Notes: generated from the letters alone by a model not told the origin. DNA of 40,118 nucleotides from Nitrospira sp. (GCA_029879905.1 JAOUPN010000004.1:1-40118), one strand, 5' to 3'. Positions 1 through 40,118 are shown, counted from the first letter of the stretch. Translations and numbers: made by a program.

Positions 1-578
1 ACTGCGTTTGCTGCCATGAATCCCGACCAGTCGGAATGATCATGTGTGTGCTCGATCAACTGCGCCATCTCCCCATTCTTCTTGGCGTACAGGGAGAACA
101 ACCGCTTCGACTCCCCATACCCATCCAACCGCTTGTAGGCGTGAAGCTGCACCGAATGCACAGGCCTCGGGAGTCCGGTCTTGAGATCGATCAAGCAGAC
201 CTCACTATCTAGGAGGCATTCGGTATCCGGTTGGCCGGCTGTCCGGATCTTCACGTTGAGTGACTTCTGTTCGACCTTGCGCGGCTGCGGCTTCCGACTC
301 TCTACCCACCGCGCCATGCTGTCGAAGTAGAGCCCTAACATCCCTGGCGGTCGCGTCGGCCAGAGGCACCCGTCGAGTCCAGCCACATGAAACAACATCT
401 GCGCAAAGTACAAATGGAGCTTCTCCCCCCGCATCCCCGCTGCGGCCAGGACCGCAGGCGGAACCCCAGAGAACGCGAATGGATCAAGGATTGCCAGGTG
501 TTCCGACACCGAAAAGAACCGATTGCGGTTCTCGTCTTCATACTCCCCGGTGCGGCCTCTGGTGACCGTCAGCTTCAC
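1..578 (-). CDS. RecB-like PD-(D/E)XK nuclease, 3' end off the left edge (partial; GTG start)
   Basis: Hand translation of the minus strand from GTG at 578: VKLTVTRGRTGEYEDENRNRFFSVSEHLAILDPFAFSGV...PDTECLLDSEVCLIDLKTGLPRPVHSVQLHAYKRLDG...; the E..LIDLKTG...QLHAY pattern matches the RecB/Cas4 nuclease core. The start overlaps the upstream stop (GTGA). Absent from the supplied ORF track. Confidence 0.75.
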   Translation of the reverse strand, partial: MKLTVTRGRTGEYEDENRNRFFSVSEHLAILDPFAFSGVPPAVLAAAGMRGEKLHLYFAQMLFHVAGLDGCLWPTRPPGMLGLYFDSMARWVESRKPQPRKVEQKSLNVKIRTAGQPDTECLLDSEVCLIDLKTGLPRPVHSVQLHAYKRLDGYGESKRLFSLYAKKNGEMAQLIEHTHDHSDWSGFMAANA

Positions 579-1723
579 GCCCGTTTCCCTCCCACCGTCT
601 TCTTCGCCTCTCGCGCAGAGAGTCCAGGCACGATATGATTGCCCTTCACATCCCGCACCGCTGCCGCAATATCGAAGACCCAGTATTTATCGAACTCCGG
701 CTTCTTGAGTTCTTCGGGGATACATTTATCGGTCCGCATGAACTCGTCATACTTCCGCTTGATGGGATCTTTATACACCGGCGTGCCATTCTCCCAGCAG
801 GTCACTTCTTGCACGGTTCGGGTGCTCACCTTGGCCCCACTCGCCAGGGTGCGGACAGTGGAGAGGGTGTTGAATTGAATCTCAGGAGAAACAACGGACG
901 CTTCGGAGGCCACCAGATCAGCTTTCACTTCGAGCCGATTGGCTTGGCTTTCGAGCTTCGCTTGCGCGGCCAATGACGCCTTCCGGTCCTCTTCTTCTTT
1001 TTGGATTCGAGCGGCTTCCTCGGCTTTTGCTTGCTCCGCCTTCTGCCTGGCCTCCTCTTCGGCTCGCTTTGATTCTTCGGCCAGCCGCTTCGCCTTCTCC
1101 GCTTCGCGCACATGGCCCTCTCGAATCGCCCTTTGTGCGGCTTCTGCATCGGCAATGGCCTTGAGCCGTGCGGCTTCAATCGCGGCTTCAGCTTCGCGCC
1201 GTTTCCGCTCGGCCTCTTGCTTCTCCATCTCCGCCTTGATTTCCCGCTCAATCCGCTCCGTCTCTAACCGTTCCGCCTCCTGCCTCGCTCGCTCCGCTGC
1301 TTCGCGTTGTTCCCGTTCCTTCCGTTCCTTCTCGGCCCGAATCCGCTCGGCCTCGGCTGCGGCTTTACGATTGGCTTCCTCAATCTGCCGTTGTTTCTCT
1401 AGAAGGTACTGGCTCCGCCTTCCATCCATCGCCGAGACGAGTTGCGAGGCTAGCGTGCTGATGTTCCGCACCGAATCATTCACCTTTCGCACAAACGTGT
1501 TATGAGGCCGCACGAGCCCATCACGGTAGTCGTCTAAGTCTTTGGAGACTTGCTTGATGCCGGCAATGAAGATCACCGCCGCGCCTTCACCGACATCATC
1601 GGTTACGGTGATTTCGTGCGATTTCTGCTCTAGTTCTTTCACGTGCTGATCGAACTCCGCCAGCTTGACCTGGATGCCTGGATCAAGCGGGATCTCGTCT
1701 ATGAGGATCTCTGTCTCCATCAT
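575..1723 (-). CDS. Coiled-coil phage protein, long Glu/Arg/Ala-rich helix
   Basis: 382-aa ORF with a long heptad-like E/A/R/K-rich segment and globular ends; translationally coupled to the downstream nuclease. Confidence 0.8.
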   Translation of the reverse strand: MMETEILIDEIPLDPGIQVKLAEFDQHVKELEQKSHEITVTDDVGEGAAVIFIAGIKQVSKDLDDYRDGLVRPHNTFVRKVNDSVRNISTLASQLVSAMDGRRSQYLLEKQRQIEEANRKAAAEAERIRAEKERKEREQREAAERARQEAERLETERIEREIKAEMEKQEAERKRREAEAAIEAARLKAIADAEAAQRAIREGHVREAEKAKRLAEESKRAEEEARQKAEQAKAEEAARIQKEEEDRKASLAAQAKLESQANRLEVKADLVASEASVVSPEIQFNTLSTVRTLASGAKVSTRTVQEVTCWENGTPVYKDPIKRKYDEFMRTDKCIPEELKKPEFDKYWVFDIAAAVRDVKGNHIVPGLSAREAKKTVGGKRA

Positions 1724-1971
1724 GCCTTTCTCCTCTCAATAATAAAAGCCGGTCCGTTGTGCATGCCGTCGATCTTGCGGATATGGCATTCTCGCTCCAT
1801 CAAGAACACATTCGCCCCGGCCACGTTAAGGAAGACTACGCTACGATCACGGGTTACTACTGCCGTGCATTTCTCTGTGATGTCTTCCGGATGCTCCGGC
1901 GCCTCTGCTGCTCGCCGCCGCCGTTCGAGCTGCATCGCCGCCACGTCTGAGACACGGACGTTTCTACGCAT
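1720..1971 (-). CDS. Hypothetical small phage protein
   Basis: 83-aa ORF; 4-nt overlap with the downstream gene. Confidence 0.6.
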   Translation of the reverse strand: MRRNVRVSDVAAMQLERRRRAAEAPEHPEDITEKCTAVVTRDRSVVFLNVAGANVFLMERECHIRKIDGMHNGPAFIIERRKA

Positions 1972-2125
1972 GTGTCACCTCCCGATGTGCGTTGAGCCAT
2001 CGGCGAATCTCTTCGCTCAAGCTCACGCCATTGCGTGCCGCCGACTCCTTGAGCCGATTCAATAGTGGCCCCTCGATCTTGACGCCAACATGCGTCTTCT
2101 TCGGTCGCTTCTTAGTGTGTGCCAT
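1964..2125 (-). CDS. Ribbon-helix-helix (Arc/CopG-like) DNA-binding protein
   Basis: MAHTKKRPKKTHVGVKIEGPLLNRLKESAARNGVSLSEEIRRWLNAHREVTHA: RHH pattern. Start moved to the ATG at 2125, which has an AAGGAGG SD and a promoter upstream. Confidence 0.75.
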   Translation of the reverse strand: MAHTKKRPKKTHVGVKIEGPLLNRLKESAARNGVSLSEEIRRWLNAHREVTHA

Positions 2126-2151
2126 GACAGCCCTCCTTGTGAATGGCTCGC

Positions 2152-2180
2152 ATGATACATCATCGTGCAACACTTGTCAA
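2152..2180 (-). promoter_or_regulatory. Sigma70-type promoter for the RHH operon
   Basis: Minus strand TTGACA (2180-2175), 17-nt spacer, TATCAT (2157-2152), followed by AAGGAGG and ATG. Confidence 0.75.
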
Positions 2181-2223
2181 ACTCGTGTAGCACTATGAAT
2201 TGGCGCGCACGGGGATAGCGAGG

Positions 2224-5200
2224 TTAGGGTTCGAGGTCGGCGAGGAGAGAGGGCTCGTGTTTCGTGAGCCACCCTTGCGAGGTTAGCTTACGCTTGAGTC
2301 CTGAACGACGCACTTCAGGGAGGATCTGCATTATCACGTCTTTGTAGTAGTCTTCGGCCCGATGGAGCGTGCGGAGCTCCTCGGCGTCGAGTTGCGCGAG
2401 GATCTTGTCCCGTTCTGCCCTGGTCATACCGGACAGCGGAGCTTTCGAGCGAAGCGATCGCTCAATGTCTTTATACATGAGGGTTTCACTATACCGCTTG
2501 CCATATTTCTCTTTCTCCATCTCGACGTACCGCTCGCGCCACGCGGCTTCCGCATCAGCGTCTTTATGCCGTAACGCCAACGACCAGTTATGGAGGGCTT
2601 CCCCGCGAGGGCTCCGCCAGAAGACAGCGTTCGAATCTTTGCCCATTCGCTCCAAGTACTTCCGCTCCGTCGTTTGCCACGAGTAGTAGGCCGCGCTCTT
2701 GGGGTCGGTCTTTTGCACGATGAGCCCAGAGAGGTCTTCGACGCCATAGAGGGGCTTCCCTGGCTTGCCCATCAACGCCTTAATTTCCGGCCCGAGGGTT
2801 GTTTGATAGCCCAGGTATTCCGCCCGGTCCTGGATTGGGCGCCAATGAAAGACGTCCGGATACGACGTTTCTCGCATGAACATCTCAGGGGGCATCTTTA
2901 CCAGTGGCGTGAGCCCTTGCCAGAGACGATTGACCGGGGCTTTCGCTGCGTTCTTCACCGCTTCCCCAATGGTGAGCCGATCGTGCATGATGTCGCCCAC
3001 CAGGCCAGGAAACTCATCCAACCCAAACCAGGAGAGCAGATCGCCCAAGGCGCCGATCCCCGCCAAGTACATGATCTTGCCTTCGGCATCCCGCCCAAAG
3101 AGGATATGCGGACGATTCGCGACTGTGGGGTTCGTCTGCTGTAATTCATCCTCGTCGTCTCCGAACATCAGATAGTTCCACGCTTGGAGCGTCGACCAGA
3201 AGAAGGCCAGCCGGATCATAAACGACGCACCATTTTTCCCTGTAATCAAGGCCCCTTTTGCCAGCGCCGTCCCGCCATGTCCCCCGTCTAAGGCGTTGCC
3301 GACGAGGCGCCCGTAACGGGTCGCGTTGACTTCCATCCACGAGAAGAAGGGGATCCAGAAGGCCCGGACGGTCTGCCCCGCTTCACTGATTCGGTCATAG
3401 GCCCCCAACAGTTCGTTGGAGAGCTTAAACGCCCGGTCGCGAACGTCTGGGATTGCGAGTACGGTTTCCTTCTTCGACGCGCCGAAGTTCTTGGGCACCC
3501 CGTTGTTCTCCTGCATCTGCTCCAAGTAAGAGAGATAGGCCGCATACCGCATGAGCCCTTCCCGGTAGTCCGTCGATAGCCGAGCGGCCTTCCAGTAGGT
3601 ATTCCAGGCTTTGGCCGGCAGGCCCAGCACCCCACCCTTACTCGCCCGATCAAGCGAGAGCTTGAAGGCTTTCAGTTCGTTCAAGTCGCCGAGTTCCTGA
3701 TACTGCATCGTGGTCCCGTAGCCCCCACGCTTCACCCATTCCTTCGCCTCGCCGGTCAAAACCTCCTCGCTGAACATGACCGGGAGCAGATCGCTCGCCG
3801 CTCGGCGGAGCTTCTTAAAGGCGCCAGGGTTCCCGACAAACATCGCGTCGGCGTCTCCCGTGAAGTTCCGAATGTTGTACCGTCCCCACTTCCGAGGCGC
3901 GATGAGCATCAACTGCTTCCAATGCCCTAGAAATTGTCGGTTCATGTCGACAAACCAGGAATGCTCTTTATGGGAGAGATCGTCGAGGGTCTCCTTCGCG
4001 TCAATGGGAATGACGTACTGCTCGCGTGGAGCCCCCATCGCTAAGACCTTCCGGAGCTTGTCCGCCAAGAGCCCAGCATCTTCGAGCATCGACTCCTGGA
4101 GCGCCTTCGCGAGTTGGGCCGGGATGGAGTCCGCCATATAAAAGACGTTCCCCTCACGTGGTTGCCAGAGGTCGTGCGTGTCGGGGATAAGCTGTTCCCA
4201 CGTGACTTTCTTTTTCCCGAGGAGTTGGTCGACGAAGACCTTCCGCTCATTGATCACCTTGAACACCCCTCGCGCTGAGAGGTGCGCGTCGTTCTCCACG
4301 TCTTCGGCAATCTCCGCAATCTCCGGGAGTGAGAGCCGATCGTCCTGGCTCAACTGCATGGCTTTCCGAATGCGGCTCATGTGCATCCCGAGCCGTTTCC
4401 GAAAGTCTTTCAAGGTAGCCGCCACGATCGCGGATCGGTCGCTCCCTTCATCGATGATCGCCTGAATTGCCTTATTGTTCTGGTCTTTGGCTTGGGCTTC
4501 GAGCGACTTTCGGATATTTAAGGTCTGGTCGACGCCCTTGATCACCTTCGCCACTTGGGTGTCGTAGACCATCTGCGCCATGACTTCGAACTCCGCTTGC
4601 ACATAGTTCGCGTTGATATCGGCGCTCGAGCCGTGCCGGGTCTGCAAGAACCCGCGCCCGGTCGGAGTGCGGATCTTCGATCCGGTCCCTTTCATCGCCC
4701 GTTCTCGGGCATGGTCTAAGACTTGGTGCCGAAAGTAGTCTTCTTTGGTCAGCTTCTTCGTGACATCAAACCCGATGTCGTTCATCGCGCCCTGGTACTC
4801 CTTCTTGAGCCGCTTCCAGAGCTGCTGCCGTTTCTCCCATGACTTTTGGACGGTCTGATCTAGGGAGATCGCCGCATCGAGGCTTTCCAGGTCGTCAGCC
4901 ACTTTCTCCGCCGTATACCCAAACGGCAGTTTTCGCCCGGCGTCCGCCTCGCGCTGGAGGTCAGCTAAGAGCGCCTTCCATTCGAGCTGGTCATACTGCT
5001 TGCGATTCAAGGGCTTCACGATTGCCGCCAGCTCCCGCTGAATCTCGTCAGCGGCAATTCCCTTGTACTTCTGGAGCTTCAACAGATCCGTCCGGAGCCG
5101 CGCAAACTGCGCCGTATCGGGAAGATTGGCAAACTCCCGCGAGATCAACCGCCACACATGGCCTAGATGTTCCTTGAGCTTGCCGGAGAGGGAGTCTTTC

Positions 5201-8200
5201 TGAATCCCGCGCTTCGCCGCCCGAACGCGCCGATCAATCTCGGGGTCCGCCGATTGAAAGCCGATGTCCTCGCGTGCCCGTTGCTGCCGGTAGGCCTCCG
5301 CGTCCTTGGCCGTCCCGGCTCCTCCTGCCAAGAGGGAAGCCGGAATGCTCCCGCGCTCGCTCTTGAGGATGTCGAGCGGCCCCTCGTCGTCCTTGCCAGC
5401 GGCTTCAGCAATCACGCCTTCGTCCCGCTTGGTGAGGTCGAGGGCCGTGTCGATCTGCTTAATCCGTGATTCGAGGGCCAGAATCTTCGCCTCGTGCTCG
5501 AAGGGCTTCTTCTGCTCTTCCAGCATGTCTTGCCGTTTCTTCTCCCAAATAAGGATATTTTTCTTGCCCTTGGCCATCAGGCTATCGAGCGCAGCAATCG
5601 CGTTCTCGAACCGTACCATGACGTTCTCAGGCTTCACCTCGTCAAGCATAAAACTGGTTGTGGTGAGGAGCCGATTCTCTCCCACGTAGAAATAGGCCGA
5701 GTTGTCGATATGGACGTTAAGGTGGAGCGAAAACCCTCTGTATGTGCCAATGCCAGGGTATCGGAGAATGTCTGATCGGCTCTTCGGGTTCGCGTCTAGC
5801 GCGTCTTGGATCATCCGAAGAACTGCTTGCCCAGCTTCGGTTTTGTCGGTATAGGCCGTTTTGTTAAGCGTGACCGTGAACGGATCTGCGGGATGTGCGT
5901 CCGCAATCTCCTCGGCCTTCTCAAACCGTGCAATCGAATCTTTCTCAAACTTGATCTGGTCTGGAATGGTGCGGAGTTCGTAGGCAATGCGTCGCTGTGT
6001 GTCTTGGTGTGCCGCACGCAGAAGCGAGAGCTTCCGCAATTCAATATCCTTATTGGCCTTTTCGAGCACCATGGGATTGCCTGACGCCACCGCCTTCATT
6101 TCCGCAAACGACATCACCGCCGTGTCCACGTCTTGAATCGTGCGGATGTTGGGATCGCCCTTCATGATCTGTGTAATCGTGCGGGCTTTGGCTTCCAGCG
6201 TGCCCCACATAAAGACATCGAAGCTCGGCGCCTCCGTGGCATAGTTGAAGACGGCAAACTCAAACCCGTCCGGATCCGCCCGATAGAGTTCGTTCCCCTG
6301 GCGAATGCCCCGTCCGTTCCGCTGGTGGATGTCACGCGGACGCCAGGGGGCATCCAGGTTATGCAGCGCCACCATCTTCTTCTGGACGTTCGTACCAGCG
6401 CCCATCTTCTCGGTGCTGCCGATCAAGACGCGGATCGTGCCAGCGTTGACATCCTCGAAGAGCTTCGTCTTCTTCTCATCCGTCTTCGCATCGTGGATAA
6501 ACGCGATTTCCTTTTCGGGAATCCCGCCACGGATCAACTTCTTCTTAATGTCTTGGTAGACGCTCCCGCGCAGCTGCTGCTCTTCCGCGAGCTCCACCTC
6601 CTCGTCCTGTGCCGCGCCGTCCTCAGTCTCTTTCTTATCCTTGGTGTCTTTCGCTTTAGGAGTCGAGAGATCCAGAAAGATCAACTGTGTTCCCTTCACC
6701 GTGGCCGAGTCCTTGTATTCCTGGACGACCTGCTTGACCATCGCTGCGACTTTCCCGTGTTTGTCTTCCGGTGCTCCTGGCACCCGGAGCCGCACATCGA
6801 GCGCCGCGTTCCGCCCGTCTCCGGTAATCTTAAGCATGTTGTCTTTGCGGGGATCGACGCGCCCGGTTTTCAAGGCCTCCGCTCGCGTAATCAGCGAGGC
6901 CACATAGGTCTTCAAGGCCTCGCTCGGGGGCACCGTCACATTGATCGGCTTGCCTGTCCGCAGTTTTGGCACGGGGAGTTTGAGGTCTTCGCCTGTCTTC
7001 ACGTCCATCACGCGCCGGAACATCTGCGTGAGCTCTGGGACATTCACGAATTCTGCAAAGCGGGTCTTCGGTCGGTAGCCGCTCCCGTCGGGGGACAACT
7101 CCAACGATGTGACGGTATTGCCGAATTGCCTCGCCCACGCATCGAAATGGGAGAGCCCTGCTTGTTCCAGTTCTCGCGGCTGGAGATAGCGTTGCATCGT
7201 AAAGACTTCCGCCATGCTGTTGCTGATCGGCGTCGCCGTGCCAAAGATCACCGCTCGCTGGTTCGTGAGCTTATTGAGATAGTTGGTTTTCAAGAACATA
7301 TCGTAGGAGCGTTGGCTTTCCGTGTTCGGCAAGCCGGCCACTCGCGTCATGCGCGTGGGGAACCACAGGTTCTTAAAGAGATCGGCTTCGTCGACGAGGA
7401 TCATGTCTACGCCGGTCTCTTCAAACGTGACTCCTTTATCCGCATTCTCTTCGATCTGAGCCTTCCGGGATTTCAGTTTCCCCTCGAAGCGTGCCTTCGC
7501 CTTCTCAATCTCCTTGATTATGTTCCGATTGCCTTGCTTATCGGCCTTCAGCTCGTGCAAATACTCGTCGAGAAGATCGATCTGTTCCTTCGCAAACGCT
7601 TCGAACGATTCATAGCTCATTGGGATTCTCGACATTTGCGAATGGGCAATGACCACGGCATCCCAGTCGCCAGTTGCAATCCGCCCCACGAGCCGACGCC
7701 GGTTCTCCGCCTTAAAGTCTTCCTTCGTCGCGGCCAACACCTTCGCCGCTGGGTAGAGTTCCAGGAACGCACCCCGCCAGTACTCCACGAGATGGTTCGG
7801 CACGGTAATCAGCGGCTTATTCGCCATACGGAGCCGACGAAACTCCATCGCAATCGCGATTTTCGTATAGGTCTTCCCGGCGCCTACTTCATGCGCCAAT
7901 AGTGTATTGCCTTCCTGGAGGGCTCTCCATACTCCGTTCTTCTGGTGCGGACGCAAAACAATCAACGGGTTACTGCCAGGGAGGGATAAGTGCGAGCCAT
8001 CGTGCTCGCGCACTCGGATATTGTTGTACTCGTCGTTATACTTCCGTGCCAGCCGATCCGCCCGGTTCTGATCCGCCCAAAGCCATTTCTGGAACTCGTC
8101 TTGAATAGCCTGCAGCTTCTCCCGTGCGGCGATGGTTTCCTTCTCGTTCACAATCCGTTTATCATCGGGCAGTGCGTCGTAAACCGTGGGCAATTTGGAG

Positions 8201-11200
8201 GCCAGCGCATCCTCAAGGAGACTGGTCGCCGTGGCTCGATCAGTCCCAAAGGTCTTCGTGTTCTTGACGTTCTGCATCCCGGCTGATGCCTTCACGGAAA
8301 ACGCGCCGACTACTGCGGAGTAATTCACCTTGACGTTATAGGTATTGATATCCAGGAGGTGTGCGATAAAGTCTCGGTAATCGTTGGCTGGAATCCAACC
8401 ATGGCCGAGCTTGACGGCAATCTGCTCAGGCTTGAGGTCTTCCGGAATGGCGAGCTTTAAAGACTCCACGTTCTCATTAAACCGCTTATCTGTCTTCGCT
8501 GCTTCCTCGGCCACGCGGAGCTTCTGCCGCACGTTCCCGCTCAGGTATTGATCGGCTGGCTCCCAGGTCAATCCTTCAGGGTTCTGATACACCAGCCCTT
8601 TCAGGTCTCGAATGAGTTCATGCTGTGGGCGCCCGGTCAAAGCTTGCATCTTATCCAGATCGATCCGCCCAGTTTCGTTCAGGCTGATGAGCATGGCCTC
8701 TTTCGGGGTGTCCGCCTTAGTCGCCGATGGCCGATACTCGATAATGCGCTTTGAGAAGATGTCGGCTTTGTTGGCCGTGTTCGCCTTTTTGTCGTAGTCC
8801 CGCTCCAGGGATTGCAGCGTTCCGTAGTCCGGATCGTCCCGGAACAAGGCTTTATTGGCGCGGCTATTTATAAAGCCAAACTTCTTCTGAAACCGGTCAT
8901 AGACTTTATTCAACTCTTTCCGCTGTGCCGCCATGAACGGAGCGCCAGTATCTTCGAGTTGTGATTTCAGCACGCTCTTGACTTGTTCACGAATGGCAAT
9001 CAAGCCCCTTGCCCGTTCGATGTCGGTCGCGGTCGCATCCTCGACTGGGACAAACTGCGTACTTCGCCGCACATACAGCGCATTGTTCTGGATCGTATAG
9101 GCCCCTTCCTTCACATCGTCGCTCGCCTCCAAGGCTTCCAGGAGACCGCGAGGCGTCGTGCTGACCGGTCGCGTTCTCGCCTGGTAGATGTCGGCCGGCA
9201 TCTTCCGAAAGGCGTCCGCCATTGCTGACGGCACGTTCCGCCCGTCTGGCTTGACCGTGACTTCCTTACTTCGATACATCGTACCTTCAAGTGAGAGCGT
9301 GCCCATGATGTGCTCAGGGTGCCGCACGAAGTATTCATTGATCGAGGCATCCCCGTCAGGCGTTGCCTGTGTCTCCGTCGTGGCCCACGCCTCTCCACCA
9401 GGGTCTTCGCCCTCCTGGCGTCGACGCAACACAATCACGTCGGTGGTGACATCCGTGTTCGCAATCGCTTTGAATTGGGTATTCGGAAGTCGGATTGCTC
9501 CAACAAGATCGGCACGTTTGGCGAGATAGTCTCGCAACTTCCCGTTGAGCTTGTCCATGGTGAACCGTGACGTAATGAAGGCCACGAGCCCCCCAGGCCT
9601 TACTTGGCTGATCGCTTTCGCAAAGTAGTAGTCATGGAGGGACAAATGCAGTTTATTGAGGTCTTGATTGTGCGCGTCGTGAGGCCGCACGTCGGCGAAC
9701 GGGACATTGCCCACGGCCACATCGAAGAACTCATTCGGGAGGGCCTGCTGTTCGTAGGCGCCTTCACGGACGTTCGCTCGTTGATAGAGTTGTGCGGCAA
9801 TCCGCGCACTGATCGAATCCTTTTCAATCGCCGTGCGCTGAGAGCGGCTTGCCATCTTGGCTGGCATCACGCCGAAGAAATGGCCGATCCCCGCACCAGG
9901 CTCGAGTACTCGCCCATGTGTAAATCCTAAATGCTCCAGGCCGGTATAGATCGATCGAATCGTGTCCGGATCGGTATAGTGCGCGTTGGGTGTGGAGGCG
10001 CGTGCTGAAGCGTACTCTTCATCGGTCAAGAGGTCTTCGAGTTCGCGGTATTCCTTCTGCCACTCGTGAGACCACTGGAAGGCTTGCGGGAGTCCACCCC
10101 AGCCAGTGTATTGCGCGAGCACCGCCTGTTCGGCAGGACTCGCTAGACGGCCTTCAGTTTCGAGTTGCTTGAGGAGCTTGATCGCGGAGACGTTGGCCTT
10201 GTACTTGGTCTTTTGCCCTGACGGGATGGTGTAGTCAGCGCCGATGGTGAAGTCGGTTCCAGCTGGCTGATCTGATCCTGATACGGCCTCATCGTCCCGC
10301 CCAGCGTCTTCACGTCCTCCTCGCTCGGCGGATAGATCTCGTTCTGAAGCATCTCTCTTGCCTCGCGGGGCTGCATCCCCTGTTCCTCGAGAAACGTCAG
10401 TTCCTCGTTGATCTCGGTCTGCTTGCTTAGGAGATACTTGTTGAGTTGCCCCTGGCTCTTCAAGGCTTGAAACTGGGTCGGTCGGTGCTCTTTCAGGTGG
10501 TCGTGGAGCGTCCACCCGAGGCTGTTGAGTCCTTTCATTGGCCACCTCCTCCGGTGTGGGGGGTACTGTCAGTGTATCACGTTTCGGTTCTTGTGCAAGT
10601 GCCTCGGGCGTAGTGGGTTGGGGTTCCGATTGTGGCAATAGACTCACCCCGATCGGCTTGCCGTCCTCGAGGGCTTGGTGCATCTTCGAGAGGATATTGT
10701 CGAAGAATCGTAGCCTCTTGGCGTAAGCTTCTCCCCCAACGAGGCCAGGTCCATCTGTGAAATGCTTCTTGAGTAGCCGAACCTTCTCGGCCCATTTCGA
10801 TTTCTCTTTGATCGTCTTCGCCTGATTAAAGGCTTTCTGTGCGTCTACGGCAGAGGAGCGGAGATCGTCAAAGTTGACTCCTGCTGGCGCCACAACCCCT
10901 GCCTTCTCTGCTGGCGCCTCCAGGGAGGGATGGGTGGGTTTGGCTGCCTCGACATTGCGAAGGTTGCGAAGGGTTGGATCGGACGGCTTCAGGATGACGG
11001 TCTGCCCGTTGGTCCGTGCGACTTCGATATTGCCGCCGCTGGACACGGTTCGCACAATGCCAGTGAGCTTCTTCCTGTCGTGCATCCACTCGACACGATC
11101 GTGCTTCGCGAAGTCTGAAGACGCAGGTTTCGCTACAGCTTCCTCTGGTGTAGGCTGAGCAGAAGCCTTCGGTGGTGTCTCAGCCTTCTCAGGAAACTGC

Positions 11201-14200
11201 TCTTCTGTCACGTTCTTGGCAACCCACTGGATCCGCCCATCCGGTCCACGAGTCGGGACCAATTCAGCCGACGTGACCGTGTAGGCTGGCGTCTTCTTCG
11301 TGACCTCTTCCGGTGTGTCTGCCTTTGGTTGTGGTTGCTTCTCTTCTGTCTTTCCCTTTCTGAGCTTGGCGATATAGTTCCCGTAGACGCCTTTTAAGAA
11401 ATTTCGGCTCTTCTCACGGAAGTTGCCTGCTGTCGAATCGTCCTTGAGAATGACCCGTTCGCCGCCTGGGACTTGCGCGTTCTTGGTCTTCCCAGAGCGA
11501 TAGAAGCGGGTTTGCTGGAGGAAGTCTTCGAACGAGAGTTCGCCAGGCTGGAGCGGACCAACCATGGGATCACGTTGGCTGACTTGCTCCGTGGCCGTGA
11601 CCGTCTCTGGCGTTGGGACCTGCTCTTTCTCTGGCTGCTTGCTGGCCTGCTTCGGCGCCTGCATAATTTCAAGCGCAATCGCAAGCTCTTCAAGCATGTC
11701 CGGGGAGAGCTCGTCGAGGTGCCGTTTCCCAGTCTTCTCTTCCGTGAAATCCATGAAGGCAGGGTTGTTGTCCCATGGAATCCCCTTCTCGTCGGCCAAC
11801 TTGTGAATGTCGGCCACAGTTCGAGTAGGCTTCGTGCCTTCAACGGTGACCTCTGGCACCTCAAGCACTTCGTCATGGTCGGCCATCTGAATCGGGTCGT
11901 CCGGTGCCGGGAGCGCCGGCTGCTGCTGCTTCGGCTTCTTCGGTTTAACATCAATGGTTTGCTCAAGCGCGGCCCTCGCTTTGGCTTCTGTCTTGAATTC
12001 ATTCCCGCCCGTTGCTGGGTTCGTCAGATACGTGCCGTCTGGCCGTTGCACCTGGAATCGGCCATCTCGCGTCGGAATGATACGCGGTTCTGATGGTAGT
12101 TCTTCCGTCACGGGCTCGTCGGGAAGCGCATAGGTCGCGTCGACGGGCTCCGGTTCTACCTGTGGCACAGGCTCAGGAAGGCCTGGAGTCTGTCCAGGGG
12201 ATTCCTCAAGGAAGTCAAGATCCTGGTCAAGCGCCTCGCGCATGTCGTCGTCGATTGGATCAGGGGCTATCGTGGGCGTAACAGGAGGTTGTTCCGCCAC
12301 GAGCGGCTCGCTCGGCGTGGCTATGGGTTCCTGCGTTATCGCTGCCTCTGGCGTCTGAAGAGGGCGACCACTAACTTCTTGATTAGGTGACACCGCCATC
12401 TCCGGGGGTGGGACCGAAGACGGGGGCGCCGAAGGAGCTTGTGGCTGCTTCATCAAGAAGGGTGGCCGCTGTCCCGGTTGGGTAACCTGCATCTCATCAG
12501 GGAGACTCGACACGTGACTCTGGACGGAGACCGGCTCCGGCTCGGTGAAGAGCGGACTTTCGGTTTGTGGTTGCTCCTGCTGCCGTCGTGCCTTCCTGGA
12601 TTGTAAGACGCCAGACAGAAAGCCAACAATCGCCCCACTGCCTCCCCCTGCAGCTCCACCCATCCCAGCCCCTTCAAACCAGGAGCGGTTTTCGTCGTAG
12701 AGCTGCTGCGCAACGATATTCGAGCCGGTCTGTTGGAAATACTCTTGGATAAATTCTTGTGCGGCGGTCACTCCTGATTCTTTCAGGACTGTCACAAATC
12801 GTCCGCCCGTAGCTTTATTGAACCGGTTGATAATCCCAGCAATCGGCAAGGCTTCGCTGGAGCCTACGGCAGACCCTAACCAAAAGGCTTTCTCTTGCAC
12901 GTCCGGAGAGGCGGTCTTCTCTTTGGCGTCTTCGTACTGCTCTACTCCACCGACACCAGCCCCGAGCACGGCGGTTGTGGCAAGTGGAGCCTTCGCGGCC
13001 AGACCTGCGACCCCTCCAGCCATGAACCCAACCATGCTGCCCACGGCTCTCGGGAGCACACCAGCCACAAAATTCTTCTGCATGGCGGGATCGGCGGGGA
13101 AGAGCCGCTTCGCCATTTTGTCGATGGTCACGCCGAGTTGATAACTCCCCCGCTGTTCAATCGGACGATCATCACGGAGACTTTCTGGCAGGATTCGATC
13201 CAGGCTCTTCGAGGCCACGGCAATGGACTTGAGCGCGTCCGCTGGAATCTGCGCAAGCCCCTGCATGAAATTATATGCGGCCTCTTCCACTCCTTGCCGT
13301 ACACTCTGGATTGGCGGAGCGTCTTGGATGTCTTGCCCGGTCTGCTTGATATCGGCAGTAAACTGGCCTGCGAGTTCTTCGGCGGTCGGCACCTTACCGG
13401 AGACATGGACCTCGGGCACGTCTAGGACGTCTTCCTCTGTAGCCGTTGGTTCATCGGGCAGGGGGATTGCCTCACCGTCCATACCGATGATGGAGTGTCC
13501 GGGCTGCGGTTTGTTTACGATCTTACCTGTGATGGTGTTCAGTCGCCCGTCCGGAGTGTCTACGAACTCACGGGGATGTCCAGGGAGCTTATATTTCGAA
13601 CTGCCGTGGAGCCGTGGCCGGCCTTGCTCGTCCAGGTCGGTTGGATCAGGCACCAACTGCATATTGTCAGCAAACGCTCGCCGGTAGTCATAGAAATGGT
13701 TCGGGTTGTCTGGATCGGGGTTCAACCCACGATCGGCGAAGTTCTGCTTGTACCAACGCTGAAACCGCGCTTCTTGCTTCGGATCTGTAAACCCTGGCCC
13801 CTTCGGCGGAATTAACGACTTGGCCCCAGGCCGCTGCGCCTCCATTAAGGTCTTAGCGTTCCGCTGTTCGGTCAGGTTCGCAATCTCACCCATCCCCGGC
13901 ATCTGCTTATAGAGATCAAGGACGCTGGGCTCTGGGAGGTCGAACGACTGCCCCGCCTCGACCATCTGCCGTTCTATCTGGTCACGGCTGAGCGGTTTCG
14001 TGGCCTTGAGCGTGCGCGGCTTGACCTGTGGCGCGTCTACGGGGAGTTGGTCGAGCGTTGGAACGTCTACACTGGGTTGCGTCTTACTGGGGGCAGTTGT
14101 GGCAGCGGGAGCGGCTGTCTTAGGTCGGTCTCGCGGCTTGGGGACCGCCTCATCAGGGGCAAAGAGCCCCTTAACAAACCGCTTCGCCCGGTTGAAGGGG

Positions 14201-14442
14201 GTGTATTGCTCCTCAAGATCCTTCTTGAACTGCTGCGCGGCATGAACATTGCCTATGACTTCGCGCCGTTTCCCTGTCTCTCTGTCGAAGTCTTCGCGCT
14301 TGGCCTTCCGAAAGGGGGTCGGATCGTCACCAGGGTACTTGCCGACTTCCAGCGTAGCGATTGCCTCATCGCGTTCCTCTTCAGGAACGGAGAACTGATC
14401 GTCGAGGGAGCGGTGGAAATCTTCTAGTTCCTCTAAGGTCAT
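2224..14442 (-). CDS. Giant (4072 aa) polyvalent protein: virion-type N-terminus, N6-adenine MTase, SNF2-type helicase (DarB-like), long C-terminal region
   Basis: MTase motifs YTGWGGLPQAF, STPNAHYT, VLEPGAGIGHFF, VGNVPFADV; helicase Walker A EVGAGKT, Walker B MILVDEAD, motif VI QRNGRGIRQGN; DarB-type segment FTVTLNKTAYTDKTEAGQAVL after the helicase. Confidence 0.9.
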   Translation of the reverse strand: MTLEELEDFHRSLDDQFSVPEEERDEAIATLEVGKYPGDDPTPFRKAKREDFDRETGKRREVIGNVHAAQQFKKDLEEQYTPFNRAKRFVKGLFAPDEAVPKPRDRPKTAAPAATTAPSKTQPSVDVPTLDQLPVDAPQVKPRTLKATKPLSRDQIERQMVEAGQSFDLPEPSVLDLYKQMPGMGEIANLTEQRNAKTLMEAQRPGAKSLIPPKGPGFTDPKQEARFQRWYKQNFADRGLNPDPDNPNHFYDYRRAFADNMQLVPDPTDLDEQGRPRLHGSSKYKLPGHPREFVDTPDGRLNTITGKIVNKPQPGHSIIGMDGEAIPLPDEPTATEEDVLDVPEVHVSGKVPTAEELAGQFTADIKQTGQDIQDAPPIQSVRQGVEEAAYNFMQGLAQIPADALKSIAVASKSLDRILPESLRDDRPIEQRGSYQLGVTIDKMAKRLFPADPAMQKNFVAGVLPRAVGSMVGFMAGGVAGLAAKAPLATTAVLGAGVGGVEQYEDAKEKTASPDVQEKAFWLGSAVGSSEALPIAGIINRFNKATGGRFVTVLKESGVTAAQEFIQEYFQQTGSNIVAQQLYDENRSWFEGAGMGGAAGGGSGAIVGFLSGVLQSRKARRQQEQPQTESPLFTEPEPVSVQSHVSSLPDEMQVTQPGQRPPFLMKQPQAPSAPPSSVPPPEMAVSPNQEVSGRPLQTPEAAITQEPIATPSEPLVAEQPPVTPTIAPDPIDDDMREALDQDLDFLEESPGQTPGLPEPVPQVEPEPVDATYALPDEPVTEELPSEPRIIPTRDGRFQVQRPDGTYLTNPATGGNEFKTEAKARAALEQTIDVKPKKPKQQQPALPAPDDPIQMADHDEVLEVPEVTVEGTKPTRTVADIHKLADEKGIPWDNNPAFMDFTEEKTGKRHLDELSPDMLEELAIALEIMQAPKQASKQPEKEQVPTPETVTATEQVSQRDPMVGPLQPGELSFEDFLQQTRFYRSGKTKNAQVPGGERVILKDDSTAGNFREKSRNFLKGVYGNYIAKLRKGKTEEKQPQPKADTPEEVTKKTPAYTVTSAELVPTRGPDGRIQWVAKNVTEEQFPEKAETPPKASAQPTPEEAVAKPASSDFAKHDRVEWMHDRKKLTGIVRTVSSGGNIEVARTNGQTVILKPSDPTLRNLRNVEAAKPTHPSLEAPAEKAGVVAPAGVNFDDLRSSAVDAQKAFNQAKTIKEKSKWAEKVRLLKKHFTDGPGLVGGEAYAKRLRFFDNILSKMHQALEDGKPIGVSLLPQSEPQPTTPEALAQEPKRDTLTVPPTPEEVANERTQQPRVDAPRPPERAPTDPVSSLEEPGATQQVSPKQADRDQRGTDVSRGTGDAAPRGKRDASERDLSAERGGREDAGRDDEAVSGSDQPAGTDFTIGADYTIPSGQKTKYKANVSAIKLLKQLETEGRLASPAEQAVLAQYTGWGGLPQAFQWSHEWQKEYRELEDLLTDEEYASARASTPNAHYTDPDTIRSIYTGLEHLGFTHGRVLEPGAGIGHFFGVMPAKMASRSQRTAIEKDSISARIAAQLYQRANVREGAYEQQALPNEFFDVAVGNVPFADVRPHDAHNQDLNKLHLSLHDYYFAKAISQVRPGGLVAFITSRFTMDKLNGKLRDYLAKRADLVGAIRLPNTQFKAIANTDVTTDVIVLRRRQEGEDPGGEAWATTETQATPDGDASINEYFVRHPEHIMGTLSLEGTMYRSKEVTVKPDGRNVPSAMADAFRKMPADIYQARTRPVSTTPRGLLEALEASDDVKEGAYTIQNNALYVRRSTQFVPVEDATATDIERARGLIAIREQVKSVLKSQLEDTGAPFMAAQRKELNKVYDRFQKKFGFINSRANKALFRDDPDYGTLQSLERDYDKKANTANKADIFSKRIIEYRPSATKADTPKEAMLISLNETGRIDLDKMQALTGRPQHELIRDLKGLVYQNPEGLTWEPADQYLSGNVRQKLRVAEEAAKTDKRFNENVESLKLAIPEDLKPEQIAVKLGHGWIPANDYRDFIAHLLDINTYNVKVNYSAVVGAFSVKASAGMQNVKNTKTFGTDRATATSLLEDALASKLPTVYDALPDDKRIVNEKETIAAREKLQAIQDEFQKWLWADQNRADRLARKYNDEYNNIRVREHDGSHLSLPGSNPLIVLRPHQKNGVWRALQEGNTLLAHEVGAGKTYTKIAIAMEFRRLRMANKPLITVPNHLVEYWRGAFLELYPAAKVLAATKEDFKAENRRRLVGRIATGDWDAVVIAHSQMSRIPMSYESFEAFAKEQIDLLDEYLHELKADKQGNRNIIKEIEKAKARFEGKLKSRKAQIEENADKGVTFEETGVDMILVDEADLFKNLWFPTRMTRVAGLPNTESQRSYDMFLKTNYLNKLTNQRAVIFGTATPISNSMAEVFTMQRYLQPRELEQAGLSHFDAWARQFGNTVTSLELSPDGSGYRPKTRFAEFVNVPELTQMFRRVMDVKTGEDLKLPVPKLRTGKPINVTVPPSEALKTYVASLITRAEALKTGRVDPRKDNMLKITGDGRNAALDVRLRVPGAPEDKHGKVAAMVKQVVQEYKDSATVKGTQLIFLDLSTPKAKDTKDKKETEDGAAQDEEVELAEEQQLRGSVYQDIKKKLIRGGIPEKEIAFIHDAKTDEKKTKLFEDVNAGTIRVLIGSTEKMGAGTNVQKKMVALHNLDAPWRPRDIHQRNGRGIRQGNELYRADPDGFEFAVFNYATEAPSFDVFMWGTLEAKARTITQIMKGDPNIRTIQDVDTAVMSFAEMKAVASGNPMVLEKANKDIELRKLSLLRAAHQDTQRRIAYELRTIPDQIKFEKDSIARFEKAEEIADAHPADPFTVTLNKTAYTDKTEAGQAVLRMIQDALDANPKSRSDILRYPGIGTYRGFSLHLNVHIDNSAYFYVGENRLLTTTSFMLDEVKPENVMVRFENAIAALDSLMAKGKKNILIWEKKRQDMLEEQKKPFEHEAKILALESRIKQIDTALDLTKRDEGVIAEAAGKDDEGPLDILKSERGSIPASLLAGGAGTAKDAEAYRQQRAREDIGFQSADPEIDRRVRAAKRGIQKDSLSGKLKEHLGHVWRLISREFANLPDTAQFARLRTDLLKLQKYKGIAADEIQRELAAIVKPLNRKQYDQLEWKALLADLQREADAGRKLPFGYTAEKVADDLESLDAAISLDQTVQKSWEKRQQLWKRLKKEYQGAMNDIGFDVTKKLTKEDYFRHQVLDHARERAMKGTGSKIRTPTGRGFLQTRHGSSADINANYVQAEFEVMAQMVYDTQVAKVIKGVDQTLNIRKSLEAQAKDQNNKAIQAIIDEGSDRSAIVAATLKDFRKRLGMHMSRIRKAMQLSQDDRLSLPEIAEIAEDVENDAHLSARGVFKVINERKVFVDQLLGKKKVTWEQLIPDTHDLWQPREGNVFYMADSIPAQLAKALQESMLEDAGLLADKLRKVLAMGAPREQYVIPIDAKETLDDLSHKEHSWFVDMNRQFLGHWKQLMLIAPRKWGRYNIRNFTGDADAMFVGNPGAFKKLRRAASDLLPVMFSEEVLTGEAKEWVKRGGYGTTMQYQELGDLNELKAFKLSLDRASKGGVLGLPAKAWNTYWKAARLSTDYREGLMRYAAYLSYLEQMQENNGVPKNFGASKKETVLAIPDVRDRAFKLSNELLGAYDRISEAGQTVRAFWIPFFSWMEVNATRYGRLVGNALDGGHGGTALAKGALITGKNGASFMIRLAFFWSTLQAWNYLMFGDDEDELQQTNPTVANRPHILFGRDAEGKIMYLAGIGALGDLLSWFGLDEFPGLVGDIMHDRLTIGEAVKNAAKAPVNRLWQGLTPLVKMPPEMFMRETSYPDVFHWRPIQDRAEYLGYQTTLGPEIKALMGKPGKPLYGVEDLSGLIVQKTDPKSAAYYSWQTTERKYLERMGKDSNAVFWRSPRGEALHNWSLALRHKDADAEAAWRERYVEMEKEKYGKRYSETLMYKDIERSLRSKAPLSGMTRAERDKILAQLDAEELRTLHRAEDYYKDVIMQILPEVRRSGLKRKLTSQGWLTKHEPSLLADLEP
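6150..7960 (-). other. SNF2/DEAD-type helicase domain of the giant protein (approximate bounds)
   Basis: Walker A near 7870-7895, VDEAD near 7381-7400, QRNGRGIRQ near 6290-6322. Confidence 0.88.
9440..10260 (-). other. N6-adenine methyltransferase domain of the giant protein (approximate bounds)
   Basis: EPGAGIG motif near 9870-9905; NVPF catalytic motif near 9692-9718. Confidence 0.85.
10143..10538 (-). CDS. Gene nested out of frame inside the giant ORF; helical TnpV/DUF1896-like protein
   Basis: MKGLNSLGWTLHDHLKEHRPTQFQALKSQGQLNKYLLSKQTEINEELTFLEEQGMQPREAREMLQNEIYPPSEEDV...; SD GGAGGAGGT 5-6 nt before ATG; by hand count GC3 is about 80% in this frame and about 32% in the giant frame over the same segment. 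Confidence 0.7.
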   Translation of the reverse strand: MKGLNSLGWTLHDHLKEHRPTQFQALKSQGQLNKYLLSKQTEINEELTFLEEQGMQPREAREMLQNEIYPPSEEDVKTLGGTMRPYQDQISQLEPTSPSALTTPSRQGKRPSTRPTSPRSSSSSNSKLKAV

Positions 14443-14451
14443 AGTTTTCAG

Positions 14452-14480
14452 TTGCCTGAAGTTATATTGTTTTGTAAAAT
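14452..14480 (+). promoter_or_regulatory. Candidate sigma70 promoter for the HNH gene
   Basis: TTGCCT (14452-14457), 17-nt spacer, TAAAAT (14475-14480), only 6 nt before the ATG at 14487. Confidence 0.45.
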
Positions 14481-14486
14481 AATCAC

Positions 14487-14972
14487 ATGGACAGAGTTAC
14501 ACGTAGCAGGAATTACTACAAGGACAACCGCGAACGATTGTTGCTTAAGTTTAAGGAGCGATACAAGAAACACAGAGATAAAGTGTTGGCCGCACAACGC
14601 ATGCGACTTCGCAATAATCCTGAAAAAGTAAGAGAGCAACGAAGAAAAAGCAGGAGAAAGTATAGACTGAAAATACTTGCAGCTCACAAGATAAGAGTCG
14701 CCATACTGAGAAATAAGGCTATCGCCATTCTTGGCGGAAAATGTGCGCATTGCGGATATGATAAAGATTTTCGAGCTATCCAAGTCGATCATATTAATGG
14801 AGATGGGTGGACTGAACGTAGGGCTGTCGGTAACTACAGAATTTATCGATCTATTGTGACTCTTGGACATCAAGATAAGTACCAGCCTCTTTGCGCTAAC
14901 TGCAACGTCATAAAACGGATGGACTTCGGAGAACATCAACAGAAATTCAGGATCGCGCCAAAGCTTTCATAG
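14487..14972 (+). CDS. HNH endonuclease (free-standing homing type)
   Basis: CAHCGY...IQVDHINGDG...YQPLCANCNVIKR zinc-containing HNH motif; basic N-terminus; AT-richer than its neighbours; opposite strand to the operon. Confidence 0.9.
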   Translation: MDRVTRSRNYYKDNRERLLLKFKERYKKHRDKVLAAQRMRLRNNPEKVREQRRKSRRKYRLKILAAHKIRVAILRNKAIAILGGKCAHCGYDKDFRAIQVDHINGDGWTERRAVGNYRIYRSIVTLGHQDKYQPLCANCNVIKRMDFGEHQQKFRIAPKLS

Positions 14973-14974
14973 AT

Positions 14975-15742
14975 TCACTCCTCATCACCATAGTCCATCA
15001 GATCGGTGTCGTCGTCCTCCATCTGCATCGACTTCGGATCACCGGAGGCGAGCGAGCGCATAAACTCGTGCATGGTCACCGGGTTGGAAATATCGCTCTC
15101 CTTGACCCCGAGCTTGTTCAGGAGTTGCATATGTTGCTTGACCTTCTCCCGGCGCTTCTGCACTTTGAGCCGTGCGGCGTCGAGCTGGTCTTTGTAGGGG
15201 GCAAACCCTGGGTCCATGGTGCCGTCTGGGCGCAAGAACTCGGATTTCCTCGACTTGAGTTTTTCCCCCAGCATTTGATACTGCATCTCAGCCGCATCTT
15301 TCTTGGCCAGCTCCGACATATACCGCGAGAAGGGCTTCGTGAGTTCCTTAGAGCGTTGCGCGGCCATCCGCCCCCGCTGCTTCGCAATACCGTACTGCAC
15401 GTGCATCTCAAAGTCTTTCTCGTCCATGTCAGGGAACTGTTGACGCATCGCTCGACGATAGGCGCGTTCCTGATCTTGAAACGACATCTGCTTCGGCGCT
15501 TGCGGCTTCAGCTGCGGAGGATTCGGCATCATGCCAGGATGCACCGGTTGCGCTGGGATCACCGCATTCGGCCTCGGCATGCCGCCCATAGGAGGCGGCG
15601 CGGACGGTGGGCCAGGATTACCAGCCAGCATGGCACCCGGAGGCGGAGCGGTCACTTGTCCTGGCCGCACCGGAGGCTCAGCCAAGGCCGTGCCTCCTGC
15701 CATCCCAGGCCGTTGTCGTTCATTCGGAAGCATGTACGCCAT
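14975..15742 (-). CDS. Internal virion protein candidate (Pro/Met-rich N-terminus, helical C-terminus)
   Basis: 255-aa ORF between tail genes and the giant gene; acidic C-terminus. Confidence 0.6.
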   Translation of the reverse strand: MAYMLPNERQRPGMAGGTALAEPPVRPGQVTAPPPGAMLAGNPGPPSAPPPMGGMPRPNAVIPAQPVHPGMMPNPPQLKPQAPKQMSFQDQERAYRRAMRQQFPDMDEKDFEMHVQYGIAKQRGRMAAQRSKELTKPFSRYMSELAKKDAAEMQYQMLGEKLKSRKSEFLRPDGTMDPGFAPYKDQLDAARLKVQKRREKVKQHMQLLNKLGVKESDISNPVTMHEFMRSLASGDPKSMQMEDDDTDLMDYGDEE

Positions 15743-15754
15743 GATCGATCCTCC

Positions 15755-16237
15755 TTACCGTGCGAGAAATCTACCGGGAGACGGGAATTCTTTCATGATC
15801 TTGTCCGTATTCATCATGCGGGGTGCCGACATCCCTACCCGAGGGGCAAGATTCGGCGAACCCATCCCCATACGTTCCATCTGCATGTTTGGCTTTGGTG
15901 CCGTGTGCCCATCGGTCCTGAACTGCCCTCCGCCTGGAGAGTAGGCGCGGATCCCGCCATGTGGCGATGGCTGAGCCGTGGGCACGTTGGCTGTAAGCTG
16001 CGGCACTTCCATTCCGAGTCGTTGCGCTTGCATCGGTTGCGGACCTTCTGGCTGGTAGTAGTTCATTAGGACGTGCGGATCCCAGCCCTCAGCACCGGCA
16101 AAGGCGGATAACGACTGCCTCTTTTTGTAGGCGTCGATGTAGTCTTGCCGTTGTTTCATCTGGCCCATCTGCATCGTGGCTCCGAGGACCGTTTGCCCTG
16201 CCTGCGCCAAGCCTTGTCCAATGCCATAGCTGCTCAT
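15755..16237 (-). CDS. Structural/internal virion protein candidate
   Basis: 160-aa ORF with SD AAGGGGG; begins with a hydrophobic/Gly/Met stretch (GIGQGLAQAGQTVLGATMQMGQM). Confidence 0.6.
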   Translation of the reverse strand: MSSYGIGQGLAQAGQTVLGATMQMGQMKQRQDYIDAYKKRQSLSAFAGAEGWDPHVLMNYYQPEGPQPMQAQRLGMEVPQLTANVPTAQPSPHGGIRAYSPGGGQFRTDGHTAPKPNMQMERMGMGSPNLAPRVGMSAPRMMNTDKIMKEFPSPGRFLAR

Positions 16238-16282
16238 CGTGACCCCCTTGACTCTCTCCCTAGTGGGAGGTAGGCTGAACCT

Positions 16283-16579
16283 ATGAAAACCCTACTCGCC
16301 ATTCTGCTTCTCATTCCATCACTCGCGCTCGCTGAGTCGATGACTGCTGCGGAATTCGAGGCCTGCCTCAATAACATCCCGTGCCTCACCGCCTATACCA
16401 GAGGCCAAGCGTTCCATGAGGAACAACCCACGAATACCGTCCAAGAAGAACTCGACGCTCGATTGTTAGGCGTCCATCCATTGTCGTTGCCTACAACGCG
16501 AGGGCCATTCCTGGGGCTATCTCCACTGATTCCTCTTTATCCACAAACTTTTTATCCAGAGCCCGTACAGCACTGGTGA
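16283..16579 (+). CDS. Small secreted protein candidate on the opposite strand
   Basis: MKTLLAILLLIPSLALA|ES signal peptide; GGGAGG upstream; two Cys in the mature part. Confidence 0.55.
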   Translation: MKTLLAILLLIPSLALAESMTAAEFEACLNNIPCLTAYTRGQAFHEEQPTNTVQEELDARLLGVHPLSLPTTRGPFLGLSPLIPLYPQTFYPEPVQHW

Positions 16580-17525
16580 GCATCCCCAAGTAACTAATCA
16601 CATCGACCTTCCGCCCATCTGACACAATCTCCGGCATGGTGTCCGCCATCCCGCCGATATGGGACTCCGCCTCGCCTTTGTAGCGCCATTTCTTCACAGG
16701 GATACCCCGCACCGCCGCCAGCATTTCCCCGTCTGAAATCGGTTCAACGTCTTCCTTCATGGCAGGATCGGAGAACATCATCCCGGCTGCCAGCCCGGAC
16801 ATCCCCAACGACGCCCCGCCGCTGATATAACCAGCCCGTTCTCGTCCCTTCTCCTTTTCACTGTCAAACTGCATGCTTCGAGTGAATTGATCGCCTTGCA
16901 TCGCGTTGTTGAGCGTATTCTGATACGGGCTATAGGCCCGGGCTTGTGCGGCAAAGGGGTTTTCCATCTGGCTCTGCGTCGTTGATCGGCTACTCTGGCG
17001 GTTCAATGCCAAGGCCTCCGCCGTGGTCAACATGTCGCGCTGCTCGCCTTCCTTGAGCGAGGTCGCCATGGTTTGATATTCCCGCATGGCCTGTTGTCCT
17101 GGCGTCGAGAGCTCCCACCCTGGCCCGAGCTGGCGGTAGAGATTTTCCTTCATCTTATTTTCGCCCAGCTCCAATTCCTTCTTGAGGGTTTCGCTCACTG
17201 GAAGTTCGCCCTTGAGGGCTTTCAAGCTGCGTTCGGTCTGGAGGCGTTCGATTTCCTGCTTGTTCGCCTGCTGGCCAGGGTTGAGATATTCATAAGCCTT
17301 CGTCTCAGGGTTGTACTTGAGCCCGGATTCTGCCAGCATGAGGGGTTCGAGTTGCTGAAACCGCTTGGCTTGATCCATCTGAAAATCAAGCATCTCGTTC
17401 TGACGCCTCACCAATCCAGGATCGGGAGGAGGCACGTCCGGCCCATCGCCGCCGCGTAGCTCTGGAAGCCAGGACCCATCAGGCAGTTGATAGAGCTTAA
17501 GCGCGTCCATAGTGATGCCCTCCAT
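16491..17525 (-). CDS. Virion protein with C-terminal peptidase S74/intramolecular-chaperone-like domain
   Basis: C-terminus MMFSDPAMKEDVEPISDGEMLAAVRGIPVKKWRYKGEAESHIGGMADTMPEIVSDGRKVDVISYLGMLTSAVRALDKK matches the ICA pattern (SD...K start, W/F-x-YK, pre-C-terminal helix). Confidence 0.75.
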   Translation of the reverse strand: MEGITMDALKLYQLPDGSWLPELRGGDGPDVPPPDPGLVRRQNEMLDFQMDQAKRFQQLEPLMLAESGLKYNPETKAYEYLNPGQQANKQEIERLQTERSLKALKGELPVSETLKKELELGENKMKENLYRQLGPGWELSTPGQQAMREYQTMATSLKEGEQRDMLTTAEALALNRQSSRSTTQSQMENPFAAQARAYSPYQNTLNNAMQGDQFTRSMQFDSEKEKGRERAGYISGGASLGMSGLAAGMMFSDPAMKEDVEPISDGEMLAAVRGIPVKKWRYKGEAESHIGGMADTMPEIVSDGRKVDVISYLGMLTSAVRALDKKFVDKEESVEIAPGMALAL

Positions 17526-17919
17526 GATAGCGTGAGACGGCTTCCTTCACCGTTGCGGGGAGACTAGCCAGACCTGCTTCTTTCTTGAGATACCAAAAGT
17601 CGTCATCTTCCGCATAGATTTCCGCGCCGATCATCTCGGCCCATTGGCACATCGATCGATTCTCTCGTCTGATCGCCTGCAACCATCCGGCGATACCTTC
17701 CGATTCACACCGATACTCGAGCCGTCGGATCTCTCCCAGCAAGCGTCGAAGTCCGTCCCGATGTCCGTCAAGCGGTGGCAAGCTCGTCAGCCAGACCCAT
17801 ACATTTCCATCCGACGGAGAGATACGCTTTTCGATCCCAAACAACGGCCATTCTTCATGCGGCTGGAGCCCATACCGATCAAGCCGGTCCCGCTTGATCT
17901 GATAGATATCCAGTCTCAT
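17497..17919 (-). CDS. GNAT-fold-like protein in the position of T7 gp13
   Basis: C-terminal pattern RENRSMCQWAEMIGAEIYAEDDDFWYLKKE; position directly downstream of the tail nozzle gene. Confidence 0.5.
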   Translation of the reverse strand: MRLDIYQIKRDRLDRYGLQPHEEWPLFGIEKRISPSDGNVWVWLTSLPPLDGHRDGLRRLLGEIRRLEYRCESEGIAGWLQAIRRENRSMCQWAEMIGAEIYAEDDDFWYLKKEAGLASLPATVKEAVSRYHGGHHYGRA

Positions 17920-19736
17920 CGGCGATTCCCCGGTTGAAACCGCACCAAGATCGTGGCAACCGAAAAGGAGCTATTATTCGTATCGTTTTCCCCTACAATA
18001 TAGAACTTTCTGCAATCCCCGTAAAGTCGCATCCTTCGGTCTGCGTCGGTCAAGGTCTTGCTGGTCGAGAGCGTCCCGTCTTGGTAGATCTTTATCACAA
18101 TGCTGTTATTCGAACTCCCTGGCGCAAAGGTCACTTGCAGCTCGCGCATGCTCGCGAGTTTATCGTCGGCATAGGGAAAGAACTCTTTCGTCGTGAAGGT
18201 GCCCATGTACCCCGCCGCGTCTTTTGTTCTGGCGGTTTGATCGAGTCTATAGATAAACCCGTTCGAGGCTCCGGCTAAGAGATCAAATTGCCCGGTCGTG
18301 GAGTTCCGATAGAGCGCCAGCGATTCGCATTCATCGCGTGTCGAGACGAATGCTTGCACATCACGAATCCCACTTGACGGATCGGAGCGATGGAGATCAA
18401 GTCCAATGATCGTTTTATTGGTCGGGAGCGACTGCCCGGAAATGACATTCGGATTCGGCGAAAACGCGAACAGCACCTTTTTCTTCCTGGGGTAGTAGAC
18501 GCTTTGGACATTCGGATATTGGAGCCATGCGCTGAGTTGATCGACCGGCAGTTTAGCGAAGTCTGTGTTACTCCTGATATATTCTCCAAGTTCCAACCCC
18601 TTCACCGCAGACGAGCGAACATCGCCGCTCTCCTGTACGGCCGAGAGTGCATGGAAATAGCCGTTCGGCGAGACAAAAAAGACCTCATCATCGGCTTCCA
18701 CAATCGCGCCTGGAGAGATCGCCCCAACATACTTGGATACACGCCGCCATCCCCAGGTAGAGGTATCCGAATCGCTATCGTCAAGCACGTACACTCCGCT
18801 CGGGTATTTGAACAAGTACGCCTTATTGCGCCAGGAAACACCGCCGATCGTAATATCCCCTTCACCGGGATAGACTTGAAAGAAAAGATTTCCACTGTTG
18901 ATGAAATCGCTATGATTATTCAGCACGCTAACGTAGACGCCATGTGGCCGGTTACTATTGCCCCCTGCAAACATCCTCCCTAAATGCAGGAACCCCCAGC
19001 GAGGCCCTACTGGTGAGGAATTCCAGTCAGTCGCTCTCGTGTTGCGGTACACGGTAATAGTCCCTGAGCCATTACTCGTAAAATTTTCAACTGACCCGCC
19101 GATGGTTAATGAGGCTTGGAAGGTGTTGGCTGCGGTATTGACTACATATAGCGGGTTGCCCAATACGGCAAGCCCGGTTGGCAATGATCCAGTACTGGTA
19201 AAGTGGACAGCCGTGCCGTTTGCGAGGCCGTGCGATGTCCTTGTCCATGTGTCCGTGGTATGATCAAATGTGACGGTTCCAACGCTCGCCCCTAGCGGTC
19301 TAGCAATGGCTCCGCCGGTATAGACATACGGGCTTGCATTCGCAAACCCAGCGAAGTAGTAGATCGCCTTGCTGGTCCCGTCAAACCCCTCCACAAATGG
19401 GGCATGGGAGTGAGTCACGTCTGGGCCTAGCAGCGACTTCACAAGTCCGCCTGTTCCCACCGTAATGATACGTGTTGGCGTCTTGCAGACAAGTTCTTCT
19501 GTTCCGTCATCCATCCGAAAATGGTGCATGGCGCGAATCTCCGGATCCGCCCCTGTGACCGCTGAGCTATTAAACTTCGTTGCCCCGCCACCCTTCTTCC
19601 AGGTGTCATCCTCGAACGTGATAGAGTTCATGGCCGTGAGATCCGTATCCCTCACGAGATCCGGGCTTTTCGACGCATTAAGCCCCCCTTGACCACAGGT
19701 AACCGTAAGAGTGTCGAACTGCCGCATTAGGTACAC
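17916..19736 (-). CDS. Tail tubular protein B / nozzle-like protein
   Basis: 606-aa beta-rich ORF (QGGLNASKSPDLVRDTDLTAMNSITFEDDTWKKGGG...) immediately after tail tube protein A. Confidence 0.7.
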   Translation of the reverse strand: MYLMRQFDTLTVTCGQGGLNASKSPDLVRDTDLTAMNSITFEDDTWKKGGGATKFNSSAVTGADPEIRAMHHFRMDDGTEELVCKTPTRIITVGTGGLVKSLLGPDVTHSHAPFVEGFDGTSKAIYYFAGFANASPYVYTGGAIARPLGASVGTVTFDHTTDTWTRTSHGLANGTAVHFTSTGSLPTGLAVLGNPLYVVNTAANTFQASLTIGGSVENFTSNGSGTITVYRNTRATDWNSSPVGPRWGFLHLGRMFAGGNSNRPHGVYVSVLNNHSDFINSGNLFFQVYPGEGDITIGGVSWRNKAYLFKYPSGVYVLDDSDSDTSTWGWRRVSKYVGAISPGAIVEADDEVFFVSPNGYFHALSAVQESGDVRSSAVKGLELGEYIRSNTDFAKLPVDQLSAWLQYPNVQSVYYPRKKKVLFAFSPNPNVISGQSLPTNKTIIGLDLHRSDPSSGIRDVQAFVSTRDECESLALYRNSTTGQFDLLAGASNGFIYRLDQTARTKDAAGYMGTFTTKEFFPYADDKLASMRELQVTFAPGSSNNSIVIKIYQDGTLSTSKTLTDADRRMRLYGDCRKFYIVGENDTNNSSFSVATILVRFQPGNRR

Positions 19737-20656
19737 CCCAAGGCAGCGGAATGTTTCGCCTGGACGTGAAACTGCCCGCCGCGGTTCGGGATATAGAGAT
19801 CGATCATGGTACCGATTTGCTGAACCGCTTTGGTCATGGCTTGATCCGCCTTCGAGTCATCCTTGTTCACGAAGAGTTCATAGGCGGCAAGATGGACTAA
19901 GACGCTCCGATGCTCACGTGGGATTCGTGGTGTATCGGCATCGCCAGACCCGGAGAAGTCTAGGTTGTGGAAGACCGCATAATCGTACTCGATGTTGAGG
20001 GCATCTTCCGACCATGGCGCCAGCCTCAGCTTTCGAAGAATCCCGTTATCTGAGGCGGAGTAGGCCGAAGGCGCCACTTCACACGCCGCTTCAATCGGTC
20101 CAAACCCGAGCGACCAGGACCCGCGCCCATAGCGTTGTTCGAACAGCTTCTTATCGATAATCCTAATTTCTCCATACCACGATCCTCGGACAAAGAGAGG
20201 ATCCCAGATTTTCAACACGCTCCCCGGTGTGGTGTATTCATCTTGGAAGATCACCGCCGACCCGGACGTCTCAAGTTCGACGTAGGGCGCATCAAGGGTG
20301 AGGTTTTCTGTCCCACCGGTATGCGCCGTAATGCGATAGACGGATTGATTGCCTTCCACATAGAACTTAGCACCGGCTTGGCTGGCGGTAATCGTGGCCG
20401 AGAGGGTGACTACGGCAGGCGAGGCAGCGGAAATGGTCGATACTGACACTGACTGCTTTGCCGCCGTTGTGATTACGCCAGGAGTTGGGGAGAGTGCCCA
20501 GGGCCACGGCGCCCAGCCTAAGAGCCTCCAATAGGCTTGCCTGACATATCGCTTCACGTCGGAGCCATATTCGCCGCTCACATTCTCGGCCTCGCTACAG
20601 TCGGACTGCACCGCATGGAGAATATCAAGCCCGGTAATTAAGTCTGCAGAAGCCAT
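19727..20656 (-). CDS. Tail tubular protein A / head-tail adaptor-like protein
   Basis: 309-aa ORF with helical N- and C-termini; pairs with the nozzle-like gene. Confidence 0.65.
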   Translation of the reverse strand: MASADLITGLDILHAVQSDCSEAENVSGEYGSDVKRYVRQAYWRLLGWAPWPWALSPTPGVITTAAKQSVSVSTISAASPAVVTLSATITASQAGAKFYVEGNQSVYRITAHTGGTENLTLDAPYVELETSGSAVIFQDEYTTPGSVLKIWDPLFVRGSWYGEIRIIDKKLFEQRYGRGSWSLGFGPIEAACEVAPSAYSASDNGILRKLRLAPWSEDALNIEYDYAVFHNLDFSGSGDADTPRIPREHRSVLVHLAAYELFVNKDDSKADQAMTKAVQQIGTMIDLYIPNRGGQFHVQAKHSAALGCT

Positions 20657-20658
20657 CG

Positions 20659-21087
20659 CTACTCCTCCTTGGCCATCCCGGCCTGTATTAACGCAGCAGC
20701 CAGCGTCTTTCCGTCTCTACTCACTACGCCCTCGATCCGTTCAAATGTATGTTTCCCGCACGTCTCTATCGTGAATGGACGCTGAGCGAGCCAATCTGCA
20801 GTAAACTGTCGAGCCTCCTTGAACCCTAGCGTGTTCCGCTCCGGAGCGTTGACTCCTTGCACGCGGATCTTCACGTATCCAGGCGGGAACAGATTGAACA
20901 CGGCAAAGGTATCACCATCCATCACGCCCACGACCACTTGAGGCGGGATGTCGACCGTGAGGCACGACGCGCCAAACGAGGCGACGGGGATGAGGAAGGT
21001 GACGCAGATCAAGCCCACGATCCCAACGGCCACAATGAGAATGGCGGCAAGATCCAGCGTCGTCCCGTATCGGCCATGCCACTTCAT
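20659..21087 (-). CDS. Membrane-anchored staphylococcal nuclease-like (thermonuclease) protein
   Basis: N-terminal TM (LAAILIVAVGIVGLICVTFLIPVA), then VVVGVMDGDTFAVFN...VKIRVQGVNAPERN...FKEARQFTADWL...FERIEGVV: SNase motif with D, R, E, R residues present. Confidence 0.85.
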   Translation of the reverse strand: MKWHGRYGTTLDLAAILIVAVGIVGLICVTFLIPVASFGASCLTVDIPPQVVVGVMDGDTFAVFNLFPPGYVKIRVQGVNAPERNTLGFKEARQFTADWLAQRPFTIETCGKHTFERIEGVVSRDGKTLAAALIQAGMAKEE

Positions 21088-21090
21088 CGG

Positions 21091-21735
21091 TTACTCCGTT
21101 GGTGAACACGCTTCGCCGTCTTCTCGAATCAGCCGGTCAAGATCGTCGTACCTGATCCAGGCTCGACCATTGAGAGCCCACGGGAGCCCCCAGGAATTTT
21201 GAATCAAACCACACTCTTTCCGGTCGTCATACCCAATCAGTTCGTAGGCATGACCACCAATGCGCCGACCTGTCACGCGCAAGATCCCGTGCTTATCCGG
21301 CGTCATCATCCCAGAATACCAGTGTGTCCCGAGTACCACCGGCCCACGGAGTCCGACCCATTGAATCGCGTCCTCGACCGTAAAGGCCCAGCCGTAGGAA
21401 GCAATCTTGCCGGCCAACTGTAAGGCTTTGGCACCTCCACGTACCGATGAGCCGTCATAGTCTTCCCCGTCCCATTCGTCGTTCCGTTGCGCGAGGGCGT
21501 AGATAATCTCTGGCGATGGATCGCGCTGGAGTTTCGGCAGTGCGCGGAGGAGCGCATGCCATGCGTAACCCACGCACATCGGCGTATTCCCTTGATCCCC
21601 CTTCCACCAGATCCGCCAGGTCTTTCGAACCGGACGAGGCTCGATCGGCGCCGCCTTCCGTAGGAGGAATTTCCTATCTCTAGTATCTGGTGCGAACCGT
21701 CGACCGAATTGGATGGTCATTCCTTTTCTATCCAT
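21091..21735 (-). CDS. Papain-like (C1-type) cysteine protease
   Basis: QGNTPMCVGYAWHALL (Cys), GGHAYELIGYD (His), LIQNSWGLPWALNGRAWI (Asn). Confidence 0.88.
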   Translation of the reverse strand: MDRKGMTIQFGRRFAPDTRDRKFLLRKAAPIEPRPVRKTWRIWWKGDQGNTPMCVGYAWHALLRALPKLQRDPSPEIIYALAQRNDEWDGEDYDGSSVRGGAKALQLAGKIASYGWAFTVEDAIQWVGLRGPVVLGTHWYSGMMTPDKHGILRVTGRRIGGHAYELIGYDDRKECGLIQNSWGLPWALNGRAWIRYDDLDRLIREDGEACSPTE

Positions 21736-22319
21736 TTCATTTCGCTCTGGTAGCGGGCGTTGTCAAAGGTAACCATCCGCTGTCTCAGTAGCCGTTCGTC
21801 CAACAACTTTTCAACCGCCAGATCGTAGGCTTGTAATGCCTCGTCGGTGGTTACGGTGATGGATTCTTCCGGTACGAGCTCAACGGCGGGAGGGTCAACG
21901 GCTCCATCGTCGTCAGCTCCTCTGGCAACTTCGTCGGCGTGGGGCATGCTCGTTTCTGATAGCTGGGGCACCCGGCTAAGAGCATCGAACTGAGTAACAA
22001 ACCCAGGAGGCAACACACACGGCTGTTCAGTGGATTTAACATAGCGAATCGTCTCCTTATGGATCGGCGCGGCCTGCTCTTTGACTGTGCGAGCACGTTC
22101 CGCAGCCTGTTGCATCGCCACTTGGAGGGCTTTCTTGGCGTGGCGTTCATGCTGGGCCAGCTCTAAGAGCTCTTGAATGTGCGCTTCGTGGACCCGCTCT
22201 CGCTCAGCCCAGACCCCTTTCAGGTAGATCCACCCAACAAAGGCCAGTACGAGCCCAGAGATAACGCCCCACTTCATGAGCGGGGAGGCGGTTCGGATCG
22301 CAGTCAGTACCGGCACCAT
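21717..22319 (-). CDS. i-spanin (Rz-like)
   Basis: N-terminal TM followed by coiled coil, with an embedded lipoprotein gene. Confidence 0.7.
   Translation of the reverse strand: MVPVLTAIRTASPLMKWGVISGLVLAFVGWIYLKGVWAERERVHEAHIQELLELAQHERHAKKALQVAMQQAAERARTVKEQAAPIHKETIRYVKSTEQPCVLPPGFVTQFDALSRVPQLSETSMPHADEVARGADDDGAVDPPAVELVPEESITVTTDEALQAYDLAVEKLLDERLLRQRMVTFDNARYQSEMKWIEKE
21851..22042 (-). CDS. o-spanin (Rz1-like lipoprotein) embedded in Rz
   Basis: MLNPLNSRVCCLLGLLLSSMLLAGCPSYQ...: SPase II lipobox LAGC; Pro-rich; nested in an alternate frame of the Rz gene. Confidence 0.75.
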   Translation of the reverse strand: MLNPLNSRVCCLLGLLLSSMLLAGCPSYQKRACPTPTKLPEELTTMEPLTLPPLSSYRKNPSP

Positions 22320-22424
22320 TTAGCACCTCACTAAGCACAGTAGATAGAGCAGCCAGGACGTCACGGAGATGATGAACACTAGACAGCCTCGTGCAATCCA
22401 GTCCAGCAGCTCATCATGGCTCAT
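22320..22424 (-). CDS. Tiny single-TM protein (34 aa)
   Basis: MSHDELLDWIARGCLVFIISVTSWLLYLLCLVRC*; AAGGAG SD; stop abuts the Rz start (TAAATG). Not in the ORF track. Confidence 0.65.
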   Translation of the reverse strand: MSHDELLDWIARGCLVFIISVTSWLLYLLCLVRC

Positions 22425-22437
22425 GGCGCTACTCCTT
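22418..22437. repeat. Direct repeat copy 1 (20 bp, ggctcatggcgctactcctt)
   Basis: Exact match to 22810-22829. Confidence 0.9.
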
Positions 22438-22699
22438 ATTCAACTTCCCCCCAGTCTTCTGCGAGCAAATCAGTTTGGCTAACAAGCCAAGGCACAATTT
22501 CGCCAGTTGCAGTTCGCATATCGACATGTGCGTGATAGTCTATCTCTGTGCCTTCAGGGTAGATTCCGAGCAATGGAGCACGATTGACTTTGAATCTGCT
22601 TCCAGGAACAAGGAATACAAACATGTTCTTCCCATTCCATCCAGAACGACTTACTTTCTTGCCGACCTTAATTGATTCTAGTGCTTGAGAAAAGTTCAT
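22436..22699 (-). CDS. tad2: DUF2829 protein; Thoeris anti-defence Tad2 homologue
   Basis: MNFSQALESIKVGKKVSRSGWNGKNMFVFLVPGS...YHAHVDMRTATGEIVPWLVSQTDLLAEDW: characteristic DUF2829 sequence; SD GGAGG. Confidence 0.85.
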   Translation of the reverse strand: MNFSQALESIKVGKKVSRSGWNGKNMFVFLVPGSRFKVNRAPLLGIYPEGTEIDYHAHVDMRTATGEIVPWLVSQTDLLAEDWGEVE

Positions 22700-22714
22700 A
22701 AAACCTCCATACAG

Positions 22715-22816
22715 TTACTCTACAATCACCACATAAATCGCGCCAGCCAGAGCAATCAACACGGCCAGAGCAACCCCGTACAGAATCCACGCAAACACGC
22801 CGTTCCATGGGCTCAT
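22715..22816 (-). CDS. Tiny single-TM protein (33 aa)
   Basis: MSPWNGVFAWILYGVALAVLIALAGAIYVVIVE*; same AAGGAGTAGCGCCATGAGCC leader/start as the ORF at 22320-22424. Not in the ORF track. Confidence 0.65.
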   Translation of the reverse strand: MSPWNGVFAWILYGVALAVLIALAGAIYVVIVE

Positions 22817-22829
22817 GGCGCTACTCCTT
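22810..22829. repeat. Direct repeat copy 2 (20 bp, ggctcatggcgctactcctt)
   Basis: Exact match to 22418-22437; 392-bp offset. Confidence 0.9.
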
Positions 22830-23087
22830 TACTGGGCCAGCCTTCGACAATAGCTCGGTCTTGAGCCCGCCCTGATGTGTTGTGCCAACCCAAAATAGGA
22901 TGCATGCACTTGTAAACCCTGAGAGCTGCCCCAGCATATATACCAGCGTCTCTCTGTTGCCGGGAGGGATTTCAAAAAAGAACAGCAATGCCGATGAGGC
23001 GACAAAACTCGCCAAGAGCGCGACAGTCAGCGCACCGACAAACCAGAGCATACGCTTCACGCTCGGTTTCTGTGGCTCGTCACTCAT
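22821..23087 (-). CDS. Two-TM holin candidate
   Basis: Two hydrophobic segments (LWFVGALTVALLASFVASSALLFFF; MLGQLSGFTSACILFWVG); lysis-block position. Confidence 0.6.
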   Translation of the reverse strand: MSDEPQKPSVKRMLWFVGALTVALLASFVASSALLFFFEIPPGNRETLVYMLGQLSGFTSACILFWVGTTHQGGLKTELLSKAGPVKE

Positions 23088-23102
23088 GGATGCACCTTCC
23101 TT

Positions 23103-23417
23103 TCAGCGCTCTTTTTCATTCCACGGGTCTCTCGGTATCCGGTCAAGGATTTTGTCAAGCTTCTTGTCAATGCTCTCAAGCCTGCGCTGGTCGTCTTCTC
23201 GATGTGCCCGAAGCCCCGTAATCTCCTGAGCGTTACCCGTGATACGGATATGTACAGCTTCGACTTTCACATTCATATCATTTCTTAGGGCATCCGCCTC
23301 TGCTTCAATTTTAGCAAACTTTGGCGCGAGCCATCCCAGCATGGAAATGACGGACGCCATCACGCCAGCAATGACACCAAAAACCGTGTCCACCCATTCC
23401 CATTTCGAATCATACAT
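23103..23417 (-). CDS. XhlA-like TM + coiled-coil protein
   Basis: N-terminal TM (VFGVIAGVMASVISMLGWLAP), then amphipathic coiled coil with basic/acidic tail. Confidence 0.5.
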   Translation of the reverse strand: MYDSKWEWVDTVFGVIAGVMASVISMLGWLAPKFAKIEAEADALRNDMNVKVEAVHIRITGNAQEITGLRAHREDDQRRLESIDKKLDKILDRIPRDPWNEKER

Positions 23418-23455
23418 AGCGCCTAAATAGTACCCAAAACAACTACCTATAACTA

Positions 23456-23471
23456 CTGGCTATTCAGCCAG
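23456..23471. promoter_or_regulatory. Perfect 6-bp stem / 4-nt loop inverted repeat in an intergenic gap
   Basis: ctggct-attc-agccag, between the hydrolase gene and the XhlA-like gene; function unknown. Confidence 0.3.
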
Positions 23472-23511
23472 GTTGCCGCGCTCGCTCGAACAGGCCGACA
23501 CACATACCACC

Positions 23512-23961
23512 TCATACTTCAGACGTTCCACCGGTCCCGCGCATCACACGAGGGACAAAGAAGACATGATGCCCGACTTCCGCTACCTGGACCGCGCTGT
23601 GTGCCTTGGCCCAATCCGGTGTCACTGGCACCAGCCGAGGATCTGGGTTGTAATAGAGCACCGCGCCTTTCACCGTGTCGGAGCCATGCCGCGCCTCTTC
23701 CCATGCTCGCATACATTCCTGAACAACCGGATCATCGGTATCGATCCTGATATTGCGAATGCGGCCAAGGTCTTTCGAGTTCCACCCGGAGAACTGCAAC
23801 GGCCTCAAGACGGTCCCGGACACCGTGCCATCGCTGGAGTACTTGCGCTCCATCCGGTTGCGGATTACTTCAGCCACGGCTACCTTACCGACATATGGCT
23901 CGCCGGCGGCTTCCTGCATGATCGTCACGATTGCCAGTGCATCTTCGCCTATGAGTCGCAT
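23512..23961 (-). CDS. SleB-type cell wall hydrolase (endolysin candidate)
   Basis: MRLIGEDALAIVTIMQEAAGEPYVGKVAVAEVIRNRMERKYSSDGTVSGTVLRPLQFSGWN...; AAGGAG SD 8 nt upstream of the ATG at 23961. The ORF track places the start at 24114. Confidence 0.75.
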   Translation of the reverse strand: MRLIGEDALAIVTIMQEAAGEPYVGKVAVAEVIRNRMERKYSSDGTVSGTVLRPLQFSGWNSKDLGRIRNIRIDTDDPVVQECMRAWEEARHGSDTVKGAVLYYNPDPRLVPVTPDWAKAHSAVQVAEVGHHVFFVPRVMRGTGGTSEV

Positions 23962-24092
23962 ATCGTCTTCTCCTTCGGCTGCTCGATCGGTGGACACCCA
24001 CGCCAGCCACAGGCACAAAACCACTCCTCCCGCGCATAGTGCTTTTGCACATGTCGTTGGCATGCTGGGCATCGGTAGTTCCACGCCATCAT
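23949..24092 (-). CDS. Small zinc-ribbon protein overlapping the 5' extension of the hydrolase ORF
   Basis: Hand translation: MMAWNYRCPACQRHVQKHYAREEWFCACGWRGCPPIEQPKEKTICDS*; CPxC...CxCGW zinc-binding pattern. Confidence 0.55.
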   Translation of the reverse strand: MMAWNYRCPACQRHVQKHYAREEWFCACGWRGCPPIEQPKEKTICDS

Positions 24093-26827
24093 TGAATCCC
24101 CGCCTGCATCCCACCCACTGTCACACACGCCCCGCCACTCGGCGTGTAGGACGCCAGGGGTTGACCACCTTGGTCATAGAGTTTAAAGCATATAGTCTTG
24201 CCAGCCGCAGCCGCAGCGAAGCGGAACGCACCGCGAATGGTTCGAGAATTATTATCCGCCATCTCAACGGTGGGGATGCCTAATGAATTCGTCAGAGTGA
24301 TCCCGTTGGTGTGAGTCAGGGCTCCTGTCAACGCCCCAGAACCGGCCATACCATCGTTAAAATGTGGATGAGTGTCTTCGCCCCAATACGCCACGCCATC
24401 AGCGGTAGCGGTATCCGGAACAGGGTTGATAAATTCCCCGCCGTTCACATTGTAGCGAAAACGTGGTTGGATAACGGTAGATCCGCCGCTCTCATTATTG
24501 TATTGTACGACCAACGCCGCCCCGCCCGGGGAAGCTGACATGATCGCTGCACTCTGGGCCCCCACGGTCTGCGCAATGCCATTCAGATAATGCGTGTGTT
24601 CCCACTGGTGCGCGACCTGCGTGACGGTGGGAGAAGACGTAGGCGGCTGATCGGCCTCGAATAAGTCTGCGCAACTGGCATCTGTCGTGTAGACGGAAGA
24701 CCGATCGAAAATGTGGTTACCTGATAAGGTAGAAGCAAACCCGGACGGCAGACCGAAGCGGAGAGTACTAGCAAAGGTATAGGAGCTATAACTGATGACT
24801 GATGCCCCGGCCACGGTTCCAGCTTGACCATTGATGTACAATGTCATGACATCTGTGGATGGGTTACCCTTCACGCACACGTGAGTCCATCCAGACGAGA
24901 CTGAAAACTCCGTCGCTGGGCCAGAGGTTGCGCCAGCCCCCATGCGCCACGTGTTAGCGGAATCACGAAACACAAAAAACCTCTGATCTGTCCCGATGGC
25001 TGTTCCGAAAATGTCCGCAGTATCCCCCATCGCGGTGGGATCAATATAGATCCAGGTGGCGACGACAAGATGGTTCGTCGACGGATTGTGACCGCTCAGC
25101 AGTCCCGTGTCGGCGTAGTCCGCCTCGTTCTGGTTAGTTTGGAGCCCTTTCACAAATTTACCAGTCACAAAAGACGTGCCGCTGCAGGTCGCATGGTTGG
25201 CGTTCCCTGATGAATCGTTGCAATCATCTTCCCACTCGTAAAGTGCGGTATCTCCAGTTGGTGGGGGCGTGGGTCCGCCACCATCACACGCCGAGCTATC
25301 GACTGGAAAATTGGGCGTGGTGTGGAGCGGTTGATTGAGGGTATTGCCAATGAGGGCTGAATCAGTATTCCCCGAACCTGAGCTGACTGTCCAGGTTTGC
25401 CCTGCGGCACAATTGCCGCCCGTAATCCCACCGACATCCACGCGCACAATCCCGCCGCCAATCAGCGAGGTACTGGCCGTAACAGGTGTTCCGCAACCTG
25501 TGCCGGTGCATCCTGGTGTCCACGTACCGAGGCGGATAGGGGGCTCGTTGGTGCAGATTGTCACATCGATGAAATGCCCGCCGGTCATTACAGCACTCAG
25601 TACTTTCGGCACTTCGAGTGCACCAATCTCTGGGGCAGTGTCGCAGAATGCCAGCCCGGTTGCACTCGTGCCCGCGTTGATCGCGGTACTCCCCGATGCT
25701 AGGGATAAATCGCCGGTCCCCGCGCTCGTAAATGATGGGTTGGCCGTCTGTGTATTGCTAAAGGTACCGTTCGCAAATCCCCCTGTCACAACGGCCTTAG
25801 CGAGATAGACAATGTTGTTGCGGACGAGCAACGACCCTGGCGAGAATTCACGCGCATACCGAATGCTGTTCGCGCTCCCAGAAATGTGGTTGTAAATTGT
25901 ATTGTTGTATACCTTGATCGTCTGTGTGGCGGTCTGCGCAGAGCGTGGACTAATAAGGATCCCATCACATGTTGACAGATCGCAGGAATCGCGAATTACG
26001 TTATTGTAGATCTCGTGCCCTCCACCACCAGTCGAGACGTGAATGACCTTTGATCCGGTGACGCCCTGTTGCCAGGTGTCTGTATTCGAGCGTCCAATCT
26101 GGTGGAACAAGTTGTTACGGATGATGATGTTTTGCAGTGGCGAGCTTCCCGGCCATATCCCAATGCCGTGCGTCAAGTTGTGAAAATAATTGTTCTGTAT
26201 GACTGTGCGGTTACCCGGATTATAAATATTGTTTACACCTGGCCCGTAACCGGGATTCAGAATACCATTGTAGGCAAATTCGTTGCCTTCAATCAGGTTG
26301 TCACCACCCAAGAACCCGGAGGCTGAGGAGGCAATCTGAAATGCAGTACCAGCGTTGTCATGCACGTAGTTGTTGATGAACCGAATGTGATGCGAATACC
26401 CGTTTGTATCTGTTCCGTCCATCCGCAGGCCTTGGTGGGCGTTCGTAATTTCGAGATGTCGGAACTCCATGTAACTACAGGTTTCACCACGGGAACAGTA
26501 GATACCGCGCTGCGTGGCGGTATAGTCCGCACGGATCACAGGGCGAGCCAATGCAGGATCACCGCTGATGATGGTGTAGGCACTGGCACTGCCACCCGGA
26601 GGATTCAGAATGCCCTGATTGGTGTAGGTCCCAGGTTTGATAATGAGCGTGTCGCCACCAGCGAGACACGCAACCCCAGCAGCAATCGTCAGCTTCGGCG
26701 TGGATTCAGTCTGTGCAGCACTACAGGAATTGCTGTTATTGCCAGTTGTGGCAGTGTAATAGGTTGCAGCCTGCCCAATCGCGGGGAATGCAAGCATAAT
26801 AACCAGCGAGAGAATTACTGAAACCAT
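24089..26827 (-). CDS. Secreted-looking right-handed beta-helix + LamG-like protein (tailspike or polysaccharide-active enzyme candidate)
   Basis: Hydrophobic N-terminus ending GQAA; PbH1-type repeats (LEGNEFAYNG, IQNNYFHNLTHGIGI, IIRNNLFHQIG); AINAGT...PEIGALE; LamG-like DCNDSSGNANHATCSG...HVCVKGNPSTDVMTLYINGQ. Confidence 0.75.
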   Translation of the reverse strand: MVSVILSLVIMLAFPAIGQAATYYTATTGNNSNSCSAAQTESTPKLTIAAGVACLAGGDTLIIKPGTYTNQGILNPPGGSASAYTIISGDPALARPVIRADYTATQRGIYCSRGETCSYMEFRHLEITNAHQGLRMDGTDTNGYSHHIRFINNYVHDNAGTAFQIASSASGFLGGDNLIEGNEFAYNGILNPGYGPGVNNIYNPGNRTVIQNNYFHNLTHGIGIWPGSSPLQNIIIRNNLFHQIGRSNTDTWQQGVTGSKVIHVSTGGGGHEIYNNVIRDSCDLSTCDGILISPRSAQTATQTIKVYNNTIYNHISGSANSIRYAREFSPGSLLVRNNIVYLAKAVVTGGFANGTFSNTQTANPSFTSAGTGDLSLASGSTAINAGTSATGLAFCDTAPEIGALEVPKVLSAVMTGGHFIDVTICTNEPPIRLGTWTPGCTGTGCGTPVTASTSLIGGGIVRVDVGGITGGNCAAGQTWTVSSGSGNTDSALIGNTLNQPLHTTPNFPVDSSACDGGGPTPPPTGDTALYEWEDDCNDSSGNANHATCSGTSFVTGKFVKGLQTNQNEADYADTGLLSGHNPSTNHLVVATWIYIDPTAMGDTADIFGTAIGTDQRFFVFRDSANTWRMGAGATSGPATEFSVSSGWTHVCVKGNPSTDVMTLYINGQAGTVAGASVISYSSYTFASTLRFGLPSGFASTLSGNHIFDRSSVYTTDASCADLFEADQPPTSSPTVTQVAHQWEHTHYLNGIAQTVGAQSAAIMSASPGGAALVVQYNNESGGSTVIQPRFRYNVNGGEFINPVPDTATADGVAYWGEDTHPHFNDGMAGSGALTGALTHTNGITLTNSLGIPTVEMADNNSRTIRGAFRFAAAAAGKTICFKLYDQGGQPLASYTPSGGACVTVGGMQAGIQ

Positions 26828-27525
26828 AACGGTTGCCCCCCCTCGTCAGACGCGGCTGGTTTCACCACGTACGTAAAGATCACCCAGTCATCAGAGGCAA
26901 TCGTCCAGCTCATCACCCCACCATCCGCACCGGCTTGATAGGAAGCCCCCCCGTTTGTCGAGGCTGTGGTGCCTTCGTGAATGACGGTTTGATTGGCTCC
27001 TACTGATGGTGCCCCAGCGTCATCAGACGAAAAGAAGTCGACAACAATATCCCCGGCTGCAACCGTCCCCGCTGTCACAGATGGGGTTGTGCTGACGCCG
27101 CTTGCTTGGTTTGTGGAACGGAACTCGGTGAGATCCGAGTCGAGACAGGTCCAGATGATGATGTCCGCTTGGGAGACTGCCCCTGACCATGTGACCACCA
27201 CATCATTAGTCCCGCTTGGTGGATTGCGCAGCCGATACAGGTTCCCGCCAAGGATGGTACTCACATATTGGAAAGTGGTATCGGCGGTCATCGCATTGCC
27301 GCCTTGCGTCACACTCGAAATCGTGACGCCAACGCCGTTGCGGAAGCCGACCCCGGCAAAGGTAATTCTGTTATTGCCAGCAGGAGTGGTATATGAGATC
27401 GTACGAGGATTGGCGGGGCTTGACTCATGGACCTCTACCGTACCTGCGTCAACACAGGTAAATGCTGCCTGCGCCTGGAGAGGAAATAGAAGGAATACTG
27501 AAAGAAGCCAAGCAATGAGAAGCAT
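26815..27525 (-). CDS. Secreted-looking beta-sandwich protein
   Basis: MLLIAWLLSVFLLFPLQAQA|AFTCVDAG; then NNRITFAGVGFRNGVGVTISSVTQGGNAM...NPPSGTNDVVVTWSGA. Confidence 0.6.
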   Translation of the reverse strand: MLLIAWLLSVFLLFPLQAQAAFTCVDAGTVEVHESSPANPRTISYTTPAGNNRITFAGVGFRNGVGVTISSVTQGGNAMTADTTFQYVSTILGGNLYRLRNPPSGTNDVVVTWSGAVSQADIIIWTCLDSDLTEFRSTNQASGVSTTPSVTAGTVAAGDIVVDFFSSDDAGAPSVGANQTVIHEGTTASTNGGASYQAGADGGVMSWTIASDDWVIFTYVVKPAASDEGGQPLWFQ

Positions 27526-28004
27526 TATTCCATCTCCGCGATGCAGCCTGCCGTGTAGTTCGCGTTGACCCAGTTGCGTAGGGTGGTGAGTTCAGAAAGC
27601 ACGGTGGAATTGGTCAGTCCGTGGCCGTCAAATTGGCGCAAAAGCCGATAGCGTACTTGCCATAAGCTGCATCCCGCTGCCGTAACGGTTGGTTTAGACA
27701 ATGGCGTAATCTTTTGCCCCGCTTGGACAGCCGCAGCGGTTCCTGCTGTGTGCTGGATGTCTAACTCATTCATGACCCCGCCTGCCCAGATGCGCAGCTC
27801 TGCATAGGCGTCCGCAGCGGTACCGCGAGAGACCACGGTATAGGTGCGCGTGACTACCGACTCCCCGGCATTGCCACGGAATTGCACCTGAACCTCACGG
27901 GCTCCGCTGTCGTTGGTGCGGTTCGAGGCAATGGTTGCGTCGGTATAGGCTGCCTGCGCTGCCGTTGGCATCAGCAGTAGAATGAGCAATAGCATGTAAT
28001 GCAT
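27525..28004 (-). CDS. Secreted-looking small protein
   Basis: Start placed at the ATG at 28004 (AAGGAG SD): MHYMLLLILLLMPTAAQA|AYTDATIASNRTND... Confidence 0.6.
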   Translation of the reverse strand: MHYMLLLILLLMPTAAQAAYTDATIASNRTNDSGAREVQVQFRGNAGESVVTRTYTVVSRGTAADAYAELRIWAGGVMNELDIQHTAGTAAAVQAGQKITPLSKPTVTAAGCSLWQVRYRLLRQFDGHGLTNSTVLSELTTLRNWVNANYTAGCIAEME

Positions 28005-28014
28005 GGGCATCTCC

Positions 28015-29082
28015 TTAGTGGCTGAGCGATGATTCGCTGTACAGCAAATCGGTACCAATAAAATGTAGTGTCGCTGCCGCTGTCGTTGGGTCATCGGTGG
28101 CGTCCACATCGATATAGCCAAAGAGCCAATCCCCCGCCGCGCAGGTGCCGTTCGGGGTCACAGCCGCACTGAGCGTCGCTTCGATAGCTCCACTCCCAGC
28201 TAGCACAGCATCATCAACTTCCACCTCGGTTCCATAGGTGCCGTTAAAAGCAGTACCAGGGGCGCGACACGCTGCCGCGACTTCAAGCGCAACGGAGCCA
28301 GTATCATCCGCCGTTTGTGAATAATAGGGCCTGATGTAGATCACCCCGGCATCCCAGTTAGAGCGCATGGGGATGGCAAACCGGAGGCGGGAGGAATTGT
28401 TTTCCGTGCAGATGAAGGTGGGCACCACCACGTTGGAGATCGTGACCACGGTTGGTCGCGCTGGGCAGTTTGTGCCGTCACCTTCAAGGGCGCGGGCACT
28501 AAGATAAACAGATTTCAGTGGTTTGAGCGCGCCAACGGCGTAGCGTTCCTTGGGGGTGGCGGCGTTCGGCTCAAAATTGATCATAGCCACGTCCGAGGCA
28601 TCCGTGATCTGAAACTTCTTCCCGGCGATGACCTTGATGACCTTGTGGCAGTTGTGCAGGGTACCGCTAATTTTGCAGGTGGCAATCGTAATGCCGCTGG
28701 TTGAATCGTAAAACGTCACAGCGTAACTGTCAGCAGCGGCACTGCCAGTAGTAAATGCTGTAGACTCGTTGATTGCATCGCCATCAATTCGGTCTACGGC
28801 AAGTACTGAGGAGAGTCCCGGTGTTGTGGATAACAACAGGACAAAATTGTCTGTCGTGTCGCAGAAGTAAAACGCGCCGTCATCGGTGTCAAGAAAAAGA
28901 CCATTTGCCGAGAGATCCCCAGGCGTACACGTTGAGGGGAGTTCGTCTCCTGTTCCTATCGTTGTGACCCCACCACTACCACTACTGCCACCCTGGATCA
29001 ATTGGGCATAGCTCGGTGAGACGCCGGTGAGAAAGGCTAGGATTATCGCGCTAGAGAGGATCTTCTTCATGGGCATACTCAC
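28015..29082 (-). CDS. Secreted-looking tail-fibre-like protein
   Basis: MSMPMKKILSSAIILAFLTGVSPSYA|QLIQGG...; beta-rich; Cys largely in pairs. Confidence 0.6.
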   Translation of the reverse strand: MSMPMKKILSSAIILAFLTGVSPSYAQLIQGGSSGSGGVTTIGTGDELPSTCTPGDLSANGLFLDTDDGAFYFCDTTDNFVLLLSTTPGLSSVLAVDRIDGDAINESTAFTTGSAAADSYAVTFYDSTSGITIATCKISGTLHNCHKVIKVIAGKKFQITDASDVAMINFEPNAATPKERYAVGALKPLKSVYLSARALEGDGTNCPARPTVVTISNVVVPTFICTENNSSRLRFAIPMRSNWDAGVIYIRPYYSQTADDTGSVALEVAAACRAPGTAFNGTYGTEVEVDDAVLAGSGAIEATLSAAVTPNGTCAAGDWLFGYIDVDATDDPTTAAATLHFIGTDLLYSESSLSH

Positions 29083-29312
29083 TCTTGGTTAGGGTGGACC
29101 AGGCTAGGCATCCCGTAGAGACGGCATGCCTGATAACTCGTACAGTCCCAGACCTCGAGACTGCCTTCTCCTGCCGTCAGAAGCGAGCCTCCCAGGATCA
29201 TCGACGTTTGGCGGAAGACCTCTCCCGCGCTTGGTACCGGAACAATGACAACCGTAGACTCGCCGATAAGCCCTGCTAGCCAGTTGTGGACACGTGCAAA
29301 GAATGCGTTCAT
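29079..29312 (-). CDS. Hypothetical protein, coupled to the secreted-protein cluster
   Basis: 77-aa ORF with 4-nt overlap with the downstream gene. Confidence 0.55.
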   Translation of the reverse strand: MNAFFARVHNWLAGLIGESTVVIVPVPSAGEVFRQTSMILGGSLLTAGEGSLEVWDCTSYQACRLYGMPSLVHPNQE

Positions 29313-29316
29313 GTAC

Positions 29317-30180
29317 TTACCCTGAATACCGCCACTTCATATCGCACCGGTTCTGCACGTTCGCCGTACTGATCGCCGCGCAGACCGCATCGCACGCCGC
29401 AGGAAGATGGATTTCCGCTCCGCCGATATTCGTGAGGGTTTGGTTCGTCAACACATTGGCTTGCGTCATCACGATATTCCCGAGCATGGCTTGCGTGATT
29501 TGCCCTCGCGTGGTGTCTGGCGCCGTGGTGGATTTCACGACGAGCAGATATTCCCCTGGTGCGCTGTAGCCAAGCGCCTGTTTATCGCTTCGGCCATGCC
29601 GGTTGATGATGGCCGAGGAAGAGGTCACGCGATGCCAGTCCGGAGGCGCGTCGAACCAGATCAACTGTTCTCCGGTTTTCCCAGTCCCAAAGGAAGGCGC
29701 CACATGCAGGTTCGTAAGGGCCGTGAAGTTGTTCGAGAATCCGGTTCCTGCCGAAACCACCGAATAATAGACGGCCCAGACGGTGCTGGCATCGCTAATC
29801 TGTGAGACATTGAGGGAGACGATATTAAACGGCGCATCACAGCCGATCGCAAACCCGTCGTTATTCGTGCCGACCGTATCGAGATTCACGTCTCCAGCCG
29901 CCGTAGATTGCGCATCGGTCGTATCATCGATCAAAGCACTCCCGGCTGCGTATTCCGATTCGTCCCAGAAGTAGAACCGCCACAAGCTCGGTTGAATCCG
30001 CCCCCCGACACCAGCTGTCACGGTGGATCCGGATCGGTTATGGACGCTGAATTCGCCAATCACAAAATGCGTACCATAACTGTTGCTTGGTCGGACCCCC
30101 ATCGTAATGAGGTCGGAATTCGAGTAGAGAAACTTTGAGGGCCAGGACTTACTGGCCGATTCATAGCGATAGCCGTGCAT
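29317..30180 (-). CDS. Structural hypothetical protein
   Basis: 287-aa beta-rich ORF in the head/tail block. Confidence 0.6.
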   Translation of the reverse strand: MHGYRYESASKSWPSKFLYSNSDLITMGVRPSNSYGTHFVIGEFSVHNRSGSTVTAGVGGRIQPSLWRFYFWDESEYAAGSALIDDTTDAQSTAAGDVNLDTVGTNNDGFAIGCDAPFNIVSLNVSQISDASTVWAVYYSVVSAGTGFSNNFTALTNLHVAPSFGTGKTGEQLIWFDAPPDWHRVTSSSAIINRHGRSDKQALGYSAPGEYLLVVKSTTAPDTTRGQITQAMLGNIVMTQANVLTNQTLTNIGGAEIHLPAACDAVCAAISTANVQNRCDMKWRYSG

Positions 30181-30201
30181 GATGGGCTCCTTTGTCTAGA
30201 C

Positions 30202-30987
30202 TTACCGACGTCGAGACGTGCGCCTGCCGCCTGCCCCGACGAGTTCTCTTGATCGTTCTTCCTTCAACTCTTCTTCCGCATCTTTCCCTTGATAGATCGC
30301 AGGTTCATGCGCATCGATCTCCGACGCTGGTTCCGGCATGGACAACAACTTTTCAAAGGCCGGTCCTGGGTTCCAGTGCTTCGTGGGATTGCCTTTCGCG
30401 TCTCTGGCGACTTGATGCTCGATAATCTCCCCCGCCGCATTCCGAACGATCACATAAGGGGTGTAGTACCCGGACGCATGGTTATTCGGATCGACCCACT
30501 GGGCTTCAGGAGGCAACACAAACGGCTGATGCTGGGGCATCCCACCAGGAGTCGCAAACGTCTGATCCTGCCCGAACCCGTCCCCGTGATGGTTCGTCTG
30601 GCCGTGCTGGGTGACCGAATCGGCAATCGGTCCCATGGTTTGGGTAATCGCCAAGAGAATCCGATTGACCGCCTCTTCCGGCATATTGGCAATGGCATGG
30701 CTCAACTGGTCTCGCGTACTGTGGCCGGCCAAGACCGGCGCTGGGCCTTCAACCACCGCTTTCACCGAGACGTGCTTGGTCTTCTCGACCCATCGCGTGA
30801 TATCGGCAAGGGCTGAAGAATCAGACACCCCACCGACTTGATCAAGGCTCGTCACCACCGTGGCGTCCTTGCCTCGGCCAATCTGCCATTGGCCGCTGGG
30901 TAGCTCGTAGAGTTCTGCCATTCCCCCACCAGAGAACGACATCGGAATCATGCGCTTGACTAAAAACCCATCGCCTAGACGTTGCAT
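30202..30987 (-). CDS. Virion-associated hypothetical protein
   Basis: Start moved to the ATG at 30987 (AAAGGA SD), removing overlap with the beta-helix gene; basic C-terminus. Confidence 0.55.
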   Translation of the reverse strand: MQRLGDGFLVKRMIPMSFSGGGMAELYELPSGQWQIGRGKDATVVTSLDQVGGVSDSSALADITRWVEKTKHVSVKAVVEGPAPVLAGHSTRDQLSHAIANMPEEAVNRILLAITQTMGPIADSVTQHGQTNHHGDGFGQDQTFATPGGMPQHQPFVLPPEAQWVDPNNHASGYYTPYVIVRNAAGEIIEHQVARDAKGNPTKHWNPGPAFEKLLSMPEPASEIDAHEPAIYQGKDAEEELKEERSRELVGAGGRRTSRRR

Positions 30988-31046
30988 AACGGTCCTTTCT
31001 AGTTGGATGGGAGAGGCCACAAGGCCGACCCCTCCCATCGCGGTGA

Positions 31047-32003
31047 TTAGGTAACGACGGTCACGAGCGTGCTGCCCGTCCCGCCTCCGACTGTCGCGGT
31101 ATAGTTGTTCACGAGCTCTGCATGGGATGTGGTTCCAAATCCGTCCACCAACAAGGTGACTAGAACGCCTTTCCGACAATCCCGGAAGACGGCTCCAGCG
31201 ATGACCGTGGTACCTGAACCAGTGAAACAGGCCGTCATAGCCGTCCCACCACAGGTCGCCAGGTCGTTCTCAACGACAATCCCATCGATATCGATGAGGT
31301 TGACCGCCGAGGCCCACGTACCGGTATCGACGTGGTAGTGGTTGTTCTCGAGCTTTCCGTTCATGTTGTTCCCGGTCAGCTCGAGCACAGGGCCTTGGGC
31401 ACCGTCCGACCACGCGACATTCCCCTTGAAGAGAAGATTGTCGATGGCTGCGGATCCGGTAAAGCCTTCGGTCGCAATGTTGACGACCGGAGTGACCATA
31501 TCGAAATAACAGTTTTCGACCGTCAACCCATCCGCCGCGCCGGTAAAGGTCGCAAAGCTCAAGGCGGTAATCGGCACACAGGTCAACCCCTGGAACGACA
31601 CATCGGCCCCGGTAATCGCAAAGGCCGCAGACCCTGCAATGCCCTTCACGATGGAGGTCGGCTTGCGCACCTTCCGGCCTGCCCAGGCATCCGCCCCCCA
31701 GAACGAGAGGTTGGATTTCGCTACGGCGAGATTGGCCGTCAGGGTATGGGTCCCTGGCAAGAGCACGATCGCATCCCCACGCCCATCGACCACATCCGCA
31801 TAGGCGAGATTGATCGTGTCATAGACGAACTGGTTGTTCTCTCGCGCCCACGATCTGGCCTCTGCTACGGTAAACCCTGCAACGTAGGCCGTATTGGGCG
31901 CTACATAGAGCGGCTTACCGGGGATTTGGTTTTCAACTCCGTTCCACTTCGCGTTCCTGGAACGCCTGTAGAGATAGGCGTCTCGAATATACATGCCACT
32001 CAT
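31047..32003 (-). CDS. Parallel beta-helix (pectate-lyase-like fold) protein, head-proximal
   Basis: LPGTHTLTANLAVAKSNLSFWGAD...GADVSFQGLTCV...ADGLTVENCYFD...IDNLLFKGNVAW...GKLENNHYHV: regular beta-helix rungs; no signal peptide. Confidence 0.65.
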   Translation of the reverse strand: MSGMYIRDAYLYRRSRNAKWNGVENQIPGKPLYVAPNTAYVAGFTVAEARSWARENNQFVYDTINLAYADVVDGRGDAIVLLPGTHTLTANLAVAKSNLSFWGADAWAGRKVRKPTSIVKGIAGSAAFAITGADVSFQGLTCVPITALSFATFTGAADGLTVENCYFDMVTPVVNIATEGFTGSAAIDNLLFKGNVAWSDGAQGPVLELTGNNMNGKLENNHYHVDTGTWASAVNLIDIDGIVVENDLATCGGTAMTACFTGSGTTVIAGAVFRDCRKGVLVTLLVDGFGTTSHAELVNNYTATVGGGTGSTLVTVVT

Positions 32004-32067
32004 AACGACTCCTTCCCATGAATCAGGAGGCGGATAAGCCGCCCCCTGTCATGCCAAGGTTACAAGG

Positions 32068-32736
32068 TTAGGTTCCCGCGTAGTACAGATCGACGGTCCG
32101 TGCCGCTGTGAACTCTTCCGGCTTCGGGGAGCCCAGCACAAAGGCCAGGGCCGAGGAGCCAGCGGTACACGCGGTTGCGACATCGACATCGATCGAGTTG
32201 CCTGGTCGGCAAAGCACTGGGCCTGTATCGGCCAAGCTCTTGTAGACCACGGCCCCAATCGCCTGTGCGGTCGTGGCGTTCGGTGCCGTCACCGTGCCAT
32301 TCGTTCCGTCCAGGTTGGCAGAAATGATCGTCCCGAGCCCATTGATCGCCGGGTACAGATCGAAATCGATCTTGGCCGGTGTTGTGGTTCCCGCGATGCC
32401 AAAGGCAAACCCAATGGTATCGACTAGGAACCAATCGAAGATGTTGAACTGGCCTTCTGAACCGGTCCCGCTAAAGTCCATGACTCCAGCAATGTCCGGA
32501 TTGAGCCAGCGCCGGCTTTCATAGCCGTAGAGTCCGCCCTTCAAGACGGGGAGCGGCTTCGTCAACAGGCCTCGCCCGACTGCCTCCGCCATGGACGGCG
32601 CCCACTGGACCCGATTGATCACCCGATGGATGTCACAGGCCAGGGGAATGTCTGCTTCATGCTGCACCAACTTGGTGAGCGGAGCCGCTGCCCAATGCAG
32701 GAAGCTCCATAACTTGTTGAAATTATAGCGAATCAT
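32068..32736 (-). CDS. Head-associated structural protein
   Basis: Start at the ATG at 32736 with GGAGGG SD: MIRYNFNKLWSFLHWAAAPL...; directly downstream of the capsid gene. Confidence 0.55.
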   Translation of the reverse strand: MIRYNFNKLWSFLHWAAAPLTKLVQHEADIPLACDIHRVINRVQWAPSMAEAVGRGLLTKPLPVLKGGLYGYESRRWLNPDIAGVMDFSGTGSEGQFNIFDWFLVDTIGFAFGIAGTTTPAKIDFDLYPAINGLGTIISANLDGTNGTVTAPNATTAQAIGAVVYKSLADTGPVLCRPGNSIDVDVATACTAGSSALAFVLGSPKPEEFTAARTVDLYYAGT

Positions 32737-32795
32737 GATCGACCCTCCGTGAAAGATGAAATGACCATTCCTCCGTGTCTTCAGTCGCCTACCGA

Positions 32796-33752
32796 CTAGG
32801 AGCTCGTGAAGTAGACGCTCCGGGCTTCTCCGTCTGAGGCTGAATCGCCCCAGGTATTGGCAAAGCCCAGCAACCCATACCACGCCACGGCATGCTGCCG
32901 ACCAAAGTCTGCGGCAATAGCTGCACGCAGCTCAGGAGCTTCGACTTCCGCGAGCGCGAGAATGTCGTCACCGAAGAACACCGCTTCACCGACAGCACTG
33001 TTGGTGCCGCGCTCGGTGAGCACGTTGTCATGGTCGATTTCGACGAACCGGCACTTCTCGATCTCTCCAACCTCGGCATTGAAAAACACATCGCCAGGGC
33101 GGAGATACTGCCGCCAGGAATGGAACTCCGGATCGTCCTTGACGCCACGGCACGCCTTCGTCGACGCCAAGACCATGTAGACCTGGCCCTGGTACGGATC
33201 GACATGCAGCGTCTTCCGCATGTAGTCCCGGATCAACTTGACGTGGGCAACGGTCATATTGTGCGTCCCGGTGACGCTGGTGACGCCTGCGTCCGTGGTA
33301 AACGTGCCGGCAATGGCACTGGTCGGACCAAACCGGATCTGCCCGTTCTTGACCGCCGCGCCGGCCACGGTATCGATGGTAGACTTCATTTGCTTCTTGA
33401 GCGTCTTCTGAATCGCGTTCTCCGGATCGAACTTATTCAGCAGTTGCACCTTCTGCGTGTACCCAATGCCGCGCCCGAACTCGTTGACCGTAATGGAACG
33501 AGTCGACATGGCGAGGGGATCGATTGGCACCTTCCCCGCTTGGCTGAGGATGGCCGATGTGGGCTCTGCGGTATTGCGAATGCGCTGAATCGTAACGGTA
33601 TCGCCTTGATGCGGCCCAAACCCTGGCTCCGGTTTCGCAAACTGCACCACCAATGTTTCGGCAATGCTCGCAAAGCGCAACTCGCTGCTCAGGGCGTGAT
33701 TCCGAGACACACCAGCACTAATGTCTGGCGTCCATTGAAAATTGCCTGCCAT
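32796..33752 (-). CDS. Major capsid protein (HK97-fold, N4-gp56-like candidate)
   Basis: 318-aa ORF (MAGNFQWTPDISAGV...GYTQKVQLLNKFDPENAIQKTLKKQMKSTID...AWYGLLGFANTWGD); strong SD AGAAGGAGA; follows the scaffold-like gene. Confidence 0.75.
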   Translation of the reverse strand: MAGNFQWTPDISAGVSRNHALSSELRFASIAETLVVQFAKPEPGFGPHQGDTVTIQRIRNTAEPTSAILSQAGKVPIDPLAMSTRSITVNEFGRGIGYTQKVQLLNKFDPENAIQKTLKKQMKSTIDTVAGAAVKNGQIRFGPTSAIAGTFTTDAGVTSVTGTHNMTVAHVKLIRDYMRKTLHVDPYQGQVYMVLASTKACRGVKDDPEFHSWRQYLRPGDVFFNAEVGEIEKCRFVEIDHDNVLTERGTNSAVGEAVFFGDDILALAEVEAPELRAAIAADFGRQHAVAWYGLLGFANTWGDSASDGEARSVYFTSS

Positions 33753-33806
33753 GGTCCATCTCCTTCTGTAGGGCCGAGGGAGACGACAAGCGTTACGATT
33801 CAGGCT

Positions 33807-34790
33807 CTACCGATCACGGTTCCGCATCATCAAGCCGGTGTTCTTGGCTTGGAGGTCGCGCAGTCGCTTCCAGTCCGCCAACATCGAGCCTGGACCATCT
33901 CGGTCCTCGCCCTCGTCGTCGTCCCGTCCACGCCGCGCTCTCGTGCGGTCTGAGCCTCGCTCGATAACCCCGTCCATCGCTTCCCGATGGCGGTCCTTGT
34001 CCTCTCGAAATTCTCGGCTACTGCGTTTACTGCCTCGTAACATGGTCGCTGCTTCCTCCACGAGTAAACTGACCTGCTCCTCTGACGGCGTACTGCGAAA
34101 CCAGGACTCGTCCTTCTCGCGTGCTACCATCTTCACGAGTCGGAGATCCTCTTTCCGCAACCCTTGTCGATCCAGCTCTTTCAAGGCTTCGGTCTCCGCC
34201 GCCTGCCGCCGCTCTTCCCGAGACCGGATCTCTTGCGAGACCTCCATGGACATATTCCGGCTGATGTCCTGAGCCGATAAGTCCTGATCTTGGTAAATGC
34301 GCGTAACCAGAGCTTCGTACACCTTGGCCGAACGATCCGGATCGTCAGCCGGGATTTTCTTGATCTCGGCTAAGATCGCCTCTTTCGCCAGTCGCGCCCG
34401 CTCAATCGCGGCATTCGTCCGCGCCGAGACTTCTTGGCGCGTCTCCTGCCGGCTTTCGAGACTGGCTAACCGGGCTTGCAGTTCAGCATTCTCGCGTTCC
34501 TGTCTCTCGAGTCTCGCTTGCGTCTTATCCCGTTCTGATTTCAACTCGTCGTAGGCCCGTTCCGCCTTCTCCGAGCGTTTGCCTCTTGGCCGGTCGTCGT
34601 CCAGGTCTTCGTCCTCAAAGTCCTGGCCGTCGACGATGTTCTGCTCGTCCTCGCCCTTCTCGTCTTTCTCATCAGCGACAGCGGACCCGCCTCCAGGCGA
34701 ATCATTCCCGCTGATGCTCAACACCCGAACAGCATGAGCTGGGACCAGCTCAGCGGCGTATCCGGTTATGGCTCGTAACATTTGACTCAT
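33807..34790 (-). CDS. Scaffold-like protein
   Basis: Acidic, highly charged and helical; lies between portal and capsid genes. Confidence 0.6.
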   Translation of the reverse strand: MSQMLRAITGYAAELVPAHAVRVLSISGNDSPGGGSAVADEKDEKGEDEQNIVDGQDFEDEDLDDDRPRGKRSEKAERAYDELKSERDKTQARLERQERENAELQARLASLESRQETRQEVSARTNAAIERARLAKEAILAEIKKIPADDPDRSAKVYEALVTRIYQDQDLSAQDISRNMSMEVSQEIRSREERRQAAETEALKELDRQGLRKEDLRLVKMVAREKDESWFRSTPSEEQVSLLVEEAATMLRGSKRSSREFREDKDRHREAMDGVIERGSDRTRARRGRDDDEGEDRDGPGSMLADWKRLRDLQAKNTGLMMRNRDR

Positions 34791-34855
34791 ATACAGAAAT
34801 CCCCTGTGTCACCGTGGAAGCGGCCCCTATATGGGGCAATCACACGGGTGAATGG

Positions 34856-35014
34856 TTAACAGTCCCCTTTCATCTTCTTCTTCGTCCAGAACGCACTCTT
34901 GATCGGATGCTTCTCGATGACCTTCACGCCAGGATCTTTCCCGCCGTTCGAGTTCTTCGAGGCTTTCGGCATTGGATAGGCCGATTTGTTCATCTTCATA
35001 TCGTCGTACTTCAT
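34856..35014 (-). CDS. Small Lys-rich protein (52 aa)
   Basis: MKYDDMKMNKSAYPMPKASKNSNGGKDPGVKVIEKHPIKSAFWTKKKMKGDC; AAAGGAG SD. Confidence 0.55.
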   Translation of the reverse strand: MKYDDMKMNKSAYPMPKASKNSNGGKDPGVKVIEKHPIKSAFWTKKKMKGDC

Positions 35015-35051
35015 AATGGCTCTCCTTTCCCCTGCCGTCATGCGGCAAGCC

Positions 35052-35354
35052 TTAAATACCCAAGCTCACACGCGCTTTCTGCTGTGCGGCTTTCGCGGCA
35101 ACCTCGTTCACCTGATCCATCGTCTGCCCCATCGCCGTGAGTGTCTCAATGACACCCATCGCCTTGGCTCTGGCCCACAAGACTTCATGATCGCCCGTAT
35201 CCTGAGCCAGGATGAGCTCAATGTACTCTCGGAGCTGATCGCCAAAGGCTTCGACCAACGCCTTTCGACGCGGATCGGTCGGATCATGGAACAACGCACT
35301 CAAGTCCATCCCTTGCCGCTTCTTCGCTAAGCTCTGCACACGCTCGTCGGTCAT
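35052..35354 (-). CDS. Hypothetical helical protein, coupled to portal
   Basis: 100-aa ORF with 4-nt overlap with the portal gene. Confidence 0.6.
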   Translation of the reverse strand: MTDERVQSLAKKRQGMDLSALFHDPTDPRRKALVEAFGDQLREYIELILAQDTGDHEVLWARAKAMGVIETLTAMGQTMDQVNEVAAKAAQQKARVSLGI

Positions 35355-37252
35355 GCTTCCCCTCCCCCACCTAATCCTGCCGCAGCCATGGCTTGCTCGG
35401 CCATTCCTTCCCCTGATCCCGGCGGCATCTCTCCACCTTCCCCACTCATCACTTGACCTGACGGATTCATGCCTTGCCCCTGCATCATCGCCATTTCAGC
35501 TTGCTGTTGAGCCATTTCGGCCTGCATTTCCTCATCGGTCTTAATCGCATCGCTCACGTCCATCGCGGCACCCAGCTTCCGAATCATCACGTTGTCTTTC
35601 GCAAACGGCTGAAACCGTGGCGAATCGGTCAGTTTTACGAGGTTGATGAGCCGATCGACTAACGCCGACTTCGCAAACAAGAGCGAGACCCCTCTGATTT
35701 CAATGTCCGTATCAGCGCGGACGGCCTTCATCCGCTCTTCAGGTGATAGCATGGCAATCTGTTGCAACAACTGTTCGTGCTTCGGTCCCAGCACTTGGAG
35801 ATAGCTGGGGGTATCGTTTGGATCCCAGTAGGTCGTCAGAATGTCTTGCGCCATTTCGATCCAGCCCTCAGCGCCGTGCTCCACATCCCGGCCAATGCCT
35901 TCAAACACGCCCATCGCTTGTTGGGTCTTGAGTTCAACTTCACCCTTCGTGATATTCTTCCGGTCGCCCAGCTCACCCTTGAGGAGCTCCGTGACGAACA
36001 CGCCGTTCTGGTAGAGGTTTCCACTCTCGCCCATCATCTTGTCGAAGACGGCCAGGAAGTCGCCGCCCATTTGGATCTCGGAATACGCCGACCCTTGCGC
36101 CCCTGACCTCTTCTTCTTAACGCAGCCAGGGTAGAGCTCTGTATCGTTCGGGTCCAAGAGCTTCGAGGTGTCGACTTCCATCGCTCCGTTCATAATGAAA
36201 TTCAGCTTGTCTACCGTCATCGAGAGTAGGTTGTTCCGAAACTTCCACATCTTGAGCATGCCTTCGATCAGCGAGTACCCATGGAAGTTCCGAAGGTGCG
36301 GCAAGGCCGCAAATTGATAGATCGGCCAGCGAATCCTGGCAAACTTGGTCGGGACCGGACGTTTAATCACTGTCCGATTCGCCACGGTAAAACGCACGTT
36401 CGGATAGATGAGCTCCCCGTTATGATCGAGCACCCCGCCCCAGAACTCCTTGACAAACACCTGCGGGTTGAATCGGTGGGAGTAGTCGACCAATCCGCGC
36501 TTCCGCTGATCACTCCGTCTGTCCCAGGTCCCTTCATCGCCTTTATCTCGGAGACTCCCTCGGACGTTGGTGTAGAACCCCTTCTTCTCCCCTTCTAAGA
36601 GCGTGTGATACGGCACATAGTCTTGATGAATGCAGAAGAGGCCGGATTGGGCATCGCGAGACATTGCCTCGGGATCGCGCCGAATCTGCCACGGCATGAG
36701 CCGGCTCCAACGTAAGCCTTCGTTCCCATCGGCATCGACGCCCCAAATGCCTTTCATCGCCATGCTGGACCCGATTGAAAAGCTCATTTCCGTCATATCG
36801 GGGAAGTGATGCGTGGCCTTGGTGCGTTTCATCCAGAACCGGAGCGCGTCTTGCCAGAAGTTCGCCTTCGCCATGGCATAGGGGTTATCTTTCTGGTCTG
36901 TGGTCGCATTGATCCATTCCGGCTGATCGACAATAGCCTTCCTGACCAGCATCTTCGCTTGTATCACGGTTTGAAATGGCTCGTTCGTGGTCACCTTGGC
37001 CTGCCAGTCCTCTTTTTGGTTCAGCTCAGGCATTTCCCCTTCGTGAGCACTCCAGAGCTGTTCATCGAGCTTCATGCGCTTCTCTTCGACACGCTCACAA
37101 TGCTTGACCGATTCTTCAAGATATTCGACCAAATGCCCATCGGAGAGTTCATTCGTCTGCTCGTCAAAGAGCTGATCGATCTCTTCATCAGGCAGATCAC
37201 GCAGCTCTTCAATCTGCGCCATTAACTCCGCATCGGTAATGCCAAAGCTCAT
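35351..37252 (-). CDS. Portal protein
   Basis: 633-aa ORF of portal-like size and composition (IRWPIYQFAALPHLRNFHGYSLIEGMLKMWKFRNNLLSMTVDKLNFIMNG; Gln/Met-rich C-terminus); upstream of scaffold and capsid genes. Confidence 0.8.
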   Translation of the reverse strand: MSFGITDAELMAQIEELRDLPDEEIDQLFDEQTNELSDGHLVEYLEESVKHCERVEEKRMKLDEQLWSAHEGEMPELNQKEDWQAKVTTNEPFQTVIQAKMLVRKAIVDQPEWINATTDQKDNPYAMAKANFWQDALRFWMKRTKATHHFPDMTEMSFSIGSSMAMKGIWGVDADGNEGLRWSRLMPWQIRRDPEAMSRDAQSGLFCIHQDYVPYHTLLEGEKKGFYTNVRGSLRDKGDEGTWDRRSDQRKRGLVDYSHRFNPQVFVKEFWGGVLDHNGELIYPNVRFTVANRTVIKRPVPTKFARIRWPIYQFAALPHLRNFHGYSLIEGMLKMWKFRNNLLSMTVDKLNFIMNGAMEVDTSKLLDPNDTELYPGCVKKKRSGAQGSAYSEIQMGGDFLAVFDKMMGESGNLYQNGVFVTELLKGELGDRKNITKGEVELKTQQAMGVFEGIGRDVEHGAEGWIEMAQDILTTYWDPNDTPSYLQVLGPKHEQLLQQIAMLSPEERMKAVRADTDIEIRGVSLLFAKSALVDRLINLVKLTDSPRFQPFAKDNVMIRKLGAAMDVSDAIKTDEEMQAEMAQQQAEMAMMQGQGMNPSGQVMSGEGGEMPPGSGEGMAEQAMAAAGLGGGGEA

Positions 37253-37494
37253 GCCCGGTAGAGCCCTCCCTTGAAATCGCGGTCTAGCTGATCGGCTTGA
37301 GCCGCCTGCCCCAGCTTCCCGAGGTCGATATCGCTAAAACATCCAGTGACAGGGGGATCACCGGCCTGGGATGCGTAATGCACCTTGGCGCAGTTCCGGC
37401 ACTTCACCACTTCCCGACGATCGCCAATGCCACGGACCTCGATATAGCCCTGAATCCACACATGTCGCCCAAGTTCTCGTCGAATCGCTGCCAT
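37249..37494 (-). CDS. Hypothetical small protein with CxxC
   Basis: 81-aa ORF; VVKCRNCAKVHYA. Confidence 0.5.
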   Translation of the reverse strand: MAAIRRELGRHVWIQGYIEVRGIGDRREVVKCRNCAKVHYASQAGDPPVTGCFSDIDLGKLGQAAQADQLDRDFKGGLYRA

Positions 37495-37899
37495 TTAGAC
37501 CGCCTTGACGTTAAAAGGCCGAATCATTGGATCGTCCAGCTTGCCCAAGGTCACGAGGAGCCGACGCCGTAGCACCTCCGGTTGATAGCCCAGCATGTGG
37601 CAGATCCATTCGAAGCTCATCGCTTTTTGTGGGTTACGTTCATCGAGCAGCCATGTCATCGCTTGGCTTTTCTGTAACGAGTACGATTGTCGGGCATGCT
37701 GCCGATACCAGGCCGTCTCCCGCGAGACTGGCTTCTCTAACGGCTTGAATGTTGGCCGCACGAGGATGTCTTTTAAGGCTTGCAGCACCATCGCCGCGAG
37801 TAACAATCGTTCTGGCTCCACTTCCTTTTGTGGATTGCCATAGAAGCACTCACCGAGTTCGGAATCGATCTGAAGCATGTCAACGACATCCTTCTTCAT
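37495..37899 (-). CDS. Hypothetical protein, possible HTH
   Basis: MSFEWICHMLGYQPEVLRRRLL resembles a helix-turn-helix. Confidence 0.45.
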   Translation of the reverse strand: MKKDVVDMLQIDSELGECFYGNPQKEVEPERLLLAAMVLQALKDILVRPTFKPLEKPVSRETAWYRQHARQSYSLQKSQAMTWLLDERNPQKAMSFEWICHMLGYQPEVLRRRLLVTLGKLDDPMIRPFNVKAV

Positions 37900-37905
37900 C
37901 GTGGT

Positions 37906-38196
37906 CTAGTCGGTCGGTGGAGCAGGACGCACGCCGCCATACCGCGGCTCTGTCTTAGCTACCTCGACCCGTTCCTTGCGGACCGGGGGAATCTCAACCT
38001 CGAACTCGACGGCTTTCGCCTTCGTGACAATACGTGTAACTGGTTTGCGCTTCTTAGGAGCAGTCTGCGTCGGTGCCTGAACCGCCTTCACTGGCCTTTT
38101 TGGCGCGGCTTTCGTGGCAACTGGCACAGATCGGCTGAATTGAGTAATCTTGATCTTGTGCGGTTTGGCTTTGGCTGGTACGGCTTTCTTCTTCAT
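37906..38196 (-). CDS. Lys/Pro/Ala-rich basic protein
   Basis: MKKKAVPAKAKPHKIKITQFSR...; start moved from 38250 because the longer ORF would begin inside a terminator-like hairpin. Confidence 0.5.
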   Translation of the reverse strand: MKKKAVPAKAKPHKIKITQFSRSVPVATKAAPKRPVKAVQAPTQTAPKKRKPVTRIVTKAKAVEFEVEIPPVRKERVEVAKTEPRYGGVRPAPPTD

Positions 38197-38214
38197 CAAC
38201 AACCCCATAAACGC

Positions 38215-38259
38215 AAAAACGACCTGCCAGATTCCCCGAAGGGAACCCAACAGGCCGTT
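38215..38259 (-). terminator. Rho-independent-type terminator or attenuator
   Basis: Minus strand AACGGCCTG-tt-GGGTTCCC-TTCG-GGGAATC-tgg-CAGGTCGTT-TTT: 9-bp outer stem (one G.U), inner stem with UUCG loop, U-run. Confidence 0.65.
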
Positions 38260-38289
38260 CCTAGAACAATACGTCTGGATTAGGCTAGC

Positions 38290-38325
38290 TTAGTATTTGG
38301 GCTTTTTGCCTGATTTCTTTTTCAT
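38290..38325 (-). CDS. 11-aa basic peptide MKKKSGKKPKY
   Basis: GAGGAG SD; start overlaps the stop of the upstream ORF (TAATG); followed by a terminator hairpin. Confidence 0.4.
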   Translation of the reverse strand: MKKKSGKKPKY

Positions 38326-38495
38326 TATCGCTCCTCATCTTCCGTGAACCGCTTGACTTTGAACGTATTTACAATCCCACCTGTACCACAACTGATTTCA
38401 AACGTCAATATGACCTTGCCTTGAACGAGCGGGATCATAGCGAATTCCCGCTGAACGCGCTTCAAGAATCGCTCTGGGACTGAGGCGGTAGTCAT
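38325..38495 (-). CDS. Hypothetical 56-aa protein
   Basis: Hand translation: MTTASVPERFLKRVQREFAMIPLVQGKVILTFEISCGTGGIVNTFKVKRFTEDEER*. Not in the ORF track. Confidence 0.5.
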   Translation of the reverse strand: MTTASVPERFLKRVQREFAMIPLVQGKVILTFEISCGTGGIVNTFKVKRFTEDEER

Positions 38496-38497
38496 AA

Positions 38498-38911
38498 CTA
38501 CTTCCTCATCGGCTTAAACCGGTTATCCGCCACCCACACCGTTGAGCCCTTGTGCATCACGGTATTGGAGAGGAGCCGATTGGTGGGGACTCCAGAGGTA
38601 AACGTCGTGACAAGGAACGATCCCGCATCAGAGACGTAGTAGACATACACCGTGCCGTTCGGAGCTGGCATCAGCATGTATTCGTGCGTGCCGTACTGGA
38701 CAGGCAACTGTTGCTGCACAAAGCTGCTCCCGTTCCACTGCCAGCGATAGGCCCCGACCTTATTCGTGGTGAGGAAGACCGGATCGTCCACAATTTCATG
38801 GCCCGTTAGGTGAGAGGGAATCGCAAAGCTAGAGAGAATCGACCCGGCATTGTTTGCGTAGATGTAGACATAGGGCCGGTTAGCTGCTTTAGAGATCGCT
38901 CGAAACGCCAT
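38498..38911 (-). CDS. Hypothetical beta-rich protein with internal repeat
   Basis: RPYVYIYANNAGSILSSF and GTVYVYYVSDAGSFLVTTF resemble each other. Confidence 0.5.
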   Translation of the reverse strand: MAFRAISKAANRPYVYIYANNAGSILSSFAIPSHLTGHEIVDDPVFLTTNKVGAYRWQWNGSSFVQQQLPVQYGTHEYMLMPAPNGTVYVYYVSDAGSFLVTTFTSGVPTNRLLSNTVMHKGSTVWVADNRFKPMRK

Positions 38912-38918
38912 GGCATCC

Positions 38919-39344
38919 TCACGCTACAGGGATATGCTTCCATTCGCAGGCATACACATGCCCTCTCTTCTTATACACGCGAATCTCACGGGGGTCTAGG
39001 CCGACGATGACCATTGCTAGGTCTTTCCCACATCGTTCCAAATCATCTAGTAGCCGACAGTCTTTCACTGACGACGTAGCCCCTTTGGTCGGATGCGAGT
39101 GCACGAGCGCCAACGGTTCGCGATTCTGAATGCCGCAGAGAAAGATGTACTCATGGATGTTGATATGGAACTCATGACAGGGATCGCCAGCGGTATTCGA
39201 TGTTTGATAGAACTTATCTCCACTGAACAACACGCCGCACATTTCCTGCGGAGATGCGTACTCGCTGCGCTGGAAGAGCAGATCAATGAGCGGTTGGCTC
39301 AACTCAACTGACGCAATAGCTCTTGGCTCGCCGCTTGGCGTCAT
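38919..39344 (-). CDS. JAMM/MPN (Mov34-like) metallopeptidase
   Basis: PQEMCGVLF...LVHSHPTKGATSSVKDC: E + HxHP...SxxD metal-binding signature; start at the ATG at 39344 with AGGAGAGG SD. Confidence 0.85.
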   Translation of the reverse strand: MTPSGEPRAIASVELSQPLIDLLFQRSEYASPQEMCGVLFSGDKFYQTSNTAGDPCHEFHINIHEYIFLCGIQNREPLALVHSHPTKGATSSVKDCRLLDDLERCGKDLAMVIVGLDPREIRVYKKRGHVYACEWKHIPVA

Positions 39345-39498
39345 GGTCCTCTCCTGGTATCTCCATTGGACGGCATTCATGCTCCGGGTCGAGCGTACTA
39401 TCTCGCCAGGCCCCACAGGCCGAACAGATACTCAAGGCCCGCTCCTGAGTCAAGGGCTCTAGCGCGAGACGGATGGCTTGCTCAAGATCGTTGTTCAT
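39304..39498 (-). CDS. Small protein with CxxC
   Basis: MNNDLEQAIRLALEPLTQERALSICSACGAWRDSTLDPEHEC...; start trimmed to 39498. Confidence 0.45.
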   Translation of the reverse strand: MNNDLEQAIRLALEPLTQERALSICSACGAWRDSTLDPEHECRPMEIPGEDHDAKRRAKSYCVS

Positions 39499-39838
39499 TC
39501 TGCTTCCGCTCGTCAATCTCCTTGAGACGCACCAGGATGGCGAGCTGATGATACTCCGGGTACCCTTGCACCGCTTCGGCAAAGACCTCTAAGGCGTATA
39601 ACTTCCCCTCATCGAACCCTTGCTTATAGGAAGGGACTTGGTTCACGACTTCCCTTCCGGTCCCCTCCACGGTGGGACAACCAACCCTGGCGGAGGCGCG
39701 ACAATCGTCGACGTCTTCTTGACCCCATCCTGGATATGCAGCACCGCTCGCTGCGTCTCCTTGGGCCTCTTGTGCCCGATTGAGGTAGATTTGAATGACC
39801 CTTCGCTTCTGCTTGGTGCCGAGACGGATCTTGAACAT
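39482..39838 (-). CDS. Hypothetical protein
   Basis: 118-aa ORF in operon context. Confidence 0.45.
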   Translation of the reverse strand: MFKIRLGTKQKRRVIQIYLNRAQEAQGDAASGAAYPGWGQEDVDDCRASARVGCPTVEGTGREVVNQVPSYKQGFDEGKLYALEVFAEAVQGYPEYHQLAILVRLKEIDERKQNEQRS

Positions 39839-39841
39839 CGG

Positions 39842-39982
39842 TTAACACCCCATGAATACATGCCAAATGCCAATAATGACGAGGATCGGAGGCCCCACCA
39901 CCGCCAGGACACCCATCCCTAGGATCCACAAGACGGCGATAGCCGCGAGCACCCATTGAATCGCGTCAGGGACGTGCGGCAT
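39842..39982 (-). CDS. Small membrane protein (46 aa)
   Basis: Hand translation: MPHVPDAIQWVLAAIAVLWILGMGVLAVVGPPILVIIGIWHVFMGC*. Not in the ORF track. Confidence 0.5.
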   Translation of the reverse strand: MPHVPDAIQWVLAAIAVLWILGMGVLAVVGPPILVIIGIWHVFMGC

Positions 39983-39987
39983 GGTCG

Positions 39988-40118
39988 CTAGCCCACATAG
40001 ACTGACGTGAGCATGGTTTGCGTCGATTCGTTCCCGGCTACGTCGTAGGAGGCCACGGTTACCCCGTAGACCGTCTTCCGCCGCACGCTCATCACCAACA
40101 TCATCGACGTTGTTCCAC
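39988..40118 (-). CDS. C-terminal end of an Fn3-like domain protein (partial, 5' end off the right edge)
   Basis: Hand translation: ...SVRRKTVYGVTVASYDVAGNESTQTMLTSVYVG*, typical last strands of a fibronectin-III domain. Confidence 0.5.
   Translation of the reverse strand, partial: GTTSMMLVMSVRRKTVYGVTVASYDVAGNESTQTMLTSVYVG

Follow-up and report, generated by a model that had tools for sequence, protein, structure and literature searches.

For tailed phages, folding and assembly of the virion proteins are taken to be cytoplasmic, and we know of no description of virion assembly in two compartments for these phages. Some phage proteins, such as Lom and Bor of lambda, are exported, and their genes lie among those for structure or lysis. 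Exported fiber- and beta-helix-type proteins forming a block that recurs inside structural operons of unrelated phages of one host family would either break the rule of cytoplasmic assembly or reveal a stage of matrix handling at release. Nitrospira is a key nitrifier living in biofilm and flocs.

In the open-access literature we found no report of such blocks, and a study on viruses of nitrifiers (PMC11849493) makes no mention of signal peptides. Here we describe a run of four genes with signal peptides in the late operon of a phage assigned to Nitrospira, its recurrence in other phages, and the relationship of one of its products, P1, to exported proteins of the host. Through this family of host exopolysaccharide-locus genes, uncultured phages are tied to Nitrospira, and the block gives concrete predictions for proteomics.

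Gene organization and predicted signal peptides

The window analyzed is a whole contig of 40,118 bases (G000:C222), one of 580 in a genome bin, in which no terminal repeat was found. It is a fragment of a phage genome with its late genes on the minus strand (Table 1), among them also tail genes and a gene for an internal-type protein of 4072 residues. Gene calls were mechanical and contigs of metagenome-assembled genomes are open to misbinning; as the contamination of the bin is estimated at 5.3%, bin membership alone does not prove the host. The nested spanin genes of Rz/Rz1 type imply a host with an outer membrane.

Table 1. Late genes of the window and domains of protein P1 (window coordinates, or residues where stated)
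Feature	Position	Strand	Remarks
Portal-type gene	35351-37252	-	
Major capsid protein	32796..33752	-	phrog_1357, 1e-16
Head-side genes without signal peptides	29079-29312, 29317-30180, 30202-31035, 31047-32003, 32068-32739	-	co-directional, upstream of block
P4 (E1 position)	28015..29082	-	352-355 aa; signal peptide MKKILSSAIILAFLTGVSPSYA, then QL; 8 mature Cys; beta-rich
P3	27525..28004	-	159 aa; signal peptide MHYMLLLILLLMPTAAQA, then AY; 2 mature Cys
P2 (E2)	26815..27525	-	236 aa; signal peptide MLLIAWLLSVFLLFPLQAQA, then AF
P1 (E3)	24089..26827	-	912 aa; signal peptide MVSVILSLVIMLAFPAIGQA, then AT
P1, right-handed beta-helix	residues about 21-405		
P1, beta-domain	residues about 406-515		followed by GGG/PPP linker
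P1, LamG-like stretch	residues about 525-720		by eye
P1, C-terminal beta-domain			common to F3
Endolysin-type cell wall hydrolase	23512..24066	-	PF07486; own hydrophobic N-terminus; lysis cassette start
Holin candidates (two small membrane proteins)	22821-23087, 23103-23417	-	from sequence
Rz-like inner-membrane spanin	21717..22319	-	from sequence
Rz1-like lipoprotein	21851-22150	-	nested in Rz-like gene; LLAGC lipobox

The original prediction of four coupled ORFs with Sec-like N-termini at 24089-29082 was borne out, on the minus strand. The joint gaps of the block are +5, +10, -1 and -13 nt, and 22 nt separate P1 from the cell wall hydrolase gene. The likely start of P4 is an ATG two or four codons past the listed GTG (MPMKKIL or MKKIL), and that of P3 is at 28004 (MHYMLLL, with AAGGAG upstream) as opposed to the start of the longer mechanical ORF. 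Starts that bypass the hydrophobic stretch are few, and these lie far downstream or have a poor ribosome-binding site.

Signal peptides were scored with a rule-based scorer of our own, in which ten E. coli signal peptides score 9.5-12.2; it picks up lambda Lom and Bor, and also mistakes the anchor of Rz for a signal peptide. The four block proteins score 11.1, 11.6, 11.7 and 10.8, like the E. coli references, and each has by this scorer a positively charged n-region, a hydrophobic core and an AxA-type cleavage site; nearby head, tail and internal genes score at most 9.2. At 20 sampled places of a complete congeneric genome, 34 of 347 genes (9.8%) score at least 9.5 and the longest run of signal-peptide genes is two. 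At that rate the probability of a run of at least four among 34 genes is 0.0026. Ten control phage records contain no four-gene run, and none of their structural genes scored positive except for one borderline call in T7 (9.54), whose start lies upstream of the annotated start. A reservation attached to the original prediction, that the lack of Lys and Arg in three of the n-regions might mean no cleavage or another purpose, does not hold: these residues are absent from the n-regions of 4 of 19 host and 6 of 16 phage signal peptides (Fisher p 0.45), and we reject the lack as an argument against export because the host signal peptides do not differ. The N-terminus alone gives three of the four n-regions a charge of +1. 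Judged by their sequences, the products of all four genes are very probably exported, and the run of exported beta-proteins appears to be real.

Several Cys pairs had also been remarked upon, and an enrichment in cysteine is present (30 Cys in 1659 aa, or 1.81%, against 16 in 7546 aa, or 0.21%, elsewhere among the structural proteins). Genes lying between the capsid gene and the block have no signal peptides but are Cys-rich as well (1.18%), so the enrichment is not unique to the four block proteins.

Recurrence in phages of Nitrospiraceae

The original prediction proposed to see whether the block moves as a unit, and in a search covering GTDB genomes the block does recur in unrelated phages. 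A siphovirus-type prophage (L030), unrelated to the window phage, carries a positionally equivalent block in which three ORFs of signal-peptide type (S1-S2-S3) stand between the genes for the tail tube (phrog_290, 4e-20) and the tape measure (phrog_8462, 7e-38). A profile of the post-helix domain of P1 (A2) located two additional sites. One is a second podovirus-type contig (L126; capsid phrog_283), where F1-F2-F3 are preceded directly by tail-collar genes and followed directly by genes for a lysozyme-like protein and a lipoprotein; the other is a contig edge (L125), where G2-G3 are followed by a tyrosine-recombinase-like ORF. L030 and L125 are at the ends of long contigs running on into bacterial-looking sequence. 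At all three sites the gene order again ends in E2-E3 and the genes carry signal peptides, with homology of S2 to P2 not supported. Pairwise comparisons link the proteins at E3 (P1/F3 7e-72, and 3e-16 over the C-terminus; P1/S3 4e-13; G3/P1 1e-7), E2 (P2/F2 8e-13) and E1 (F1/S1 5e-17). P4 was not accepted as a homolog of F1/S1 on a motif that is only suggestive (hhalign E 0.18), and a relationship to them is probable; for P3 no homolog was found.

A further podovirus-type Nitrospira phage (L158), reached through a profile of E2 proteins (A4), has a run of its own, consisting of a tail-collar protein and proteins of 131 aa and 173 aa, with a fourth signal-peptide gene (1052 aa) two ORFs beyond. 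Homologs without signal peptides would speak against the original prediction, but those at E2 and E3 keep theirs, as do the host beta-helix proteins described below; the exceptions are S3, with a weak signal peptide, and the E2-like gene of L158, with none. Six Cys of the helix are common to P1 and F3, and 12 of the 16 block proteins have an even number of mature Cys (p 0.04).

E2 apart, BLAST matched none of the tested structural proteins of the window to these phages, from which it follows that the block moves among phages that are not otherwise related. Every positive phage comes from Nitrospira or Nitrospiraceae, and since the phrog_290 and phrog_1357 neighborhoods examined in other families of the phylum contain no run of at least two signal-peptide genes inside a tail operon, the block is not general to prophages of the phylum. 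Homologs of P1-P4 are absent from 50,697 phage records, and P1-P4 have no match in Pfam or NCBIfam. Residues 1-400 of P1 have matching ORFs in 15 other congeneric genomes, mostly with visible signal peptides, and the L030 prophage holds one of these matches. The recurrence of the block suggests that Nitrospira viruses, at a late stage of infection, export fiber-like proteins to the cell envelope.

The beta-helix of P1 and its host relatives

An AlphaFold model of P1 residues 1-420 built from 29 sequences is a right-handed beta-helix (pLDDT 84.6, pTM 0.87), an earlier model with two sequences (pLDDT 41) having been too poor for use. The helix is of the PL9 type, with Pel9A as the nearest solved fold, and the next structure matches are other polysaccharide lyases, epimerases including alginate epimerases, and RbmB, a biofilm lyase of Vibrio. 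PL9 lyases have a calcium-binding Asp cluster and a catalytic Lys. In an hmmsearch alignment, however, the SDDGFD and GFKLGG stretches of Pel9A (1ru4) fall on a non-acidic and non-Lys consensus of the P1 family, and the conserved polar columns of the family contain neither a conserved Lys nor an Asp cluster. Because these catalytic stretches are replaced, we do not claim PL9 activity; P1 may act by binding, not by cutting. A match of P1 to phrog_19416 (2e-4) covers only 45 residues and is uninformative on function.

Nitrospira sp. BO4 has two proteins with signal peptides that are by far the closest relatives of P1; residues 15-388 of P1 are 50-52% identical to them (pairwise blastp 1e-121 to 1e-125), with homology across the whole helix including its start. 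Their locus contains glycosyltransferase-, deacetylase- and asparagine-synthetase-like genes (roles assigned by eye). Matrix modification, one of the roles originally proposed for the block, is strengthened because the P1 helix (51% identity) resembles these exported exopolysaccharide-locus proteins.

Proposed role and comparison with known systems

We tentatively favor, as quite possible, a late cassette of Sec-exported, disulfide-rich and beta-rich proteins that acts on the host matrix or envelope around lysis. The link to the exopolysaccharide locus, the carbohydrate-lyase fold, the absence of an anchor domain ahead of the beta-helix of P1 and the coupling to the lysis cassette favor this action. 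We infer that the block would be transcribed together with the virion and lysis genes, and that its products would leave the cytoplasm through Sec, be processed by signal peptidase I and form disulfides as they fold in the periplasm. In that compartment, the secreted proteins would bind or act on host exopolysaccharide or envelope glycans, and would continue to do so in the lysate once lysin, holin and spanins open the envelope, the benefit being that progeny escape from the matrix without becoming trapped on it. E3 (P1) would contribute the beta-helix protein, of a family common to the host exopolysaccharide locus, E2 a beta-sandwich protein of minor-tail type, and E1 a protein that is fiber-like in related phages.

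The fiber- and tail-type relatives bear on a different outcome, in which the products are virion appendages, exported for disulfide formation, folded in the periplasm and docked onto virions at lysis. F1 residues 28-97 resemble the N-terminal domain found in tail fibers, tailspikes and depolymerases, with matches in 30 phage records; in all five phages examined, this domain begins at residue 1-3 with no signal peptide, and in F1 it stands directly behind one. Attachment of fibers after export or lysis, the other role originally put forward, gains from this, as a virion-anchoring type of domain fits a fiber better than a matrix protein. Moreover, the L158 tail-collar protein matches phrog_9116 (3e-28) behind a signal peptide, F2 and G2 match phrog_553 'minor tail protein' (1.2e-9 and 3e-6), and the block lies inside structural operons adjoining lysis genes. 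F1 and the L158 collar protein thus keep a model of fibers made in two compartments alive and, if true, it would mean an assembly route split over two compartments. Against it, P1 lacks an anchor domain before its beta-helix, three collar/fiber genes of L126 remain without signal peptides, and we know of no case in tailed phages of fiber assembly via the periplasm. About ten phrog_9116 ORFs with signal peptides are found elsewhere in Nitrospirales; of four such sites examined, three have no recognizable phage genes, and two of these three adjoin large YD-repeat-like secreted proteins. A virion role is therefore not proven by such domains, and exported collar-type proteins belong to the host surface repertoire too, so that the modules seem to be common to phage and host. 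We regard docking of the block products onto virions as rather unlikely, and the broader proposition, that fiber/collar-type proteins of Nitrospiraceae phages are Sec-exported, disulfide-bonded and processed in the periplasm with virion attachment only at lysis, as unlikely.

The genes might instead change the surface of a lysogen, for instance by blocking receptors, as morons do. The lambda gene lom lies in the tail region and its signal peptide is picked up by our scan, two of the related blocks (L030, L125) are in provirus-like settings, and P1 is related to an exported host protein. The gaps through the block and on into the lysin gene (-13 to +22 nt), together with promoter-like sites that are fewer in a consensus scan than in shuffles, may nevertheless point to late expression only. 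No integrase was seen in the window, and three to four genes kept in a constant order do not resemble single morons. Given the operon layout, this role is less likely than action on the matrix, and we consider it improbable. That the N-termini are vestigial or of dual use, as relics of host capture or for membrane interaction of the virion during entry, is very improbable: the clear relationship of P1 to exported host proteins and the lack of Lys and Arg in three n-regions would agree with it, but that lack is no different in host signal peptides, and with cleavage motifs kept in most members across diverged phages and several signal-peptide genes resembling tail genes of other phages that have no signal peptide, the signal peptides have been gained or kept, not lost.

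With tailspikes and fibers that carry a beta-helix depolymerase the block shares the fold, carbohydrate-acting relatives and the late-gene position, and the relative F1 has their N-terminal domain. Known tailspikes and fibers, however, start with a particle-binding domain and have no signal peptide, whereas at the extreme N-terminus of P1-P4 there is a signal peptide and no such domain was seen. The protein gp049 of Cellulophaga phage phi17:2 (equated with R9ZZB2 by protein length), an annotated virion structural protein with a similar beta-helix start, ranks with the closest viral structures to P1 (2e-9); its beta-helix stretch begins at residue 2 with no signal peptide, and the signal peptide of P1 is therefore an addition relative to a virion protein and common with host secreted proteins. 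The exported beta-helix proteins of Nitrospira sp. BO4 have, like P1, a signal peptide and the start A/ATYYVxxTGND (slash, cleavage site), but they end after the helix (about 430 aa) and are encoded in an exopolysaccharide locus, while P1 adds beta-domains common to other phages and is encoded in a late operon. No C-terminal sorting signal was recognized in the block proteins. Pel9A is the best PDB match of P1 (profile 3e-24, fold 2e-10, TM 0.64/0.67), yet its catalytic Asp and Lys positions are not evident in the aligned P1 family. Finally, lambda Lom and Bor resemble the block products in being exported and in having their genes placed among those for structure or lysis, but they are single genes with other folds, and the block comprises three to four proteins of fiber or beta-helix type.

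Further possibly exported products and cysteine content

Beyond the four-gene signal-peptide block, the window and some other loci hold the features collected below. The small plus-strand ORF, with two cysteines in its mature part, runs opposite to the late operon and partially overlaps the end of 16491-17525. In the nuclease-like protein a hydrophobic signal or anchor segment precedes the nuclease part, and the product is possibly another exported phage enzyme.

Features of the window and of L158, a Nitrospira phage contig
Feature	Position	Strand	Note
ORF, 98 aa	window 16283-16579	+	strong signal peptide MKTLLAILLLIPSLALA|ES
Staphylococcal-nuclease-like protein	window 20659-21087	-	PF00565
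Single ORF, 4072 aa	window 2224-14442	-	
Phospholipase-D-like ORF with signal peptide	L158:531-1265	-	phrog_12711

Between capsid and block, the genes at 29079-32739 (-) lack signal peptides and are Cys-rich (1.18% Cys), which is unusual for cytoplasm-folded proteins. The proteins at the second block position, E2 (window 26815-27525 and L125:1036-1755, the latter at a contig edge), finish with short motifs that resemble each other, GGQPLWFQ and SGGVILFQ, and may be a C-terminal signal.

Collar-domain proteins at other loci

The phospholipase-D-like ORF closes the late operon of L158. Chromosomal loci L187, L188 and L190 encode proteins with a tail-collar domain and a signal peptide. Large YD-repeat-like secreted proteins adjoin them in L188 and L190, and in L187 the neighbour is fibre-like and likewise carries a signal peptide; these loci are a possible host surface system. 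In the cluster L189:1687-9950 one ORF is packaging-ATPase-like, and another, of collar type, starts with a hydrophobic segment; the cluster is perhaps an integrated virus of a different kind.

The giant ORF

The largest tabulated ORF contains no cysteine and, by eye, has methyltransferase-like and helicase-like stretches; it resembles the giant injected phage proteins.
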